Positions 1 through 64,000 of a stretch of 64,000 bases of DNA are shown here, in pieces. The DNA is from Corynebacterium sp. GTDB taxonomy: Bacteria; Actinomycetota; Actinomycetes; Mycobacteriales; Mycobacteriaceae. Under the pieces are notes generated by a model. The model was not told the origin of the DNA. It searched no databases and saw only the letters and a program-made list of their open reading frames with translations. Within the stretch, counting starts at the first letter, position 1. Each line of letters starts with the position of its first letter. The DNA lies in the NCBI RefSeq assembly GCF_030532715.1, contig NZ_JAUNKO010000003.1:294575-358574 (forward strand). Direction: 5' to 3'. A program made the position numbers and the translations under genes.

Positions 1-874
1 TGTGCAAACCGATGAGCGAACCCTGTTGAAGCAGCAGGAGGTGCTCGGCGGCTACGATCCAACGGACTACACTGCCACGCGCCTGTGGGTTACCGCGCGC
101 GATGGGGTGCAGGTGCCGGTGTCGTTGGTGCACCGCGCTGACCTTGATCTTTCGCAACCGAATCCCACATTGTTGTATGGCTACGGCTCGTACGAAACCC
201 CCATTGATCCCGGGTTTTCCGTGGCCCGCCTCAGTATGCTTGACCGCGGAATGATCTTTGCCGTTGCACACGTGCGCGGCGGTGGTGAAATGGGCCGGAA
301 GTGGTACGACACCGGCAAGTTATTGGCGAAGAAAAACACCTTCACCGACTTTATCGACGTCGCGGACTACCTCATCGAGCAAAAGGTCACCGCGCCGGAG
401 ATGTTGGCGGCCAATGGTGGGTCTGCGGGCGGCTTGCTCATGGGCGCGGTGGCGAACATGGCCAGCGACAGGTTCCGCGCTATCGCCGCAATCGTCCCGT
501 TTGTTGACCCCCTCACCAGCATTCTCATGCCCGAGTTGCCGTTGACTGTGGTGGAGTGGGAAGAGTGGGGCAATCCGCTGGCCGATCCGGAGGTCTACGA
601 CTATATGGCTTCCTACGCCCCGTACGAAAACATCGAAGCCAAAGCGTATCCAAATATTCTTGCGGTGACTTCAATCAATGACACCCGGGTGCTGTACGTG
701 GAACCCGCGAAGTGGATCGCGGCACTGCGCGCTACAGCGACCGGCGGTGAATTCCTGTTGAAAACGGAAATGGCGGCTGGACACGGCGGGGTTTCCGGCC
801 GCTACGATAGCTGGCGCCAAACCGCCTTCGAATTCGCCTGGATTATCAATCAGGTCACCGGCAAGCTGGACTAA
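1..874 (+). CDS. ptrB: Oligopeptidase B (protease II), C-terminal part, 5' end outside window
   Basis: Serine peptidase of the prolyl oligopeptidase family (S9A), which cleaves short peptides after basic residues in the cytoplasm. Only the last 290 or so residues are present; the beta-propeller and true start lie upstream, so the first GTG in frame is an internal codon. The alpha/beta-hydrolase domain is complete: nucleophile Ser in GGSAGG, the Asp in NDTRV and the His in GHGG. The stretches VHVRGGGEMG and EEWGNP match oligopeptidase B rather than prolyl endopeptidase. It belongs to the older gene order left of the aromatic cluster and is followed by a strong hairpin at 898-924. Confidence 0.9.
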   Translation, partial: VQTDERTLLKQQEVLGGYDPTDYTATRLWVTARDGVQVPVSLVHRADLDLSQPNPTLLYGYGSYETPIDPGFSVARLSMLDRGMIFAVAHVRGGGEMGRKWYDTGKLLAKKNTFTDFIDVADYLIEQKVTAPEMLAANGGSAGGLLMGAVANMASDRFRAIAAIVPFVDPLTSILMPELPLTVVEWEEWGNPLADPEVYDYMASYAPYENIEAKAYPNILAVTSINDTRVLYVEPAKWIAALRATATGGEFLLKTEMAAGHGGVSGRYDSWRQTAFEFAWIINQVTGKLD

Positions 875-897
875 TCGTCCATACGGCCACCCTGGCG

Positions 898-924
898 GGG
901 CTGTTCCAATAGATGGAACAGCCC
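898..924. promoter_or_regulatory. Hairpin containing a GTTCCA-N6-GGAAC operator-like palindrome ahead of mhpC
   Basis: Perfect 11-bp arms (GGGCTGTTCCA / TGGAACAGCCC) around a 5-nt loop, between ptrB and mhpC. It could act as a weak terminator for ptrB, but there is no T-run. Its core, GTTCCA-N6-GGAAC at 903-919, has the same arms and spacing as three other sites ahead of transcription units of this cluster, so an operator for the adjacent IclR-type regulator is the preferred reading. Binding is inferred. Confidence 0.55.
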
Positions 925-1014
925 TATAGGTTCGGCTGGGGTTCCTCTTACGATCACTCAGTGTGCGGGGCATCACTATCGGTGCCAACGTTTCGCCTTT
1001 GGATCGGAGGAACC

Positions 1015-1884
1015 ATGAAATATACGAGTGTGTGGGACGATCTCGCGGAAGTCGAGTTCAGCCAGGGATACGTGGAGGCGGGCGGCTATCGAACCCGCTA
1101 CCTTCACGCGGGTTCGCCGGAGAAACCAACATTATTGTTGCTCCACGGGATCACCGGCCACGCGGAGGCCTATGTTCGCAATCTTCGCGCCCACGCCGAA
1201 CACTTTAACGTCTACGCCATCGACTTTATCGGCCACGGTTACAGCACCAAACCGGATCATCCGCTGGAGATTCCCCACTACATCGACCAGGTGCTCGCGT
1301 TCCTCGACCACCTCGGCGTGGAAAAAGCGTACTTCTCTGGCGAATCCCTCGGCGGCTGGACCACCGCGCGGCTCGCACAATTGCACCCCGAGCGCGTGGC
1401 GCGCATCGTACTCAACACGATGGGCGGGACCATGGCGAATCCGCAGGTCATGGAACGTTTGTACACGTTGTCCATGGCGGCTGCGGAAGACCCAAGCTGG
1501 GAGCGTGTCCAGGCCCGTTTGGAATGGCTGATGGCCGATCCGAGCATGGTTACCCCAGACCTTATCCGTACCCGCCAGCGCATTTTCGAGCAGCCGGACT
1601 GGAAACACGCGTGCGAAATGAACATGGCGTTGCAGAACCTAGAGATCCGCAAACGCAATATGCTCAGCGACGATGACCTGCGCGCCATCCAGGCCCCAGC
1701 GCTGGTGCTGTGGACGACAAAGGATCCATCCGGACCGGTGGATGAGGGGCGTCGGATCGCTGAGCTGATTCCGAACGCCCGCCTCGCGGTGATGGAAAAT
1801 TGCGGTCACTGGCCACAATACGAAGACGCCGACACCTTTAACGCGCTGCACCTCGAATTTTTGCTGGAGGGCTCCGATGCTTAA
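1015..1884 (+). CDS. mhpC: Alpha/beta hydrolase of the meta-cleavage product hydrolase type (MhpC-like)
   Basis: Hydrolyses the C-C bond of the ring-fission product made by MhpB, releasing 2-hydroxypenta-2,4-dienoate and a dicarboxylic acid. The 289-residue protein has an alpha/beta-hydrolase fold: oxyanion region LLLHGITG (about 41-48), nucleophile Ser111 in GESLGG, Asp237 in TTKDPSG, and His265 in CGHW. The ATG at 1015 is chosen because GGATCGGAGG precedes it; the in-frame codons upstream have no ribosome site. First gene of the mhpC-B-D-F-E operon, overlapping mhpB by 8 nt. The symbol follows from fold plus context; the exact substrate side chain is not proven. Confidence 0.82.
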   Translation: MKYTSVWDDLAEVEFSQGYVEAGGYRTRYLHAGSPEKPTLLLLHGITGHAEAYVRNLRAHAEHFNVYAIDFIGHGYSTKPDHPLEIPHYIDQVLAFLDHLGVEKAYFSGESLGGWTTARLAQLHPERVARIVLNTMGGTMANPQVMERLYTLSMAAAEDPSWERVQARLEWLMADPSMVTPDLIRTRQRIFEQPDWKHACEMNMALQNLEIRKRNMLSDDDLRAIQAPALVLWTTKDPSGPVDEGRRIAELIPNARLAVMENCGHWPQYEDADTFNALHLEFLLEGSDA

Positions 1885-2818
1885 ATTGTTGGCGATGTCG
1901 CACAGCCCGCTGCTGCATATCAACGATCCCGGTGCCGAAGTGAAAGCGGAACTCGATGCTGCGTTCGAGCGTGTTCGCAGTGCTGTACGCGAGTTTGACC
2001 CTGATTTGGTGGTGACGTTTTCCCCAGACCATTACAACGGATTCTTCTACGACCTGATGCCGCCCTATTGTGTCGGCTACGAGGCCGTTGGCGTCGGAGA
2101 TTACGATTCCCAGGCCGGGCCCCTGGACGTGCCCACCCAGCTGAGCGAAGAACTTGCCCAATTCCTGCTCGATCGTGGGATCGACATGGCCATTTCGCGT
2201 CGCATGGAGCTCGACCACGGTGCGGTGCAGCCCATGGAAATCCTGTACGGCGACATCGCTGCCAAACCCGTCCTGCCGATCTACGTGAATGGGCTCGCTC
2301 GCCCCTTCGTCCCTATGGAACGGGTGCGCCGGATGGGCCAACTCGTCGGTGAATTCTTGCGTGGCCGTTCGGAAAAGATCTTGATTATTGCGTCCGGAGG
2401 GCTCAGCCACGATCCGCCAGTCCCGCAATGGGTGACCGCCACCGACGAGCAACGAAAGCTGCTGCTCAACGGCCGCCACCCCACGGAAGAAGCGCGCAAC
2501 GCGCGGCAAGAACGCGTCATCACCACCGCCCGAGCGTTTGCGAAAGGCGAGGCGGAAATCCAGGACCTTAACCCCAGCTGGGATCGTAAGTTTATGGACG
2601 TTTGCGCCGCCGGCGACCCCACCCTTTTCGACGCCTACACTGCGGATCAAATGGACATTGACGCTGGTCACTCCTCGCACGAGGTGCGCAGCTGGGTCGC
2701 CGCATTTTCCGCAATGAGCGCCGCCGTGGACGGTTACGACGTGGCGTACGAATACTATCGCCCGATTAAGGAATTTATCGCAGGATTTGGCATCATGTTC
2801 GCGGAGGAGTGCGAATGA
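1877..2818 (+). CDS. mhpB: 2,3-dihydroxyphenylpropionate 1,2-dioxygenase (class III extradiol)
   Basis: Fe(II) ring-cleaving dioxygenase of the LigB superfamily that opens 2,3-dihydroxyphenylpropionate (or 2,3-dihydroxycinnamate) in the meta position. Length 313 is nearly that of E. coli MhpB (314). Matching landmarks recalled from that enzyme include LSHSPL-like MSHSPLL at the N-terminus, FSPDHYNGFFYD (about 49-60), MELDHG near 110, the conserved SGGLSHDPPVP, and YYRPIKEFIAGFG near the C-terminus. The conserved His residues of the first and third motifs fit metal and base roles in the family. Its ATGA junction with mhpD implies coupled translation. One of the most secure calls in the cluster. 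Confidence 0.92.
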   Translation: MLKLLAMSHSPLLHINDPGAEVKAELDAAFERVRSAVREFDPDLVVTFSPDHYNGFFYDLMPPYCVGYEAVGVGDYDSQAGPLDVPTQLSEELAQFLLDRGIDMAISRRMELDHGAVQPMEILYGDIAAKPVLPIYVNGLARPFVPMERVRRMGQLVGEFLRGRSEKILIIASGGLSHDPPVPQWVTATDEQRKLLLNGRHPTEEARNARQERVITTARAFAKGEAEIQDLNPSWDRKFMDVCAAGDPTLFDAYTADQMDIDAGHSSHEVRSWVAAFSAMSAAVDGYDVAYEYYRPIKEFIAGFGIMFAEECE

Positions 2819-3591
2819 GCGAGTCCCTGCAACGCGTAGCCGGCGACCTGTTCGCGGCGTATCGCACGCGCACCCCGATCGCGCCACCGCGGTTGACCAT
2901 TCCAGGGCTGGACGTAGCTGGCGCGTATAAGATCCAACAAACTCAAGAACGCGCATTTGAGGATGCCGGGCACCAGGTGGTGGGCCGCAAGATCGGCCTC
3001 ACGTCGCTGGCAATGCAGCGGCAACTTGGTGTGGACAGCCCAGACTTCGGCTTTTTCACCGATCGCATGGTTTTCGCGGACGGTGACACCATTGAAGTCT
3101 CCCAGTTTATTGACCCCAAGATCGAACCGGAGCTTGCGTTTCGCTTAGGCAGTGATCTTCCGCCGGATGCAGACTTTGAGGCGGTGGCCGCGGCGATCGA
3201 TTCGACGTTTGTGGCGGCGGAGATTATTGATTCCCGTGTCCGCGATTGGGACATTCGCCTCGTGGACACCGTAGCTGATAACGCTTCCTGCGGCGCTGTC
3301 ATCCTCGGCGCCGAGCTGAAAAACGTACCTGTGTGCGACTTGCCAGGGGTTGCGGCGTGCATGCGGATCGGCGGCGAAGTCGTCGGGGAAGGCACCGGCG
3401 CGGCGGTCATGGACCATCCCTTGCACCCGCTGGTGTGGCTGGCGCGCACGCTCGGCGAACAAGATGTGACGCTGCGCGCCGGGGACCTGATACTCACAGG
3501 TAGCTTTTGCGGCGCAGCCCCCGTCGCGGCCGGTGACACAGTGACCGTCAGTTACGGCGACTTGGGCTCGCTTACGGCACACTTTCAATAA
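2815..3591 (+). CDS. mhpD: 2-keto-4-pentenoate (2-hydroxypentadienoate) hydratase
   Basis: Adds water to 2-hydroxypenta-2,4-dienoate, giving 4-hydroxy-2-oxovalerate. The 258-residue protein has the fumarylacetoacetate-hydrolase-related fold of MhpD/DmpE hydratases, with GRKIGLTS near residue 55 and the metal-binding EPELAF near 100. An ATG at 2815 overlaps the mhpB stop and has GGAGG 8 nt upstream; a GTG 6 nt earlier is less well placed. It lies between ring cleavage and aldolase genes, as in known hydroxyphenylpropionate operons. 4-Oxalocrotonate decarboxylases share this fold, but no dehydrogenase of that branch is present. Confidence 0.87.
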
Positions 3592-3607
3592 ATCAAGGAC
3601 ATCACCC

Positions 3608-4525
3608 ATGAGAAAATACACCGCAGCTGTGGTCGGCCCAGGCAATATTGGTACCGACCTGCTGATCAAACTGTTGCGCAACTCGCGCAACGTCGAACCC
3701 ATCTACATGATTGGTGTGGATCCCGCCTCCGATGGCCTAGCCCGCGCCGAAAAACTTGGCGTTACCGCGTCTGCCGGTGGCGTGGATTGGCTGCTGGAAC
3801 AATCCGTGCGGCCCGACCTCGTGTTCGAGGCAACCTCGGCGTATGCGCACCAGGCCAATGCTCCAAAGTATCGGGAAGCCGGGATCCGCGCCATCGATTT
3901 GACGCCGGCAGCCGTTGGCCCGTACTTCTGCCCATCGGTAAACCTTGATGCGCTCAAGACGGTGGACAACGTGAACATGATTACCTGCGGCGGACAGGCA
4001 ACTACTCCTATCGTGGCGGCGGTGTCACGCGTGGTGGAGGTTGAATACGCCGAGATCGTGGCGTCGATAGCTTCGAAATCGGCGGGCCCTGGAACACGCG
4101 CAAATATCGACGAATTTATGGAAACAACCGCACGTGCGCTCGAGCGTGTTGGTGGTGCGCGGCGGGGCAAGGCTATTTTGATCCTGAACCCCGTGGAGCC
4201 GCCGATGCTGATGCGCAACACGGTGTACTGTTCCTTGCCGGCGGAGGCGGCAGAGCCTGGCGAGTTGCAGGATCGAGTACGGCAGTCAATCGATCAGATG
4301 GTTGAAACGGTGCAGGGGTACGTTCCTGGCTACCGCCTAACGGCCGAACCCCAGTTTGATCATGCGCGGCCGGAGTGGAATGGCTGGGGGCGCGTCACCG
4401 TGCTTATCGAAGTCCGCGGCGCCGCTGACTATCTGCCCGAATACGCCGGAAACCTAGACATCATCACCGCGGCCGCTGTGGCCACCGCGGACCGGTACGT
4501 GGAATTGCTCGAAGGAGGAAAATAA
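3608..4525 (+). CDS. mhpF: Acetaldehyde dehydrogenase (acylating)
   Basis: Oxidises acetaldehyde to acetyl-CoA with NAD and CoA; normally forms a channelling complex with MhpE. 305 residues. The N-terminal dinucleotide site reads [12 protein letters not shown] (about 8-19) and the catalytic Cys is in [11 protein letters not shown]. The family length (about 300-316) and position directly ahead of the aldolase, with no intergenic gap, support the call. The start at 3608 follows AAGGACATCACCC. It yields the acetyl-CoA end product of the pathway. Confidence 0.92.
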
Positions 4526-5536
4526 ATGCCAACGATTCGCCTCAATGACACCACGCTGCGCGACGGCTCGCACGCGGTACGTCACCAATATACGGAGGAT
4601 CAGGTGCGGCGAGTGGTGCGAGCACTCGATGATGCCAACGTTGAGATGATCGAGGTGACCCACGGCGACGGCTTAGGCGGGTCCTCCTTCAACTACGGGT
4701 TTTCTAAGGTCAACGACCTAGACCTTATCGCCGCGGCCGTCGATGAAGCCACTAACGCCCGCATCGCTTGCCTGCTGTTGCCCGGCCTGGGCACTGTCGC
4801 TGACCTGAAGGAGGCGCAACAGCGCGGGGCCAGTATGGTGCGCATCGCCACGCATTGCACCGAGGCTGACGTGTCTATCCGGCACTTTCAGGCCGCGCGT
4901 GAACTCGGGTTGGAAACCGGCGGTTTCCTGATGCTTTCCCACCGCATTGAGCCGAAAGAACTTGCGAGTCAAGCGCGCATCATGGTTGACGCGGGCTGCG
5001 AGTGCGTCTTCGTTGTCGACTCTGCAGGTTCACTGATTATGGAACAAGCTTCCGAACGGGTTGCGGCGCTTGTTGATGAAATCGGCGACGACGCGCAGGT
5101 GGGCTTCCACGGGCACCAAAACCTTTCGTTCGGCGTTGCTAATTCGGTGCTTGCGGTGCGGGCCGGGGCGTCGCAAATCGACGGTTCCTTAGCAGGCCTC
5201 GGTGCCGGCGCCGGAAATTCCCCCACGGAAGTACTCGCAGTTGCGTTCGATCGGCTTGGTATCCAGCACGGTGTCCGGAACGCCGAAATCCTCGCCGCGG
5301 CCGAGGATGTGCTCAAACCTATGGTCGAACGGCTCCCGAGTTTGGATCGTGGATCCATCGTCCAAGGCTACCGGGGCGTTTACAATTCCTTCCTGCTCCA
5401 CGCGGAACGCGCTGCTGCCCGCTACGGCGTCCCCACCGCGGACATTCTCGCCGAGGTTGGGCGTCGCGGTTACGTCGGGGGCCAGGAAGACATGATTATC
5501 GACGTCGCGGTCGCCCTCCGCGACGCCGCAGCGTAG
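4526..5536 (+). CDS. mhpE: 4-hydroxy-2-oxovalerate aldolase
   Basis: Splits 4-hydroxy-2-oxovalerate into pyruvate and acetaldehyde; partner of MhpF. The 336-residue protein begins with the DmpG-family signature LNDTTLRDGSHAVRHQ, which carries the metal-binding Asp and the catalytic His. The second metal site lies around VGFHGHQNLSFGVANS. A C-terminal communication domain is expected and fits the length. GAAGGAGGAAAATAA precedes the ATG, which starts right after the mhpF stop. It is the last gene of its operon and runs convergently into the IclR gene with 6 bp between the two stops. Confidence 0.93.
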   Translation: MPTIRLNDTTLRDGSHAVRHQYTEDQVRRVVRALDDANVEMIEVTHGDGLGGSSFNYGFSKVNDLDLIAAAVDEATNARIACLLLPGLGTVADLKEAQQRGASMVRIATHCTEADVSIRHFQAARELGLETGGFLMLSHRIEPKELASQARIMVDAGCECVFVVDSAGSLIMEQASERVAALVDEIGDDAQVGFHGHQNLSFGVANSVLAVRAGASQIDGSLAGLGAGAGNSPTEVLAVAFDRLGIQHGVRNAEILAAAEDVLKPMVERLPSLDRGSIVQGYRGVYNSFLLHAERAAARYGVPTADILAEVGRRGYVGGQEDMIIDVAVALRDAAA

Positions 5537-5542
5537 CGCGGG

Positions 5543-6328
5543 TTAGGCGGTGCGGTCGTGAGCCCGTTGGTGCTCGAGGGCGGCGCGACCGGCCGCCGCG
5601 CAAATGCGTTTGAGGGCGAGGGCGTGCTCGTCAGGTTTGAACTGTGAGGAGGCGCCGGAAACGGACATGGCGGCGATGGGTTCGTTGTTGCGTCCGAAAA
5701 TCGGGGCAGCGATGCAGCTAAGGCCTAGGGCAATCTCTTGGCGGTCGTGGGCGATGCCCTCAGTGCGAATATTGGCGAGCTCTTCGCGGATTTCGTCGGG
5801 ATCCGTGATCGTGTACGGGGTCCAGCGGTGGAGCCCGCCGGCGATAGCTGATTCGGCGCGTACCTCGTCCCACGCCAACATCGCTTTGCCGACACCCGTG
5901 CAATACGCGGGGGCGCGTCCGCCGATGCGGGAGGGGCTGGCGATGCGCCGGGCGGAAAACAACTTGTTGATGTAGACGACCTCGTTGCCTTGCAGCGTTG
6001 CCAAATGCACCGTTTGGCGCGTGCGTTCGAAAAGCACGGCCAGGAATGGGGTGAGTACCTCGCTGAGTATCTCGCTGGTGCGTGCCCCACGGTCGCTGGT
6101 GAGTTCGAAGCAGAGTGGGCCGAGGCGGTAGACATCGCCGGAGCGTTCCACTGCGCCATTGGCAACGAGGGTGGCAAGGAGGCGGTGCGCCGTGGATTTG
6201 GACATTTCAGCGCGCCGCGCCAATTCACTCACACCGACACCCGCGGCATCGTGGTCGCTGAAGCTGCGGAGCAGGCTGAAGGCTTTGTCTACGGCACTTC
6301 TGGTATCGGCAGATTTTGTGTTGTTCAT
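5543..6328 (-). CDS. IclR-family transcriptional regulator of the aromatic cluster
   Basis: Probably controls the cluster in response to an aromatic acid. 261 residues: an N-terminal winged helix-turn-helix (about 11-70; SVSELARRAEMSKSTAHRLL-like) and a C-terminal effector domain containing RQEIALGLSCIAAPIF, typical of IclR proteins. The ATG at 6328 is chosen because GAGGAAAG precedes it by about 7 nt; the open frame extends a further 43 codons with no ribosome site. It lies between two catabolic operons and is transcribed away from the first dioxygenase operon. Palindromes upstream of it and of three other transcription units are candidate binding sites. Whether it activates or represses is not visible. 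Confidence 0.88.
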   Translation of the reverse strand: MNNTKSADTRSAVDKAFSLLRSFSDHDAAGVGVSELARRAEMSKSTAHRLLATLVANGAVERSGDVYRLGPLCFELTSDRGARTSEILSEVLTPFLAVLFERTRQTVHLATLQGNEVVYINKLFSARRIASPSRIGGRAPAYCTGVGKAMLAWDEVRAESAIAGGLHRWTPYTITDPDEIREELANIRTEGIAHDRQEIALGLSCIAAPIFGRNNEPIAAMSVSGASSQFKPDEHALALKRICAAAGRAALEHQRAHDRTA

Positions 6329-6360
6329 TGGTTCTTTCCTCAGGACTTCTTCCGGACATT

Positions 6361-6424
6361 GTGCGCTAGAACACATTGCCGGCCATAGGAGACGTTCCAC
6401 TCTGCGGAACGTGATGTGAAACAC
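6361..6424. promoter_or_regulatory. Operator-like elements upstream of the IclR gene
   Basis: At 6392-6412 there is a perfect inverted repeat, ACGTTCC-N7-GGAACGT, directly followed by GTG-N8-CAC (6411-6424). Another GTG-N8-CAC sharing TAGAACAC lies at 6361-6374, nearer the iclR start. The same pair recurs at 6610-6641 and 13512-13544. Placement suggests autoregulation and control of the divergent operon; binding itself is inferred. Confidence 0.6.
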
Positions 6425-6609
6425 ATTAGAGCGTGTTGTAAACCTGGCAGAAAACAATCACCCCATTTGAGGGAAGGAGGCTGGGTGAACGTGCAGCTCA
6501 TTGTGCGCATCCGTTGGGGTATTGCGAACCTGTGCGGGGGACTCGGGTCCGCCGTCGCCCCAGTGAGGCGATGCTGCGGCGCGGTCGAAGCGATGGGCAA
6601 TTGCCATGC

Positions 6610-6641
6610 CGTTCCACTGTGCGGAACGTGAGCTAGAACAC
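6610..6641 (+). promoter_or_regulatory. Operator-like palindrome upstream of the first dioxygenase operon
   Basis: CGTTCC-N7-GGAACG (6610-6628) followed by GTG-N8-CAC (6628-6641), about 80 nt ahead of the GTG start at 6721. The arrangement is the same as upstream of iclR and of the second dioxygenase operon. The 390-nt iclR-dioxygenase gap holds nothing else I can identify. Confidence 0.6.
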
Positions 6642-6720
6642 TCTATGTGTTTCGGGGCACAGTACAAATTGGACACCAGGTTCGCCGTGTCAGTCCCACG
6701 GCAGTCTTAGGAGAAACAAC

Positions 6721-8079
6721 GTGTGTACACCAGACAACCCAATGCCTCGGGGAGGGCTCACCCGGCCCGAGGCGTTGGATGTAAACCTTGATGTGAGCGG
6801 TATGGTCGACCCCGACGGGGGTCTTGTCGATCGCCGAATTTTCTCGGACCCGGCGGTATATCAGCAGGAAATGCGTCGAATATTCGCGCGAAGCTGGTTG
6901 TTTATCGCGCACATGGACCAATTCCAGCGCCCGGGTTCCTTTTTCCAAACCTATATGGGCGAAGATCCCGTCATTGCGGTGATGAACAAAAAGCGCGAAA
7001 TCCGGGTGCTGCTGAATAATTGTCGGCACCGAGGTGCCCGGGTGTGTCGCGCAGACGAAGGCGCAACGAAGAACTTTATCTGCACGTATCACGGGTGGGC
7101 GTACGACCTCGATGGCAACCTCGTGGACGTGCCCGCCCAAGACGCTTACGCCAGTGACTTCAATCCCGCGGATTGGGGATTGGTGAGCGCCCCGCGGGTG
7201 GCAACGTACAAAGGGCTTATTTTTGCGAACTGGGACGCGGACGCGGAGCCGTTGGAGGACGCGCTTGGCGATATGAAGTGGTACATCGACGCGTTTATGG
7301 ACCGCGATCCGGAAGGCACCTGCGTGGTTGGCGGCGTGGCAAAGTGGGTGCTTGAAGGCAACTGGAAGCTTGCCGCCGAGCAGTTTGCCACGGACTGGTA
7401 CCACGTGAACATGTCGCACGCCTCAGCGCTGATGGTGCTGTCGCCCACGGGGAAAGGCCCAAAGAAGGAAATCGCAATGCGCACGGGTGTGCAGTACACC
7501 GATGCGCGTGGCAACGGCGCCGGGTTCCCCGTCCACCCGCGCAACCGGTTCGACGCCCAGCCGGTCCACGAGTACTACGACTATGAGTTCCTGCGCGAAC
7601 GGCTGTCCCCAGCGCAGGTCATGGGGCCGTTGACGAACGGCCACGCCACCGTGTTCCCCAATTTCTCGTACCTGCCGGTAAATGGGTCGATTCGAGTGTG
7701 GCACCCGAAAGGCCCCAACAAGATGGAGGTGTGGTCTTGGACGGTGCTCGACAAGTCCATGCCCGAAGAAGTTCGCCGCGCCCAACGCCTGTACAACCTG
7801 CGCACCTTCGGCCCATCCGGCATTTTCGAACAGGATGACGGTGAAAACTGGTCCGAGTGTCAGGCGAACGCGCACGCGTTCATGGTGGGAAATACCGCGC
7901 TGAACTACCAGATGGGCCTCGGCACGGAAACCCAGCGCGAAGACTACCCAGGCACCACCTCCGGCTTGTACTCCGACGCCGCCGGGCGAGGCGTGTATCG
8001 CCGGTGGCGCGAACTCATGTCAACCCCAGCCTGGCACGAAACCCAGCAGGGAACTCAGCACGAAGCCCAAGGAGCATAA
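6721..8079 (+). CDS. Aromatic ring-hydroxylating dioxygenase, alpha (large) subunit, system 1
   Basis: Catalytic subunit of a Rieske non-heme iron oxygenase that adds O2 to an aromatic ring to form a cis-dihydrodiol. 452 residues, close to E. coli HcaE (3-phenylpropionate dioxygenase). Rieske ligands are Cys101, His103, Cys121 and His124 (CRHRG...CTYHGW). The mononuclear iron motif DWYHVNMSH gives His228 and His233, with Asp225 as bridge to the neighbouring Rieske centre. The GTG at 6721 has TAGGAG 7 nt upstream. Followed by ferredoxin, reductase and beta genes, so this is a complete three-component system. Phenylpropionate or cinnamate is the inferred substrate because the product would feed MhpB. 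Confidence 0.9.
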   Translation: MCTPDNPMPRGGLTRPEALDVNLDVSGMVDPDGGLVDRRIFSDPAVYQQEMRRIFARSWLFIAHMDQFQRPGSFFQTYMGEDPVIAVMNKKREIRVLLNNCRHRGARVCRADEGATKNFICTYHGWAYDLDGNLVDVPAQDAYASDFNPADWGLVSAPRVATYKGLIFANWDADAEPLEDALGDMKWYIDAFMDRDPEGTCVVGGVAKWVLEGNWKLAAEQFATDWYHVNMSHASALMVLSPTGKGPKKEIAMRTGVQYTDARGNGAGFPVHPRNRFDAQPVHEYYDYEFLRERLSPAQVMGPLTNGHATVFPNFSYLPVNGSIRVWHPKGPNKMEVWSWTVLDKSMPEEVRRAQRLYNLRTFGPSGIFEQDDGENWSECQANAHAFMVGNTALNYQMGLGTETQREDYPGTTSGLYSDAAGRGVYRRWRELMSTPAWHETQQGTQHEAQGA

Positions 8080-8081
8080 CC

Positions 8082-8426
8082 ATGGCACAGCAACCCGTAC
8101 AGATCGGCACTATTGACGATTTCGAACAGGAAGAAGGCAAGGTCATCGAGTCGGATGTCACCGGAATCGAAGCCGCCATCGCGGTGTTCCGCACCGAGGA
8201 TGATGAGTTTTACGCGCTCGATGATGTGTGCACCCACGGGAACGCCTCGCTGGCAGAAGGCTGGGTGGAAGGTGCGGAAGTGGAATGCCCGCTGCACGCG
8301 GGGAAGTTTTGCCTGAAAACGGGCAAGGTGTTGAGCATGCCGGCGGTGGAAGACATGGTCACCCACAAAGTTGAGTTGCGCGGCGACGAGGTGTGGCTCT
8401 ACCCAGGTACCCCGGCGGGAGCGTAG
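8082..8426 (+). CDS. Rieske-type ferredoxin of the ring-hydroxylating dioxygenase
   Basis: Small [2Fe-2S] Rieske ferredoxin (114 residues) that carries electrons from the reductase at 8432 to the oxygenase. Ligands are Cys50 and His52 (CTHGNASL) and Cys69 and His72 (CPLHAGKF). The size matches HcaC/BphF-type ferredoxins. The ATG at 8082 is preceded by CAAGGAGC and lies 2 nt past the alpha-subunit stop. No second ferredoxin is encoded in the cluster, so dioxygenase system 2 may have to share it. Confidence 0.92.
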   Translation: MAQQPVQIGTIDDFEQEEGKVIESDVTGIEAAIAVFRTEDDEFYALDDVCTHGNASLAEGWVEGAEVECPLHAGKFCLKTGKVLSMPAVEDMVTHKVELRGDEVWLYPGTPAGA

Positions 8427-8431
8427 CGGAC

Positions 8432-9634
8432 ATGACCACAACGACCATTATTGGTGGCGGCATCGGTGGTTTCACACTGGCGAGCGAACTGCGCTCCCGG
8501 GGTTACGCCGGCGCGGTGACCATCATTGACCCCCACGGATTGCCGTACGATCGGCCGCCGCTGTCCAAGGAAATCCTGTCCGGCGAGAAAAACGCCGAGC
8601 AACTGTTGTTGGCGCCACGCAGCTGGTACGAAGAAAACAACGTTGCTATTGAACGCGGCGCCGTTGGCCGCATTGATCCAGCCGAACGCATGTTGGTTAT
8701 GGAAGACGGCACCACCCGTTCATTCGACAACTTGGTGTTGGCTACGGGTGGCGTGCCGCGCAACATTCCGGGCTTTGAGGACCCCACGTTGCACGTGCTG
8801 CGAACCGTCGACGATGCCGAGCGGTTGAAAAAAGTGCTGCGCCCCGGCGTGCACCTTGCCATCGTAGGCGCAGGCTTGATCGGAGCCGAGGTGGCTTCCT
8901 CCGCCCGCGCACTGGGGGCCGAGGTGACGCTTATCGACCCCGCGCCCGTTGCCCTCGTACCTGCCCTCGGCGAGGCGTTGGCGCAGCGCTTGCACGAGTT
9001 GCACGCCACCCACGGCGTGCGGACCATCACGGGGTTAACCACCGCCATTGAACACACCGAAAAAGGCTACGTGATCAGCGTGGACGGGCAGGAATCCGTG
9101 ACCGCTGACCAAGTGCTCATGGCCGTGGGTATCGTGCCGGAGGAACGGCTCGCGCGCAGCGCGGAACTGGATTGCGATGGTGGCGTCCTAGTCAACCACG
9201 CCCAGCAAACCAGCATGGACCGGGTGTGGGCGATCGGGGATTGTGCCCGCACGCGCAATGCGGACGGAACGTTGCAACGCCGCCATGAGCACTGGGAGTC
9301 CGCGGTGTTCGAGGCGCAGATAGCCGCGGCGTCGATATGCGGGGATGAGCTGCCGAAACACGGTGCTCCGTGGTTTTGGACGGACCGCTACGGGGTGCAT
9401 GTGGAGGGGGTGGGTTCCATGACGGAGCCTGGGACGACGGTGCTTCGGATGGCTGCGGACGGCCAAGCGCAGGTGGCGTTTCGGGTGCGTGACGATGGCA
9501 GGCTCGCGGGGTGCGCCGCCATAGATAATGGCATGGCTGTTCGAGCCGCTCGGCGGCTGATTGACCGGCAGATTGTCGTCGACCCCGCGCAATTGCAAGA
9601 CCCTTCCATCAACTTGAAAAAGCTTGCACGTTAG
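8432..9634 (+). CDS. Ferredoxin reductase, FAD/NADH-dependent, of the dioxygenase system
   Basis: Transfers electrons from NAD(P)H through FAD to the Rieske ferredoxin. 400 residues, the length of E. coli HcaD. The FAD-binding motif IIGGGIGG is at the N-terminus, the NAD-binding IVGAGLIGAEVASSA near the middle, and the second FAD motif VWAIGDCA near residue 268. The C-terminal reductase dimerisation domain follows. The start at 8432 was chosen over an upstream in-frame codon inside the ferredoxin gene because the protein then begins directly at the first beta strand. Confidence 0.9.
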   Translation: MTTTTIIGGGIGGFTLASELRSRGYAGAVTIIDPHGLPYDRPPLSKEILSGEKNAEQLLLAPRSWYEENNVAIERGAVGRIDPAERMLVMEDGTTRSFDNLVLATGGVPRNIPGFEDPTLHVLRTVDDAERLKKVLRPGVHLAIVGAGLIGAEVASSARALGAEVTLIDPAPVALVPALGEALAQRLHELHATHGVRTITGLTTAIEHTEKGYVISVDGQESVTADQVLMAVGIVPEERLARSAELDCDGGVLVNHAQQTSMDRVWAIGDCARTRNADGTLQRRHEHWESAVFEAQIAAASICGDELPKHGAPWFWTDRYGVHVEGVGSMTEPGTTVLRMAADGQAQVAFRVRDDGRLAGCAAIDNGMAVRAARRLIDRQIVVDPAQLQDPSINLKKLAR

Positions 9635-9644
9635 GACTACGGCA

Positions 9645-10202
9645 ATGACTGACTATCTCAGCAAAGAGGGCGTTGAACTCGGTGAACGGGTAGACGCCCA
9701 GCTCTACTATGAGTTGCAGAACTACTACTACGACGAGGCGGACCTGCTTGATGAGGGCCGCTACGTGGACTGGCTCGAGCACTTCGACGACGACCTCTAC
9801 TATTGGGCGCCGACTCGAACAAATCGTCTGAGGCGGCAGCAGGCCTTGGCCATCGCCGGGCCCGAAGACACCGCGTTTTACGACGAAACGAAAGAATCCC
9901 TGGCGTGGCGTATCCGCCGCTTCGATTCTGGCATGGCATGGGCCGAAGACCCGCCCTCGCGCACCCGGCATTTGATCACGAACCTCACCGCTCGACACGC
10001 GCGTGTCGACGCCGCGCCCGTCCTGGAGGTGCGTACCAACTTCCTGGTGTGGCGTACCCGGCTCGAGCGTGAGCGCGATATTTTCGCGGGTACCCGAACG
10101 GATTTGCTGCGCAACGTCGAGGGGAAGTGGAAAATTTTTGACCGGCGGATCCTGCTGGACATCAACGTCCTGCCTTCCAAAAACATTTCCACGTTTTTCT
10201 AG
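9645..10202 (+). CDS. Aromatic ring-hydroxylating dioxygenase, beta (small) subunit, system 1
   Basis: Structural subunit that assembles with the alpha subunit, usually as alpha3beta3. 185 residues with the NTF2-like/SnoaL fold. Typical beta-subunit landmarks are the early DEADLLDEGRYVDWLEHF, YWAPTRTNR, MAWAEDPPSRTRHLITN and the C-terminal RRILLDINVLPSKNISTFF. It is unusual in lying after the ferredoxin and reductase genes rather than directly behind alpha. Clearly paralogous to the gene at 15013-15585 (shared YWAP and MAWAE-PPSR-RHLITN). Confidence 0.9.
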   Translation: MTDYLSKEGVELGERVDAQLYYELQNYYYDEADLLDEGRYVDWLEHFDDDLYYWAPTRTNRLRRQQALAIAGPEDTAFYDETKESLAWRIRRFDSGMAWAEDPPSRTRHLITNLTARHARVDAAPVLEVRTNFLVWRTRLERERDIFAGTRTDLLRNVEGKWKIFDRRILLDINVLPSKNISTFF

Positions 10203-10214
10203 GGAGCTTGAGCG

Positions 10215-11033
10215 ATGTTAGCAGGAACAACCGCATTTATTACCGGGGCCGGTTCCGGGTTGGGTGCGGCATTAGCAAAAAGGTTCGCAGCGGAAGGTGC
10301 CTATGTGGCGGCAGTGGACGTGGATCTCGACCGCGTTCAAGCCGTGGTGGATACCTTGCCGGACGGGCGCGGGCTAGCGCTGGCTGCGGACGTGCGAGAT
10401 GCGGATGCGTTGGTCGGCGCGGTGGCGAAAACCAAAGATGCGTTCGGGCGTTTGGACACCGTAATTCCCAACGCGGGGATCTGGGACTACAACCGGTCGG
10501 TCACCCGGCACAGCGGCGCCGAACTAGGGGAGGTATTCGATGAGGTGTTCGCGATCAACGTGAAGGGTTACTTGTTGACCGTTGCGGCGACGTGGCGGGA
10601 ATTGGTGGCCACCCGCGGCTCGATCATCATGACCTTGTCCAATGCGGCGTTTTACGCCGCCGGTGGCGGTCCCGTGTACACCGCCAGCAAATTCGCCGAT
10701 CGCGGGCTGATGCTGCAATTCGCCTATGAGCTCGCTCCGAAGGTGCGGGTGAACGGTGTCGCGGTCGGTGGCATGCGAACTGATCTTCGGGGCCCCGCGT
10801 CGTTGGGGTTGGAACGCCGCAGGTTGAGGGACACGTTCGATCGGCGGGCGTCGGCAAGCAATCCGTACATCCCGCTGCACGATATCGATACCGATCCGGC
10901 GACGTTCACAGGGCCATACGTCATGTTGGCGTCGCCAGCAGAGGCCGGAAACATCACCGGCGCCATCATCAACGCCGACGGCGGAATCGCCGCACGCGGA
11001 TTCGAACACGCGGCAGGAGGAGACGACCTGTGA
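10215..11033 (+). CDS. Short-chain dehydrogenase, probable cis-dihydrodiol dehydrogenase (HcaB/BphB-like)
   Basis: Expected to oxidise the cis-dihydrodiol from the dioxygenase to a catechol with NAD. 272 residues (HcaB is 270). The nucleotide motif TGAGSGLG is at 10-17, NAGIWDY at 86-92, and the catalytic residues are Ser142, Tyr155 and Lys159 (YTASK). The C-terminal region with GPYVMLASPAEAGNITGAIINADGG is typical of this dehydrogenase group. It overlaps the ligase gene by 4 nt (GTGA). The reaction is inferred from family plus position. Confidence 0.85.
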   Translation: MLAGTTAFITGAGSGLGAALAKRFAAEGAYVAAVDVDLDRVQAVVDTLPDGRGLALAADVRDADALVGAVAKTKDAFGRLDTVIPNAGIWDYNRSVTRHSGAELGEVFDEVFAINVKGYLLTVAATWRELVATRGSIIMTLSNAAFYAAGGGPVYTASKFADRGLMLQFAYELAPKVRVNGVAVGGMRTDLRGPASLGLERRRLRDTFDRRASASNPYIPLHDIDTDPATFTGPYVMLASPAEAGNITGAIINADGGIAARGFEHAAGGDDL

Positions 11034-12631
11034 TTATCACCGGAGTAAGCCATTATCTAGAAACCATCGATATCAACCCGTGCGCCCAGGTGGTGCGCCA
11101 CGCCGCGTACCAACCCGAGCAACTCGCACTGATTTACGAAGGTGAGTTGGTTTCGTATGACGAGCTGCAGCGCATTGTGAAGGCCTGGGCAGCGCACCTC
11201 GACGACGCGGGCGTTCGACAAGGTGATCGAGTTGCGTATCTGGGTATGAACTCGAAGTCCTTTATCTATGCCATGCTCGCCGCCTGGTGGCTCGGCGCGA
11301 CGTTTATGCCGCTCAACTTCAGACTTTCAGAATCCGAAGTTTCCCAGCTATTGATGCAGGGTACGCCGCACACGGTCGTGGTGGAAGGCACGCACCTGCC
11401 GATGGCGAAACACATCTATGGGATCGAGCGCCACCACGTAGTGATCGTCGACGACGATGCGCACGCACCGGTAGACGGTCGCGTGCCGCTGTATTGGCAC
11501 ACTGCTACGAAAGCCGCGGCGACAAGCGTGGCGGATCTGGGCAAACCAAGGCCGATGACCATGAGCGATCTCGCCTTGTTGCTATTTACCTCCGGAACCA
11601 CCGGATTGCCGAAAGGTGCGCAGCTGACCTTTGGAAACCTGTGGTGGAACTCAGTCAATGTGGACACCATGGTGGATACGCGCCCCGGCGACATCACGAT
11701 GGCGAGTGCCCCGCTATTCCACGTCGGCGCTTTGAACTCCTTTGCTATCCGGGCGTTGGTGCGGGGCAATACGGTGTTGATTCACCGGCACTTTGACCCG
11801 GAAGTGGTGATGCGAGACATCGAGCAATATCGGGTCGGTTCGTCGTTCCTTGTTCCCGCGCAATTAGAAGCTATGTACGCACATCCGAAGTTTGCGGACG
11901 CCAAACTGGATTCAATGCGGGCAACTATCTGTGCGGGGGCGCCCGTGCCGCCGGTGCTGATCCGCCGCTACCTAGAGAAAGGCGTGAACGTGCAGCAGGC
12001 GTGGGGGTTGACGGAAACCGCGCCGTTTGCCACCTACCTGCCACCAAGTATGACGGAAACGAAAGTCGGATCGTGTGGCATCCCAATGCCTTATACACAG
12101 ATTCGATTGGTAAATCCGGATACCGGCGAAGAGGTGCGCGAAGCCGGTGAGACCGGGGAGCTTTGGGTACGCGGACCGAACGTGGCCACGGGGTATTGGA
12201 ACAACCCGGAGATCACCCAGAACTCTTATACGGCGGGCTGGTTCCACACCGGCGATCTTGGTCACCGCGACGAAGACGGCTACTACTACATCGTGGATCG
12301 GCTCAAAGACATGATCATCACCGGCGGCGAGAACGTCTATCCGGCGGAAGTTGAGCGCGTAGTCGCAGAAATGGATGGTGTGCGCGGCAATGCCGTCGTG
12401 GGCGTGCCGGATGAAAAATGGGGCGAAAGTGTGGTGTCCGTGGTGCAGCTCGATCCGGGTGCCGATATCACGCTCGAACAGCTACGCGAACACTGTGAAC
12501 GGCATTTGGCGCGGTATAAGCTGCCGAAGCGCCTCGTGATCGTCGATGAAATCGCAAGGAATTCCGCCGGGAAGATCGACAAGCTCGCCATCCGCCGACA
12601 TGTGCTCGATCTGCTGGAGGAGCAGCAATGA
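11030..12631 (+). CDS. AMP-dependent acyl-CoA synthetase/ligase
   Basis: Activates a carboxylic acid to its CoA thioester through an acyl-adenylate. 533 residues. The AMP-binding P-loop LLFTSGTTGLPKG is at about 184-196; the YYYIVDRLKDMIITGGENVYP hinge region follows near 423-443, and the acylation Lys is about 515 in NSAGKID. The GTG start at 11030 overlaps the dehydrogenase stop and has GGCAGGAGGAG upstream. Possible substrates are the phenylpropanoid acid itself or the succinate/fumarate released by MhpC. A hotdog thioesterase lies two genes downstream, suggesting a CoA-ester branch or overflow control. Confidence 0.88.
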   Translation: MIITGVSHYLETIDINPCAQVVRHAAYQPEQLALIYEGELVSYDELQRIVKAWAAHLDDAGVRQGDRVAYLGMNSKSFIYAMLAAWWLGATFMPLNFRLSESEVSQLLMQGTPHTVVVEGTHLPMAKHIYGIERHHVVIVDDDAHAPVDGRVPLYWHTATKAAATSVADLGKPRPMTMSDLALLLFTSGTTGLPKGAQLTFGNLWWNSVNVDTMVDTRPGDITMASAPLFHVGALNSFAIRALVRGNTVLIHRHFDPEVVMRDIEQYRVGSSFLVPAQLEAMYAHPKFADAKLDSMRATICAGAPVPPVLIRRYLEKGVNVQQAWGLTETAPFATYLPPSMTETKVGSCGIPMPYTQIRLVNPDTGEEVREAGETGELWVRGPNVATGYWNNPEITQNSYTAGWFHTGDLGHRDEDGYYYIVDRLKDMIITGGENVYPAEVERVVAEMDGVRGNAVVGVPDEKWGESVVSVVQLDPGADITLEQLREHCERHLARYKLPKRLVIVDEIARNSAGKIDKLAIRRHVLDLLEEQQ

Positions 12632-12942
12632 GCGCGTCATTCATAGCGCAGTCGTCGCTGCGGCACACGTACCCCTTCAGCCGTCACGACATGGAACTGG
12701 CGTACAGCACGGCGGAGCAGTTGCGCTCGGATACTGAGGCGTTGTACGCCGCGCACCCGCGGTGTCGGCGGGTAGTAGTTGCCGTCCCAGAAGGCGATAT
12801 TGGCGCCATTGCCGGGTGCGAAGATGCTGGATATCGGTATGTTCTTGACGTGCAATTGCGCGACGGGACGGAAGTTTCCCTCATGGTGAACGAGCCAGCA
12901 TGGGTGACCTGCAAAGATACAGAAGAAATGGAACTCACATGA
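12628..12942 (+). CDS. Small conserved-looking protein of unknown function inside the dioxygenase operon
   Basis: 104 residues, joined to its neighbours by ATGA overlaps at both ends, so translation is very likely. I do not recognise the family firmly. The middle and end (VVVAVPEGDIGAIAGCEDAG, YRYVLDVQLRDG, EVSLMVNEPAWV) resemble the last strands of a GNAT-like fold, but no acetyl-CoA loop is visible and it is too short for a whole GNAT domain. No signal or membrane segment. A role linked to the ligase-thioesterase pair is guessed from position only. Confidence 0.7.
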   Translation: MSASFIAQSSLRHTYPFSRHDMELAYSTAEQLRSDTEALYAAHPRCRRVVVAVPEGDIGAIAGCEDAGYRYVLDVQLRDGTEVSLMVNEPAWVTCKDTEEMELT

Positions 12943-13355
12943 GCTTTATAGAACAGTGGAACGATTTCTATTCGCGCGTTGACGACGTAGCTGTCACCCT
13001 CAATCTTTACCCAATTTCGGGTTCAGCTGAGGAAGTCCGTGTGGGTATGCCGCTGCACCAAGCGATCACGCAGCCCGCGGGGATGTTCTCGGCGCCTGCG
13101 CTGTTTGGGCTCGCCGACATTTGCGGGACGTGGCTGGCTATGCAGCAGGTCCCGCGCGGCGTCTTCCCGCTCGCCGTCAGTTCATCTGTGAACGTGGTTT
13201 CGAACAAAAAGGAGGGGGACGCGGTGGCCACCGCGACGATTGTGCGCGCCGGTCGCACCGTGATCGTCACCGATACTGTTGTTCGATCGTCGGTTGACGA
13301 CGCCGTGCTCGCCAAAGTCGTGACCACTTATACGGTTCCGCAACCGAAGGCGTAG
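12939..13355 (+). CDS. Hotdog-fold thioesterase (PaaI/YiiD-like)
   Basis: 138-residue single-domain hotdog protein, expected to hydrolyse an acyl-CoA thioester. The pattern MPLHQAITQPAGMFSAPALFGLADICGTWLAM is the region where PaaI-type thioesterases hold their catalytic acidic residue and the long central helix; SSSVNVVSNKKEGD follows as the next strand. It overlaps the previous gene by ATGA and ends the operon, with a terminator at 13384-13425. It may release free CoA if the pathway stalls, as PaaI does in phenylacetate degradation. That parallel is an inference. Confidence 0.8.
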   Translation: MSFIEQWNDFYSRVDDVAVTLNLYPISGSAEEVRVGMPLHQAITQPAGMFSAPALFGLADICGTWLAMQQVPRGVFPLAVSSSVNVVSNKKEGDAVATATIVRAGRTVIVTDTVVRSSVDDAVLAKVVTTYTVPQPKA

Positions 13356-13383
13356 CCAGGTCAACGACACACAGAGACTGCCA

Positions 13384-13425
13384 CCTCGCCGCGCGCTGGC
13401 ACCCTGCCGGCCCGGCGAGGTTTTT
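13384..13425 (+). terminator. Rho-independent terminator of dioxygenase operon 1
   Basis: Stem CCTCGCCG / CGGCGAGG with a GC-rich loop, directly followed by TTTTT. It is placed 28 nt after the thioesterase stop. Confidence 0.8.
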
Positions 13426-13511
13426 CTCTGCGCGCAGAACCCGTCCTTGGTGGGGTTCGGCGGCGGTGAGCTGCGGTGTACGCCGCCGGTTGTTGCAGCT
13501 CATCGCGGGTA

Positions 13512-13544
13512 CGTTCCAATCTCCGGAACGGTGACTTAAAACAC
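13512..13544 (+). promoter_or_regulatory. Operator-like palindrome upstream of dioxygenase operon 2
   Basis: CGTTCC-N7-GGAACG (13512-13530) followed by GTG-N8-CAC (13531-13544), about 110 nt ahead of the start at 13652. It shows the same two-part arrangement as the sites near 6400 and 6620, so the two dioxygenase operons probably belong to one regulon. Confidence 0.6.
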
Positions 13545-13651
13545 AATAGTGATTGCGGTTACGTTATTTTTGCAAGCTGATTCACCAGCAAATCGTTCAG
13601 ATTTTGCATTTCTGACTATCCCCGCCAAAACCCGCGTACAAGGAGGAACTT

Positions 13652-15010
13652 GTGCCAGATATACACCAGCTCATTGACCCAATAGGAGGGTACGTCTCGG
13701 GCAAAATATTTGTAGATGAGGAAATCTACGCCCAAGAACTTGAACATGTTTGGCAGCGCACCTGGGTGTTTTTAGCGCACGATTCAATGCTTCCCAAAAA
13801 AGGTAGCTACATTCAAACCTATATTGGAGAAGACCCAATTATTGTGGTGCGGCAACGCTCCGGCGAAGTGACCGCGTTTCTCAACCAGTGCCGGCACCGC
13901 GGCATGCGGATTTGCCGGGCCGATCGGGGCGTGGCAAAGAGCTTTATGTGCTCGTTCCATGGTTGGGCCTACGACCTGCAAGGGAACCTCGTGGATATCC
14001 CGCACGAGGATAACGCCTACCCGCAAGGTTTGGACAAATCTAAACTCAGCGCAATTCGTGTCCCCCGCATAGAAAACTACAACGGATTCATTTTCGGATC
14101 TTGGGACGAGACCATTCTACCGCTCGAGGAATATTTAGGAAACGCCAAATACTACTTGGATGGCTATATTGATCGCTACGAGGGTGGCATGGAAGCGATT
14201 GCGGTACACAAATGGGTGTTGCCAGCAAACTGGAAGTTCAATGTTGAACAACCAACCTCCGATATGCAGCATTCCGAAATCAGCCATGTTTCCGCGGTGG
14301 AGGCCCTCGCTAGCGGTTCCGATACTTTTAACCGAAAAACAGGCAGGGAGAAGGTTCCTACGGGGCGTCAATTCTTCAGCCCGTACGGCCACGGCGGCGC
14401 ATTCTTTGGCAAACGTGGCAACGAAATCCCCAACACCGCCCCGGCGCTGGTGGATTGGGAACACACGGTCCGCAGCAGCATTGAACAGCGGCTCGGCGAG
14501 TTCCGCGAAGTCCGTGGACACATGAACGTGTTCCCCAACTTCATGCTGCTGGGCAACTACACGTTCCGCGTCACACACCCGCGTGGCCCGCACGAAATGG
14601 AAATTTGGTCGTGGGCATTCGTGCCCAAGGACGCGCCCGAGGAGGTCAAGGAAGCAATCCGCGTCGACGTCATGCGTACGTTTTCACCCGGCGGCATGTT
14701 CGAACAAGACGATGCCGAAAACTGGGAGGAAATGCAGCGCATTTTGCGTGGCGCGAAGGCCCGCAAGACCGGGTTCACCTACAACATGCGGGGTGTGCCG
14801 GTTACCCACGATGACGACGGTTACCCCGGCGGTTCCACCGCCCACGTGTACTCGGACAATGCCGCGTTGAATATGTACGGCTTCTATCGCGATCTGATGG
14901 CCGGCCACACCTGGGAAGAACTCAAAGCCATGCGCAACGGCACCCCCGAGGTGGCAACCGCCGATTTCAGCGCCGTGCTGGAAACCGCCGCGACCGGGAA
15001 GGGAAACTGA
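13652..15010 (+). CDS. Aromatic ring-hydroxylating dioxygenase, alpha subunit, system 2
   Basis: Second Rieske oxygenase large subunit, 452 residues, the same length as system 1 and evidently a paralogue. Rieske ligands are Cys80, His82, Cys100 and His103; the mononuclear iron site is in DMQHSEISH with Asp204, His207 and His212. Compared with system 1 (DWYHVNMSH) the residues around the iron differ, consistent with another substrate. AGGAGGAAC lies 5-6 nt ahead of the GTG start. No ferredoxin or reductase accompanies it, so it probably borrows those at 8082 and 8432. Substrate unknown. Confidence 0.9.
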   Translation: MPDIHQLIDPIGGYVSGKIFVDEEIYAQELEHVWQRTWVFLAHDSMLPKKGSYIQTYIGEDPIIVVRQRSGEVTAFLNQCRHRGMRICRADRGVAKSFMCSFHGWAYDLQGNLVDIPHEDNAYPQGLDKSKLSAIRVPRIENYNGFIFGSWDETILPLEEYLGNAKYYLDGYIDRYEGGMEAIAVHKWVLPANWKFNVEQPTSDMQHSEISHVSAVEALASGSDTFNRKTGREKVPTGRQFFSPYGHGGAFFGKRGNEIPNTAPALVDWEHTVRSSIEQRLGEFREVRGHMNVFPNFMLLGNYTFRVTHPRGPHEMEIWSWAFVPKDAPEEVKEAIRVDVMRTFSPGGMFEQDDAENWEEMQRILRGAKARKTGFTYNMRGVPVTHDDDGYPGGSTAHVYSDNAALNMYGFYRDLMAGHTWEELKAMRNGTPEVATADFSAVLETAATGKGN

Positions 15011-15012
15011 AC

Positions 15013-15585
15013 ATGCTTTCAAATCAAACCCGCGCTGAGGAGCTTCGGGTCGACGCAGAGACCGAGCGCGCCATCACCCGCTTTCTCTACGACGAGGCCG
15101 AACTCATAGACAACATGGAGTGGGATACCTGGCTCGAATGTATGCACCCAGATATCTACTATTGGGCGCCCGTTCGGGAAAACCGTGTCGCACGGGAACG
15201 CTCCCAGGAGTTTTACCCCAAAGGCACGTCCGTCTATTTCGAGGAAGGACACGAATACCTACGGCAGCGCGTATTTCGCCTGCAAACCAACATGGCGTGG
15301 GCGGAGGAACCGCCGTCGCGTTCCCGCCACCTCATTACAAATATTCGTATCGACGCCCATACCGCCGACGGTCCAGCCGACGCGACCGCCCGAAAATTCA
15401 ATGTGCGTTCGAATTTCTTGATTTACCGGAGCCGTGGGGAACGCAGCCAAGACATCATCGCCGGGGAACGCCGCGACATTATCGTCGCTGTCCCCGAATT
15501 TGCGTACGGGTTTCAAGTGCTGGAACGCGAAATCCGATTCGACATGTCCACGATCCTGGTGAAGAACCTCAGCCTGTTCTACTAA
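15013..15585 (+). CDS. Aromatic ring-hydroxylating dioxygenase, beta subunit, system 2
   Basis: 190-residue partner of the alpha subunit at 13652, with the ATG only 2 nt past its stop. Beta-subunit landmarks include DEAELIDNMEWDTWLECM, IYYWAPVRENR, MAWAEEPPSRSRHLITNI and the C-terminal REIRFDMSTILVKNLSLFY. Related to the system 1 beta subunit at 9645-10202. It adopts an NTF2-like fold and has no redox centre of its own. Confidence 0.9.
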   Translation: MLSNQTRAEELRVDAETERAITRFLYDEAELIDNMEWDTWLECMHPDIYYWAPVRENRVARERSQEFYPKGTSVYFEEGHEYLRQRVFRLQTNMAWAEEPPSRSRHLITNIRIDAHTADGPADATARKFNVRSNFLIYRSRGERSQDIIAGERRDIIVAVPEFAYGFQVLEREIRFDMSTILVKNLSLFY

Positions 15586-15601
15586 CGGAAAGGTGTCCAA
15601 C

Positions 15602-16582
15602 ATGAAAACGCTGCGACTTGGGCGCATCGGTGTTGTCGTCTACGACATCGAGCAAGCCAAGCGAAACTACACATACATGTACGACATCACCAGCTGGGAC
15701 ACCCAGGAGTACGCCCCAGCTCAAGCGATGTCCTATGGGCGCGAGGTGACTGGTGCCCGCTGGATCAGTGCGTGCGGCTCCACGGGCGCATTCACCTTCG
15801 AGCTGGTGCAGCCGCTGGCCGGCGAGTCCCCATTTCACGAGCATTTACGTACGAAACGCGAAGGAATTGCGTTTTTGCAGGTCGTGGTGGATGGTGACCC
15901 GCAGGCGCATTTTCGATCCCTCGGCATCCCCGTCGCCTACACCGCAGGTGAACGAGTTTTCTATGACACGCGTAAGAGTCTCGGTGGCTTCCTAGTTGAG
16001 GCGGTACCTCACGACGTGTTCGCTGACGCTTTGATGCCGGCGGAACCACCAACAGACCCCGCGCTACCCACCGATCGGATTTTCCATTTCGGGGTGCTGG
16101 TGCACGATGTGCTCGAGGCGTTGCCCGCGTACCGCGACGTCTTTGGCATCACCAAGTTCGATTGCAAAACCTGGGAGACGGGTTGGGGTCGGCTGGACGC
16201 GCCGCAATACCGCGGTGAGCCCGTGGATCATGGCTATTTCACCGCCCAAGGAATGGTCGGTGACTTCGGTTTCGAAATCATTCAAAGTAACCACGGCTCG
16301 AGCCACTACAATCGCGAGTTTTTTGATGTCCGTGGTCCCGGCATCCACCATATTTTCCCGTGGTTGGCCCCCGATGACGTGGCGTGGGATTCGGTGGTAA
16401 GCCGCATGGGGGAGTTGGGCTACCCGCTGTGCATGGGTTCGACGTTGCGCGGGCAAGCTGCCGAGTTCGGCTATTTCGACACGTTCGACGCACTTGGCGG
16501 GTACCTCGTGGAGATCGTCGTCCGTCGCCGCACGCCGGAACCTGAGTTCGCGCAACCGGATTGGGTGGTGGATTACCAATGA
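15602..16582 (+). CDS. Two-domain VOC-superfamily (glyoxalase/extradiol-like) protein
   Basis: 326 residues made of two glyoxalase-fold modules. The second (about 160-310) keeps a full metal set: His in FHFGVLVHD, Glu in GFEIIQ, His in GIHHIF and Glu in YLVEIV. The first module keeps the Glu positions (FELVQP, FLVEAV) but has Arg and Phe where the two His would be, so it is probably not metal-binding. The four-ligand arrangement is nearer to methylmalonyl-CoA epimerase or glyoxalase than to classical type I extradiol dioxygenases. The ATG at 15602 has GGAAAGG 8 nt upstream. It might process the product of dioxygenase 2 by ring opening or isomerisation; this is not proven. Confidence 0.75.
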   Translation: MKTLRLGRIGVVVYDIEQAKRNYTYMYDITSWDTQEYAPAQAMSYGREVTGARWISACGSTGAFTFELVQPLAGESPFHEHLRTKREGIAFLQVVVDGDPQAHFRSLGIPVAYTAGERVFYDTRKSLGGFLVEAVPHDVFADALMPAEPPTDPALPTDRIFHFGVLVHDVLEALPAYRDVFGITKFDCKTWETGWGRLDAPQYRGEPVDHGYFTAQGMVGDFGFEIIQSNHGSSHYNREFFDVRGPGIHHIFPWLAPDDVAWDSVVSRMGELGYPLCMGSTLRGQAAEFGYFDTFDALGGYLVEIVVRRRTPEPEFAQPDWVVDYQ

Positions 16583-17223
16583 TCCGAATACTGCACCAGG
16601 CACCCCACATTCCTGAACTTTTGTTTGAAACCCTTCCTGGCCGCGCTGAGCATTACCGTTCGCTCACCGGGGCAGACGCGGCCGTCGTGATGCTTCTTGC
16701 GGAGCATGAGTTGGAACCGCTGTTATCCAGTGCTGAGTACCGCGAGTTTGCGGCGTCCGCCAGCACCGAAATCTACCGCCAATGTTTGTTCGATCTGCGC
16801 GACGATGTGTGGGTCAGCCGCGCCGCCGGTTCGCCCTTAGTGCGGTGGCCCGCCCGCGACCAAGTTCGAATAATTATTCAGGGACAGTATGCCCCGAATC
16901 CGAAGTTGCGTGAGCTTATTGCGCGGGAGGTCGCGGAAACTCGTCGTGAACCCGGATGCGTCGCCTACGACTGGTACGAGCATGCGTGCGATTCCAGCAA
17001 GTTATTGCTGTTGGAAGTTTGGCAGGATCAACAACTCTACGACGCGCACTGGTTCGGCCGGGTGGAAACCGCAGATTACCGTGGCGACTCGGGCCGGACG
17101 CCTATCGCGGACTCCGAGCGTGAGTTTTATCGCCGCACCGAATTCGACCTTCTGTATGGAAGATTTTTGCCCCGCAACCCCGCCCAATATTCCCACACCG
17201 TGGTGTGGCCAGATTCTTGCTAA
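16579..17223 (+). CDS. ABM-domain (antibiotic biosynthesis monooxygenase-like) protein
   Basis: 214 residues. The C-terminal half, from VRIIIQGQYAPNPKLRELIA through EPGCVAYDWYEHACDSS to LLLLEVWQDQQLYDAHW, is a clear ABM/YgiN-type dimeric ferredoxin fold as found in quinol monooxygenases. The N-terminal half is less clear and could be a second, divergent copy. It starts by ATGA overlap with the VOC gene. The family includes cofactor-free monooxygenases and heme-degrading enzymes; near a catechol-forming system a quinol-oxidising or quinone-protecting role is plausible but inferred. Confidence 0.7.
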   Translation: MIRILHQAPHIPELLFETLPGRAEHYRSLTGADAAVVMLLAEHELEPLLSSAEYREFAASASTEIYRQCLFDLRDDVWVSRAAGSPLVRWPARDQVRIIIQGQYAPNPKLRELIAREVAETRREPGCVAYDWYEHACDSSKLLLLEVWQDQQLYDAHWFGRVETADYRGDSGRTPIADSEREFYRRTEFDLLYGRFLPRNPAQYSHTVVWPDSC

Positions 17224-17238
17224 AGGAACCTTCGTATC

Positions 17239-18648
17239 ATGACCACAACCCCTCATGAAACCTCGCCGCCGTCCGCGGAGTCGCAGTCGGTCGCAACGCC
17301 GGATGCTGCGGAGCGTCGCCGCGCGGTGCTGTCCAGTTTCCTCGGTAGCACCGTCGAATACTACGACTTTTTGCTGTATGCCGCGGCCGCGGGCCTCGTG
17401 TTTCCCAAATTGTTCTTCGGTAACCTCAGCCCAGCAATGGGTACCACCATTTCCTTTGTGATCCTCCTGATCGGCTATATTTCCCGCCCGATCGGTTCCA
17501 TGGCGTTTGGCCATTTTGGCGATAAGTACGGCCGCAAAAACGTGCTGGTGATTACGCTCCTCACCATGGGCATTGTCTCGGTGGCTATCGGTCTGATGCC
17601 GTCCGCAGACGTCCTCGGCGTGGCTGCGCCGATTTTGTTGGTCGTGCTGCGCACCGTACAAGGCATTGCTGTAGGCGGAGAATGGGCGGGCGCGACGCTC
17701 ATGGCCATGGAGCATTCTCGGGAGGGAAACAAGGGGTTCGGTGCGTCGCTGGCCATCGCCGGCGGCCCAGCGGGCGCGGTGCTTTCTACGCTCGTGCTTT
17801 CGGTGTTTTCCACCCTGTCCGGCGATAATTTCGCCAACCCTGAGCAGTATTTTGTTACGGACTGGGGCTGGCGCGTTCCGTTCTTGTTCTCCGCCGGCAT
17901 CGTCGTGTTTGGCTTGTACCTGCGCTCGCGCGTTACTGAGTCCCCGGAGTTTGAGGCGGCCCGCCAACGGGGCGATGTGCACACTGGTGTTCCCCTGATG
18001 AAGATGTTGCGGGATTCCCCCAAGGAACTGCTCACTGGTTCGCTCGCGGGCATGGCTGGGTTGTTTATCCAGGGGCTGCAGGCGTCGTTCATGGTCCCAT
18101 ACATTGTTGCGAAAACGGCGGATAGTCCGACGCCGATTTCGCGGGCGGACGGCCTCATGATGGTGACCATTGGTTCCGTCATCGCCATCTTTGTCATGCC
18201 GTTATTGGCTTTCCTTTCGGATCGCTACGGCCGCCGCATGGTTATGGTTGCCGGCGGTGTGGTGTCCGTGGTTGGGCTGTGGGTGGTCATTCGGATGATC
18301 GATACCGGGGAGCCCGCCCAGGTGTGGCCAGCGTTGATTCTCATGGTGTGCGTGGTGCAGCCGGCCCAATATGGCCCGATTGGTGCGTTCCTGTCAGAGA
18401 AGTTCGACGCCGCGCATCGATACACGGGTGCGGGGATGACGTTTCAAATGGCCTCGATTTTGGGTGCGGGTACTGCGCCGTTGATTGCAAACCGGTTGGT
18501 TTCCCCAGAGACCGGCCTGGACCCGGTTGCTTGGTATGCAACGTTGTTGTTTGTGGTGAGTTCCGCGGCGATCCTCGCGTCGAAGGAAACCGCCCGCCCA
18601 GAATCCCACACGCAGCGATTCCAGGAGACGTCGGTAGTGAAGGCGTAG
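17239..18648 (+). CDS. MFS permease of the metabolite:H+ symporter (MHS) family
   Basis: Probable importer for the aromatic acid. 469 residues with 12 predicted membrane segments. MHS-family signatures are LGSTVEYYDFLLYAAAAG near the N-terminus, RPIGSMAFGHFGDKYGRK as the MFS motif A in loop 2-3, and GEWAGATLMAMEHS in TM5. It resembles shikimate, benzoate and proline/betaine transporters of this group. AAAGGAACC lies upstream of the ATG. It is the last gene of dioxygenase operon 2, with a GC-rich hairpin at 18667-18697 behind it. Confidence 0.88.
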   Translation: MTTTPHETSPPSAESQSVATPDAAERRRAVLSSFLGSTVEYYDFLLYAAAAGLVFPKLFFGNLSPAMGTTISFVILLIGYISRPIGSMAFGHFGDKYGRKNVLVITLLTMGIVSVAIGLMPSADVLGVAAPILLVVLRTVQGIAVGGEWAGATLMAMEHSREGNKGFGASLAIAGGPAGAVLSTLVLSVFSTLSGDNFANPEQYFVTDWGWRVPFLFSAGIVVFGLYLRSRVTESPEFEAARQRGDVHTGVPLMKMLRDSPKELLTGSLAGMAGLFIQGLQASFMVPYIVAKTADSPTPISRADGLMMVTIGSVIAIFVMPLLAFLSDRYGRRMVMVAGGVVSVVGLWVVIRMIDTGEPAQVWPALILMVCVVQPAQYGPIGAFLSEKFDAAHRYTGAGMTFQMASILGAGTAPLIANRLVSPETGLDPVAWYATLLFVVSSAAILASKETARPESHTQRFQETSVVKA

Positions 18649-18666
18649 CTCGCTTCTCGACGCCCC

Positions 18667-18697
18667 GCCTGCCGCCCCTACCCCCACAGCGGCAGGC
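18667..18697 (+). terminator. GC-rich hairpin after the MHS permease, and the gap up to the AAA ATPase
   Basis: Perfect 9-bp stem GCCTGCCGC / GCGGCAGGC with a 13-nt loop and no T-run, so only a weak candidate. The 310-nt gap after it also has a TTGACA at 18803 and a TATAGT at 18839, too far apart to be one promoter. Nothing else is recognised there. Confidence 0.4.
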
Positions 18698-18958
18698 CCG
18701 CCACGCCGAGCACTTTAAAAAAGTGATAAGGGTTACGTGAGTGTCCGGTTGGGGCGCGTGGTTCGCTGATTTATGCCCTCTTTTGAGGGGGCGATTTCAT
18801 TGTTGACAAGGGCAGAGCGCATCACATCGAATCCGCACTATAGTTCGACGTGGCGGGTGGGGAAGGGAGCGTTATTCTCAGCTTTCCGCCCCATTTGCTG
18901 AAAGGTAGTGCACAATCTGTGCTATAGCGACCTTGTTCTTTTTGCTACCGTGGCCCAT

Positions 18959-20107
18959 ATGATCACTCACCTGCGATTGACCCAGTGGATGACATTCCAC
19001 GAGCAGACCTTAGACCTCGGGTCTGCTGCTTTGTTGGTGGGACCTCATCACGTCGGGAAGACAAATGCGCTGTTAGCGCTTCGAACATTGGGCAGGCTTG
19101 CTGCCGGTTGGCCCATCGAATCCGTCTTGGAAGATCTCGAATGCGCGCCGCGCGGCCACGATGAATTCCGTATCGGCTGCAGCGTTGGAAACCTCACCTA
19201 CGACATTGTTGTGGAGGTCCGCCCCGAGCTGCGCATCACCGAAGAGGTGCTAGGTATGGGCGAAGGTGAATCCCTCAACCTAGCTGAACTTTCGTTCGAT
19301 GGCCGTCATTCGGCGTTGTTTAAGCTGGCGGGGCTGCCAGTGGTGGAGGACTGGGCCATCGACGAGCTTTCCCAAACCTTGTGCTCCATCACTGAATTCG
19401 TGCCCCACCCTGAGCGGATGCGGGAATTCAGTCCAGTGGGCGATGTTCTCGAACCGGACGCCTCGAACCTGTCTGGCGTCCTGTATCAGCTCGCCACCGC
19501 AGACCCCGAATCCTTCGCCCGAATCGAAACCATTGCCTGCGACCTCGGCGGGCCCTCCGCTCGCTCTCTCGGCTTCGCCACCACTGACCTCGGCGACGTC
19601 ATGATGGTCCTCAACGAGCAGTTTCAGGGCCAATTTGTGGGCACCCCCGCCCGCCACCTTAGCGACGGTTTCCTTGGCGAACTTGCCCTCGCCACCGCCC
19701 AACTCAGCGGAAAAACTCTGCTTATCGACACCCCGGAACACTTCCTGCACCCACAACACAGCGACCTGTTCCTTGCGATGCTGCACAGCATCCAGACAAT
19801 TGTTGCTACCCGCAGCCCCGACCTTGTTGACGCGGGCCAAAACGCCGGCAATGAACACATTGTCATTGTCGGCCGCGACGCCGAAACTGGCCTGAGTTAT
19901 CTCACCCCGATCGACGAAGTCGCCACCGAAACCGACGAAGCCGAAGGCGCTACAGAAAACTCTACAGACACGGCAGACGCACCGGATTCGGCAGACACTG
20001 CCGCTGCGGAAGCCCCGGCGGAATCTACGGACAACGAAGACGTAGAAGAAGCTTCGGAGGATGCTCAGGAACGCGTGGAAGATAAAGAATCAGTCATGTC
20101 GCACTAG
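18959..20107 (+). CDS. SMC/RecF-like AAA ATPase with acidic C-terminal tail
   Basis: 382 residues. The start MITHLRLTQWMTF looks like the first strand of RecF/SMC-type ATPases. The Walker A motif GPHHVGKT is at 28-35, an LSDG signature at 234-237 and a Walker B LLIDTPEH (Asp257, Glu260). The interval between A and signature is short, without a long coiled coil. From about residue 320 to the end the chain is strongly acidic and low in complexity. No nuclease domain is seen, so it is not an OLD protein. An earlier in-frame GTG has a ribosome site too close to use. Role unknown; DNA repair or defence would fit the fold. It stands alone, next to the edge of the catabolic cluster. Confidence 0.75.
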   Translation: MITHLRLTQWMTFHEQTLDLGSAALLVGPHHVGKTNALLALRTLGRLAAGWPIESVLEDLECAPRGHDEFRIGCSVGNLTYDIVVEVRPELRITEEVLGMGEGESLNLAELSFDGRHSALFKLAGLPVVEDWAIDELSQTLCSITEFVPHPERMREFSPVGDVLEPDASNLSGVLYQLATADPESFARIETIACDLGGPSARSLGFATTDLGDVMMVLNEQFQGQFVGTPARHLSDGFLGELALATAQLSGKTLLIDTPEHFLHPQHSDLFLAMLHSIQTIVATRSPDLVDAGQNAGNEHIVIVGRDAETGLSYLTPIDEVATETDEAEGATENSTDTADAPDSADTAAAEAPAESTDNEDVEEASEDAQERVEDKESVMSH

Positions 20108-20152
20108 TGGGCACATGCATGGGTTGCCTCGGCGGCGACCTATGCTCAAACC

Positions 20153-20773
20153 ATGATTGATGTGTACCAGGCGATCGCTACCCGCCGTGATGTCCGAGCC
20201 GAATACACGGGCGAACTCATTACGGAGGAGCAGCTTCGGCGAATACTTGCCGCCGGGCATGCCGCGCCATCTGTAGGAAATTCACAGCCCTGGGATTTTG
20301 TGATTATTCAACAGCCGCAGCGGTTAGCTGAGTTCGCGGCGCACGTGGCGGGGCGTCGAGAAGCATTCGCGGACAGCCTTCCCGGCCACCTCAAGCGCAC
20401 TTTCAACCCAATAAAAATTGAAGGAATCCGCGAATCCGGGACGGGCATGGTTGTTACCTACAACCCAGAACGCGGTGGCCCCCACGTTTTGGGTAGGCAC
20501 ACGATCGCCGACACTGGCCTTATGAGCGCCGCGCTTGCCATTCAAAACATGTGGTTAGCAGCGACGGCAGAGGGGCTCGGCATGGGCTGGGTGAGTTTTT
20601 ACGAAGAGGATTATCTCGCCGAATTCGTCGGTTGCGATGCCCCGAAACGCCCAATTGCGTGGCTCTGTCTCGGGCCCGTTACTCACCTCGAACAGGTGCC
20701 TGATTTGGAGCGTTTCGGTTGGCGCGACCGTCGGCCGCTCGACTGTGCAATCCACCGCGAGCGTCTACGCTGA
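20153..20773 (+). CDS. bluB: 5,6-dimethylbenzimidazole synthase (BluB)
   Basis: Flavin-destructase that turns reduced FMN and O2 into 5,6-dimethylbenzimidazole, the lower ligand of cobalamin. The 206-residue nitroreductase-fold protein has RRDVRAEYTGELI, HAAPSVGNSQPWDFVII, the central GRHTIADTGLMSAALAIQNMWLAATAEGLGMGWVSFY and the C-terminal GWRDRRPL pattern of BluB. It is a lone gene here, so the cell probably remodels or completes corrinoids using genes elsewhere. A PduO-type adenosyltransferase and a cobalamin riboswitch in the same window fit cobalamin use. Confidence 0.9.
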   Translation: MIDVYQAIATRRDVRAEYTGELITEEQLRRILAAGHAAPSVGNSQPWDFVIIQQPQRLAEFAAHVAGRREAFADSLPGHLKRTFNPIKIEGIRESGTGMVVTYNPERGGPHVLGRHTIADTGLMSAALAIQNMWLAATAEGLGMGWVSFYEEDYLAEFVGCDAPKRPIAWLCLGPVTHLEQVPDLERFGWRDRRPLDCAIHRERLR

Positions 20774-20777
20774 AGCT

Positions 20778-21254
20778 ATGGCACTCTACGATATCCCCGT
20801 AACAACCATCGACGGCCGCCCCGCTACCATGGGTGATTGGGCGGGGCACGTCCTGCTCATCGTTAACACCGCATCGGAATGCGGGCTCACCGAACAGTAC
20901 GAAGGCCTCCAACGCCTGTTCGATGACTTCGCGATGCGAGGATTCTTCGTCATCGGCATGCCGTGCAACCAATTCGGGGGTCAAGAGCCCGGCTCCGAAG
21001 CCGAAATCGCCGAAATGTGCAGCACCAAGTTCGGCGTGACTTTCCCAATGCTCGCCAAAGCTGACGTCAATGGCGCGGATGCCCACCCGTTATTCACGTA
21101 CTTGAAGCAGGCAGCGGGGGTTGAGGAGATTGCCTGGAACTTCGAAAAATTCGTGGTTTCTGCGACCGGGGAAGTGGTAGCGCATTTCGAGCCTCGCACC
21201 GACCCTGAAGACGACGCCATCGTTGACGTTATCGAGGCACATTTGCCTATCTAG
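20778..21254 (+). CDS. Glutathione peroxidase-family thiol peroxidase (mycothiol peroxidase-like)
   Basis: Reduces peroxides in the cytoplasm. 158 residues with a thioredoxin fold. The peroxidatic Cys35 is in NTASECGLT, and the Gln and Trp of the catalytic set are in PCNQFGGQEPG and WNFEKF. Cys81 in AEMCSTKF is at the position of the resolving Cys in atypical two-Cys enzymes, so reduction by thioredoxin or mycoredoxin/mycothiol is more likely than by glutathione, which actinobacteria lack. It begins 4 nt after bluB. The start was set at the ATG that begins the conserved first strand. Confidence 0.88.
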   Translation: MALYDIPVTTIDGRPATMGDWAGHVLLIVNTASECGLTEQYEGLQRLFDDFAMRGFFVIGMPCNQFGGQEPGSEAEIAEMCSTKFGVTFPMLAKADVNGADAHPLFTYLKQAAGVEEIAWNFEKFVVSATGEVVAHFEPRTDPEDDAIVDVIEAHLPI

Positions 21255-21416
21255 TCGCTCCGACCCGCGGATCGTGCTTTGACAAATGTTCCATCCGCAA
21301 AAGATTTCGTACATGGAATAGGCGCTCCATCGTGGTTCTCGGTATGCTGTGTGCGTCCGAGTTCTGCGTGTTTCGCAGGATTGCACGCTGTACCTACTGC
21401 GAGTAAGGGAATTGTT

Positions 21417-21662
21417 GTGGCCCGTGTAGTTGTCAATGTGATGCCGAAGGCAGAAATTTTGGATCCTCAGGGGCAGGCAGTCGCCCGCGCCTTGGGTCGT
21501 ATCGGGGTTGAGGGGGTGTCCGATGTCCGCCAAGGAAAGCGCTTTGAACTTGAGGTTTCGGACACGGTTTCGAAAGAAGATATTGCGAAAGTTGCGGAGA
21601 TTCTCCTAGCGAACACCGTCATCGAGGATTTTGAAGTCGTTGGTTTTGAGGTGTCGGAGTGA
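21417..21662 (+). CDS. purS: Phosphoribosylformylglycinamidine synthase subunit PurS
   Basis: Small structural subunit (81 residues) bridging PurL and PurQ in the FGAM synthetase of purine synthesis. The [19 protein letters not shown] start and the FELEVSD strand are typical. The GTG at 21417 is chosen because AAGGGA lies about 7 nt upstream and the protein then begins at the first beta strand. It overlaps purQ by 4 nt (GTGA). Confidence 0.95.
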
Positions 21663-22330
21663 CCGCGAAAATTGGCGTAATTACGTTCCCCGGCACGCTT
21701 GATGATGTCGACGCCGCGCGCGCCGTACGCATTGCCGGCGCCGAAGCAGTTTCGCTCTGGCATGCGGATACGGACCTGATGGGTGTCGATGCGGTTGTGA
21801 TCCCCGGTGGTTTTTCCTACGGGGATTATTTGCGTTCCGGCGCTATTTCGGCACTGGCACCCGTGATGCGTTCCGTGGTTGACGCGGCGGCGAAGGGGAT
21901 GCCGGTGCTGGGTATTTGTAACGGTTTCCAGATTCTGACGGAGGCGCGTTTGCTGCCGGGTGTGCTCACCCGTAACCAGGGTTTGCATTTCCATTGCGCT
22001 GACGTGTACCTCACCGTTGAAAACAACACCACCGCATGGACGAATACCTTTGCGAAGGGGCAGCGCATTCTGGTGCCCTCGAAGCATGGCGAGGGGCGTT
22101 TTCAGGCGTCCGCCGAGACCGTGAAAATGCTTGAAGACGAAGGCCGCGTGGTGTTTCGCTACGTAGATAATTTGAACGGTTCGTTGAATTCAATCGCGGG
22201 GATTTGCTCGGAGAACGGCCGCGTTGTGGGGCTGATGCCGCACCCTGAACACGCCGTCGAAAAGCTGACGGGCCCGTCGTTGGACGGCCTAGAGCTGTTC
22301 TTGTCCGCCGTCGGCAGCGTTGCCGCTTAA
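21659..22330 (+). CDS. purQ: Phosphoribosylformylglycinamidine synthase, glutaminase subunit PurQ
   Basis: Class I glutamine amidotransferase that supplies ammonia to PurL. 223 residues, beginning [13 protein letters not shown]. The catalytic Cys is in GICNGFQIL and the His and Glu are in [12 protein letters not shown] start overlapping the purS stop, so the two are translationally coupled; purL follows after 19 nt. Confidence 0.97.
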
Positions 22331-22349
22331 CCCGGAAGGATTCTGCACT

Positions 22350-24626
22350 ATGAACGTTCCCTTCAACGATACTGTCGACGCCGCGAAAGCCCAGCCCGAC
22401 GCCCCGCAGCCGTATCGCGAACTCGGCCTCAAAGACGATGAGTATGCGCGCATCAAGGAGATCCTTGGGCGCCGCCCCACCCACGCCGAGCTCACCATGT
22501 ATTCGGTCATGTGGTCCGAGCACTGCTCGTACAAATCCTCGAAAGTTCATTTGCGCTACTTTGGCGAGACCACAACGCCCGAAATGGGTGAAAAAATCCT
22601 CGCAGGTATTGGCGAGAACGCGGGCGTCGTGGACATCGGTAATGGGCACGCCGTGACCTTCCGCGTAGAGTCCCACAATCACCCCTCCTACGTCGAGCCG
22701 CACCAAGGCGCCGCCACCGGCGTGGGCGGTATCGTGCGCGACATCATGGCGATGGGTGCCCGCCCGATCGCCGTCATGGATCAGCTTCGCTTTGGTCCCG
22801 CGGATGCCCCAGACACCCAACGCGTCCTGCCTGGCGTTGTTGACGGCGTGGGTGGTTACGGCAATTGCCTCGGCCTTCCCAACATCGGTGGTGAAACTGT
22901 CTTCGATGAATCCTATGCCGGGAATCCGCTGGTGAACGCTCTTTGCGTGGGTACCCTTAAAGTCGAAGACCTCAAACTGGCTTTCGCTTCTGGTCTTGGC
23001 AACAAAGTCATGCTCTTTGGCTCCCGCACGGGCCTCGACGGCATTGGCGGCGTCTCTGTCCTAGCCTCGGACACGTTCGAAGAAGGCGCCGAACGCAAGC
23101 TTCCCGCGGTGCAGGTCGGCGATCCATTTGCGGAAAAGGTCCTCATTGAATGCTGCCTTGAGCTCTATCAGGCTGGCGTGGTTGTGGGCATCCAAGACCT
23201 TGGCGGCGCTGGCCTGTCGTGCGCGACTTCCGAGCTTGCCGCGGCCGGGGATGGCGGCATGCTGGTCAATCTGGATATGGTGCCGTTGCGTGCAGAAAAT
23301 ATGACCGCCGCCGAAATCCTCGCCTCCGAATCGCAGGAGCGCATGTGTGCGATTGTCACTCCAGAGAACGTAGCTAAGTTCAAAGAAATCTGCGCCCATT
23401 GGGACGTCACCTGCGCCGAGATCGGCGAAGTCACCGACAATGATCGCCTTGTGATTGTGCACCGCGACGAAGTGGTGGTGGAAGCTCCCGCTCACACTAT
23501 TGCGCATCAGGGCCCCGTGTATGAACGTCCGTACGCGCGGCCGGAATGGCAAGACGAATTGCAGGAGTTCCGCGGTGTCGAAAAGCCTAGCGATCTGCGC
23601 GCCACCTTGCTGGAGATGGTGTCGTCTCCAGCGCTCTGCTCGCGGGCGTTTATTACGCAACAGTACGATCGCTACGTGCGGGGCAATACCGTGCTCGCAC
23701 AAAACTCCGATGCTGGCGTGCTGCGCATCGATGAGGAAACCGGCCGTGGCGTCGCGGTTTCCGCAGATGCGTCGGGCCGATATACCAAGCTGGATCCGAA
23801 CACAGGTGCGCGCCTTGCGCTGGCTGAAGCGTATCGCAATGTTGCAGTGACTGGCGCCCGGCCGGTCGCGGTAACAAACTGCCTCAACTTTGGGTCTCCA
23901 GAAGATCCTGACGTGATGTGGCAATTCCGCGAAGCTGTCCATGGGCTTGCCGACGGATGCGTTGAGCTGGGGATTCCGGTGTCCGGAGGCAACGTTTCCT
24001 TCTACAATCAAACCGGAACAACGCCAATTTTGCCGACGCCGGTCGTCGGGGTACTTGGCGTGATTGAGGATGTGCATCAGCGCATCGGTCACGACCTTGG
24101 CACGGTCGACGGCCCCGAAACGCTCTACCTCTTGGGCGCAACCGAAGATGAGTTCGGCGGCTCCATTTGGCAGCAAATCTCCGGAGCTGGGCTCAACGGC
24201 ATGCCTCCGAAGATCAATCTTGCGAACGAAATTGCGCTCGCAGATTTCTTTACCGGGCCGCGCGTAGTGACTGCCGCGCACGACCTCTCTGAAGGTGGCC
24301 TTGCCCAAGCACTTGCTGAACTGACCATCACTTCGAATGTTGGTGCGGACGTCGACATTGCGTCCGTACATAATGACGCATTCGTGGCGATGTTTTCCGA
24401 ATCTGCCTCCCGTGTCCTCGTTGCTACCCAAGACGAAGCCGCGTTGGAGGCCCGCGCCGCGGAACTCGGTATCGAGTACACCAAACTCGGCACCACCAAC
24501 AGCGACCAGACGTTGCGAGTGGCCGGTCATTTTGACATCGCTCTCGACGAGCTCCGTGAGGCGTGGGAAGCCACCCTGCCGGAAATCTTCGGGCACGCCG
24601 TCGGCGCTAATTCCGTGGTGGAGTAG
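22350..24626 (+). CDS. purL: Phosphoribosylformylglycinamidine synthase subunit PurL
   Basis: ATP-dependent synthetase subunit that converts FGAR to FGAM. 758 residues, the size of the small PurL found with PurS/PurQ. Conserved segments include [47 protein letters not shown], and GVQDLG-like [18 protein letters not shown]. The ATG at 22350 has CGGAAGGA upstream. Behind the gene is a large inverted repeat containing the window's dispersed GGCAGATTC element. Confidence 0.97.
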
Positions 24627-24632
24627 CCGGCT

Positions 24633-24736
24633 AAGGCAGATTCGACACGGCAGTTTTCGACGCCGCTCGCGACCTGCGGGAACCAGAATGGCGTCGCGAG
24701 CACGTGTCGAATCTGCCTGCCGAGAGGCAGATTCCG
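24633..24736. repeat. Dispersed GGCAGATTC element forming a long hairpin behind purL
   Basis: GGCAGATTCGACACG pairs with CGTGTCGAATCTGCC 55 nt later. Inside it a second stem, GCTCGCGAC / GTCGCGAGC, encloses the loop, and a further half-copy (AGGCAGATTCC) follows. The element recurs at many places to the right. The hairpin may act as a terminator for purL although no T-run follows. Confidence 0.75.
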
Positions 24737-24886
24737 CATGAAAAGTAACTGATTTTTGGGGCTTCGTAACCATTGCAGGCTGCGGTAACGTGAAGCGTAT
24801 GTCTGCATGGTCTGTTCGTCGGTGGGGTCGAAAAGGTGTGATAGCGCACCAGCGTGTGAGCGACACTCCCACATTGATGGTGTGCA

Positions 24887-27211
24887 ATGTTTGTTCGTAA
24901 GCCCTTTCTGAACGCATTGCGGCAGATGCGTTTGCAGGTGGGTTCGCTACTGGGTTTGGTCATCATTATTGGCGTGGCGGTGGGGTTTTACGCCACCCTG
25001 AAGACGAATTCCGTTAATTTTGAGCGCAGTACCTATCAGTATTTCCACGACTATGGCATGCCCGACCTTATTGTCGACGGTGTAGGTTTCACAGACCAGG
25101 ACGCCGATACTTTGCGGAGGATGAGCGGGGTGGAGGCGGTGCAGGTTCGCGCTTCCGTGGATACCCGCGATGGGGACGATACATTGCGGCTGTTGTCTTA
25201 TGATATTCACAATCCGCGCGTAAATCGCCCGTACCTGCAGGAAGGCCGCGAACCGGAGCACGTTGACGAGTGTCTTGTGGCGGAAAAATACGCGACAAAA
25301 AACGACGTTCACCCTGGCGACACGGTGCGCTTTGAGCACCGACTTTTCCAAGCGGAGTGCAAAGTGAGCGGTATCGCCACCGCCCCAGAGGATATGTACC
25401 TGAAGCAAAGCGCCACGGAATCCGTCGCCGATACCAGTGAATTTGGTGTGGTGTATGTGGATACGGAGTTTTTGCGTGAGCGGCAGGTGCCGGCGAATCA
25501 AATCGTGTTGGTGTTTGCGCAAGACGCCGATGGTGGACGCATCAACGAGGATGTGGAGACCGCGCTTGGTGAAAAGGTGGAAAAGCTGACGGAAAAAACA
25601 AAGGTGGGCAGCTACGACTCGTTTAGTGCGGATGTCGGCGATTACAACCGAATGGCCTATATTTTTCCTATTGTTTTTCTGATTATCGCTTCCGTGGTTG
25701 TGTTTGTTGGCCAGCGCCGTAACGTGATGCGCGACCGCAGGCAGATCGGAATTTTGAAAGCGATGGGTTGCAGTAGCGGTTTGGTGATTACGCTGTACTG
25801 TCTCATTTCGGCAGTTGCGACCATTGTTGGCGCGGGACTTGGTGCGTTGATTGCGTGGTTTGCCGGGCCGTTTTTGGTGAACACGTATCAGTCGATTTTC
25901 ACTGCACCGTATTTCACGTTCCAAGGTTTTGGCGAGCATTTGTGGCTGCCGGTCGCGTTGTCTTTGCTCGTCACGGTGATCGCTACTTTGTTCGCGGTTT
26001 GGCGCGTCGTGACGATCATGCCAGCTGAGGCAATGCACGCCGAACCACCGAAGACTGGCCGCGATGTGTTGCTGCAGCGAACGCCGCTGTGGGGGTGGCT
26101 GTCGTTCCATTCGCGCTATTCCCTCAAGGCTGCACTCCGAAACCGCGGTCGATTTTTCGCAATGGTGTGCGGGGTGGTTGCTTCGGTGACGCTCACGGTG
26201 CTGTCGCTCGGCTTCCAGGATTCCTATAAATTTGTTACCACCGACTATTTCGACACTGTTGTTGATTATGACCTTGCCATTCGCACGTCGGTTACTCCCC
26301 GCACGCAACCGCCTTCGATTATCGACGCCGCGCCCATCACCGAACACCACGAAGCTCTGGTGTTGGCGGGCACATTCTCCGCCGGTGATCGTTCGGAAGA
26401 GTTACCGCTGGTTATCCTGGATAACCCCGACGACGTGTACAATTTTGAATCCGCTGCGGGAGGCGCGCCGTCGTATAGCGGGGGAATCGTGTTGCCGGAA
26501 TACTATGCGGAGCTCTTGGGGGTGTCGGTCGGGGATACCGTGAAGGTGTCCACGCCAAACGATGTTGTCGCAGGTGAGGCGACGGTGGTGGCATGTGTGC
26601 GGCAAAACATTGGGTTTCTTGCCAGCGCCACAACGGATACCGCCCAGCATTCGTTGGGCCTAGCGGACAGCGTTTACAACACTGTGTTTGCAAGCACCGA
26701 CGCTGATGTGCGGGAGACGCAGAAAACTCTGGAACGCCAAGACGGCGTACTTGCCGTGAACTCAGTTTCGGACGATCGGAAGAGTTTTCAAACGTTGTCC
26801 GCAACATTGAGCATGTATATTGTGCTGCTCGTGTGCTTTTCGGTGGTGTTGGGTATCGCCGCGTTGTACTCTGTGTCCACGATTGCGCTGCTTGCCCGTC
26901 AGTATGAGTTCGTGTTGTTGCGGGTGATGGGCTATTCGCCGCGCGAGATTTCGTTCGCATACCTTAAGGAGCTCGCACTTCAGTTCGTGTTTGGTCTGCC
27001 TCTGGGGCTGGTGTGCGGTTATTACCTCACGTCCTACGTCGCCCGAAAGTTCGCGAATTCACAGCTTTTGTTTGAAGCGCACATTCAGTGGGATACCTAT
27101 GCGTGGGCGGCCTGTTCCGCACTTGGTGTGATTGTGTTTGTTTGGCTCGTATCCTTGCGTAAGATTGCGCGGCTGCACCTCGTGGAAGGAGTAAAGGTGC
27201 GAGATGAATAG
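24887..27211 (+). CDS. ABC transporter permease of the MacB/FtsX type, two FtsX modules
   Basis: Large membrane protein of 774 residues: an N-terminal membrane helix (SLLGLVIIIGVAVGFY), a big extracytoplasmic domain, then a three-helix FtsX module (about 260-385). A second such cycle with its own extracytoplasmic domain ends in the final FtsX module (about 645-765). Such permeases extrude or remodel lipids, lipoproteins or peptides, driven by a separate ATPase. No ATPase gene lies next to it, which is unusual. No good ribosome site precedes the ATG at 24887; the start is chosen for the typical MFVRKPFLNALRQMR beginning. Confidence 0.82.
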   Translation: MFVRKPFLNALRQMRLQVGSLLGLVIIIGVAVGFYATLKTNSVNFERSTYQYFHDYGMPDLIVDGVGFTDQDADTLRRMSGVEAVQVRASVDTRDGDDTLRLLSYDIHNPRVNRPYLQEGREPEHVDECLVAEKYATKNDVHPGDTVRFEHRLFQAECKVSGIATAPEDMYLKQSATESVADTSEFGVVYVDTEFLRERQVPANQIVLVFAQDADGGRINEDVETALGEKVEKLTEKTKVGSYDSFSADVGDYNRMAYIFPIVFLIIASVVVFVGQRRNVMRDRRQIGILKAMGCSSGLVITLYCLISAVATIVGAGLGALIAWFAGPFLVNTYQSIFTAPYFTFQGFGEHLWLPVALSLLVTVIATLFAVWRVVTIMPAEAMHAEPPKTGRDVLLQRTPLWGWLSFHSRYSLKAALRNRGRFFAMVCGVVASVTLTVLSLGFQDSYKFVTTDYFDTVVDYDLAIRTSVTPRTQPPSIIDAAPITEHHEALVLAGTFSAGDRSEELPLVILDNPDDVYNFESAAGGAPSYSGGIVLPEYYAELLGVSVGDTVKVSTPNDVVAGEATVVACVRQNIGFLASATTDTAQHSLGLADSVYNTVFASTDADVRETQKTLERQDGVLAVNSVSDDRKSFQTLSATLSMYIVLLVCFSVVLGIAALYSVSTIALLARQYEFVLLRVMGYSPREISFAYLKELALQFVFGLPLGLVCGYYLTSYVARKFANSQLLFEAHIQWDTYAWAACSALGVIVFVWLVSLRKIARLHLVEGVKVRDE

Positions 27212-27307
27212 TGCGATCCGGACTATGCGTGTACGTACCTTCCGTCATAGACTTTAGAAATATGTTTGTAGGCAACACATTAGATAGTTGAAAGTCGTTT
27301 GTGGCAC

Positions 27308-28003
27308 ATGATTGAACAACCGCAGCTCATACCGCAAACTCGCTGGGTGTTGGACCGTGGCCCCCGCCCACGGGCGCGTGGTTGGTACCACCTTGTCGCG
27401 GCACTTTTAGCATCGATGTCCGGTGCGGTACTGATCACCTACGCTTGGATGACGCTGAACCCGCTGCCGGCGTTTGGTGTCACCGTCTATGCGATAGGGC
27501 TCGTGCAAATGTTCGGGGTGTCGGCGGCGTATCACTGTGGTCCGTGGCGTTCGGCACGGACCGTGGCGTTATGGCGCTGGGCCGACCACTCGACCATAGC
27601 GTTGTTTATCGCTGCCACGTATACCCCGATGGCATTGTTGAAGATGTCACCCTCGATTTCCGGGTGGCTGTTATGTGCGGTGTGGGGCGGGGCAGCGTTC
27701 AGTGTTGCGTTATCACTGTTTCCGCACCCACGCTGGTTGGATGTGGTGGTATACCTCGGGCTTGGGTGGTTGTCAGTGCCGATTATTCCCGAGTTGTGGC
27801 GGCACGCAGGCCCCTCCGTGGTGTGGCTGCTGCTGGCCGGTGGATTAGTCTATTCGTTCGGCGCCCTACTGTATGCGGTGCGGTGGCCTGGCCGGCACGC
27901 CCGTTGGATTGGATATCACGAGCATTTCCACCTCGCCACCATTATCGCTGGTGTATTGCACTTAATCGCCGTGTGGATCGTGGTGGTGCAAGGAGCAGCA
28001 TGA
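27308..28003 (+). CDS. Hemolysin III / TrhA family membrane protein
   Basis: PAQR-like integral membrane protein of about 231 residues with seven predicted helices. The conserved polar residues of the family are present: SAAYHCGPW after TM2, WRWADHSTIALFIAATYTP in TM3, and HEHFHLATIIAGVLH near the end, which together form a metal site in PAQR proteins. Bacterial members affect membrane lipid homeostasis; the haemolysin name is historical. The ATG at 27308 was taken over a near-cognate TTG 9 nt upstream. Confidence 0.85.
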   Translation: MIEQPQLIPQTRWVLDRGPRPRARGWYHLVAALLASMSGAVLITYAWMTLNPLPAFGVTVYAIGLVQMFGVSAAYHCGPWRSARTVALWRWADHSTIALFIAATYTPMALLKMSPSISGWLLCAVWGGAAFSVALSLFPHPRWLDVVVYLGLGWLSVPIIPELWRHAGPSVVWLLLAGGLVYSFGALLYAVRWPGRHARWIGYHEHFHLATIIAGVLHLIAVWIVVVQGAA

Positions 28004-28070
28004 AGCGTGGGTGAGGCATCGCGAATATTGCGTGTGCGTTCGCTTTCCCACGATCTGCTGCTCCGACAAA

Positions 28071-29036
28071 CTAACGTTTGATCAGCGGGATCGGGGCGTA
28101 TTTGGCTCGCAATTCGCGCAGCTTTGCCGCGTGATCCGAAAGCCGTACGTCCTCACTTGCGCGTGGCGTGAATTGGCGCGCCGGGAGGGGCTGGCCGTCG
28201 ATATCTACGGCGATGTAGGAGATGGTGGCGTGAATGGCGGTTTCGAGCGCCGACCTGCCACCGCGCGGCGCGCCGGAACGTACGTGAACGGACATTTGCA
28301 TGGAGCGGGCGTCGGTGCGCATGAGGCGAGCGTCTACCTCAATGAGGTCGCCGATTTGGATGGGTCGGTAGAAGCGGATGCCGCCCGCGTAAACGGCAAC
28401 GGTGTGTTCCCCAGACCATTCCATGGTGCACGCGGCGCCGGCTTCGTCAATCCATTCCATTGCGGTGCCACCGTGCACTTTGCCGCCCCAGTTGACATCG
28501 GTGGGTTTCGCCAGGAAGCGGGTGATGAGGCGCGGCGCCTCCGAGGGCCCGTCGTAGGTTTGCTGTTCCATCTCCCGTTCGATTGCTTTGCGGAGGTCGA
28601 TGCGGGAGAGCGCGGCGTCGAAAACTCGACGTTCCTCGTCGCTTTCCGGGATGAATTCGGGCACCTGTTGCGGTTTGCCGGTGTCCGCGTTTTTAGCTAC
28701 GAAAATCACCAGGCAATCGCACGCACGGGTGAATACGCCCTCGCGCGGGTCGGCGGAGAGGACTTCGTTGATGATGTGCATTGACGACCGCCCAGTCATG
28801 GCGATCCGCGACCTCACCTCTACCATGTGTCCGCTGGGGATTGGCCGCGTGAAGTGGATGTGGCCGACGTATGCGGTGACGCAATAGGCGCCGGACCAGC
28901 CGACCGCACAGGCGTACGCGGCTTTGTCTATCCATTCGAGGACTCGGCCACCGGATACGCCGTGGTTGCCGGCCATGATGATGTCCGTCGGGGCGGCGAG
29001 AAAGCGCAAGGTCAGACTCGGAGAGCGGGATGTCAT
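28071..29036 (-). CDS. Acyl-CoA thioesterase with tandem hotdog domains
   Basis: 321 residues with two homologous hotdog modules. The first has NHGVSGGRVLEWIDKAAYACAV, the second WGGKVHGGTAMEWIDEAGAACTM. This is the YciA/BACH-like pattern in which the Asp after the helix start is catalytic. It hydrolyses medium- or long-chain acyl-CoA in the cytoplasm. CAGAAAGGAACCCC precedes the ATG. It is transcribed opposite to its neighbours, sharing an intergenic region of 51 nt with the SCP-like gene. Confidence 0.87.
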   Translation of the reverse strand: MTSRSPSLTLRFLAAPTDIIMAGNHGVSGGRVLEWIDKAAYACAVGWSGAYCVTAYVGHIHFTRPIPSGHMVEVRSRIAMTGRSSMHIINEVLSADPREGVFTRACDCLVIFVAKNADTGKPQQVPEFIPESDEERRVFDAALSRIDLRKAIEREMEQQTYDGPSEAPRLITRFLAKPTDVNWGGKVHGGTAMEWIDEAGAACTMEWSGEHTVAVYAGGIRFYRPIQIGDLIEVDARLMRTDARSMQMSVHVRSGAPRGGRSALETAIHATISYIAVDIDGQPLPARQFTPRASEDVRLSDHAAKLRELRAKYAPIPLIKR

Positions 29037-29087
29037 GGGGTTCCTTTCTGTATAGTTTCACCTTATAGAACGGTAAACTCGCACTCT

Positions 29088-29474
29088 GTGAAACGTTCCA
29101 TTTCTGCCGCCGAGACGCGCGCCGCGGTGCTCGCAATTGCACCCTGGTTGCGCGATGAGTCCGCCCCGCAGCCCTCGCGCGCCGAGATTGCGCAAGCTGT
29201 TCGCCTGACCGCTCGTACGTTGGAGGCGTTGGCGCCCGGTCAAAGCGTTGAGGTTCGGATACCTCCGTTTGTGGGTATTCAGTGTATTGCTGGCCCACGT
29301 CACACCCGTGGCACTCCACCTAATGTGGTGGAGACTGATCCTCGCACGTGGCTTCGGCTGGCTACTGGTTTGATCCTGCTTGACGACGCCGCGACCGTTA
29401 CGATTTCTGGTACGCGCGCCGCTGAGATTGCCCAGTGGTTGCCGCTGGTTTCGCTGCCCCAAGCGGAAAACTAG
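29088..29474 (+). CDS. Sterol carrier (SCP)-family-like protein next to purF
   Basis: 128 residues. The pattern SRAEIAQAVRLTARTLEALAPGQSVEVRIPPFVGIQ and WLRLATGL fits the small SCP-like proteins found beside purF in many actinobacteria. No ligand or enzyme activity is known to me. The start is a GTG at 29088. TAAACT (a TAnnnT -10 element) ends 10 nt before it and no ribosome site is seen, so the transcript is probably leaderless. Confidence 0.7.
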   Translation: MKRSISAAETRAAVLAIAPWLRDESAPQPSRAEIAQAVRLTARTLEALAPGQSVEVRIPPFVGIQCIAGPRHTRGTPPNVVETDPRTWLRLATGLILLDDAATVTISGTRAAEIAQWLPLVSLPQAEN

Positions 29475-29532
29475 AGCTCAGGCCAGCCTTTCCATATGTG
29501 CGTAAGTGCGCACATATTGATAGTGTGGCGTC

Positions 29533-30252
29533 ATGATTGAAACCATGCATGTCATCAAAGAACCTCACAACCAAGGCCTCAACAATCGGCTGAATTGGCT
29601 GCGTGCCGGCGTGCTGGGTGCCAACGATGGCATCGTCTCCACGGCGGGTTTAGTTATGGGCGTGGCGGCAACTGGGGCGTCGACAAGTGTGATTGCTACC
29701 GCCGGGTTTGCTGCGCTCGTGTCCGGCGCGGTGAGTATGGCGCTCGGCGAATATGTGTCCGTGTCCACGCAGCGTGACACGGAAAAAGCGCTCATTGATA
29801 AGGAGCGATGGGAGCTGGCCACGATGCCCGACGCCGAGCATAAGGAACTTGTGGAAATCCTCCGCAAGAAGGGCCTGTCTCAACACACGGCCGAGATGGC
29901 AGCGTTGGAAATGGCGGACCATGATGCGCTCGCCGCGCATCTCGATATCGAACTGGGGCTCGATACGGAGGAGCTGACAAATCCGTGGGTTGCGGCCGGT
30001 TCTTCCGCAATTTCGTTCGTCGTTGGTGCGGCGTTGCCGTTGCTGGCCGTGCTGCTGGCGCCGGGTGATCTGCGCGCCGTCGTAACTCTGGTTGCTACGC
30101 TCGCGGCGCTCAGCATCACCGGCAGCGTGTCCGCATTTCTTGCTGGCGGCGAGCAGGGTAGATCGGTGGCTCGACTCGTATTCGGCGGGGCGCTGGCGTT
30201 GGGGGCGACGTACCTTATCGGTGTTTTGTTCGGCGTTACGGTAGGCGGTTAA
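29533..30252 (+). CDS. VIT1/CCC1-family iron/manganese transporter
   Basis: Integral membrane protein of 239 residues. WLRAGVLGANDGIVSTAGLVMGVA is the first helix with the conserved Asp-Gly pair, and ALVSGAVSMALGEYVSVSTQRDTE the second. A cytosolic helical region rich in Glu and His (residues 85-150) matches the metal-binding domain of VIT1, and three further helices follow. Exports Fe(II) or Mn(II) from the cytosol. GATAGT lies about 10 nt ahead of the ATG, again suggesting a leaderless transcript; a second ATG 12 nt downstream is possible. Confidence 0.85.
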   Translation: MIETMHVIKEPHNQGLNNRLNWLRAGVLGANDGIVSTAGLVMGVAATGASTSVIATAGFAALVSGAVSMALGEYVSVSTQRDTEKALIDKERWELATMPDAEHKELVEILRKKGLSQHTAEMAALEMADHDALAAHLDIELGLDTEELTNPWVAAGSSAISFVVGAALPLLAVLLAPGDLRAVVTLVATLAALSITGSVSAFLAGGEQGRSVARLVFGGALALGATYLIGVLFGVTVGG

Positions 30253-30300
30253 TCGGGGATCATTAGGGCGTAACCCATCGAGCCGCTACGATTATGTTTC

Positions 30301-31824
30301 GTGGCAGCTTTGGAGAAATCCCTCAGCGCGGCGGCCTCGCGTCCCGCGCCCACCGATCACGACGGATTGAACGACCATGGCGAGCAAGCACCCCGGGAGG
30401 AGTGCGGCGTCTTTGGGGTTTGGGCACCGGGGGAGGAGGTCGCCAAACTCACGTACTACGGCCTGTATGCGCTCCAGCATCGAGGCCAAGAGGCCGCTGG
30501 CATCGCCGTCGGCGACGGTGATCAGATCCTCGTGTTCAAGGACATTGGCCTTGTTTCCCAAATCTTTGACGAACAAACGCTCGACTCTCTGCGGGGGCAT
30601 ATTGCGATTGGGCACACCCGTTATTCCACCGCCGGTGGCGAATGCTGGGACAACGCGCAACCCATGTTCCGGTCGGCTCCTGACGGTACCGACGTGGCGC
30701 TTGGGCACAACGGAAACCTGGTTAACTATATGGAGTTGCTGGAGGAAGCTTCCCGTCGCGAGCTCGTCGACAAGGCGAACAGCCCTTCGGACTCTGACGT
30801 GATGTGTGCGCTGCTCGCGGATGGCATGCGCGGCGGCCGGACCATTATCGAATCCGCTAAAGAGCTTCTTCCGCGAATCGAAGGCGCGTTTTGTCTCACC
30901 TTTACTGACGGCACCACGCTCTATGCCGCGCGTGACCCTTACGGGGTGCGTCCGCTTTCTATTGGCCGTCTCGAACGCGGCTGGGTAGTGGCGTCCGAAA
31001 CCGCAGCCCTCGACATCGTGGGCGCGTCGTTTGTGCGCGAGGTTGAGCCCGGCGAACTTATTAGTATCAGCGAGGCGGGGGTGCGTTCTGAACGCTTTGG
31101 CACCACTCACCACAAGGGATGTGTGTTCGAATATGTGTATTTGGCGCGGCCTGATTCCGTGATCCGCGGCCGCGCGGTCAATGCCACCCGCGTGGAGATC
31201 GGAAGGCGCTTGGCTGAGGAATGTCCGGCTGATGGGGACCTAGTAATCCCAGTGCCGGATTCGGGGACACCCGCCGCCGTCGGATACGCCCAAGGTTCCG
31301 GAATTCCGTTCGGACAAGGCCTTGTCAAAAACGCCTACGTTGGCCGAACGTTTATTCAACCTTCGCAGACGATCCGGCAATTGGGTATCCGGCTCAAGCT
31401 GAATCCCTTGCGGGAAGTGATCGCGGGCAAACGTCTCGTCGTGGTGGACGATTCCATTGTGCGCGGCAATACGCAGCGCGCGTTGATCCGCATGCTCCGG
31501 GAGGCAGGCGCGGCGGAGGTGCATGTCCGCATCGCGTCCCCGCCGGTGAAGTGGCCGTGCTTCTATGGCATTGACTTCGCAAGTCCTGGCGAACTTTTGG
31601 CCAATTGTGTGGAGGGTGACGACGAGCAAGCCATCGTCCAAGCCGTGGGTACCGCGATCGGCGCCGACTCGCTGGGGTTCGTTTCTGTGGGCAACATGGT
31701 TGAATCCACTCGCCAGCAGCGCAGTGAGCTGTGTTGTGCGTGTTTCGACGGCGTCTACCCCCTCGGCTTGCCCGCGGGCAACCACAACGCCGACCTTGTC
31801 CGTGCAATGCAGGCTACCATGTAG
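30301..31824 (+). CDS. purF: Amidophosphoribosyltransferase
   Basis: First committed step of purine synthesis: PRPP plus glutamine to phosphoribosylamine. 507 residues. A 34-residue propeptide precedes the catalytic Cys35 in REECGVFGVW, as in Bacillus-type enzymes that are self-processed. The glutaminase domain has HRGQEAAGIA and GHNGNLVN; the PRPP-binding site is VVVDDSIVRGNT. Cysteines in the 240s and near the C-terminus could hold a 4Fe-4S cluster. TACGAT ends 8 nt before the GTG start, so the mRNA is probably leaderless. Confidence 0.96.
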   Translation: MAALEKSLSAAASRPAPTDHDGLNDHGEQAPREECGVFGVWAPGEEVAKLTYYGLYALQHRGQEAAGIAVGDGDQILVFKDIGLVSQIFDEQTLDSLRGHIAIGHTRYSTAGGECWDNAQPMFRSAPDGTDVALGHNGNLVNYMELLEEASRRELVDKANSPSDSDVMCALLADGMRGGRTIIESAKELLPRIEGAFCLTFTDGTTLYAARDPYGVRPLSIGRLERGWVVASETAALDIVGASFVREVEPGELISISEAGVRSERFGTTHHKGCVFEYVYLARPDSVIRGRAVNATRVEIGRRLAEECPADGDLVIPVPDSGTPAAVGYAQGSGIPFGQGLVKNAYVGRTFIQPSQTIRQLGIRLKLNPLREVIAGKRLVVVDDSIVRGNTQRALIRMLREAGAAEVHVRIASPPVKWPCFYGIDFASPGELLANCVEGDDEQAIVQAVGTAIGADSLGFVSVGNMVESTRQQRSELCCACFDGVYPLGLPAGNHNADLVRAMQATM

Positions 31825-31871
31825 CTGCGCTGACCATTAATTTTTAGTGACGTTAAGAAAGTTATCACTGT

Positions 31872-32942
31872 ATGAGCCACAACCAAGATTCTGAGGTTTC
31901 CTACGCTGCCGCCGGCGTGGATATTGAGGCGGGTGACCGCGCCGTTGAATTGTTCGCGCCCCATGCCAAGCGTGCTACTCGTCCGGAGGTTCGGGGCGGC
32001 CTCGGCGGGTTCGCGGGTCTGTTCGCGTTAGGGAAATACCGTGAGCCGCTGCTGGCGGCCGGTTCAGACGGCGTCGGCACGAAACTTGCAATCGCGCAGG
32101 CCATGGATATTCATGACACCATCGGCATTGATCTCGTTGCCATGTGCGTGGACGACCTTGTGGTGTGCGGTGCTGAACCTCTGTTCCTGCAGGACTATAT
32201 CGCGGTGGGCAAGGTTGTGCCCGAGCACGTCGCGGCAATCGTCTCCGGAATCGCCGAGGGATGCGTCCGTGCTGGATGCGCCTTGCTCGGTGGGGAAACC
32301 GCCGAGCATCCCGGCACCATGGAGCCCGGCCACTACGACGTGTCCGCAACCGCGGTGGGCGTCGTTGAGGCGGACAGCGTGCTGGGTCCCGAGCGCGTGC
32401 GAAACGGGGACGTTGTGATAGCTATGAAATCCTCCGGCCTGCACTCGAACGGTTATTCGCTGGTTCGCCACGTGTTACTGGAGAAAGCCGGCCTGCCGCT
32501 CGACGGCCACATGGAGGAGCTCGGGCGGACCCTGGGTGAGGAACTTCTCGAACCGACCCGGATTTACGCCCTCGACTGCCTCGCTTTGGCTTCCGAGTGT
32601 GAGGTACACACGTTCTGCCATGTTACGGGCGGCGGGCTCGCAGGCAACCTCGCGCGCGTCATTCCGGAGGGGCTCGTCGCGGAGTTGTCCCGCGCGACGT
32701 GGACTCCGGGGCAGATTTTCCGCACCATCGCGTCCGTGGGCAAGGTGCCCCAGGCGGAGATGGAGAAAACCTTCAACATGGGAGTCGGCATGGTTGCCAT
32801 CGTGGCGCCGCAGGACTGCGAGCGTGCCCTCGCTATGCTCACCGCCCGCCACATCGAGGCGTGGGAGTTGGGGAGGATTTGCAAGGCCGCCCCTGGTGAG
32901 CAACAGCGCGTGAAGCTTACGGGCGAACACCCAGGCTACTGA
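31872..32942 (+). CDS. purM: Phosphoribosylformylglycinamidine cyclo-ligase
   Basis: Converts FGAM to AIR with ATP. 356 residues, beginning with SYAAAGVDIEAGDRAVEL. The ATP-binding and dimer segments SDGVGTKLAIAQ, DLVVCGAEPLFLQDY and GETAEHPGTM are intact. It lies 47 nt behind purF in the usual order of corynebacteria and mycobacteria. A possible terminator hairpin is at 32968-33008. Confidence 0.96.
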   Translation: MSHNQDSEVSYAAAGVDIEAGDRAVELFAPHAKRATRPEVRGGLGGFAGLFALGKYREPLLAAGSDGVGTKLAIAQAMDIHDTIGIDLVAMCVDDLVVCGAEPLFLQDYIAVGKVVPEHVAAIVSGIAEGCVRAGCALLGGETAEHPGTMEPGHYDVSATAVGVVEADSVLGPERVRNGDVVIAMKSSGLHSNGYSLVRHVLLEKAGLPLDGHMEELGRTLGEELLEPTRIYALDCLALASECEVHTFCHVTGGGLAGNLARVIPEGLVAELSRATWTPGQIFRTIASVGKVPQAEMEKTFNMGVGMVAIVAPQDCERALAMLTARHIEAWELGRICKAAPGEQQRVKLTGEHPGY

Positions 32943-32967
32943 CCGACTACTACTGACGCGCGCCACC

Positions 32968-33008
32968 AAGCCCGCTGCCCCAAGCGTTAACCGCGGGGTG
33001 GCGGGCTT
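32968..33008. terminator. Hairpin between purM and the convergent DUF3073 gene
   Basis: AAGCCCGC-T-GCCCC pairs with GGGG-TG-GCGGGCTT around a 13-nt loop. There is no T-run on either side, so it is a bidirectional terminator candidate only. Confidence 0.45.
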
Positions 33009-33068
33009 GCGTGTCGTTGCGCGCTCCTATGACGCTGGTGCGCTGCGACTCAGTGCTCGAGGGGCGTG

Positions 33069-33272
33069 TTACCGCCAGGAGCGCTCGTCATCATCGTCGT
33101 CAGCTTCCCAGTCTGCCCATTCGGCGTACTGGTCATCCTCACGACGGGAGGAGTTGTTCTCAGACTTCCCAGCGAGCTCCCGCTGCAGTGAAGCGAGGTC
33201 CATTTCTGGAGAGTTGTACTTCAGTTGACGAGCAACCTTGGCTTGTTTTGCCTTGGCGCGGCCGCGACCCAT
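33069..33272 (-). CDS. DUF3073 small protein
   Basis: 67 residues: a basic start MGRGRAKAKQAKVARQLKYNSPEMDLASLQREL and a very acidic end EWADWEADDDDDERSW. This matches the DUF3073 proteins that sit next to purM throughout actinobacteria. Function unknown; the charge pattern suggests RNA or protein binding but nothing more can be said. A GGGGGT ribosome site lies 5-10 nt ahead of the ATG at 33272. Confidence 0.85.
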   Translation of the reverse strand: MGRGRAKAKQAKVARQLKYNSPEMDLASLQRELAGKSENNSSRREDDQYAEWADWEADDDDDERSWR

Positions 33273-33420
33273 GGCCTGACCCCCTTGGTGTGAGCGAGGA
33301 GTGCGCGGGGAATTCGGCACTCCCTTGAGTGTTTTTAAGTAAATGTATTCCTGTTAGACACAATAGCGGTTGCGAGCGAAAAAGTCCGCACCGGGGCGCT
33401 CACCTGCGTGTTTTCCGGGG

Positions 33421-34431
33421 TTACCGCCCCCGAAGTCGGTTTTGGGCGGCGCGTCCGGGGCGTTCGCCGTCGTCTGCGGGAACCGTGTCGGGGTCGATCG
33501 CCAGCGCCACATCCTCCACCGCGAGCTCCGGCGCCGCCAGGGCGCTGCGTTTGATCAGCGCCAGTCCAATCGGACCGTATTCGCAATCATGAACCACCGT
33601 CCCCAGTCGACCGACGGTGCGACCGCCCGCCGTGATTGCGGAACCTTGCTCGGGGAGCTCGGGTGCCGAGCCGTCGATATGCACCATCACCAGCACCCGC
33701 GGCGAGCGACCCAAATTGTGCACCCGCGCCACCGTTTCCTGTCCCCGATAGCAACCCTTATCCAAATGCACGGCCGATTCGATCCATTGCGGAACTTCGT
33801 GCGGTATAGCTTTGGCGTCGAGGTCCGCCGTCACCTCCGGCTCCACCGCCTTCACGCGCTCGGCCGTAAATGCCATCAGCCCCGCCAACGGCAACCCCAA
33901 CTTATCGACGGCCGCGCCCAACCGCTCCCTCGGCACCAACACGTCCCACCGCTCCGGGCCGCCCCATTGCACACGCCGCTTCATCCCCGTGGTCGGTTCC
34001 GCTCCGATTACCGTCAGCAAAGCCAAATCTGCCTCTTTGATCTCCACATCTGACCAGAAGACCATTCGCAGCAGGTAAGGCTTCAACGTCGCGATTTCGG
34101 ACGCCGGGCCCTCGAGGAAAAACGTGTCATGCTCCAGCCAAATCCCCACGTGATGGAGGATCCGGCCCTGCGCGTCGAGGTTCAGCGCGGCGGTGGAGGG
34201 CGGGGCGTCGATAAGCTGCTGTGAAAGCAGATTGTTCAGGAACGCGGCGGCGTCAGGGCCGCTAACCCGAAGCACACGGTGGTGCGAACGGTCGACCACA
34301 AACGGGCCGCGTTGCTCACCCAAAGGGTTGCCATAATGCCAGGCCACGCCAACATTCGGGGATGCCGGCGCCGCACCCGGGTGAGCCATGAATGGGGACA
34401 CATATGCGCAAACTTCAGCCACAAGGCTCAT
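33421..34431 (-). CDS. ygfZ: Folate-binding protein YgfZ/GcvT-like
   Basis: 336-residue tetrahydrofolate-binding protein related to GcvT that supports iron-sulfur cluster assembly and repair. The signature KGCYRGQETVAR contains the conserved Cys. The first domain has FVVDRSHHRVLRVSGPDAAAFLNNLLSQ. The reading frame runs far upstream, but the ATG at 34431 is chosen because the extension would overlap pabC and TAGATT lies 10 nt before this ATG, suggesting a leaderless start. Divergent from pabC with 21 nt between starts. Confidence 0.87.
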   Translation of the reverse strand: MSLVAEVCAYVSPFMAHPGAAPASPNVGVAWHYGNPLGEQRGPFVVDRSHHRVLRVSGPDAAAFLNNLLSQQLIDAPPSTAALNLDAQGRILHHVGIWLEHDTFFLEGPASEIATLKPYLLRMVFWSDVEIKEADLALLTVIGAEPTTGMKRRVQWGGPERWDVLVPRERLGAAVDKLGLPLAGLMAFTAERVKAVEPEVTADLDAKAIPHEVPQWIESAVHLDKGCYRGQETVARVHNLGRSPRVLVMVHIDGSAPELPEQGSAITAGGRTVGRLGTVVHDCEYGPIGLALIKRSALAAPELAVEDVALAIDPDTVPADDGERPGRAAQNRLRGR

Positions 34432-34438
34432 GGTAACC

Positions 34439-34453
34439 CGTAATCTAGACTTA
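34439..34453. promoter_or_regulatory. Overlapping divergent -10 elements for ygfZ and pabC
   Basis: TAATCT at 34441-34446 is a -10-like hexamer 6 nt ahead of the pabC ATG. On the other strand TAGATT, the complement of 34442-34447, lies 10 nt ahead of the ygfZ ATG. The two hexamers share five positions, so the two promoters may exclude each other. No ribosome sites are seen. Confidence 0.5.
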
Positions 34454-35334
34454 TGAAGCCCACAATCGTCGTGTTGGAGCCGTACGGAGGTTCGACACGG
34501 CACCATAACCCCGAATTGCCTTTCATCTTCTGGGACGACGCCGCTGTAACACGCGGCGACGGAATTTTCGAAAGTATGCTCGTGCGAGGCGGGCGGGTGT
34601 GTAACCTCCAACACCACCTCGACCGCTTTACCGCCAGCGCCGAACTCCTCAGCCTGCCCGCGCCGCGGCCCGAACACTGGCTCAAAGCCACCGAAGAAGC
34701 CCTGGAACATTGGGGAGACGCCGACGGCACCTGCGTCTGGACGTACACCCGCGGCCGCGCAGCCACCGGCCACCCCAGCGCCTGGATTGTGATCAAGCCC
34801 ATTGACGAAACCACGCTCCGGCAGCGCGAACACGGTGTGCGGGTGATGACCAGCCCGCGGGGCTACAGCGTCGATACGCAATTGCCGGTGGGCATCGATG
34901 GGGTGGCGGTGGCCCCGTGGCTCACCATTGGCGCCAAAACGCTCAGTTACGCGGCAAACATGGCGGCCAAACGCTACGCCGAAGCTCACGGGTTTGACGA
35001 CGTCATCTACGTCGAAGACGGGCGCGTCCTCGAAGGCACAACCTCCACCGTCATTGCGGTCCGCGGAACCTCCCTGTACACCCCACCGCCAGGGGGAGAC
35101 ATCCTGCCCGGAACCACCCAACGCGCGCTCTTCGAGCACGCTCGCTGGAAAGGATGGCGGTGCCACGAACAGCAACTCGCCATCAACGACCTCCTCGAGG
35201 CCGACAGCGTGTGGCTGGTCAGTTCCGTCAAAATAGCCGTCCGAGTCACGCGAATCAACGAGGTGGATTTGCCGGACGCCGGGGACGAAGCAAATGACCG
35301 GTTTCGCAGCATGGTGGAAAAAGCTCTCAGCTAG
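34453..35334 (+). CDS. pabC: Aminodeoxychorismate lyase
   Basis: PLP enzyme of fold type IV that converts 4-amino-4-deoxychorismate to p-aminobenzoate and pyruvate for folate synthesis. 293 residues. The PLP lysine is Lys162 in GAKTLSYAANMAA; LEGTTSTVI contains the conserved phosphate-binding Thr/Ser; RGDGIFESM is the N-terminal signature. Branched-chain aminotransferases share the fold, but the length and divergent folate-related neighbour ygfZ favour PabC. Probably leaderless. Confidence 0.87.
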   Translation: MKPTIVVLEPYGGSTRHHNPELPFIFWDDAAVTRGDGIFESMLVRGGRVCNLQHHLDRFTASAELLSLPAPRPEHWLKATEEALEHWGDADGTCVWTYTRGRAATGHPSAWIVIKPIDETTLRQREHGVRVMTSPRGYSVDTQLPVGIDGVAVAPWLTIGAKTLSYAANMAAKRYAEAHGFDDVIYVEDGRVLEGTTSTVIAVRGTSLYTPPPGGDILPGTTQRALFEHARWKGWRCHEQQLAINDLLEADSVWLVSSVKIAVRVTRINEVDLPDAGDEANDRFRSMVEKALS

Positions 35335-35376
35335 GCATCGGCGGCGGAGTCACACTGATTGCGTGAATAAAATGAC

Positions 35377-35411
35377 GAGGACCTCAGTGACTCTGTGTCG
35401 CTGAGGCCCTC
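35377..35411 (-). terminator. Terminator-like hairpin on the minus strand after pabC
   Basis: GAGGACCTCAG / CTGAGGCCCTC with one mismatch. On the minus strand the stem is followed by GTCATTTTATTC, a T-rich tail, so it would end leftward transcription; on the plus strand no T-run follows. It overlaps the end of the doubtful gene at 35384-35647. Confidence 0.5.
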
Positions 35412-35647
35412 GCTTCCCCCGAGGCCACCGTGTCGGTGCACTTGAAGATTAACTCACCAACACCGCGGAAGGGAAGCACTTTTTCAAGAAAAGTAATCCC
35501 CGGACCGTTATTAAAGAGTACGCATTTCAATTTTCTCAGGAAAGCGATTTTCGAATTTCGGCCCGATGTCGGATCTGCCTGGCTCGGGCAAACACCGAGT
35601 TCCGAAGTGTGCAATGCATTGCGAGCAATGAATATTTTATGACCCAT
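35384..35647 (-). CDS. Doubtful small protein in the pabC-nitrobindin gap
   Basis: 87 codons from MGHKIFIARNALHTSEL to a stop inside the minus-strand hairpin. No ribosome site and no recognised domain; third-codon GC content, by eye, is lower than in neighbouring genes. The terminator-like hairpin at its end is the only positive sign. The rest of this 600-nt gap (35335-35953) contains a GGCAGATTC-type repeat at 35709 and otherwise nothing I recognise. Confidence 0.22.
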   Translation of the reverse strand: MGHKIFIARNALHTSELGVCPSQADPTSGRNSKIAFLRKLKCVLFNNGPGITFLEKVLPFRGVGELIFKCTDTVASGEARASATQSH

Positions 35648-35708
35648 GTCATAACGAACACGTGAGCTAGTGTATGTGTGCACGTAGAGCGGTATTTTTG
35701 GCGTCCGA

Positions 35709-35735
35709 AAATCTGCCTCAGACAGATTCTGCAGG
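35709..35735. repeat. Copy of the dispersed GGCAGATTC element
   Basis: AATCTGCCT followed 3 nt later by its inverse in the form CAGATTCTGC. A small imperfect inverted repeat of the family found at 24633, 38187-38490, 42772, 47962 and 59350. Confidence 0.6.
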
Positions 35736-35953
35736 GCGGAAAATTGCTTGCGCGAAGCTAGGTGGCGCCCCAGAAATGTAGCATCAATGCAGCAAAAAGC
35801 TTGCGCACCTTGCTAATGCGTGGAGATTTTAAGGCAAAATCCACAGGTTTCAAGCGGCCAAATTCGCCACCCCCGATGACTACCCCCACCGCCGGAGAGC
35901 GTGGGGAAAGCGCGGTGCGTCGGGAGGACGGGGCGTCGAGAAGCGGGGGGAAG

Positions 35954-36595
35954 TTAGCCGACCACCCGCTTCAACTGTGCCGACAGTCGCGGTTGCAATG
36001 CGCCATCGACGAGCCGCTCCTCCACCCAGCCGAGTTCATGCGTGGGCAGCAGCCCGTACAAGCGCTTACCTGGGCCCAAATCGGCCGGTCCGGAAGAGGT
36101 GACCAGCGTCGAGGCGCTTTCCAGCTGCCACGCCCGCTCGCTCAAGGGATTGCCGTAGAAGATCTCAACCACGCCCGCCGCGCCGCACGAAACTACGGAA
36201 ATTTCGTCGTCCAGGCTGATCCTCCAAAAGCCGGTTTCGCGCTGGTCATGCCCGGTCGGCTCGCCGTTGCTGTCCAGCCGCCAAATGATCGACTCAAACG
36301 CCAGGTAATTCTCGCCGTTGTGGGTGAACGTCAACTGCTGGCCGAACGCGTACTGGCCGGCAGCGGAATCTGCCTGGCCTTCGCCGCGCCACACGCCCAC
36401 CAGCGGCAATAGCGCGAGCAGGCCGTCGTGGAGATTCGGGCCGAGGCGCAAATTCGCAGTGTCCGCGGGGGCGCCGAGGGCGGGGACGCCAGCGATTTCC
36501 GGGGAAATGTTCAAACTCGCCGTGCTTTGCGACTGCTCAGCCGCCAGATTCACCGCTGCGTTTCCATCAAGCTTGCGGTCTTGTTCTTCAGCCAT
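35954..36595 (-). CDS. Nitrobindin-like (FABP/DUF1794) heme-binding domain protein
   Basis: 213 residues. After a variable 55-residue N-terminus the beta-barrel domain starts with LLPLVGVWRGEGQ, the GxWxGxG signature of nitrobindins, followed by FGQQLTF, RETGFWRIS and the C-terminal LPTHELGWVEERLVDG. Bacterial and mycobacterial members bind ferric heme and isomerise peroxynitrite. Here the proximal His is not certain from sequence alone. It lies 20 nt ahead of the LmeA-like gene at 36616 in the direction of reading of neither, but both are on the minus strand and may be co-transcribed. Confidence 0.8.
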   Translation of the reverse strand: MAEEQDRKLDGNAAVNLAAEQSQSTASLNISPEIAGVPALGAPADTANLRLGPNLHDGLLALLPLVGVWRGEGQADSAAGQYAFGQQLTFTHNGENYLAFESIIWRLDSNGEPTGHDQRETGFWRISLDDEISVVSCGAAGVVEIFYGNPLSERAWQLESASTLVTSSGPADLGPGKRLYGLLPTHELGWVEERLVDGALQPRLSAQLKRVVG

Positions 36596-36615
36596 GGACT
36601 CAAGCCTACTTGCAG

Positions 36616-37314
36616 TTACGTTTTCCGCGACAACGGCGAGAGGTCAGTTGCGTCGAGCAGGACGTTGCGCTCCAGCGACTCGATGTAGATTGAGCCGCCT
36701 GCGACGAAAATTTTGCTTGCCGGCGCCGTGAGCGGCATCTCCGCGTTTGTGAACGTGAGTGCGAACGCTTCGTTGTGCTCGGGGATGATATTGATTGTAT
36801 CGCCGATGATCCGCAACTTGGCGAGTTCGGTCGTAGGTTCGGTTTCGCCCGGCGGCGTGCCGCGGAGCCGTACCTCAGCTGCGTCCCCGCCGTTTGGCGA
36901 CATATCGTAAGGATGCGAAATATCCAGATCAGTCATATTTAACAAGTGCCCCAGCGCGACGCCATCCATGCTGATCCGCCTTGTCAGCAGCCCCGCCCGC
37001 GCCCCAGTAATGTCCCCTTCGCGCACCTGTTCGGGCGTAACTTCGACGCCGCGGGCTTCCGTCCGTGCGTTAACCATGCCCAGCCGAGGCACATCCACAT
37101 CCAGAACTTCTGAGCTAATAATGGGAATTTCCCCGGTTATCAACGCCTGCGAATACGGCACTCCGCCGAGGTAGATCTTGGGCGTAGCGTCAAGGTGCGC
37201 ATGCAAGCGTGTTTCCTCACCGATACGGCGTTCGAGATTCGCTGCGTATGCGTTATCCACGGCGTACGCGCCACCGAGAATGAGCGCCACCGCAAGGGCA
37301 ATTGTGCGTTTCAC
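36616..37314 (-). CDS. LmeA-like (DUF2993) secreted phospholipid-binding protein
   Basis: 232 residues with a signal peptide (MKRTIALAVALILGGAYAV, cleavage probably near AYA-AN). The rest is the DUF2993 pattern of alternating strands with VPYSQALITGEIP and GVEVTPEQVREGDI. The mycobacterial member LmeA binds phosphatidylinositides and helps mannan elongation in lipomannan synthesis, so a cell-envelope role is likely. It is divergent from mshD, with 25 nt between the starts, and upstream of the nitrobindin-like gene on the same strand. Confidence 0.82.
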   Translation of the reverse strand: MKRTIALAVALILGGAYAVDNAYAANLERRIGEETRLHAHLDATPKIYLGGVPYSQALITGEIPIISSEVLDVDVPRLGMVNARTEARGVEVTPEQVREGDITGARAGLLTRRISMDGVALGHLLNMTDLDISHPYDMSPNGGDAAEVRLRGTPPGETEPTTELAKLRIIGDTINIIPEHNEAFALTFTNAEMPLTAPASKIFVAGGSIYIESLERNVLLDATDLSPLSRKT

Positions 37315-37339
37315 CCCTTCAGGTTACTAGGGTGGGACC

Positions 37340-38197
37340 ATGGAGCTTCGACAAGTCACCGCCTTGCCCGAACCGTTGCTCGCCCAGGCCTTCGCACTTT
37401 GCGACGCCGCGACCGCCGCCGACGGATTCGCCCCCCTGTCCGAACAATTCCTCCGCGGGCTTGCCGAAGAAAACACACATATACTGCTCTTTGCCCCGGA
37501 TCTCGTAGCCCTCGCCGCGTACGACGGCGCGACAATCGAACTCGTGGTCCATCCCGATCACCGTCGTCGCGGCTACGCCACCGCGCTTCTCGACGCCCTC
37601 CCTCCCGCCAGCACCTGGGCCCACGGAAATCTGCCTGCCGCTCGATCGCTCGCAACGAAACGACACATGAAGCCGGTACGAACACTGCTCGTCATGTCCA
37701 TCAGCGGCGATGCCCTCACTGACGCATGCGCAGGCCAGCAACCTATTGCCCCTCCCGGATACTACGAATCCACATTTGAAGACCTCGGCGAATCTGCCTT
37801 ATCCGACTGGCTGCGCATCAACAATGAAGCATTCGCCTGGCACCCGGAACAAGGCAGATGGGACATGTCTCGCCTGCGCCGCGCACTCGATGTGCCTTGG
37901 TTCTCACCGGCCGGTGTTCGATTCCTCATGTCCGACAACGGCGCCATGGCAGGTTTCCACTGGACTAAACGACATTCAGATCGCCTCGGCGAGATCTACG
38001 TTGTCGGCCTTGGTTCGCACCATCGCGGCAAAGGCTTGGGCGCACCCTTAATCCGCCTTGGTCTAGCGCACCTCGTGGATATCGGATGCGAGGAAGTCAT
38101 CCTCTATGTGGAAGCAGATAATCATCCGGCTGTCAGCGCCTACGAACGTCTCGGCTTCATCATTGCCGAACAGCACGTCGCTTACGAATCTGCCTGA
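37340..38197 (+). CDS. mshD: Mycothiol synthase (MshD)
   Basis: Last step of mycothiol synthesis: acetylates the Cys amine of Cys-GlcN-Ins. 285 residues with two GNAT domains. The N-terminal one has VVHPDHRRRGYATALL. The active C-terminal one has WLRINNEAFAWHPEQGRW for the substrate and VVGLGSHHRGKGLGAPLIRLG as the acetyl-CoA loop. It ties the window to the mycothiol-making actinobacteria. AATCTGCC of the dispersed repeat occurs three times in the coding sequence and even overlaps the stop codon (38187-38197). Confidence 0.93.
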   Translation: MELRQVTALPEPLLAQAFALCDAATAADGFAPLSEQFLRGLAEENTHILLFAPDLVALAAYDGATIELVVHPDHRRRGYATALLDALPPASTWAHGNLPAARSLATKRHMKPVRTLLVMSISGDALTDACAGQQPIAPPGYYESTFEDLGESALSDWLRINNEAFAWHPEQGRWDMSRLRRALDVPWFSPAGVRFLMSDNGAMAGFHWTKRHSDRLGEIYVVGLGSHHRGKGLGAPLIRLGLAHLVDIGCEEVILYVEADNHPAVSAYERLGFIIAEQHVAYESA

Positions 38198-38218
38198 GGC
38201 ACATATAACAACGGTGCG

Positions 38219-38594
38219 TTTTTCCAGCTCACCGACGGCGATACTTGAGGTACATATGGCTAAGCAAGGCAGATTCTGCAAGAGGCAAATCGCGCACGGA
38301 GTTGTCCGCGGCGTCGATAAACACTGAACTGCGGCACCGGCGTTTCGGCTCCCTGCGGCGAGAGCCTATTCTGACTGCCTCTTCAACGTTGTTGTCGAAT
38401 CTGCCTTAAATATTTTCAATGCGAGCGAGTTTTCGCAGCTCACCGACGGCACAAAAGAGGCGAATCCCGCTAGGTAAGGCAGATTCTGTGGCAAGGCAGA
38501 TTCCGCGGGGAGCGGGGTAGTAAAAGTAGCTTAGAGGAGGGGGAGCTCAGCGCCGGAGTTGTCGGCGGCGTCGATAAGCACTGTGACGCGGCAC
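38219..38594. repeat. Imperfect direct duplication carrying GGCAGATTC elements
   Basis: Copy 1 (38219-38337) and copy 2 (38429-38594) share, in order: CAGCTCACCGACGGC, then AAGGCAGATTCTG, then GGAGTTGTC-N-GCGGCGTCGATAA, then CACTG and GCGGCAC. Copy 2 has an extra internal GGCAGATTCC unit. A further GTCGAATCTGCCTTA at 38394 lies between. This fills the 450-nt gap between mshD and the convergent DUF559-like gene; no gene is seen. Confidence 0.8.
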
Positions 38595-38647
38595 TTCCGT
38601 CCTGACGCCTCGCCCCGCCCCGCCCCCAATCCGCGCACGGTCTTTGG

Positions 38648-39589
38648 TCAGCGTTCGGCGCGTTGGATGGCGTTTCGCAAGGTAGTGGCAAGTTTTCGCG
38701 GGTTTCTTAGGAGGCCGTGCGTGATGCGGAGTGGTTCCCACCCGAGTTCCCGGAGTCGAATGAATACGGTGGAGTCGTAGTCGCGTTGCTCCCGTTGGAG
38801 GTGGTGGGCACCGTCGTAGAAGAGCGCGACGCGGATGTCGGTCCAGCTCGCGTCGAGAATTGTGAGTAGCGGTGTGCCGTCGTCGCGGAGGCTTCCAGAT
38901 TGCCGCACCGGCACCTGTACTTGCAGTTGTTTACGTACTTGTTCGGCGATGAGCCTGAGCGCAGTCTCCGGCGGTGATTCCGCGCCTGAACTGGACATTC
39001 GCAGTAGTTTGCTCAGTTCCCGCGCGCAGAAAATGTTTCGTGCGATGTTGCGGATGAGGTGGATATTGAGGTGGCAGACCCGCCGTAGGGCGTCGATGAG
39101 TTGGATCGCGCGCACTTCCCACGCGTCTAGGCCGGGCACTTGGTAAACCCACCAGGCGTGTCGGTTGCGTTGCAGGTCGATGAGGCAGTCAACGAGCGCG
39201 ACTTCGGGGATCATTACGCGCATGTTTGGTTGTTTTTGGTCGGGTTTCCAGGTGGCGGCGTCGTGGCGGATGCGGCGTCGGGTGGCGTCGAGTGGGTTGT
39301 GCGCTTGCCGAAAATTGCTGGTGACGTGGAGGGTGATGTGGGCATCGTCGGCCCAGTGTGGGAGCCCTGCGTAGGCCACGGCTGCCCATCCTCCGATGAT
39401 TGCGTTGGGGGTTTGCGCGTGGTGTGCGCGTGCGCGGAGAATGATTGGCGCTGGGTAGCCATGCCGTTGAGGATGGTTTTCTGACCCGTAGCACACGTCG
39501 CGTTGCGGCCGGCATAGGTGGCGCGGTACGCGGGTGCGTCGCGTGATGCGCACGAGGTCGTTGCGTGTCAAGGTTAGGTGGGCGCCCAT
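38648..39589 (-). CDS. DUF559/Vsr-like nuclease-fold protein
   Basis: 313 residues. The N-terminal 170 residues resemble the AbiEi-like winged-helix region common in actinobacterial DUF559 proteins (IIGGWAAVAYAGLPHWADD). The C-terminus is PD-(D/E)XK-like: ESPPETALRLIAEQV, then DASWTDIRVALFYDGAHHLQ, then LRELGWEPLRIT. Where active members usually have Glu before YDG this one has Phe (ALFYDG), so catalysis is uncertain. Such genes are numerous and mostly uncharacterised. Confidence 0.72.
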   Translation of the reverse strand: MGAHLTLTRNDLVRITRRTRVPRHLCRPQRDVCYGSENHPQRHGYPAPIILRARAHHAQTPNAIIGGWAAVAYAGLPHWADDAHITLHVTSNFRQAHNPLDATRRRIRHDAATWKPDQKQPNMRVMIPEVALVDCLIDLQRNRHAWWVYQVPGLDAWEVRAIQLIDALRRVCHLNIHLIRNIARNIFCARELSKLLRMSSSGAESPPETALRLIAEQVRKQLQVQVPVRQSGSLRDDGTPLLTILDASWTDIRVALFYDGAHHLQREQRDYDSTVFIRLRELGWEPLRITHGLLRNPRKLATTLRNAIQRAER

Positions 39590-39756
39590 AACCTTAGTGT
39601 TAGTTCTGGGGCCGGCTTGCGGCTAGGGTTTTTCTGGCACGCTGATCTGAGCCTGTGGATAACTGGACGTTTTCCCCAGTTTTTCTAGCCGCCTCCCAAA
39701 AGGCCTTGCATACAGCTTGAGTTCAGTGTATAATTCCCGCCTCTCGACGCCGCGTT

Positions 39757-40908
39757 TTACCCGCCGGAGTGCATAATTTCGGCGCCTTCCGGCACGGTGT
39801 CGTCTTCGGGGTTGTCGAGCCATCCTTCGGGGAGCACGACTTTCCCAGGGGATCCTTGCCGCCCGCGTGCCCCTTCGGAATCTGCCGCGAGTGAGTCAGA
39901 TTCCGCCCACGGGTCGAGCGCTTGGGCGATGTCGGCGAGGGAGCGGACTTGGGCGAGTTTGGCGCGGGCGTCGCCACCCACGGGGAAGCCGCGAAGGTAC
40001 CATCCCATGTGTTTGCGCAGGTCGCGGCAGCCTTTTTCGGCGCCTTCATGCGCTATGAGCAGTTCCGCGTGGCGCAGTATAATGCGTGTGACCTCCCCAA
40101 GCGTCGGTTCGGGAGGGATGGGTTTACCGCGGAGCGCGGCGGAAAGCTGGGGGAAGAGCCAGGGGCGACCGAGGCAGCCGCGGCCGACGACAACGCCGTC
40201 GCAACCAGTTTGCTGCATCATCGCGGCGGCGTCGGACGCTTTGAAAATGTCACCGTTGCCGAGCACCGGCACACCAGAGTCCGCCAAATGTGCCTTGAGG
40301 CGGCGGATTTCACCCCAGTCTGCAGTGCCGGAGTAGCGTTGCGCGGCGGTCCGTGCGTGGAGTGCGACGGCGGCGGCTCCTTCAGCTGCGGCGATGCGCC
40401 CGGCGTCGAGATGGGTGTGGTGTTCGTCGTCGATGCCGATGCGGAATTTGACTGTGATGGGAATGTTGGTGCCTTCCGTGGCGCGTACGGCAGCGGCTAC
40501 GATGTTTGCGAAGAGTCGGCGTTTGTACGGCAAGGCAGATCCGCCGCCGCGGCGAGTTACCTTTGGCACGGGGCAGCCGAAGTTCATGTCGATGTGGTCG
40601 GCTAAGTTTTCGTCTACCACCATCTTCGCCGCTTCGTACGTGTATTTGGGGTCGGTGGTGTAAAGCTGTAGGGAGCGGGGGTCCTCGTTGGGCGCGAACG
40701 TCGTCATGCGGAGGGTTTTTTCGTTTCGCTCTACGAGCGCGCGGGCGGTCACCATTTCGCACACGTAGAGGCCCGCCACGGTACCCGTCTTTTCGAGTTC
40801 CAGTTCGCGGCACAGCGTGCGGAACGCGACGTTCGTTACGCCCGCCATCGGCGCCAACACCACGGGGGAGTGCAGCGCGAGGGATCCGATCATCAGTGTC
40901 ACCGCCAT
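39757..40908 (-). CDS. dusB: tRNA-dihydrouridine synthase (DusB family)
   Basis: FMN-dependent enzyme that reduces uridines in the tRNA D-loop. 383 residues with a TIM barrel. APMAGVTNVAFR at 19-30 is the FMN-binding start. The catalytic Cys112 is in DMNFGCPVPKVTRRGGGSAL, and the second FMN site has VPVLGNGDIF and VVVGRGCLGRPW. The C-terminal helical domain contains KHMGWYLRGFP. The last 40 residues are a low-conservation tail containing two copies of the GGCAGATTC-type repeat at DNA level (39879-39905). Confidence 0.93.
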   Translation of the reverse strand: MAVTLMIGSLALHSPVVLAPMAGVTNVAFRTLCRELELEKTGTVAGLYVCEMVTARALVERNEKTLRMTTFAPNEDPRSLQLYTTDPKYTYEAAKMVVDENLADHIDMNFGCPVPKVTRRGGGSALPYKRRLFANIVAAAVRATEGTNIPITVKFRIGIDDEHHTHLDAGRIAAAEGAAAVALHARTAAQRYSGTADWGEIRRLKAHLADSGVPVLGNGDIFKASDAAAMMQQTGCDGVVVGRGCLGRPWLFPQLSAALRGKPIPPEPTLGEVTRIILRHAELLIAHEGAEKGCRDLRKHMGWYLRGFPVGGDARAKLAQVRSLADIAQALDPWAESDSLAADSEGARGRQGSPGKVVLPEGWLDNPEDDTVPEGAEIMHSGG

Positions 40909-41147
40909 ATTGTCGCACGCTTATCGACGCCGCGCACCTCAAGCCACCGTCCGCACCTCGCGCGCGGGCGGGGGTAAAACGTGGGGAGCATATTGTAAAG
41001 ATTTGCGGAAGTAGGGGCGTGTGGCGGGGGGATTTGGGATACTGTGGTCACCACAACTTGGGTTCCATCGTATAGGGTGCGTCACAGTACCCGGTGGGGT
41101 CTATGTCACACGAAGACACGTTAAGGTCAGAACTCTCAGGAGGATAC

Positions 41148-42665
41148 ATGTCCGATCGGATCGCAAACGCCAAGCTTCGCGGCAAGGTGATGTCCGCAGA
41201 GGAAGCGGCACAACTGGTTAACCACGGTGACAAGGTCGGCATCTCCGGCTTCACCGGCGCTGGTTACCCGAAGGCGCTCCCCTCCGCCATCGCAGAACGC
41301 GCCAAAGAAGCCCACGCACGTGGCGAAGAGTACATGATTGACCTGTTCACCGGCGCGTCGACCGCGCCGGACTGTGATGGTGTGTTGGCCGAGGCCGACG
41401 CAATCCACTTCCGTACTCCGTACCAGTCTGACCCGATCCTGCGGTCCAAGATCAACGACGGCACCTCTTTCTACGCGGACTATCACCTGTCCGAGTCCGG
41501 CCTCTACGTCGAACAAGGGTTCTTCGGCCAGATGAATGTAGCCATCGTGGAAGTTGTCCGCATCACCGAAGACGGCCACCTGGTGCCGTCTTCCTCCGTG
41601 GGCAACAACGTTGAGTACCTGGATGCCGCCGAGAAGATCATCATCGAGGTCAACTCGTGGCAGTCCGAAGAGCTCGAGGGTATGGCGGACATTTGGCGCA
41701 ACAAGAAGCTGCCGAACCGCACGCCGATTCCGATCACCGAGCCTGGTCAGCGTATCGGTACCACCTACATCGACATTGATATTGACAAGGTCGTTGCCGT
41801 GGTGGAGACGGACCTGCCGGACCGCAACGCGCCCTTCAAGCCGATCGATGATCAGTCCAAGCAGATCGCCGGCCACTTCCTCGACTTCCTGGAAAGCGAG
41901 GTGGCCGCAGGTCGCCTCACCTATGACGGCTACCGCATGCAGTCGGGCGTCGGCAATGTTCCGAACGCGGTGATGAGCGGCTTGCTCGACTCCAAGTTCG
42001 AAAACATTCAGGCGTACACCGAGGTTATCCAAGACGGCATGGTGGACCTCATCGACGCTGGCAAGATGACCGTTGCCTCCGCAACCTCCTTCTCCCTGTC
42101 GCCCGAATACGCCGACCGCATGAACCGCGAGGCCTCCAAGTACGCCAAGCAGATCATTCTGCGCCCGCAACAGGTATCCAACCACCCCGAAGTAGTCCGC
42201 CGTCTCGGCTTGATCTGCACCAACGGTCTCATCGAAGCGGACATCTACGGCAACGTTAACTCCACCAACGTCATCGGCTCCCGCATGATGAACGGTGTCG
42301 GCGGATCCGCAGACTTCACCCGCAACGGGTACATCAGCTCCTTCATTACCCCGTCCGACGCCAAGGGCGGCGCAATTTCCGCAATCGTGCCGTTCGTTTC
42401 GCACGTTGACCACACCGAGCAGGACGTCAAGGTGGTCATCACCGAATACGGCTACGCTGACCTGCGTGGACTCGCCCCACGTCAGCGCGTGAAGAAGATG
42501 ATCGCGCTGGCCCACCCGGACTACCGCCCGCTGCTCGAGGAATACTACGAGCGGGCACTCCACTTGGCCGAGAAGAACAAGACCATGCAGACGCCGCATG
42601 ACCTCGCGAACGCCTTCAGCTTCCACCAGCGCTTCGCCGAGACTGGCACCATGAAGAAGAGCTAA
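41148..42665 (+). CDS. cat1: Acetyl-CoA hydrolase / succinyl-CoA:acetate CoA-transferase (Cat1/ActA)
   Basis: Transfers CoA between acetyl-CoA or succinyl-CoA and acetate. 505 residues, the size of the C. glutamicum enzyme. GISGFTGAGYPKALP lies near the N-terminus. The catalytic Glu is expected in VVITEYGYADLRG and the oxyanion loop in MNGVGGSADFTRNG. The ATG at 41148 is preceded by AGGAGG. The upstream gap (40909-41147) has several G4-6 runs next to T or C, the kind of site reported for RamA, whose gene lies at 61030; binding is not shown. Confidence 0.9.
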   Translation: MSDRIANAKLRGKVMSAEEAAQLVNHGDKVGISGFTGAGYPKALPSAIAERAKEAHARGEEYMIDLFTGASTAPDCDGVLAEADAIHFRTPYQSDPILRSKINDGTSFYADYHLSESGLYVEQGFFGQMNVAIVEVVRITEDGHLVPSSSVGNNVEYLDAAEKIIIEVNSWQSEELEGMADIWRNKKLPNRTPIPITEPGQRIGTTYIDIDIDKVVAVVETDLPDRNAPFKPIDDQSKQIAGHFLDFLESEVAAGRLTYDGYRMQSGVGNVPNAVMSGLLDSKFENIQAYTEVIQDGMVDLIDAGKMTVASATSFSLSPEYADRMNREASKYAKQIILRPQQVSNHPEVVRRLGLICTNGLIEADIYGNVNSTNVIGSRMMNGVGGSADFTRNGYISSFITPSDAKGGAISAIVPFVSHVDHTEQDVKVVITEYGYADLRGLAPRQRVKKMIALAHPDYRPLLEEYYERALHLAEKNKTMQTPHDLANAFSFHQRFAETGTMKKS

Positions 42666-42685
42666 CCCGCTTCTTTAAAGACTCA

Positions 42686-42728
42686 CGCCGTGACCCCGCG
42701 CACTTGGGGGAGCGGCGGTTTCTTTTTT
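42686..42728 (+). terminator. Rho-independent terminator of cat1
   Basis: CGCCG-TGA-CCCC pairs with GGGG-GAG-CGGCG and is followed by GTTTCTTTTTT. It lies 21 nt past the stop. Confidence 0.85.
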
Positions 42729-42771
42729 CGGGGTTGGGGGTTGTCGTGTTGCGGGTGTGTGCTGGCTGCAC

Positions 42772-42900
42772 GTCGGATCTGCCTTGCTGTTGTTCCGCCG
42801 CTCAGGCAGATTCGACATGTGCACCTCGAGGTTGGGGTATTGCCGCAGGATGGGAAACACCTTACGTCGGATCTGCCTTACTGCTCAGGCAGATTCCGCG
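42772..42900. repeat. Two hairpin copies of the GGCAGATTC element
   Basis: Copy one: GTCGGATCTGCCT (from 42772), about 16 nt, then AGGCAGATTCGAC. Copy two: GTCGGATCTGCCT (from 42866), 7 nt, then AGGCAGATTCCGC. Each can fold into a stem of about 12 bp. They lie between the cat1 terminator and tRNA-Lys; no gene is visible in this 275-nt stretch. Confidence 0.75.
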
Positions 42901-43003
42901 CCGGGTGCCGGAACGCCAGGAATTCCCCTGCTCACAAGGCGATTTCCTAAGTTTGGGGCGAGTCGCTAGAATGGCAGAGTATTGGTTGCGGTTGTGCGAC
43001 CAA

Positions 43004-43076
43004 GGGCCTTTAGCTCAGTTGGTAGAGCTACGGACTTTTAATCCGCAGGTCGTGGGTTCGAGCCCCACAGGGCCCA
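43004..43076 (+). tRNA. tRNA-Lys (anticodon UUU)
   Basis: 73 nt. The acceptor stem GGGCCTT / AGGGCCC closes with one G-U pair. The D-arm GCTC-AGTTGGTA-GAGC, anticodon arm ACGGA-CTTTTAA-TCCGC and T-arm GTGGG-TTCGAGC-CCCAC are all standard. Discriminator A; CCA not encoded. TAGAAT at 42967 could be its -10. Confidence 0.97.
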
Positions 43077-43082
43077 CATTTT

Positions 43083-43108
43083 GCCCCCGTTCCCTGCGGG
43101 GGCTTTTT
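43083..43108 (+). terminator. Rho-independent terminator behind tRNA-Lys
   Basis: GCCCCCG / CGGGGGC with a 7-nt loop, directly followed by TTTTT, 6 nt past the tRNA. Confidence 0.9.
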
Positions 43109-43160
43109 GACGCCCCCCCGGTTACCGCTTCCCCGTACCCTACCGTCGATGCGGTTGTGT

Positions 43161-43529
43161 TTATGTGGCCTTGCTGGCTGTGGTGCGTTTGGTGGATTTG
43201 AGCGTTGCGGCGATGAGGGCCCCTCCGAGGATGGTACCGATGGCGGCCCCGACGAGCCCGGTCCCTGTGTAGATGCCGAGCATGAGAAGTGTGACGAGCA
43301 TTGCCGCCGCGATGCGTGTGGTGAGTGAGTTGAACGCGAAGAAGCCGATGATGATCAGTGAGATCCCGGCGACGAGGAACCAGAGTGCTTGGCTTTCCGG
43401 CATGGTGTCGACGCTCATCCACCATCCTTGGCCGGCGGCGGCGCGGAGGTGCATCCAGTCGGTGGCCATGCAGTGGGCGATCCCCATGATTGCGAAGAGG
43501 GCGCCGGTCCATTTCTGCATGTTTGCCAT
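43161..43529 (-). CDS. Small integral membrane protein, DUF6463-like
   Basis: About 122 residues with four predicted helices: KWTGALFAIMGIAHCMATDW, ALWFLVAGISLIIIGFFAF, IAAAMLVTLLMLGIYTG and VGAAIGTILGGALIAATL, then a basic tail. The pattern resembles small DUF6463-type membrane proteins; function unknown. Start ATG chosen at 43529; another ATG lies 3 codons later, and an extension upstream has no ribosome site. Single gene between tRNA-Lys and glgX. Confidence 0.65.
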   Translation of the reverse strand: MANMQKWTGALFAIMGIAHCMATDWMHLRAAAGQGWWMSVDTMPESQALWFLVAGISLIIIGFFAFNSLTTRIAAAMLVTLLMLGIYTGTGLVGAAIGTILGGALIAATLKSTKRTTASKAT

Positions 43530-43736
43530 CGGTATTGCTTTCGGTCGAGCTTGATGCTGTGTGCGATAGTATCGCGTCACGTTTGTTTTAACTGAGAAAT
43601 TCAGTAATGCACTGAACGATTGAATATTACCGCATCACAGCCGCTATTCCGGTATCGCAAATGTTACCGTTGTGACAATATTTCGTTTCTTTCCGCACTC
43701 CCGCGTATCGACGCCGCCCTCTCCCGCGCGCCGCCG

Positions 43737-46076
43737 CTAGGCGTTGCGCGTCCGGTGCCACACCGCGATTGACCAGGGGTGCACGGAGTTGTGCGCGTGC
43801 ACGATGGCGCCTTCATCGTCGGGCCAGTAGTTGTTCACTAGTTCCGCCCAGGATGCGGTGTCGATGATGTAGTGCCAGTCGGAGGTGCGGAATTCTTCGG
43901 GGATGTAGAAGTTGACGGATTCGCCGGACATGTTGATCATCACCCAGAAGTTTTCTTCGGGGGAGTCGATGTATACGCCGAGGGCACGGTCGCCTTCGGT
44001 GGGTTGCCCGTCGCCACTGGGGTTGTAGAACAGGTACGACACGTCGCCGTTGTTGGCTACGAAGTCGCCCCACTCGGTTTGCTGCAGGCAACTGTGGCGA
44101 TGCCGCATGTGCATTAAGTATGTGGCGAATCGGAACAATCCATTGACGGTTGGTTCGTCGTTGGCGAAGGTGCCTAGGTTGTCGTGGTACGCGGCGTCGA
44201 TATCTTCCGCCACGGGGACACGTTGCGGGGAGTTGCTGGCAATCATGTCGTAGTTATTGCGCATTGCCACGGAATGCAACGCCCACGGATTGTTGTTGCC
44301 GTTCTGGGTGCGGCCGAACTCGTCTCCGGCGACGATCATTGGTACGCCACGGGAGAACATGAGGATGGTCCACAGGTTGCGCAGGCGTTGGCGCCGCAAG
44401 GTGTGGTCGCCGCCGGAATCCCAGGACAAGTTGTTGTCGCTGCCGCCGTCGGATGGGCCGAAGGGGAAGGGTTGGTCGTTGAGCTTCGTTTGGTAGCTCA
44501 CCAAATCCGCGAGGTTAAAGCCGTCGTGGGCGACAACGAAGTTGATGGTTTTCTGGGGGCCGCCGTTGTCGTGGAAGTGGTGGTAGTCCCCGTTGAGCAT
44601 GTCCACAAACTCGCCAACATTGCCTTCGCCCTTGGTGAAGCTGCGCACCGCATCTCGGTAGCGGCCGTTCCATTCGCCCCAGCCGCGGGGGAAATTGCCT
44701 ACCTCGTAGCCCCACAGGTCCCAGGCTTCCGCGATGACCTCTACATGGTCTTCCTCGGCCAGCTTCGCGATCTCCACCAGCAGCGGGTGCTCGGTGAAGA
44801 AGCGTTTCTGGTTGCCCCAGTCGTCTCGATCCGCTTCCCCAGGCTGGCGGCCCAGGACGGTTGCAAGGTCGAAGCGGAAACCGTCCACATGCATTTCGCG
44901 CGACCAGTAGCGCAGCGAATCGAGCACCAGTTGCTGGGCCGCGGCAGAGGAGTAGTTCAACTGGTTGGATGTGCCTGTGGCCCCGTCGACCAGGATATTG
45001 TCCCCGGTCATTTGGTAATACTCTGCGGTGGCAAAACCGCCCAAACTAGTGAACCCAGTGGTGTTGACGTCGCCGTTCCAGTTGCCGCCCTCCGCGGTGT
45101 GGTTGTACACGACGTCGAGGTACACTTCCATGCCGGCCTCGTGGAAGGCGGAGACCATTGCTTTGAATTCTCGGGTTGGCCCGCCCCAACTTTTGTCCGC
45201 GGCGTACTTGCGGTTCGGGGCGAAAAACGCCAGGGTCATGTATCCCCACGAGTTTGTGGCGGCGTCTCGGCCGCTTTCTGAAACATTGGTTTCGTGGACG
45301 GGGAGTAGTTCCACCGTGGTGATTCCCATGCTTTTCAGGTACGGGGCGAGCATGCCTGCGCCTTTGTACGTGCCGTGGTACTCGGCGGGAATATTGACCA
45401 CTTCCTCGAATCCGTGTTCGCCGCTGAGGATGTCGGCGAGGCGGGCGACGGAGGGGTGGCCGGTGAGTTGCTCGATGCTGGCTTCGTAGATGATTGCGTC
45501 TTCCGCAGGCAGATTCGGTTTGGGTGTGACTTCCGCATCGCACGCCACCACAACGCCTTTTGGCGCGAACGGTCCCGTATCGATGACGCGTCGGGGCACG
45601 CCGTCGATGATGTCGCCGCCCGTGCCGAACACGCCGTCGTTGACGCCGAAGCGTTGCAATTCATCCGTAAAGACATTGTGAGAAACTTCGCGAGAATACG
45701 GGTCGAAGAGCACTTTGTTTGGGTTGAAACGGTTACCATGTTCGTCCAGGTCAGCAATGAAACCCGCATCTGAACCAGGTACCCACTCCGGGTCAAACAC
45801 CCAGTTTGGGCCCCACGCGCGGAACCCGATGAGCGCGCCCAACTGCAAGCCCTGCAATTTTGCGCGCCACACGCCGTCTTCGCCGCGTTGCGGAAGGAAC
45901 GTGTGCGACGCCGTGACGCCCAGGGATTCTGGAAACACTTCCAATTGCAAACGTGTGGCAGCCGGGGCGAACACAGCGAAAGTGACACCGTCGGCGTGTG
46001 CGTGTGTACCAAGCGGCCAGGTGGCAGAAGACCACGTTGCTTCGTCCAATGCGATGATTTCGGTCATGGGGGCCAT
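43737..46076 (-). CDS. glgX: Glycogen debranching enzyme GlgX
   Basis: Isoamylase-type GH13 enzyme that removes alpha-1,6 branches from phosphorylase-limit glycogen. 779 residues, an actinobacterial-type length. N-terminal CBM48-like domain (about 10-110), then the catalytic barrel with DVVYNHTAEGG, DGFRFDLATVLG (nucleophile Asp), VIAEAWDLWGY (acid/base Glu) and NFVVAHDGF (transition-state Asp). The C-terminal beta domain ends in HPWSIAVWHR. Two ATGs 9 nt apart can serve as start. A GCAGGCAGATTCGG copy of the dispersed repeat core is within the gene near 45505. Confidence 0.9.
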   Translation of the reverse strand: MAPMTEIIALDEATWSSATWPLGTHAHADGVTFAVFAPAATRLQLEVFPESLGVTASHTFLPQRGEDGVWRAKLQGLQLGALIGFRAWGPNWVFDPEWVPGSDAGFIADLDEHGNRFNPNKVLFDPYSREVSHNVFTDELQRFGVNDGVFGTGGDIIDGVPRRVIDTGPFAPKGVVVACDAEVTPKPNLPAEDAIIYEASIEQLTGHPSVARLADILSGEHGFEEVVNIPAEYHGTYKGAGMLAPYLKSMGITTVELLPVHETNVSESGRDAATNSWGYMTLAFFAPNRKYAADKSWGGPTREFKAMVSAFHEAGMEVYLDVVYNHTAEGGNWNGDVNTTGFTSLGGFATAEYYQMTGDNILVDGATGTSNQLNYSSAAAQQLVLDSLRYWSREMHVDGFRFDLATVLGRQPGEADRDDWGNQKRFFTEHPLLVEIAKLAEEDHVEVIAEAWDLWGYEVGNFPRGWGEWNGRYRDAVRSFTKGEGNVGEFVDMLNGDYHHFHDNGGPQKTINFVVAHDGFNLADLVSYQTKLNDQPFPFGPSDGGSDNNLSWDSGGDHTLRRQRLRNLWTILMFSRGVPMIVAGDEFGRTQNGNNNPWALHSVAMRNNYDMIASNSPQRVPVAEDIDAAYHDNLGTFANDEPTVNGLFRFATYLMHMRHRHSCLQQTEWGDFVANNGDVSYLFYNPSGDGQPTEGDRALGVYIDSPEENFWVMINMSGESVNFYIPEEFRTSDWHYIIDTASWAELVNNYWPDDEGAIVHAHNSVHPWSIAVWHRTRNA

Positions 46077-46256
46077 ACTTCCACGGATGCGCTTGGCGCG
46101 GCTGCAACCGTGGCGTATTTTTTAGCAAAAGCGCTTCACGATCGCCAGTGAAACCCCCGTTGCAGCGCGCACGCCTCGAACCCGTGCACTAAGTTTCGGG
46201 CTGCCGCATGTTTTCCCCGCCGATGGGGGTAGTCGTTGGGCTACCCTGCGCCGGGA

Positions 46257-46997
46257 TTACGGTGCGTTGAGGGCGGCGACGAGTTCGGGTAGTCCGACAG
46301 CGGCGGTGGTGCGCCAAGACACGTCCGCGAACCGCGTGAGTTCAGTGTCCGCGGGTGAGATTTCCAGAACAGGTATTCCCATTTCCACCGCAATAAGGGG
46401 TAACGACGCCGCGGGCTGTACAACGCCCGAAGTGCCCACAATAACAAGCAAATCTGAGTTCGATATTGCGGTCTCTGCTTGGTTCCATTCCCGTTGTGGG
46501 AGTGCTTCGCCAAACCACACAACGCCTGGTCGTATGTAGTTTCCGCACAATGGGCATTGCGGCGGGGTGAGCCGTTCGACGGGTTCATCTAATAGTTCAA
46601 CTTTTCGATACGGCCGCGAGCAGATGGTGCAGCGCCATTCAAAGAGGCTCCCGTGTAGGTGGATGACGTTGTGGGCTCCCGCCCGTTCGTGCAAATTATC
46701 GATATTCTGCGTCACGATCGTGCCTATCGACGCCCACTCTGCCAACGCGACGTGCCCAGCGTTCGGCTCCGCACGCTGCGCCAACGTAGCGCGCCATAGG
46801 TACCACGCCCACATTGGTTCTGGGTCGCGAGCCCAAGCGGAAATCGACGCCATGGCTTGTGGATCGACATTTTCCCACAGTCCAGTGGTGTCATCGCGGT
46901 ACGTTTGGATCCCGCTTTCGGCGCTCATGCCGGCGCCGGTGAATACGGTCACATTGGAGGATTCTTGGGCAAGCTTGAGTGCGGATTCCAGGCTCAT
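46257..46997 (-). CDS. Sirtuin (SIR2-family NAD-dependent protein deacylase)
   Basis: 246 residues. NAD-binding motif TGAGMSAESGIQTYR at 20-34, TQNIDNLHERAG at 96-107, and catalytic His115 in VIHLHGS. The zinc module uses Cys123, Cys126, Cys148 and Cys151, and the second nucleotide region has IVGTSGVVQPAASLP. Removes acyl groups from protein lysines using NAD, for example regulating acetyl-CoA synthetase. The ATG at 46997 is chosen because it leads directly into the fold. It reads away from the candidate non-coding RNA at 47074. Confidence 0.9.
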   Translation of the reverse strand: MSLESALKLAQESSNVTVFTGAGMSAESGIQTYRDDTTGLWENVDPQAMASISAWARDPEPMWAWYLWRATLAQRAEPNAGHVALAEWASIGTIVTQNIDNLHERAGAHNVIHLHGSLFEWRCTICSRPYRKVELLDEPVERLTPPQCPLCGNYIRPGVVWFGEALPQREWNQAETAISNSDLLVIVGTSGVVQPAASLPLIAVEMGIPVLEISPADTELTRFADVSWRTTAAVGLPELVAALNAP

Positions 46998-47037
46998 ACT
47001 TTCGAGGGTAGCCGCAGGTGATGGCCGCAGCATGCTA

Positions 47038-47067
47038 TTGACACCAAAACTCAGCGCTCTTTATAGT
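47038..47067 (+). promoter_or_regulatory. Near-consensus sigma-70-type promoter of the structured RNA
   Basis: TTGACA (47038-47043), an 18-nt spacer, and TATAGT (47062-47067). The expected transcription start is about 47073-47076, at the foot of the first hairpin of the RNA candidate. Confidence 0.7.
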
Positions 47068-47073
47068 ATTACG

Positions 47074-47900
47074 CAGAAAATGGGTTCTCCTATTTTCTGC
47101 GGCCTGACGCACGAGGGGTGCGCAAGTTCCCCAAAAGGTGGACCTGACAATCCGCCGCCAAGGTTGCTTTCGTCTACGGGGGCATCGTTGGAACCTCAGG
47201 CAATCCGCGCACTTTAGTCTTACAAGGCTCCACCTTGTGAGGCCGCGACGCCAAGCATTACCGGGAACCCGGGCAGGGTTCACCTGGGTAAGAACGCAAC
47301 CCACAACGGTATGGCCGCGACGCATCGTGTGTACGCGGAGGGCTCACAAGTCCGAGACTGTCACTCGAGGGCGGGGGCCATAAACACCACGCGTGGGTTG
47401 GCGAATTCGCGCGCAATGTTTAATTGCGAGTAGCCCGACAGCGAAAGCTATTGAGGCGTGGAGCATTCCGTCGATGGAAACAGCAACGGAACTCCAAGAG
47501 GAAGCGCGTCTCGCGTCAACCGATACTAGCCGTATCATCATCTCATTCAGGGAAAGCGAAAGCCTTCCTCCGTGACAGCCGAAAGTGCCTTAATGGTTTG
47601 CAAGGCAACTTGAACAAACCCCACGTCGCGGCCGCAAGCCAACATGTGGTTCATATGGGAATAATGCAGCTCAGGGGCTAGCTACCCACGAGCGAAGTGA
47701 AACCTGTGGAGTAGGCGATCACGAAAAGAGTGGTGGGCTCAACCGACCAGGCACGGTGAATACCGTAGGGATACGGTGGATACATTGAGAATCAATAATG
47801 CAATCAAAGTTCACCATCGAAAAGCATTGAATCTAGGTGCTTTTCCCCACAAGGGCGCAACCCCGGAGTGACCCCAGCCGCAAGCTGACCACTCCGGGGC
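47074..47900 (+). ncRNA. Candidate large structured non-coding RNA, class not recognised
   Basis: About 830 nt without a credible protein gene but with a strong promoter and dense secondary structure. It starts with a 10-bp hairpin, CGCAGAAAAT / ATTTTCTGCG (47072-47101). A two-part stem with GGAG/CTCC and TTCCGT/ACGGAA lies at 47460-47495, CGCAAT/ATTGCG at 47412-47428, and GATAC/GTATC at 47522-47536. An H-type pseudoknot is formed by TGCCTT/AAGGCA interleaved with GGTTTG/CAAACC (47586-47620). GNRA-type loops occur in AGCGAAAGCT and GCCGCAAGC. It ends in GAAAAGCA/TGCTTTTC (47819-47845) and a 10-bp stem CCCCGGAGTG/CACTCCGGGG (47861-47899). I do not see the diagnostic motifs of tmRNA, RNase P RNA, group I or group II introns. 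The 3' end is uncertain. Confidence 0.6.
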
Positions 47901-47961
47901 CTTGTCATTTCCCTGTCCTTTTCGGTCAAATCAAGACCTCACCATCCTCGCTGCGGCCTAG

Positions 47962-48087
47962 TCAGGCAGATTCGACATTGAGGTCCAGTTGGATCACCAT
48001 ATCCCCAAGACGCCGACCACCGCCTGTTGAATCTGCCTTGACGCGAGCCGATTCAGGCAGATTCGACGCGGAGGCAGATTCGACGCT
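47962..48087. repeat. Cluster of four GGCAGATTC elements
   Basis: AGGCAGATTCGACA at 47964, its inverse TTGAATCTGCCT at 48028, and two direct units AGGCAGATTCGACGC (48055) and AGGCAGATTCGACGCTG (48072). They lie between the structured RNA and the lipoprotein gene. Confidence 0.75.
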
Positions 48088-48121
48088 GCGGCGGATCGGC
48101 GCCTTGCCCGCGTCACCGGGG

Positions 48122-48814
48122 TTAGTCGAGGGTGGTGTGCTCCACGTTCATTAACCGGGTGTTTTCGAGGAGGTCGTTGAGTTCGGTTTCGTTGTAGGCT
48201 TCCGCGGGGCAGGCATATTCCAGAGTCATGGCCATGGGCTTGCTTGCGCTTGCAAAGGTTCGGAACCAGGCGGAGGAGCGCTTGGGTTGTCCGTCGGCGC
48301 TGGTGTACGTGGCGTCGGCACGCAGGGTGGATACTTTGGTGTCGCCGATTCCGCGGATGTCGGTGGACTCTTCGACGGTAAACACGGGGTCGGTGCTTTC
48401 GCTTGCGAGTGCGGTTTTCCAGTCGTCGGCTTGGCGTTGGCTTTCGGCGCGGTCGTCTGATTTGCCTTCGCTGGTGAAGGGCTGTTGTGTGGCCGTATAG
48501 CTACATCCGTTGGTGTGTTCGAGCTGTAGTTTGTTTTGTTCGTTGCGCGGTGCCATGGTCCAGCCGTCGAATACGAGTGGGAAGTTCCAGGCGGGCCCGC
48601 CGTCGTTGAGCGTTTGGTCGATGTAGGTGCCGCTGCTGGCCGCATTGCTCGTGCTGCTTGCGGATTGCGTCTTTTTCATTGTGGACAACACGGGTACGTT
48701 GTCTTCCGCGGGGTCGCTTTCCGCGCTGCAGCCTGCGAGGGTGAGCGTGGCGAGCGCGACTAGGCTCGTGGCCAGGGTTGACGCGGTGCGGAGTCGTCGG
48801 CGTTGCGCGTGCAT
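48122..48814 (-). CDS. Predicted lipoprotein of unknown function
   Basis: 230 residues. A signal peptide with an Arg-rich start (MHAQRRRLRT), hydrophobic core and lipobox LAGC gives a lipid-anchored Cys at 29. The mature part has a Ser/Thr-rich linker followed by a soluble domain with WNFPLVFDGWTMAPRNEQNK and CSYTATQQPF; the two later Cys may pair. No known family is recognised with confidence. It resembles small corynebacterial cell-surface lipoproteins. The ATG at 48814 was chosen so that the signal peptide starts properly. Confidence 0.78.
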   Translation of the reverse strand: MHAQRRRLRTASTLATSLVALATLTLAGCSAESDPAEDNVPVLSTMKKTQSASSTSNAASSGTYIDQTLNDGGPAWNFPLVFDGWTMAPRNEQNKLQLEHTNGCSYTATQQPFTSEGKSDDRAESQRQADDWKTALASESTDPVFTVEESTDIRGIGDTKVSTLRADATYTSADGQPKRSSAWFRTFASASKPMAMTLEYACPAEAYNETELNDLLENTRLMNVEHTTLD

Positions 48815-48945
48815 GGGGGAGGCTCGTTCCTTTGCGGGTTGGCGGCTGCTTACGTCGGCAAAATAATTGGGCACAAGTTTACCGACGCCCAGCGCTGCCC
48901 CGAGCAGCGAATCGCAACGTTTGCTACTTCACAGCAACATTTTCG

Positions 48946-49902
48946 TTAGTTCGTGGGTTCGTTTTCGGTGGCGTTGAGGGTGGGGGTGACCCACTCGCGG
49001 AATTCGGTGGCGTCGTCGCCGACGAGCCGCAGCGCGTGCCTAATCAGCGCCGGCAATTCCGTGTTCGCTGATGTTTTCGCATTGGGCTCGATGGTGATGA
49101 GCCCGAGTTCGGAGCTGAGCTGCGTTTGCCAGTACCGTACGGCGACGATGGGTGGCATGCGGCGCGTCAGGAAGTCGAGTGCGGGTGGCCGGATTCGGCC
49201 GCCTTGAGCGCGGTAGCCCCGCAACCCTGACCGCATGCTTATCGACGCCGCGGTAAGCAACTCTATGTCCTGCGCGGCTTCGCGCACTCCACCAATCGGT
49301 TTGAGAACCATCACGCGCAATACCGATGCGATAATCGCATGGGTGTTCAGCCAATCGATCATGTAAGGCTCCCGTTTGACGGCCAAACCGGTGGCGGCGA
49401 ACAATTCGTACACCTCGTCCGCGTGGGTGGCCGTGGCGTCTACCAGGGTGCCTTGTTGAGGGACTGGCATCCAGGTGATGGAACCGTCGTTGTTGCGCCG
49501 GCCGCCAATGCCTGGGAAGGCGAGCACCACCCGATCGTTGCCAAGACGCTTTGTGAGTTCGTCTAGCTGGTCGCCGAGGTGCATAAGGGGCACAATGATG
49601 CGGCATTCCAGCGTGTCTAGGGCGTCGAGCACCGGTTCGAGGTGGTGTGCCTGGAGGGCGAGGATTGCGACGTCGATAGGCGGGAGCTCGGTGAGGGTTG
49701 CGGTGGGTACGTGGACATGTTGCTTGCCGAAGTGTTTGACGTGCGAGTCGAGGCGGATGCCGTCCGGAAACGCGTTCGCGGTGCGGGTCACCAAGGTAAC
49801 GTCCACGCCGGATTCGAACAATTGCGCGGCGTACACGCAGCCGATTTCGCCCGCGCCAATAACCGCGACTTTCGCGTCAGTGCGTTTCGAACGGCGCGCC
49901 AC
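48946..49902 (-). CDS. Ketopantoate reductase-like (PanE/ApbA family) NADP-dependent dehydrogenase
   Basis: 318 residues. The Rossmann motif VAVIGAGEIGCVYAAQL is at 12-28; DVAILALQAHHLEPVLDAL and VLAFPGIGGRR follow in the places used by 2-dehydropantoate 2-reductases, and the helical C-terminal domain is complete. The catalytic Lys of PanE is not obvious; KPIGGVREAAQDIELL may carry it. It could make pantoate for CoA synthesis or reduce another 2-oxo acid. Single gene; upstream of it, across a 60-nt gap, is the MFS gene on the same strand. Confidence 0.75.
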   Translation of the reverse strand: MARRSKRTDAKVAVIGAGEIGCVYAAQLFESGVDVTLVTRTANAFPDGIRLDSHVKHFGKQHVHVPTATLTELPPIDVAILALQAHHLEPVLDALDTLECRIIVPLMHLGDQLDELTKRLGNDRVVLAFPGIGGRRNNDGSITWMPVPQQGTLVDATATHADEVYELFAATGLAVKREPYMIDWLNTHAIIASVLRVMVLKPIGGVREAAQDIELLTAASISMRSGLRGYRAQGGRIRPPALDFLTRRMPPIVAVRYWQTQLSSELGLITIEPNAKTSANTELPALIRHALRLVGDDATEFREWVTPTLNATENEPTN

Positions 49903-49962
49903 GGTGAACTCCTTGCGTCGAAAGGTGATGCAAGTTAAGTGTTACCGAGGCGCGTGGGCTCG

Positions 49963-51312
49963 TCAAGATTGGCCGTCCCGCCCGTTGGGTTCGTTGCGAG
50001 TGGCCTCCAGTGTGTTGAGGAAGTGTGTTTGAAGCTTGCGAGCGCTGCGGGAGCGTTGAAGGGTGGCGGCAATGGCGGCGAGGAGCGCCCCAACGAGGAG
50101 GAGCATGAGGCCGATGCCGCGTTCCCCGCCGACACCAATGAGCTGGCCAACGGTGGGTGCGAGGGCGCCGTCGGGCTGGAGGAGGGGATTGAACACGTGG
50201 TCGGCAAGCGGTCCGGCGAATGCGTATGCGATGAGGTAGCCGAGCTGGGAGATTAGCGACACGAGCCCCCAGATACGGCCTTGGGTTTCGTTGGGAATGG
50301 CGGCCCGGACGAGCACTTCGAGGCTGGTGTTGAGGACGGGCAGCGTCATGAAGAATGCGAACGCGAACACCGCGATCACAATGACGTTTGGTCGCGCGCC
50401 GATCCCGGCGACAGTGATGCCGGCGGCGAGCAACCCGAGCGAAAGATAACGTAGGTGATTGTTGCCGGTGCCCTTTGCGCCGATGATCCCGCTGGACACG
50501 AGCATGCCGCACGCCGCCGTTGACGTGAGCAGTCCGAGCGTGCGTTCGTCGGCGAGGTCAAGCACGAGCGGGGTAAACAGTGTCTGTACGAAGCCGATGC
50601 AGAACGTGACCAGGGTGATCAGATACAGCATTGTGAGGACGCCGCGCTCGTGCGCGAAAAACGCAACCCCGTCGCGGAATTGTTTCCAGAAGTTCTCCTC
50701 TTGGGTGGGGGTGGCGCTGGCGATGGTGCGCCACACGAAGACCATGGCCAGAATCGTGGTGCACATGGTGCAGATGTCTATTGTGATGAGCAGTGTGATG
50801 TTGAACCGGGCGAGCAGCATGCCGCCGAGCGCCGGGGCGATGAGGTATTGGCTTGCGGAGGCGAGCTGCACCATGCCGCCGGCGCGGGCGTATTCCTCCG
50901 GTGTGAGGAGATCGGAAACGGTGGCCCGGTAGGCGGGCTCCATCACGGATTGGCAAACGGAGCTCAATGCGACGCAGGCGCACAGGACAGCCACCGACGC
51001 CTGTTGGTGTAGTGCGATGAGCAGCAGGAACAGGCCGCTTGCGGAGCTAGCGTCACCCAGGATCATGACGATGCGCCGGTCGAACCGGTCCGCAATTACT
51101 CCACCGAATGGGGCGAGGAGTACTGACGGTAGGAAGCTGGCCATGGCGATCATGGCGACGGGCGTTGTCAACCCGGTGAGGTGGTAGACATACACGCCGA
51201 GTCCGAACGCGGTGAGTCCGTTGCCGGTGCGTGCGATGAATTGCGCGGCCCAAATGAGAAGGAATGTTTGAAACCCTGAGCGGTGGGTGCGCGGCGGAGT
51301 CTGCGAGTTCAT
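49963..51312 (-). CDS. MFS efflux transporter
   Basis: 449 residues with 10-12 membrane segments. FLLIWAAQFIARTGNGLTAFGLGVYVY begins TM1, and GVIADRFDRR is the loop 2-3 motif A. MEPAYRATVSDLLTPEEYARAGG is typical of the enterobactin-exporter-like (EntS/DHA3) branch. Probably exports a drug or siderophore; the substrate is unknown. The frame stays open upstream, but the ATG at 51312 is chosen because the extension lies opposite the GNAT gene and has no ribosome site. A TetR-type palindrome lies about 55 nt upstream. Confidence 0.85.
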   Translation of the reverse strand: MNSQTPPRTHRSGFQTFLLIWAAQFIARTGNGLTAFGLGVYVYHLTGLTTPVAMIAMASFLPSVLLAPFGGVIADRFDRRIVMILGDASSASGLFLLLIALHQQASVAVLCACVALSSVCQSVMEPAYRATVSDLLTPEEYARAGGMVQLASASQYLIAPALGGMLLARFNITLLITIDICTMCTTILAMVFVWRTIASATPTQEENFWKQFRDGVAFFAHERGVLTMLYLITLVTFCIGFVQTLFTPLVLDLADERTLGLLTSTAACGMLVSSGIIGAKGTGNNHLRYLSLGLLAAGITVAGIGARPNVIVIAVFAFAFFMTLPVLNTSLEVLVRAAIPNETQGRIWGLVSLISQLGYLIAYAFAGPLADHVFNPLLQPDGALAPTVGQLIGVGGERGIGLMLLLVGALLAAIAATLQRSRSARKLQTHFLNTLEATRNEPNGRDGQS

Positions 51313-51366
51313 TGTTGATCGTCCTCGAGTTTGAGGTGGTGTGCTAGCTCCAGCATACGCCTCAAC

Positions 51367-51379
51367 CGACCGTCGGTCG
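51367..51379. promoter_or_regulatory. TetR-type operator candidate upstream of the MFS exporter
   Basis: Perfect inverted repeat CGACCG-T-CGGTCG between the divergent MFS and GNAT genes. Such ACCGACCG-type palindromes are common TetR-family sites in actinobacteria. No TetR gene is in the window. Confidence 0.45.
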
Positions 51380-51465
51380 AGTGTCTTTAAGGGCCGACCA
51401 ACGTAGGGGAGTTGCGCGAACCTAGGGGTGGGGCGGCGGTTTTGTGTCAAAATTGGAGGTAGAAC

Positions 51466-52185
51466 GTGCCGCGCCGGGCGTGGAGCTGGGACGACCGCGG
51501 CACCGAGGTTGGAAGGGAGTGGGTCCACATGTTCAATCCGGAGTACTGGCCGCACGCGGGACTTTCCATCAGTGTGGGGCACATGCGGCTGTGTTGGGCG
51601 ACCGACGACATGCTTGCCACACTGGCCGAAGTCGCAGCTGAGGGCGATCAGCCGCCGCAGGAACATCCGTTCCATTCGGAGTGGTCGTTGTCGAGTCCAG
51701 AGGACCGCGCCAGGTGGGTTTTGCAGCAGCAGTGGAAGCATCGCGGCAACGTTACGGAAGGCGTGCTGAACTTCCAGCTTGCCGTGCTGTATAAGGACGA
51801 GCCGGTCGGGTTGCAAATCGCGCGCAGTGTCGATTGGCCAACCACGCGAGTAGCGGAGACTGGTTCCTGGCTTGGGCATCAATACCAGCGTCGCGGTTGG
51901 GGAACACAGATGCGCGCGCTCATTTGTGAACTTTTGTTCCAAGGGTTCGACGCGCTCGAGGTGCACTCCGCGGCGTTCGTGGATAATCCCGGGGCGCTCG
52001 GCGTGTCCCGTAAGCTGGGATTTTTCCCTAATGGCAGCACGTGGGCGGACCGTGCTGGGGAGCGCGTCGAGGTGGAGCGTTACCGCCTGCCGCGCGATAA
52101 GTGGATGCAGCGCCGCCTGGAGGCATTTCCGGCACCCGTTCGAATGGAAGGCGTCGAAGCTGTGCGCGAACGCTGGGGCCTTTAG
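51466..52185 (+). CDS. GNAT-family N-acetyltransferase (RimJ-like)
   Basis: 239 residues. RimJ/RimL pattern: LSISVGHMRLCWATDDMLATLAEVAAEG at the start of the domain, then TGSWLGHQYQRRGWGTQMRALICELLFQ, which contains the Q/R-x-x-G-x-G/A acetyl-CoA loop, and AAFVDNPGALGVSRKLGF. Probable substrate: an N-terminal amine or small molecule. The GTG at 51466 has GGAGGTAGAAC directly upstream. Ends about 130 nt ahead of the tRNA genes. Confidence 0.8.
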   Translation: MPRRAWSWDDRGTEVGREWVHMFNPEYWPHAGLSISVGHMRLCWATDDMLATLAEVAAEGDQPPQEHPFHSEWSLSSPEDRARWVLQQQWKHRGNVTEGVLNFQLAVLYKDEPVGLQIARSVDWPTTRVAETGSWLGHQYQRRGWGTQMRALICELLFQGFDALEVHSAAFVDNPGALGVSRKLGFFPNGSTWADRAGERVEVERYRLPRDKWMQRRLEAFPAPVRMEGVEAVRERWGL

Positions 52186-52316
52186 CGGGCCCACGGCCCA
52201 GCGTCCCGACGCCTCGCCCGCAACCGCATCGTCGCAGTTCATCGCGTGATTTGCGTAGATTGATGCGGTTGCGTATATTTCTGTGAAGTCGCATCAACCG
52301 AGTGTTGTGGCGACAA

Positions 52317-52389
<73 letters not shown>

Positions 52390-52419
52390 CAAAACGAGCC
52401 GGCTTCGGCAAGTTTTTAT

Positions 52420-52493
52420 GGCCCTGTGGCGCAGTTGGTTAGCGCGCCGCCCTGTCACGGCGGAGGTCGCGGGTTCGAGCCCCGTCAGGGTCG
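52420..52493 (+). tRNA. tRNA-Asp (anticodon GUC), copy 1
   Basis: 74 nt. The acceptor GGCCCTG / CAGGGTC has one G-U pair; anticodon arm CCGCC-CTGTCAC-GGCGG, T-arm GCGGG-TTCGAGC-CCCGT. Discriminator G. Identical over its full length to copy 2 at 56171-56244. Confidence 0.96.
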
Positions 52494-52500
52494 CAATGAA

Positions 52501-52552
52501 AGTATGGAGGGCGTGAATATCCCAAGGGATTCACGCCCTCCATACTTATTTG
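52501..52552. terminator. Long perfect hairpin terminator behind tRNA-Asp copy 1
   Basis: An 18-bp perfect stem, AGTATGGAGGGCGTGAAT and its complement, with a 10-nt loop, followed by TATTTG. It lies between convergent transcripts (tRNAs from the left, response regulator from the right) and can serve both. Confidence 0.85.
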
Positions 52553-52566
52553 TATCCACCCCCGAT

Positions 52567-53172
52567 CTATAACCAGCCGTTTTCCTCGGCGGTTCGCACC
52601 GCCTCGTAGTGGTTTCTAGCTTGGGTTTTTGTGATGATGGTGGACAAATGATTACGCACAGTCCCGGGAGATAAGTGCAGGGTACGGGCGATTTCTGCGG
52701 TGGAGCTTCCCGTCACGGCGGCGCGACATATTTCTATTTCACGGTTAGTTAGTGGGTTTTCGGGGAGAAAAAGGGACTGCTCCGCCAGATCGGGATCGAT
52801 GGCGCGGTAGCCGCTGTGCACACGGCGGATGGCATCGGCGAGTGCCGCGGGTGGGGTGTCTTTGACCAGGAATCCGCGCGCGCCTGCTTCGATGGCGCGT
52901 TTGAGGTAGCCGGGCCTACCGAATGTGGTCACGATGATGGCGGCGCACTCGGGCACCGCCGCGTGGAGGGCTGCCGTGGCGGCGATGCCGTCGAGCCCTG
53001 GCATTTCGATGTCAATGAGGGCAACGTTGGCACCGCTTGTTCGGGCGGTGTCCACAAGGGCGGTGCCGTCGCCTATCTCGGCGACGATGGTGAGGTCCTT
53101 TTCAAGTCCGAGCAGGGCTGCGAGGGCGCCGCGTACGAGGGCTTGGTCGTCGGCGATAAGGACGTTGATCAT
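52567..53172 (-). CDS. NarL/LuxR-family response regulator
   Basis: 201 residues. The receiver domain has acidic Asp8/Asp9, phospho-acceptor Asp54 in ALIDIEMPGLDG, Thr82/Thr83 and Lys104 in FLVKDTPP. The C-terminal LuxR-type helix-turn-helix is LTNREIEICRAAVTGSSTAEIARTLHLSPGTVRNHLS. Overlaps the kinase gene by 4 nt. It most probably regulates the ABC transporter genes of its own operon; a 16-bp palindrome at 55966-55981 is the candidate site. Confidence 0.92.
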   Translation of the reverse strand: MINVLIADDQALVRGALAALLGLEKDLTIVAEIGDGTALVDTARTSGANVALIDIEMPGLDGIAATAALHAAVPECAAIIVTTFGRPGYLKRAIEAGARGFLVKDTPPAALADAIRRVHSGYRAIDPDLAEQSLFLPENPLTNREIEICRAAVTGSSTAEIARTLHLSPGTVRNHLSTIITKTQARNHYEAVRTAEENGWL

Positions 53173-54257
53173 GGCTGCTCCAGGATGATATCTATGGTGG
53201 TTCCGCGGGTTTCGGAGCGGATGTCCAGGGTGCCGCCCGCTTCCGTGATCCGCTGGTGGAGCCCGGTGAGGCCGTTGCCGTGGGTGGCGGTGCCGATGCC
53301 GCGGCCGTCGTCACGCACGGTCAGGCGGGTGGGGGTAATGGTGATGGCGACGTGGCGGGCACCGGAGTGCCTCATGATGTTCGTGGTAGCTTCGCGCAGC
53401 GCCCAGGCGAAGATTCGATTGGTGGCGGTGGGCAGCTCGCCAGCATGAACAAGTGCATCAACGGTGGGGGTGATGTGGGCGGCTTTGAGGGCTTGGGTCG
53501 CGGCGGTGAGTTCGGTGTCAAGGGAGGGGGCGCGCAGTCCGGTGACGGTGGATCGGACCTCGGTGAGGGCGTTGCGACTGAGTTGGGTGATGTCCGTGAT
53601 TTCGGTGGCGGCGCGCGCGGGGTCGAGCTCGAGGAGTTTTGCTGCGAGTTCGGATTTAAGGTTGATGACGGTCAGCGTGTGGCCGAGAATGTCGTGGACA
53701 TCACGGGCAACGCGTTCGCGTTCCGTGGCGATGGTAAGTTGCTGTTCCATGACGTGGTGGCGTTCGCTGAGTTCGGTGCCGTAGCGCATGAGTGCAAGGG
53801 AGGCGAACGCAGCGGTAATGATGGCGTTTTGGTGCCAGGAATTTTCACTGATGATCGTCCCGATGAGGAAGCCGGATCCGACCGCCAGGATGAGCGACAA
53901 CCCGATGCGCAGTGTGGTGCGAAATGCGGCGACCGCGACAACGTACGGCAGGAGGACGGCGACGCTGGGGGACCCCACGAGGAAGAAACACGCCAGCGTC
54001 ACTAGGGCGAGCGCCCCGACCCACATGCTTGTCGACGCCCTCGTGGCCCGGGCAATGTAGGAAAAGCTGAGGATGTACAGGGCGACGAACGCAGCCAGCA
54101 GCATGTAGGCGAATATTTTTGTGACTGCGCTCAAGTGTGGGGCGGTTGCGACATCAACGATGAAGTAGATGAGAAAAACCGTCCACACGCTTGCTTGGAG
54201 CATGTATCTCAGGGTCACAGTGTTCACCCTAGTTGGTCTTTTAGGCGAGGCGCCCAT
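53169..54257 (-). CDS. Sensor histidine kinase (DesK/NarX-type, HisKA_3)
   Basis: 362 residues. Four to five predicted membrane helices in the first 155 residues without a large sensor domain, so the signal is probably in or at the membrane. The dimerisation/phosphorylation helix ERERVARDVHDILGHTLTVINLK carries His188. The HATPase domain has WALREATTNIMRHS as N-box, VRDDGRGIG and GNGLTGLHQRI. The ATG at 54257 overlaps the permease end by 17 nt; starts at 54227 (GTG) or 54203 are possible. Partner of the response regulator behind it. Confidence 0.88.
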   Translation of the reverse strand: MGASPKRPTRVNTVTLRYMLQASVWTVFLIYFIVDVATAPHLSAVTKIFAYMLLAAFVALYILSFSYIARATRASTSMWVGALALVTLACFFLVGSPSVAVLLPYVVAVAAFRTTLRIGLSLILAVGSGFLIGTIISENSWHQNAIITAAFASLALMRYGTELSERHHVMEQQLTIATERERVARDVHDILGHTLTVINLKSELAAKLLELDPARAATEITDITQLSRNALTEVRSTVTGLRAPSLDTELTAATQALKAAHITPTVDALVHAGELPTATNRIFAWALREATTNIMRHSGARHVAITITPTRLTVRDDGRGIGTATHGNGLTGLHQRITEAGGTLDIRSETRGTTIDIILEQP

Positions 54258-55008
54258 GATCTCGCCGCCAGAGCAGGACGTTCACTCCAGCGAACACTAG
54301 TGTCCATCCCGCTATGTTGGCGAGCGCGTACCACAGGGGATCGGTGACGCTGAAGGGGGCGTCGCTCAGCGCTTGGAAGCCGTGCGTGAGTGGGAAACGG
54401 GCGAGGGCAGTGCTCCCGTACAGGGGACTAAACCTGCCGATGCTGAGGATAGTTTCGGACAGCGGCGCGAAACTATTGCCGAGAAACGACAGCGGCACGA
54501 TGCACCCTGTGGCGATGGAAACTGCGCCGTGTGAGCGAAATGCGGTACCGAACGCTAGTCCGTACAGGCTAAAAGGTACGCACGCCGCGACTGTCAGCGC
54601 CGCGGTGATTACCCAGGTTGCGGCGGGTAACGACGCCCCGCTTACCCACCCGCACATGAACACAGCGGCGACGGGGAGGCAGATGCGCAACGAAGTGACC
54701 GCCACATGGGTGACGAGTCGCTGCCAGGTACGCAACGGCGTGAGGGCGAGTTGGCGCTGCCAGCCGGAGGTTTCGTCAAGGACGATGCCGCCGACGGAGC
54801 TCACGGCGCCGGTGATTCCGCCGTAGATGGCCATGCCGATCATGGAGTAGGCGAGGATGTTGCCGTCGCCAATCGGTTGGTCGCTGGTTACATTGGTGGA
54901 GTCGAGCACCAAGTACAAAAGCACCGGCAGGACGATCGAAAAGAACAGCGGGGAGCGGTCCTTGAGCATGCGCCGGATCTCCAGGTTGATATAGCGAGCG
55001 AGGTTCAT
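54241..55008 (-). CDS. ABC-2 type transporter permease
   Basis: 255 residues with six predicted membrane helices. Starts with the cytoplasmic IRRMLKDRSPLFFSIVLPVLLYLVLDS typical of DrrB/YadH-type ABC-2 permeases; EVSG-like DETSGWQRQLALTPLR follows TM2. Works with the ATPase at 55005, overlapping its stop by 4 nt. Such pairs with two-component genes often export antimicrobial peptides, lipids or antibiotics. Confidence 0.87.
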   Translation of the reverse strand: MNLARYINLEIRRMLKDRSPLFFSIVLPVLLYLVLDSTNVTSDQPIGDGNILAYSMIGMAIYGGITGAVSSVGGIVLDETSGWQRQLALTPLRTWQRLVTHVAVTSLRICLPVAAVFMCGWVSGASLPAATWVITAALTVAACVPFSLYGLAFGTAFRSHGAVSIATGCIVPLSFLGNSFAPLSETILSIGRFSPLYGSTALARFPLTHGFQALSDAPFSVTDPLWYALANIAGWTLVFAGVNVLLWRRDHGRLA

Positions 55009-55907
55009 TGCATTACTCCATGCGTGTGATTCAGGGCGAGGAATACGTCTTCGAGCGTTGACTGACTGATAGCGACGTCGCGAGCAGGCGTACTGGTGAA
55101 CAAATACCGCGCCAGGGCATCGGAATCATGCGTGTGGAAAACCGTTCGGTTACCGTTGTGGCTTACGGATTGCACGCCGGGGACGGAAGTAGCGTCGAAC
55201 CCCGAAGGCAAACTCACCGTGACGGTGTGCCCGCCGGCGAGTGCACGAACCTCATTGGTCGGGCCGTCCGCGATGACCTTGCCGCTGCTGAGCATCACAA
55301 TCCGGTGGGCAAAATTCTGCGCTTCCTCTAGGTAGTGAGTGGCAAAGAGGATCGTTTTGCCGTGCTCGGATTGCAGTTGCATGGTGTCCCAAAACTCGTG
55401 TCGCGCGCCGGTATCCATGCCGGCGGTGGGCTCGTCGAGGATCAGCAGGTCTGGATCCGGCAGTAGTGCAAGCGCGAATCGGAGCCGCTGTTGCTCACCG
55501 CCGGAGCATTGCCCCACCTTGCGGTTCGCAATAGTTCGCAGATGAGTGCGATCGAGCAGCGTTTCTGTAGGTTCCGGTTTGGGGAACGTGGTAGCGATAA
55601 GTTCGATAGTTTCCCGAACCGTGAGGTTCCCCAATAAACCGCCGCTCTGCAGCACCGCGCCAACGTTCGCATCGTGGATAGCCTGCCGTGGCGTGCGCCC
55701 GAATACTGCCAGTGCGCCACTTGTTGGGGTGGTTAGCCCCAGGATCATATCGATCAGGGTGCTTTTCCCCGCGCCGTTGTGCCCGAGCAACGCGACTATT
55801 TCGCCATCGCTGATGGTGAGGTTCACTCTGTCAACGGCGTTGAAGTCCCTGGCGCCATCCGAGAAGGTTTTCACCAGGTTGTCGGTATGTATCGCTGTGG
55901 TGCTCAT
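55005..55907 (-). CDS. ABC transporter ATP-binding protein (DrrA-like)
   Basis: 300 residues. Walker A GHNGAGKST near 42-50, Q-loop in VLQSGGLLGNLTV, signature CSGGEQQRL, Walker B LLILDEPTAGMD and switch His in FATHYLEE. A C-terminal extension of about 80 residues is common in DrrA/CcmA-type exporters. First gene of the ATPase-permease-kinase-regulator operon on the minus strand. The upstream gap contains the palindrome at 55966. Confidence 0.93.
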   Translation of the reverse strand: MSTTAIHTDNLVKTFSDGARDFNAVDRVNLTISDGEIVALLGHNGAGKSTLIDMILGLTTPTSGALAVFGRTPRQAIHDANVGAVLQSGGLLGNLTVRETIELIATTFPKPEPTETLLDRTHLRTIANRKVGQCSGGEQQRLRFALALLPDPDLLILDEPTAGMDTGARHEFWDTMQLQSEHGKTILFATHYLEEAQNFAHRIVMLSSGKVIADGPTNEVRALAGGHTVTVSLPSGFDATSVPGVQSVSHNGNRTVFHTHDSDALARYLFTSTPARDVAISQSTLEDVFLALNHTHGVMQ

Positions 55908-55965
55908 GCTTTCAGCTTCCGCCTGCGAGGGGGCCCGGATGAAGCCTAAAAGTCATGTTTTTCGG

Positions 55966-55981
55966 ATGACAATTGTCATCT
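55966..55981. promoter_or_regulatory. 16-bp perfect palindrome upstream of the ABC/two-component operon
   Basis: GATGACAATTGTCATC, about 60 nt ahead of the ABC ATPase start. A half-related AGTCAT lies at 55952. Its position fits the binding site of the operon's own NarL-type regulator, which is an inference. Confidence 0.55.
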
Positions 55982-56170
55982 GTTTGCCCCGGTATTCCTT
56001 CCTTCCTTAGCCGCGGCTATTCATGCTGTGAGCGTCGTCTTTATGTAACGTCCCGCCCCGATCGCAAACAAACACGCTGACATGCTGATTTGCGCGGTTG
56101 AAAGAAGTCTCTGTATAGTTACATCCCGTGCACAGCGCGGCTGGTTGGAAGGCCGCCAAGGTTGCTGCAC

Positions 56171-56244
56171 GGCCCTGTGGCGCAGTTGGTTAGCGCGCCG
56201 CCCTGTCACGGCGGAGGTCGCGGGTTCGAGCCCCGTCAGGGTCG
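56171..56244 (+). tRNA. tRNA-Asp (anticodon GUC), copy 2
   Basis: 74 nt, base-for-base the same as 52420-52493, including the C after the discriminator, but with unrelated flanks. A TATAGT at 56114 is a probable -10 for this tRNA pair. The two copies bracket the two-component/ABC module in direct orientation. Confidence 0.96.
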
Positions 56245-56265
56245 CTGAGTGTGTTGTAGCACTCT

Positions 56266-56338
56266 GGCCAGATAGCTCAGTCGGTAGAGCGTCCGCCTGA
56301 AAAGTGGAAGGTCACCAGTTCGATCCTGGTTCTGGCCA
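56266..56338 (+). tRNA. tRNA-Phe (anticodon GAA)
   Basis: 73 nt. Acceptor GGCCAGA / TCTGGCC, D-arm GCTC-AGTCGGTA-GAGC, anticodon loop CTGAAAA, T-arm ACCAG-TTCGATC-CTGGT; discriminator A. It lies 21 nt behind tRNA-Asp copy 2. Confidence 0.97.
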
Positions 56339-56339
56339 C

Positions 56340-56371
56340 AAACCCCAGCATTGAACGGTGTTGGGGTTTTT
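56340..56371 (+). terminator. Rho-independent terminator of the tRNA-Asp/tRNA-Phe unit
   Basis: AAACCCCA... pairs with TGGGGTTT and is followed by TT, directly after tRNA-Phe. Confidence 0.85.
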
Positions 56372-56451
56372 GCTCTGTTCGGGTAAAATTAGCGTTTTCA
56401 TTCGCGGGTGTTGGTTTCACTGCCCAAGGACTAGAGAACGGTGTGCGCCAG

Positions 56452-56775
56452 ATGAACGATGAACAGCAAACTCCAGACGTGTACGTGACTCACGACGCCC
56501 CAAGCTCGCGTTTCCTCCTGACCGTCGACGGGACCGAAGCGGGCTTTGCGGAGTACACCCTCGTGCCGATCGGCCACGGTAACGCCGCTCGGGATTTTCA
56601 CCACACGGAAATTTACCCCCAATTCCGAGGACACGGGTATGCGAATCCGTTGGTGAAGGCGGCACTGAACGCCACTCGGGTTGCGGGCCTGAAGGTGCAG
56701 CCCACGTGTTCGGCCGTGAGCCACTTTATTGTGAAAAACCCCGAGTTTGCAGACCTTGTCGTTCCCGGCTCCTAA
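56452..56775 (+). CDS. Small GNAT-like acetyltransferase (YidJ/YjdJ type)
   Basis: 107 residues. Single short GNAT-like domain of the kind typified by bacterial YjdJ: FLLTVDGTEAGFAEYTLV, FHHTEIYPQFRGHGYANPLVKAAL (with the R-G-H-G-Y acetyl-CoA loop), LKVQPTCSAVSHFIVKNPEF. The last motif, with Cys and the Ser-His pair, is typical of this subfamily. The start may be the ATG at 56452 or a GTG 9 nt upstream; neither has a clear ribosome site. Substrate unknown. Confidence 0.8.
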   Translation: MNDEQQTPDVYVTHDAPSSRFLLTVDGTEAGFAEYTLVPIGHGNAARDFHHTEIYPQFRGHGYANPLVKAALNATRVAGLKVQPTCSAVSHFIVKNPEFADLVVPGS

Positions 56776-56782
56776 CCAGCTG

Positions 56783-57463
56783 CTAACTGCCTGCGCCCAT
56801 AAGCGCGAGCAGGTTTTCAGTGCATCCCGTGACGGTAACCGCTGGTGCATCCTCGTACCCGGCGCGGTATCGCTCGCGCGTGAGTACGGCTAGCGTTCCA
56901 GGAATGAGTTTGCTTTCGGGGCCGGCGGGCAGTTTCGTGTCCTCAGTTTTTTGATACCCCAGCTTCGCGCTCACGCGTGCCGACGCCGCGTTGCTTAGCA
57001 TCCAGCCTGACTCAATCCGTTCCGCGCCTAAGTGTTCGAAGCAAAACGCCGCGACCCCGTGGCGAACAAGCGTTCCATACCCTTGCCCTTGATGGCGGTA
57101 AAGGTTCCACGAACCGGTAGCGACGGCGCGTCGAGAGGCAAACTCGGTTGCCCGCAAATCAGCAACCCCGATGAGCTCGGTGCCGTCGTATACCGCCATG
57201 TCCAGGGACCACGTTGCCGGCTGAAATGTCGCGCGGTTCAGCCACCGGTATTGGGCACTGTTGCGGGCGCGGTCCGGCGGGGCGTTAAAGATCCAAGGGA
57301 AGGCGTGTTTGGGAATTTCTGGTCCGTACACATCTTCGGGTGAGACGTCGGCGATCAGCGCAATGTCCGCGTCGGTCATCCCGCGCAATTCAATGCGACG
57401 TCCCGCCCCGGCCACCTCGATGCGCAACCCGAATGGCGGCCACAACGTCGCTAGTGAATCCAT
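56783..57463 (-). CDS. GNAT-family acetyltransferase (RimJ/RimL-like)
   Basis: 226 residues. RIELRGMTDADIALIADVSPEDVYG begins the domain; GSWNLYRHQGQGYGTLVRHGVAAFCFEHLGAERI contains the acetyl-CoA loop, and NAASARVSAKLGYQK the final motif. It lies 3 nt ahead of cysE on the same strand in the gene order seen in corynebacteria, but a functional tie to cysteine synthesis is not shown. Confidence 0.8.
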   Translation of the reverse strand: MDSLATLWPPFGLRIEVAGAGRRIELRGMTDADIALIADVSPEDVYGPEIPKHAFPWIFNAPPDRARNSAQYRWLNRATFQPATWSLDMAVYDGTELIGVADLRATEFASRRAVATGSWNLYRHQGQGYGTLVRHGVAAFCFEHLGAERIESGWMLSNAASARVSAKLGYQKTEDTKLPAGPESKLIPGTLAVLTRERYRAGYEDAPAVTVTGCTENLLALMGAGS

Positions 57464-57466
57464 GTG

Positions 57467-58057
57467 CTAAATTCCTGCCCCGCGTTCGCGGGCGACATAA
57501 GCGTCTGGATCCACCAGCTTGACGCATTCGTCCTGGTGCCTGGGCCTGCTCTTCGCCGGAATGCCCACCGCAATGTGGTTCGCGGGCACGTCTTTGGTTA
57601 CCACCGCGTTCGCGCCAATTGCGCTGCCTTCGCCGATGGTAATCGGGCCGAGAACCTTCGCACCCGCGCCGACCGTCACGTTATCTTGCAGGGTCGGGTG
57701 GCGCTTCGTCTGGGTAAGTACCTGGCCGCCGAGGGTGACACCGTGATACAGCATCACTCCGTCACCGATCTCGGCGGTTTCGCCGATGACCACCCCCATG
57801 CCGTGGTCGATGAAGAAGCGGCGGCCGATTGTTGCCCCCGGATGAATCTCCACGCCCGTAGCGAACCTCGTAAACTGCGCGAGGATGCGGGCCGGGCCCT
57901 TGAACCCGCGCACCCACAACGCGTGCGCAACACGGTGCGACCAAATCGCATGCAAACCCGAATAAACGATAGCGTTTTCGACATCGCCGCGAGCTGCGGG
58001 ATCGTGTTCACGGGCGTTGGCAAGGTCTTCACGGAGCATCGAAAGCAATCGGTACAT
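57467..58057 (-). CDS. cysE: Serine O-acetyltransferase
   Basis: Makes O-acetylserine from serine and acetyl-CoA. 196 residues, the short actinobacterial/epsilon form lacking most of the N-terminal helical domain. Left-handed beta-helix repeats run from [25 protein letters not shown], which includes the catalytic His, through LYHGVTLGG and [27 protein letters not shown]. Forms the cysteine synthase complex with CysK, whose gene lies 101 nt upstream on the same strand. Confidence 0.95.
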
Positions 58058-58158
58058 AAGGCATCATCCTAGCAGCGCACGCTGGGCGCTGTCGCGGCGT
58101 CGAAAAGCCAACAACCAGCGGCAACAAGCGTGCAGAGAGGGCAAGTGCGGGCGGGGCG

Positions 58159-59094
58159 TTACTTGCGGATATCGTCAAACAGCACGGTGGAAACGTAGCG
58201 CTCGCCATAATCGCACGCCACCGTCACAATCGTCTTACCAGCGTTTTCCTCCAACGCCGCGAGCTTCAGCGCCACATGAATGTTTGCGCCCGTTGAAATG
58301 CCGCCCAAAATGCCTTCCGACGCCCCGAGCGCGCGCGCCGCCGCAATTGCGTCCTCGTTGGAAACGGTAAAAATGTCATCAATGACCTTGCGGTCAAGCA
58401 CCTCGGGAATGAAGTTCGCCCCGATCCCCTGAATCTTGTGGGGGCCCGCCTTGCCCGTAGTGAGCAGGGCAGAATCCGCCGGCTCTACGCCGACTATCTG
58501 CACGTCGGGCTTGCGCTCCTTCAACACGCGGCCCACGCCAGACACCGTGCCGCCGGTGCCAAAACCCGCGACGAAAATATCCACATTGCCGTCCGTGTCG
58601 GACCAAATTTCCTCGGCGGTGGTCGCCCGGTGAATCGCGGGATTCGCGGGGTTGGCAAACTGGCGTGCGAGTACTGCGCCGTCGCGCGTCTCGACGATCT
58701 CGTTCGCCTTATCTACCGCGCCCTGCATGCCGGCAGACCCTGGAGTCAGGAAAATTTCTGCCCCGTAGCCACGCAACATCACGCGGCGCTCCAGCGACAT
58801 CGTCTCCGGCATGGTCAACACCACCTTGTAGCCGCGGGCGGCGCCTACCATCGCCAACGCGATACCAGTGTTGCCCGATGTTGCCTCCACAATGGTGCCG
58901 CCGGGCTTGAGGGAACCGTCGGCCTCGGCAGCATCGATAATCGCTCGGCCGATGCGGTCCTTGACGCTATTGGCGGGGTTAAAAAACTCCAATTTCACAA
59001 GCACGTCCGCCGGCAATCCTTCCGCAAGCCTGTTTAAACGAACCAGGGGAGTATTGCCGATAGTTTCAGTGATGTTGGCGTGAATACGTGCCAT
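58159..59094 (-). CDS. cysK: O-acetylserine sulfhydrylase (cysteine synthase A)
   Basis: PLP enzyme making cysteine from O-acetylserine and sulfide. 311 residues. The PLP Lys45 is in [22 protein letters not shown] binds the substrate carboxylate, and the phosphate loop is [16 protein letters not shown]. The ATG at 59094 has GCAAGGAG upstream; the frame extends 14 codons further without support. Upstream of it begins a 1.9-kb stretch without protein genes. Confidence 0.96.
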
Positions 59095-59305
59095 GAACAA
59101 CTCCTTGCAGCACAAACGAACAGCGCGCACCAGCAAACAATGCCCATGCGCAACGACTACAGCAAAGGATACATGTGGATGCCGGTAAAATCTAGACTAG
59201 GCGGTCTGAAAGCTGGTCTATTTCCCGGTGGTTGGGGGTAGCCGCCGGGATCGCCGGCCGTGGTTTGGGTGAGTTGGTTTAGGTGGCGGAAGGTGCGGTC
59301 GGCAG

Positions 59306-59348
59306 AGCGGGCGGTAGTTCTGGTAGAAGCGGGCGGTAGTTCTGGTAG
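59306..59348. repeat. Two tandem copies of a 21-bp unit
   Basis: Two adjacent copies of the unit AGCGGGCGGTAGTTCTGGTAG lie at 59306-59326 and 59328-59348, with a single A between them. Only two copies and no spacer, so this is not a CRISPR array. It abuts the larger tandem repeat that follows. Confidence 0.7.
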
Positions 59349-59349
59349 A

Positions 59350-59720
59350 TCAGGCAGATTCGACACCGGGACCTGCAGGGGGCGCTGATTGCCGAGGTGG
59401 TGGAAACCGCCCTGCAGAATCTGCCTTAAGGCAGATTTGACACCCGCCGGCTACTTGGTGGTTTTCCCAGGTGGTCGGGGTGGTTCACGGTGCTGCTCGG
59501 TTAGACATCAGGCAGATTCGACACCGGGACCTGTAGGGGCGCTGATTGCCGAGGTGGTGGAAACCGCCCTGCGGAATCTGCCTGAGGCAGATTTGACACC
59601 CGCCGGCCACCTGGTGGTTTCCCCAGGTTGACGGGGTGGTTCACGGTGCGGCCGAGCCAAGCATCAGGCAGATTCGACACCCGCCACGCGCCCAGTGAGT
59701 TCCCCAGGATATGGGCGTGG
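59350..59720. repeat. Tandem array of a 158-bp unit built around GGCAGATTC elements
   Basis: Unit 1 (59350-59507), unit 2 (59508-59664) and the beginning of a third (from 59665). Each opens with TCAGGCAGATTCGACACC, carries an internal inverted pair (AATCTGCCT next to AGGCAGATTTGACACC) and the block GCTGATTGCCGAGGTGGTGG, and closes with CGGGGTGGTTCACGGTGC. The two full units differ at scattered positions. No protein gene is visible. Confidence 0.85.
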
Positions 59721-60009
59721 TACGTGGGGTTTGGAAATTGAACATGCCCGCGGCGGGGCGTTCGGGCGCACTTCGCGGGGAGTGTGTTGCTGGGCCGGTG
59801 TTATCCGAAGGGGCGGGGCCCAGGTTGTGGTGCCCGTGAAGGGGCACGTTCCTCGCGATCCGAACGATGCCTATCCGCGGGCATGGTCGGCGCTGCAACT
59901 TTCCTTTTGCATTGGGTGGGTCAACGTTGGCGCTGTTGAGTCTCACGAAAGGGTGCCGCCTTTGGTAGGTGTGGCGCCAAGTTGCTGACTTTCCAATGAA
60001 GTCGGGTGA

Positions 60010-60240
60010 AGTTGTAGCACAACTGCCAGGTATCGGACTTCCGGCTGGCCGTGTGCGCGGATGCTCACGTGGCTGACTGGTTACCGTTGCGGGACAGTTC
60101 CAGATTTGCACTGGATTCCCTGGGGCTCCGCCCGGGTTGATGCCTTGTTGGGGGCTCGCTCGCGCGGATCAGTTGCGTTCTTAAGAATAGCTGGTTTTCG
60201 TGTGGCTTGTGTTGCGGGGGAGGTTTCGAGGGGCACCGCG
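60010..60240 (-). promoter_or_regulatory. Cobalamin riboswitch (minus strand), no obvious downstream gene
   Basis: Read on the minus strand, 60120 down to 60080 gives GGGAATCC-AGTGCAAATCTGG followed by CTGTCCCGCAACGGTAA. This is the core of the adenosylcobalamin riboswitch. AGCCACGTGAGC stands in place of the GCCACTG segment, and a B12-box-like AAGTCCGATACCTGGCAG lies at 60023-60040. A GGTGCCCC at 60231-60238 may be the 5' P2 strand. Leftward of it, 60010-59720, I find only short frames with several stable hairpins, then the tandem repeats. The gene it would control is missing or is itself an RNA. Confidence 0.65.
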
Positions 60241-61029
60241 AACTTTTGAAAATGCGGCTTCACCAGTGTTTTTGTTCGAGGTTCGCGCGGCGTTAACGCG
60301 TTGCCCGTACGCGTGCTGTTGGGCCGTCATCGCACGGCTTTCGACGCCCGTCTGTCCACCGCAGCCTCGCCGCTGCGGCGCTGTCGCGAGCCTCCGCAAC
60401 GTGATATTGATTACGCTGTGTCCATCCTTTGAGATTTTGAAACTCAATAACGTTAATCGGGACGGCGGAAAGTGGTATCAAACTGAATGCCGATACTAAG
60501 GGCACGGCGTATTGGCGAACGTGTTTTAAATTTGTCTGGTAGTGGCTCGAAGCTTTGTCGGTTTAGTCTGGGTCCACCTGCAGAGATGCTGCGTTGTTCT
60601 ACAATTCACCCCCGCGATCCACATGGATAATAGCTGAAACTTGTGATGCAATGGAAAAATATGGGGGCACCTTTTAAGGGGGAGATTTTCGATTTTGATA
60701 GCCTCCGGTTACCCCTATTGCAAAACCAAATGGGCAGCGCCGCCGGAAAATCTTGGCAAAAAGGGACTATGCGCACCCCCGGTATGGCGTTATACTTCAC
60801 CTCTAAGAGTTTTCTTATGTTCGATGCGGGTGTGCTTGCTTGCGGCGTCTGCGTTGGTTTTCGGGAATGCCGGGATACCGACACGATCGGTGTTGCCGAA
60901 ACCACTTGGGCCACTGGGTTCACGGGTGCCGTTGGCGGTTGGGCGCGTATCGGAGTGTGCGGAAATGTCGACAACATCGAGGTCAGCGAGGCGTGCCGGT
61001 ACGCCTCGTGATTGTTGCAGGAGGTAAGT
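60241..61029 (+). other. Non-coding stretch upstream of ramA
   Basis: No protein gene is supported in either direction; the open frames lack ribosome sites and family features. Two G5 runs (ATGGGGGCACC and AAGGGGGAGA, 60660-60686) and a C5 run near 60777 resemble the G/C-run sites reported for RamA-type regulators and may serve autoregulation. The long distance to the start suggests a large regulatory region or an unrecognised RNA. Confidence 0.4.
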
Positions 61030-61872
61030 GTGGATTCTCAGCGCATCAAGGATGATGAGGATGCGATCCGGGCGGCGTTGACGTCGCTGAAGACCGCGAC
61101 GGGGATTCCCGTAACAATGTTTGCTACTGCGTTGCCTGACGGGCGGTTGCAGATTGGCGCTTGGGTTGGGTTGCGGACCCCGGCGCTGCAGAACCTCATT
61201 ATCGAGGCTGGGTGCGGTGTCGGCGGCCGGGTGATGACCACCCGCCGGCCGGTGGGCGTGAGCGATTACACGCGCGCGAACGTGATTAGCCACGAGTATG
61301 ACAACGTCATCCAGGATGAGGGTCTGTTTTCGATTGTGGCGGTGCCTGTGATCGTGCAACGAGAGGTGCGCGGCGTGTTGTATGTGGGGGTGCATTCCCC
61401 GGTGCGACTGGGGGATAAGGTGATCGAGGAGGTCACCATGACGGCCCGTAGCTTGGAGCAGGATCTTGCGGTGAATGCGGCGTTCCGGCGCGCGGACGGG
61501 GGGCGTTCGGGTGCGTTGAAGTCGGGTCGGGTGATGAATGGCGCGGAGTGGGAGCAGGTTCGTTCGACGCATTCCAAGTTGCGCATGCTTGCGAACCGCG
61601 TGGGCGACGAGGATTTGCGCAAGGAGTTGGAGGAGCTGTGCGACCAGATGGTGACGCCTGTCCGCGTCAAGCAGACCACCAAGTTGAGCGCCCGAGAGTT
61701 GGATGTGTTGGCGTGCGTGGCGCTGGGGCACACCAACGTAGAGGCCGCCGAGGAGATGGGTATTGGCGCGGAAACCGTGAAGAGTTACTTGCGTTCGGTG
61801 ATGCGTAAGCTGGGTGCGCACACTCGCTACGAGGCCGTCAACGCTGCTCGCCGCATCGGCGCGTTGCCGTAA
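61030..61872 (+). CDS. ramA: GAF-LuxR transcriptional regulator of the RamA type
   Basis: Regulator of acetate and central carbon metabolism in corynebacteria. 280 residues (C. glutamicum RamA is 282). The GAF-like N-terminal domain spans about 25-150, with GRVMTTRRPVGVSDYTRANVISHEYDN. The LuxR helix-turn-helix at the end reads LSARELDVLACVALGHTNVEAAEEMGIGAETVKSYLRSVMRKL. There is no receiver domain. The GTG at 61030 has CAGGAGGTAA 4 nt upstream; earlier TTG codons are in frame but overlap the ribosome site. Gene order cysE-cysK-ramA matches C. glutamicum. Confidence 0.9.
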   Translation: MDSQRIKDDEDAIRAALTSLKTATGIPVTMFATALPDGRLQIGAWVGLRTPALQNLIIEAGCGVGGRVMTTRRPVGVSDYTRANVISHEYDNVIQDEGLFSIVAVPVIVQREVRGVLYVGVHSPVRLGDKVIEEVTMTARSLEQDLAVNAAFRRADGGRSGALKSGRVMNGAEWEQVRSTHSKLRMLANRVGDEDLRKELEELCDQMVTPVRVKQTTKLSARELDVLACVALGHTNVEAAEEMGIGAETVKSYLRSVMRKLGAHTRYEAVNAARRIGALP

Positions 61873-61880
61873 CGCTTGTG

Positions 61881-61917
61881 CTTATCGACGCCCCGGTGCT
61901 GCCGCGGCGTCGATAAG
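61881..61917. terminator. Bidirectional hairpin between ramA and the adenosyltransferase gene
   Basis: A perfect 12-bp stem CTTATCGACGCC / GGCGTCGATAAG with a 13-nt loop lies between two convergent stop codons. CTTATCGACGCC is also the core of a motif found repeatedly elsewhere in this window. Confidence 0.65.
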
Positions 61918-61919
61918 CG

Positions 61920-62492
61920 TTACCGTTCGCCGCCGGGGATCCATTGAATGTCTTCGCCGTTGTTTTCTATACGGGCGAGTATGAAAAGGAGATCGCTGAG
62001 GCGGTTCAGGTAGGTCGCGGGGAGGGTCGTCGTGGAGTCCGGGAAGGCGCGGACGGCGGCCCAGGATGCACGTTCGGCGCGCCGGACAATCGTTCGTGCG
62101 GTGTGGAGCAGTGCGGAGGCGGGGGTGCCTCCCGGGAGGATGAAGGACGAGAGTTTCGGCAGGTTGGCGTTGAAGCGGTCACAATCCTGCTCCAGCCGAT
62201 CAATGTATTCCTGTTCGATGCGTAGGGGCGGGTACTTCGGGTTGTCTTCGAGTGGTGTCGCTAAGTCGGCGCCTGCGTCGAACAGCTCGTTTTGCACGCG
62301 GCGGAGGACGGCGGCGACGTCGTTTGAGGGTGCGCCCAATGCGAGCACTTGACCGATCGCGCTGTTTGCTTCGTCGCAATCGGCGTACGCCACGAGCCGC
62401 GGATCGTCTTTGGGTACACGTTCGAATGAGGCGAGTGCGGTGGTGCCGTCGTCGCCCGTGCGTGTGTAAATCTTTGTTAAGTGCACAGCCAT
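61920..62492 (-). CDS. pduO: Cob(I)alamin adenosyltransferase, PduO type
   Basis: Transfers the adenosyl group of ATP to cob(I)alamin. 190 residues. The N-terminal ATP loop [14 protein letters not shown], then [15 protein letters not shown], the [28 protein letters not shown] signature and the C-terminal [13 protein letters not shown] are all characteristic of PduO/MMAB. Together with bluB and the riboswitch it shows that the organism uses adenosylcobalamin. Divergent from murA with 26 nt between start codons. Confidence 0.94.
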
Positions 62493-62518
62493 ACCTTCAC
62501 GCTACTAGTGTAGGAGTG

Positions 62519-63772
62519 GTGAAAGAACGTTTTTTGGTAACCGGAGGGACTCGGCTACAGGGCACGGTGCAGGTTTCTGGCGCCAAAAACAGTGTGCTGA
62601 AGCTGATGGCGGCGGCGTTGTTGGCGGAGGGTGTCACCACCATCCATAACTGCCCCGAGATTTACGATGTGAAGCTGATGCGCGCGGTGCTGGAGGGGCT
62701 CGGGTGCGATGTGTATATTCGCGGCACGACGGTGTATATCAATACGCCGGCTGAGCTGCGTCGTAACGCGGATTTCGAGGCGGTGCGTCAGTTCCGCGCC
62801 AGCGTGTGTGTGTTGGGTCCGCTAACGGCGCGTTGTAAGGGCGCGGTGGTGGCGTTGCCGGGCGGCGATGCGATTGGCAGCCGCCCGCTGGACATGCACC
62901 AAACGGGGCTGGAAACCATGGGGGCGACCACCCACATCAGCCACGGTTGCTTGGTCGCCGAGGCGGACAAGTTGGTGGGCGCGAATATTCGTTTGGACTT
63001 CCCGTCTGTGGGGGCGACGGAGAATATTCTGACCGCTGCGGTGCTGGCGGAGGGGGAGACGGAGCTGGATAATGCCGCCCGCGAGCCGGAGATTGTTGAT
63101 CTGTGCGACATGCTCAACGCGATGGGCGCGGATATCACTGGCGCGGGTACGAATACCATTAGGATCCGTGGCGTTGAGAAGCTACACCCCACGGAGCACC
63201 ACGTCATCGGGGACCGCATTGTGGCTGGTACCTGGGCGTATGCGGCGGCGATGACGCGTGGCGACGTCACCGTGGTGGGCGTTCCCCCGCAGTTGCTGCA
63301 CCTGCCGCTGGAGATGCTCAAGGTGACCGGCGCGGAGGTGGAAACCTATGAAACGGGTTTTCGTGTGACCATGAATTCTCGGCCGCGCGCGTTGCGCAAT
63401 TTTGGCACGTTGCCGTACCCGGGGTTCCCTACGGACTTGCAGCCGATGGCGATTGGGTTGGCCGCGGTGGCTGACGGCATGACCACGATTACCGAAAACG
63501 TATTTGAGGCGCGGTTCCGTTTTGTGGAGGAGATGCAGCGCTTGGGTGCCGACATTTTCACCGACGGCCACTACGTGCACATTCGTGGCGTGGAGCAGCT
63601 TTCCTCGACGCCGGTGTGGAGCTCCGATATTCGCGCTGGGGCGGGTTTGGTGCTCGCCGGGTTGTGCGCGGACGGGGTGACGGAAGTGCACGATGTGGAG
63701 CACATTGATCGGGGCTACCCGCACTTTGTGTCCGCACTGAACGCTCTAGGCGCACACGTGGAACGCGTGTAA
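62519..63772 (+). CDS. murA: UDP-N-acetylglucosamine 1-carboxyvinyltransferase
   Basis: First step of peptidoglycan precursor synthesis. 417 residues with two EPSP-synthase-like domains; [15 protein letters not shown] lies near the start. The loop that normally holds the catalytic Cys reads [14 protein letters not shown] with Asp117, as in mycobacterial MurA, a change known to make the enzyme insensitive to fosfomycin. TAGTGT ends 7 nt before the GTG start, so the transcript is probably leaderless. Followed by a terminator and the rRNA operon leader. Confidence 0.96.
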
Positions 63773-63805
63773 GACGCTTTTCGACGCCTCTCAAGGCCCC
63801 CAAAT

Positions 63806-63833
63806 AAACCCCCATTACGCTGGGGGTTTGTTG
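63806..63833 (+). terminator. Rho-independent terminator of murA
   Basis: AAACCCCCA / TGGGGGTTT with a 6-nt loop followed by GTTGG; 33 nt past the stop. Confidence 0.8.
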
Positions 63834-64000
63834 GTTTGTGGTGGGGTGTGTAGATTTAGTCGGGTCGCTGTGGCAGGGGCTGGAGTTTGGTTCTGGTTGT
63901 TGTTGTGGTTTGGCTGTGTTGTTTGAGAACTCGATAGTGTGTCGTTTTTTTGTTTTGTTGTTGTTGGCTGGTTGTGGCTGTTTGTTGTGGTTGGTTGCTG
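63834..64000 (+). promoter_or_regulatory. Promoter/leader region of a ribosomal RNA operon (16S lies beyond the window)
   Basis: TTGTTTGAGAACTCGATAGT at 63919-63938 is the antitermination (boxA-type) leader motif found a short distance before 16S rRNA in corynebacteria and mycobacteria. The surrounding DNA is very rich in G and T. TAGATT/TTTAGT near 63851-63860 may hold the -10. The mature 16S start is not in the window. Confidence 0.75.

Follow-up and report, generated by a model that had tools for sequence, protein, structure and literature searches.

A GOLLD RNA gene in an ordinary stretch of a Corynebacterium chromosome

Between a sirtuin gene and a probable lipoprotein gene of a Corynebacterium sp. 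lies a region of about 830 nt that appears to encode no protein, and the question is what kind of RNA it specifies and how that RNA came to stand there. By the window we mean the whole stretch of DNA that was analysed, 64,000 nt in length. The original prediction had described a large, ornate non-coding RNA of the OLE, GOLLD or ROOL sort with a promoter of its own, and had left it without a class. The description holds, but the missing assignment can now be supplied, as the RNA passes Rfam's curated cut-off for GOLLD.

Class and genomic setting of the RNA

The GOLLD model RF02032 matches the plus strand over its full length (model positions 1-416; cmscan), with a score of 180.1 bits against a gathering score of 150 and an E value of 5.2e-49 in the whole window, or 1e-50 when 46900-48150 was searched alone. 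It is the sole match to this model in its own genome at E ≤ 10. Seven Rfam matches exceed their cut-offs in the whole window, namely five tRNAs, one cobalamin riboswitch (60008-60188, minus strand, 51 bits) and the GOLLD. A permissive Rfam scan of 46900-48150 returned GOLLD alone at E ≤ 1, in agreement with the earlier judgement against tmRNA, RNase P RNA and introns; ROOL, OLE, tmRNA, RNase P RNA and 6S gave no match at that threshold. Such a scan had been named beforehand as the test for a known class, and its significant match to GOLLD places the RNA in one. On the sequence evidence, the large structured RNA is a GOLLD, and the locus is a further member of an already known class in an unusual setting. 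Among the papers found in a search for GOLLD, which left most subscription papers outside, no title or abstract opening speaks of a solitary chromosomal copy in Corynebacterium.

GOLLD RNAs have been described as phage- or prophage-encoded and often near tRNA islands, a setting that is typical rather than defining. The ten neighbours and the nearest tRNA genes of the window locus give no sign of such a setting. The ten neighbouring ORFs scanned (38648-55907, with at least two more ORFs, 52567-53172 and 54241-55008, outside the scan) include no clear phage gene and no integrase, and their PHROG matches are confined to Sir2, Dus, MFS, kinase and ABC-type proteins, all families that are also cellular. 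The nearest tRNA genes, a Lys gene and a Glu-Asp pair about 4 kb to each side, end at 43077 and start at 52317. It is a solitary GOLLD in an ordinary stretch of bacterial chromosome, adjoined, as had been noted from the start, by the sirtuin gene (Table 1). A structure search with one window protein gave nothing informative. The window also contains a dispersed intergenic repeat around TCAGGCAGATTCGAC in both orientations, with 18 matches (at most 2 mismatches) versus 0.12 expected. Its sites lie at 24632-24720, 38183-38408, 42802-42899, 47962-48084 and 59350-59678; it also occurs directly after the GOLLD terminator, and one copy occupies the corresponding place in a related genome, G025.

Within the genus, RF02032 was found at E ≤ 0.001 in 4 of 242 genomes, three of them over the cut-off, and in none of 14 controls. 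Besides the window genome (G000), the carriers are G055 (173 bits), G025 (161 bits) and G041 (34 bits, a partial match under the cut-off). Comparison of the first three species shows RF02032 membership, a homologous 5' domain and the same gene order, sirtuin-GOLLD-lipoprotein. G041 has a sirtuin nearby and keeps both ends of the RNA, with most of the middle missing, so the RNA can be lost. In the same genome an Abi_2 gene (PF07751; L007 10426-11352) stands between the sirtuin and the gutted remnant. Thirteen further genomes of the genus, chosen as near by CoA-transferase or sirtuin, matched the window RNA at E 0.095 at best, and G191, whose CoA-transferase is 96% identical, has no GOLLD, sirtuin or close GlgX in an assembly that is 88% complete.

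These distributions bear on whether the block GlgX-sirtuin-GOLLD-lipoprotein is an old resident of the lineage or was recently transferred. A close copy of the neighbouring GlgX (85-87%) is present in only 2 of 11 genomes examined, both of them GOLLD carriers, and because the gene is patchy in this way the block may have moved as a unit. The CoA-transferase tree (15 rows) supports G000 with G025 alone (98/93), sets G191 beside them at 85/85 and does not resolve the carriers as one clade, and the copies of a second genus lie in several different neighbourhoods. In contrast, the sirtuin tree of the best 30 of 156 sequences supports inheritance in one clade: it joins G000 and G025 (99/93), adds G055 (93/86) and groups the carriers with G041 at 91/78, which is not a firm branch. 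In addition, blastn matches between the window and G025 keep a single order throughout 41.0-52.5 kb, and the ten neighbours include no integrase. Recent transfer is in our opinion unlikely, though serious enough to be kept in mind beside long residence in the lineage.

Conservation of the GOLLD structure

The Rfam structure, which was taken from outside the compared sequences, was placed on the window through the cmscan alignment, giving 95 pairs, 87 of them with both sides present. In the window 76 of these 87 pairs are standard, versus 26-32 with slid partners, the placing itself having been fitted by cmscan; across the three species the figures are 87.7% versus 33-39%. Sixteen of the 87 pairs are changed on both sides among the three intact copies, compared with 7.1 ± 2.0 after shuffling, and 52 of 87 among eleven copies, compared with 31.4 ± 2.9, neither value being reached by any of 500 shuffles. 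The shuffles do not keep relatedness; slid controls, which do, gave 1-4 pairs for the three copies and 10-17 for the eleven. By other measures on the three copies, the number of cells changed on both sides was reached by 1 of 500 shuffles and that of further standard pair types by 44 of 500. Some helices are poor in the eleven-copy set, e.g., helices 9, 11 and 13, with 56-63% of cells paired. For the 5' domain, RNAalifold reported compensatory change in 18 of 105 pairs (3 sequences) and 28 of 56 pairs (11 sequences), with folds predicted from the same alignments and no control.

The identity of the window GOLLD to that of G025 is 77% and 78% in the 5' and 3' alignments, respectively, and to that of G055 70% and 76%. 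Fourfold-degenerate sites of neighbouring genes are 42-59% identical to G025 (five genes) and 19-43% to G055 (four genes), although the latter range may be lowered by composition, as GC is 51% in L005 (from G055) and 53-65% in the window at 40-54 kb. Judged from these sequence comparisons, compensatory change maintains the GOLLD structure, with identity above that of neighbouring silent sites, and the RNA looks to be kept by selection. The contrary reading, a decaying and functionless relic of a prophage or of a phage tRNA array, would fit the two RNA ends left in G041, the window copy's lack of a linker tRNA and the lack of a match in most genomes of the genus. It is improbable, however, since the pair changes on both sides in the three intact copies exceed all 500 shuffles, GOLLD identity lies well above that of fourfold sites, the promoter hexamers and their spacing are kept exactly, and no clear phage gene was found among the ten neighbours.

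Domains, promoter and transcript ends

Table 1. Features of the GOLLD locus and its flanking genes (positions in the window)
Feature	Position	Strand	Basis and remarks
SIR2 family protein (sirtuin)	46257..47033	-	PF02146, E 1.1e-49
Sigma-70-type promoter TTGACA-N18-TATAGT	47038..47067	+	Sequence scan; recurs in G055 and G025
Opening 10-bp hairpin, first transcript element	47075..47098	+	Predicted fold; +1 probably near 47075
GOLLD 5' domain, outside the Rfam model	47101..47450	+	Aligns with 10 other GOLLD genes; putative cap domain by analogy with env-38
GOLLD 3' domain	47451..47842	+	RF02032 full-length match, 180.1 bits
Shortened variable linker, about 37 nt	47517..47553	+	Alignments; small GATAC-TAGCC-GTATC hairpin by eye
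Single hairpin, loop CUAGCUA	47674..47687	+	Alignment to RF02032; stands where the model has two neighbouring hairpins
3' terminal hairpin CCCCGGAGTG/CACTCCGGGG plus CAAGG/CCTTG	47850..47904	+	Predicted fold; probable terminator, weak T tail
Probable lipoprotein	48122..48874	-	No Pfam match; LAGC lipobox by eye

The 416 positions of RF02032 correspond approximately to the size of the 3' region (residues 421-833) in the solved env-38 GOLLD (PMC12286853), which should make the 350 nt upstream the 5' domain. Alignment of 11 full-length genes likewise points to a total length of more than 800 nt with a separate, less conserved 5' domain. It is true that this half has no Rfam match and that its profile matches none of 118 viral stretches with a GOLLD pattern at E ≤ 1, as might be expected if the RNA belonged to a separate new class of ornate RNA without relation to GOLLD. 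However, the RF02032 match is full-length and above the curated cut-off, and we regard a new class as already refuted by it; ten other genomes have the same 5' domain ahead of RF02032 3' domains, and lower conservation of the GOLLD 5' region is stated in the accessible text of PMC12286853. A class of its own is accordingly very improbable.

At the position of the linker, eight copies from the family carry a tRNA-like element and the window a small hairpin. Each of the eight has a D-arm, a complete T-stem and 4-6 of 7 acceptor pairs, and for 6 of these copies ARAGORN recognized a tRNA within the linker. The wider acceptor-stem count (3-6 of 7 pairs, with 5 of 5 in the T-stem) covers the 10 of 14 sequences that fit the pattern; the window, G025 and the Mycobacterium phages Rey and Reindeer did not fit it. 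The G055 linker has a D-arm and a 5-bp T-stem by eye, Rfam found no tRNA in the linkers of G055 and G025, and a profile of the family linkers matched ordinary tRNA genes and not the GOLLD linkers of Corynebacterium. For the linkers of this genus a tRNA origin is thus no more than suggestive. The window copy, having no linker tRNA, is unlikely to serve as the carrier of a tRNA joined to it covalently.

Where RF02032 has two hairpins near positions 233-258, the window has one with a self-complementary loop, and one published half-shell contact may consequently be missing; the equation with L21a/L21b was made through our own mapping of model positions to env-38 residues. The window and G055 share the loop sequence CUAGCUA, and G025 has CUUGCUA. 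UAGCUA is self-complementary, and its central GC is kept in G025, in line with what a symmetric kissing loop requires. This loop is a candidate for such a contact between subunits. Two smaller proposals about the interior of the RNA did not survive. An H-type pseudoknot had been drawn at 47586-47620 (47586-47591 with 47602-47607); all 6 of its pairs can form in the window, two relatives each retain 5 of the 6, so that its drawn form is not conserved, and it competes with an Rfam hairpin that bears a GNRA loop in the window, G055 and G025. A repeat of GGCCGCGACGC at 47241 and 47313 is present in the letters, but the element is unrepeated in G055 and in G025, and it was rejected because neither relative keeps it.

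The proposed promoter stood up well. It is the sole sigma-70-like site in 46950-48150, with 11 of 12 matches, where shuffles averaged 0.7 sites passing the scan minimum, and its counterparts in G055 and G025 have identical hexamers and spacing around a different spacer sequence. The predicted fold contains all three helices named beforehand, i.e., the opening hairpin, an interrupted stem near 47460-47495 and the closing hairpin, and the 826-nt RNA has a folding z of -4.8, none of 20 shuffles being as stable. By eye, the opening hairpin is near-perfect in G025 and imperfect in G055; no counterpart was seen in the eight family copies. The 3' terminal hairpin shows compensatory changes in the relatives; the terminator scan did not report it.

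Eight ORFs of at least 50 aa overlap the RNA, six of them (52-96 aa) inside it or at its edge and two (216 and 105 aa) across its ends, and none is kept in both G055 and G025, as expected from the earlier view that no plausible protein is encoded. Seven of the eight meet a stop in at least one of the two relatives; 47258-47416 on the minus strand is open in G025 and closed in G055, and 47837-48154 on the plus strand has no match in G055 and aligns with G025 only as two fragments that lie in different frames. A coding reading was rejected on these grounds, and it is very unlikely that the RNA is an extended leader or a coding transcript belonging to a neighbouring gene, for which these eight ORFs might speak, because none is kept in both relatives and both flanking genes lie on the opposite strand.

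Phage relatives, possible function and known systems

Across the family, RF02032 was found in 9 of 401 genomes (the window genome included) and 3 of 31 genera, with 4 matches over the cut-off, and a phylum-wide search found it in 2 of 396 genomes, both already known. In a second genus 8 of 59 genomes carry GOLLD, and 2 of these matches exceed the cut-off. Its loci (L136-L142, L208) have tRNA-like linkers with imperfect acceptor stems. The seven copies examined are solitary, each with such a linker, and ARAGORN found no tRNA in their 16-kb stretches except inside the RNA; ten neighbours from four of these seven loci gave one PHROG match, an acetyltransferase. The copy of G398 lies among 11 other tRNA genes, like published mycobacterial clusters. 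GOLLD in such clusters is reportedly also the subject of Morgado et al. 2020.

A consensus pattern found at least 118 stretches in viral contigs, and the first 14 examined all proved to be RF02032, one of them cut at a contig end; a genus-specific pattern had no match in the viral contigs, and two scans of genome contigs were likewise empty. Searched by blastn against 50,697 phage and 72,556 plasmid records, the window RNA matched none at E ≤ 0.01; the G055 RNA at E ≤ 1 matched 10 phage records, the best at E 0.07. The G398 copy matched 61 phage records (32 Mycobacterium, 19 Streptomyces and 10 others); among the 25 of the 61 matches listed, all are Mycobacterium phages and cover 51-53% of the query. 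For G492, of the second genus, there were 29 records, and the 25 matches listed are confined to the tRNA-like linker and span 7-8% of the query. We also observed a related GOLLD-like 3' domain inside the tRNA arrays of Mycobacterium phages Rey (L187 3001-3389) and Reindeer (L188 3001-3396). Neither domain has a GOLLD annotation, and part of Rey's is annotated as tRNA-Ser.

The account that we consider probable as a whole is that the locus is a full-length GOLLD RNA gene with its own promoter, of phage origin, retained by the cell and forming a cage. A housekeeping-type promoter would drive an RNA of about 830 nt that ends at the 3' hairpin. The gene may derive from a phage-type tRNA-array GOLLD whose linker tRNA has disappeared, and the cell would now be maintaining it. 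By the example of published cages, the RNA would fold into two domains and assemble into a closed RNA-only cage like the env-38 14-mer; the transcript and cage expected here are predictions from sequence and analogy. In its boldest form, on which we are evenly divided, a phage-born RNA nanocage has been adopted as the cell's own gene, kept in the lineage under selection on its structure and with a tRNA-free linker, with a parallel adoption in the second genus. If so, the cage would be a natural RNA compartment in the service of the bacterium and not of a phage.

The literature consulted, in its accessible portions, treats GOLLD in phages, prophages and tRNA clusters. The GOLLD of a Lactobacillus brevis prophage was dispensable for phage production (as cited in the part of PMC7567579 available), and Kretsch et al. 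mention pull-down experiments with ribosome binding (accessible text of PMC12286853). A tentative guess, somewhat doubtful in our own eyes, is that the cage encloses or protects a partner from the cell, most likely a component of the translation apparatus, during stationary phase or phage attack. A solitary and apparently selected chromosomal copy could be deleted with no phage in the way, and a copy nearly free of a linker separates the cage from the tRNA, so that comparison with the tRNA-bearing copies of the second genus makes the cargo idea testable.

Three known systems invite comparison. Like the window RNA, ROOL is large and ornate, and it forms cages (accessible text of PMC12286853); it is, however, unrelated to the window RNA in sequence and structure, with no match in 46900-48150. 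For residence in a replicon other than a phage, the Lactobacillus salivarius lncRNA (ROOL) offers a megaplasmid precedent (accessible text of PMC5643018). The mycobacterial GOLLDs are likewise actinobacterial, and a pseudo-tRNA inside the RNA is a feature of theirs. In contrast to the window copy, they sit in large tRNA clusters with an HNH gene, which are read as horizontal acquisitions (Behra et al. 2019, PMC6582537, and the follow-up of 2022, PMC9569102, both in their accessible parts). The GOLLD env-38 of Kretsch et al. 2025 is a closed RNA-only cage, a 14-mer held by kissing loops and A-minor contacts (PMC12286853, accessible text). The window copy differs from RF02032 and env-38 in having no recognized phage gene or tRNA island close by, a linker of about 37 nt without a tRNA, one hairpin where the model has two, an extra opening hairpin and its own promoter. 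It resembles them in its full-length 3' domain, a variable linker in the same place, a separate 5' domain and a length of more than 800 nt.
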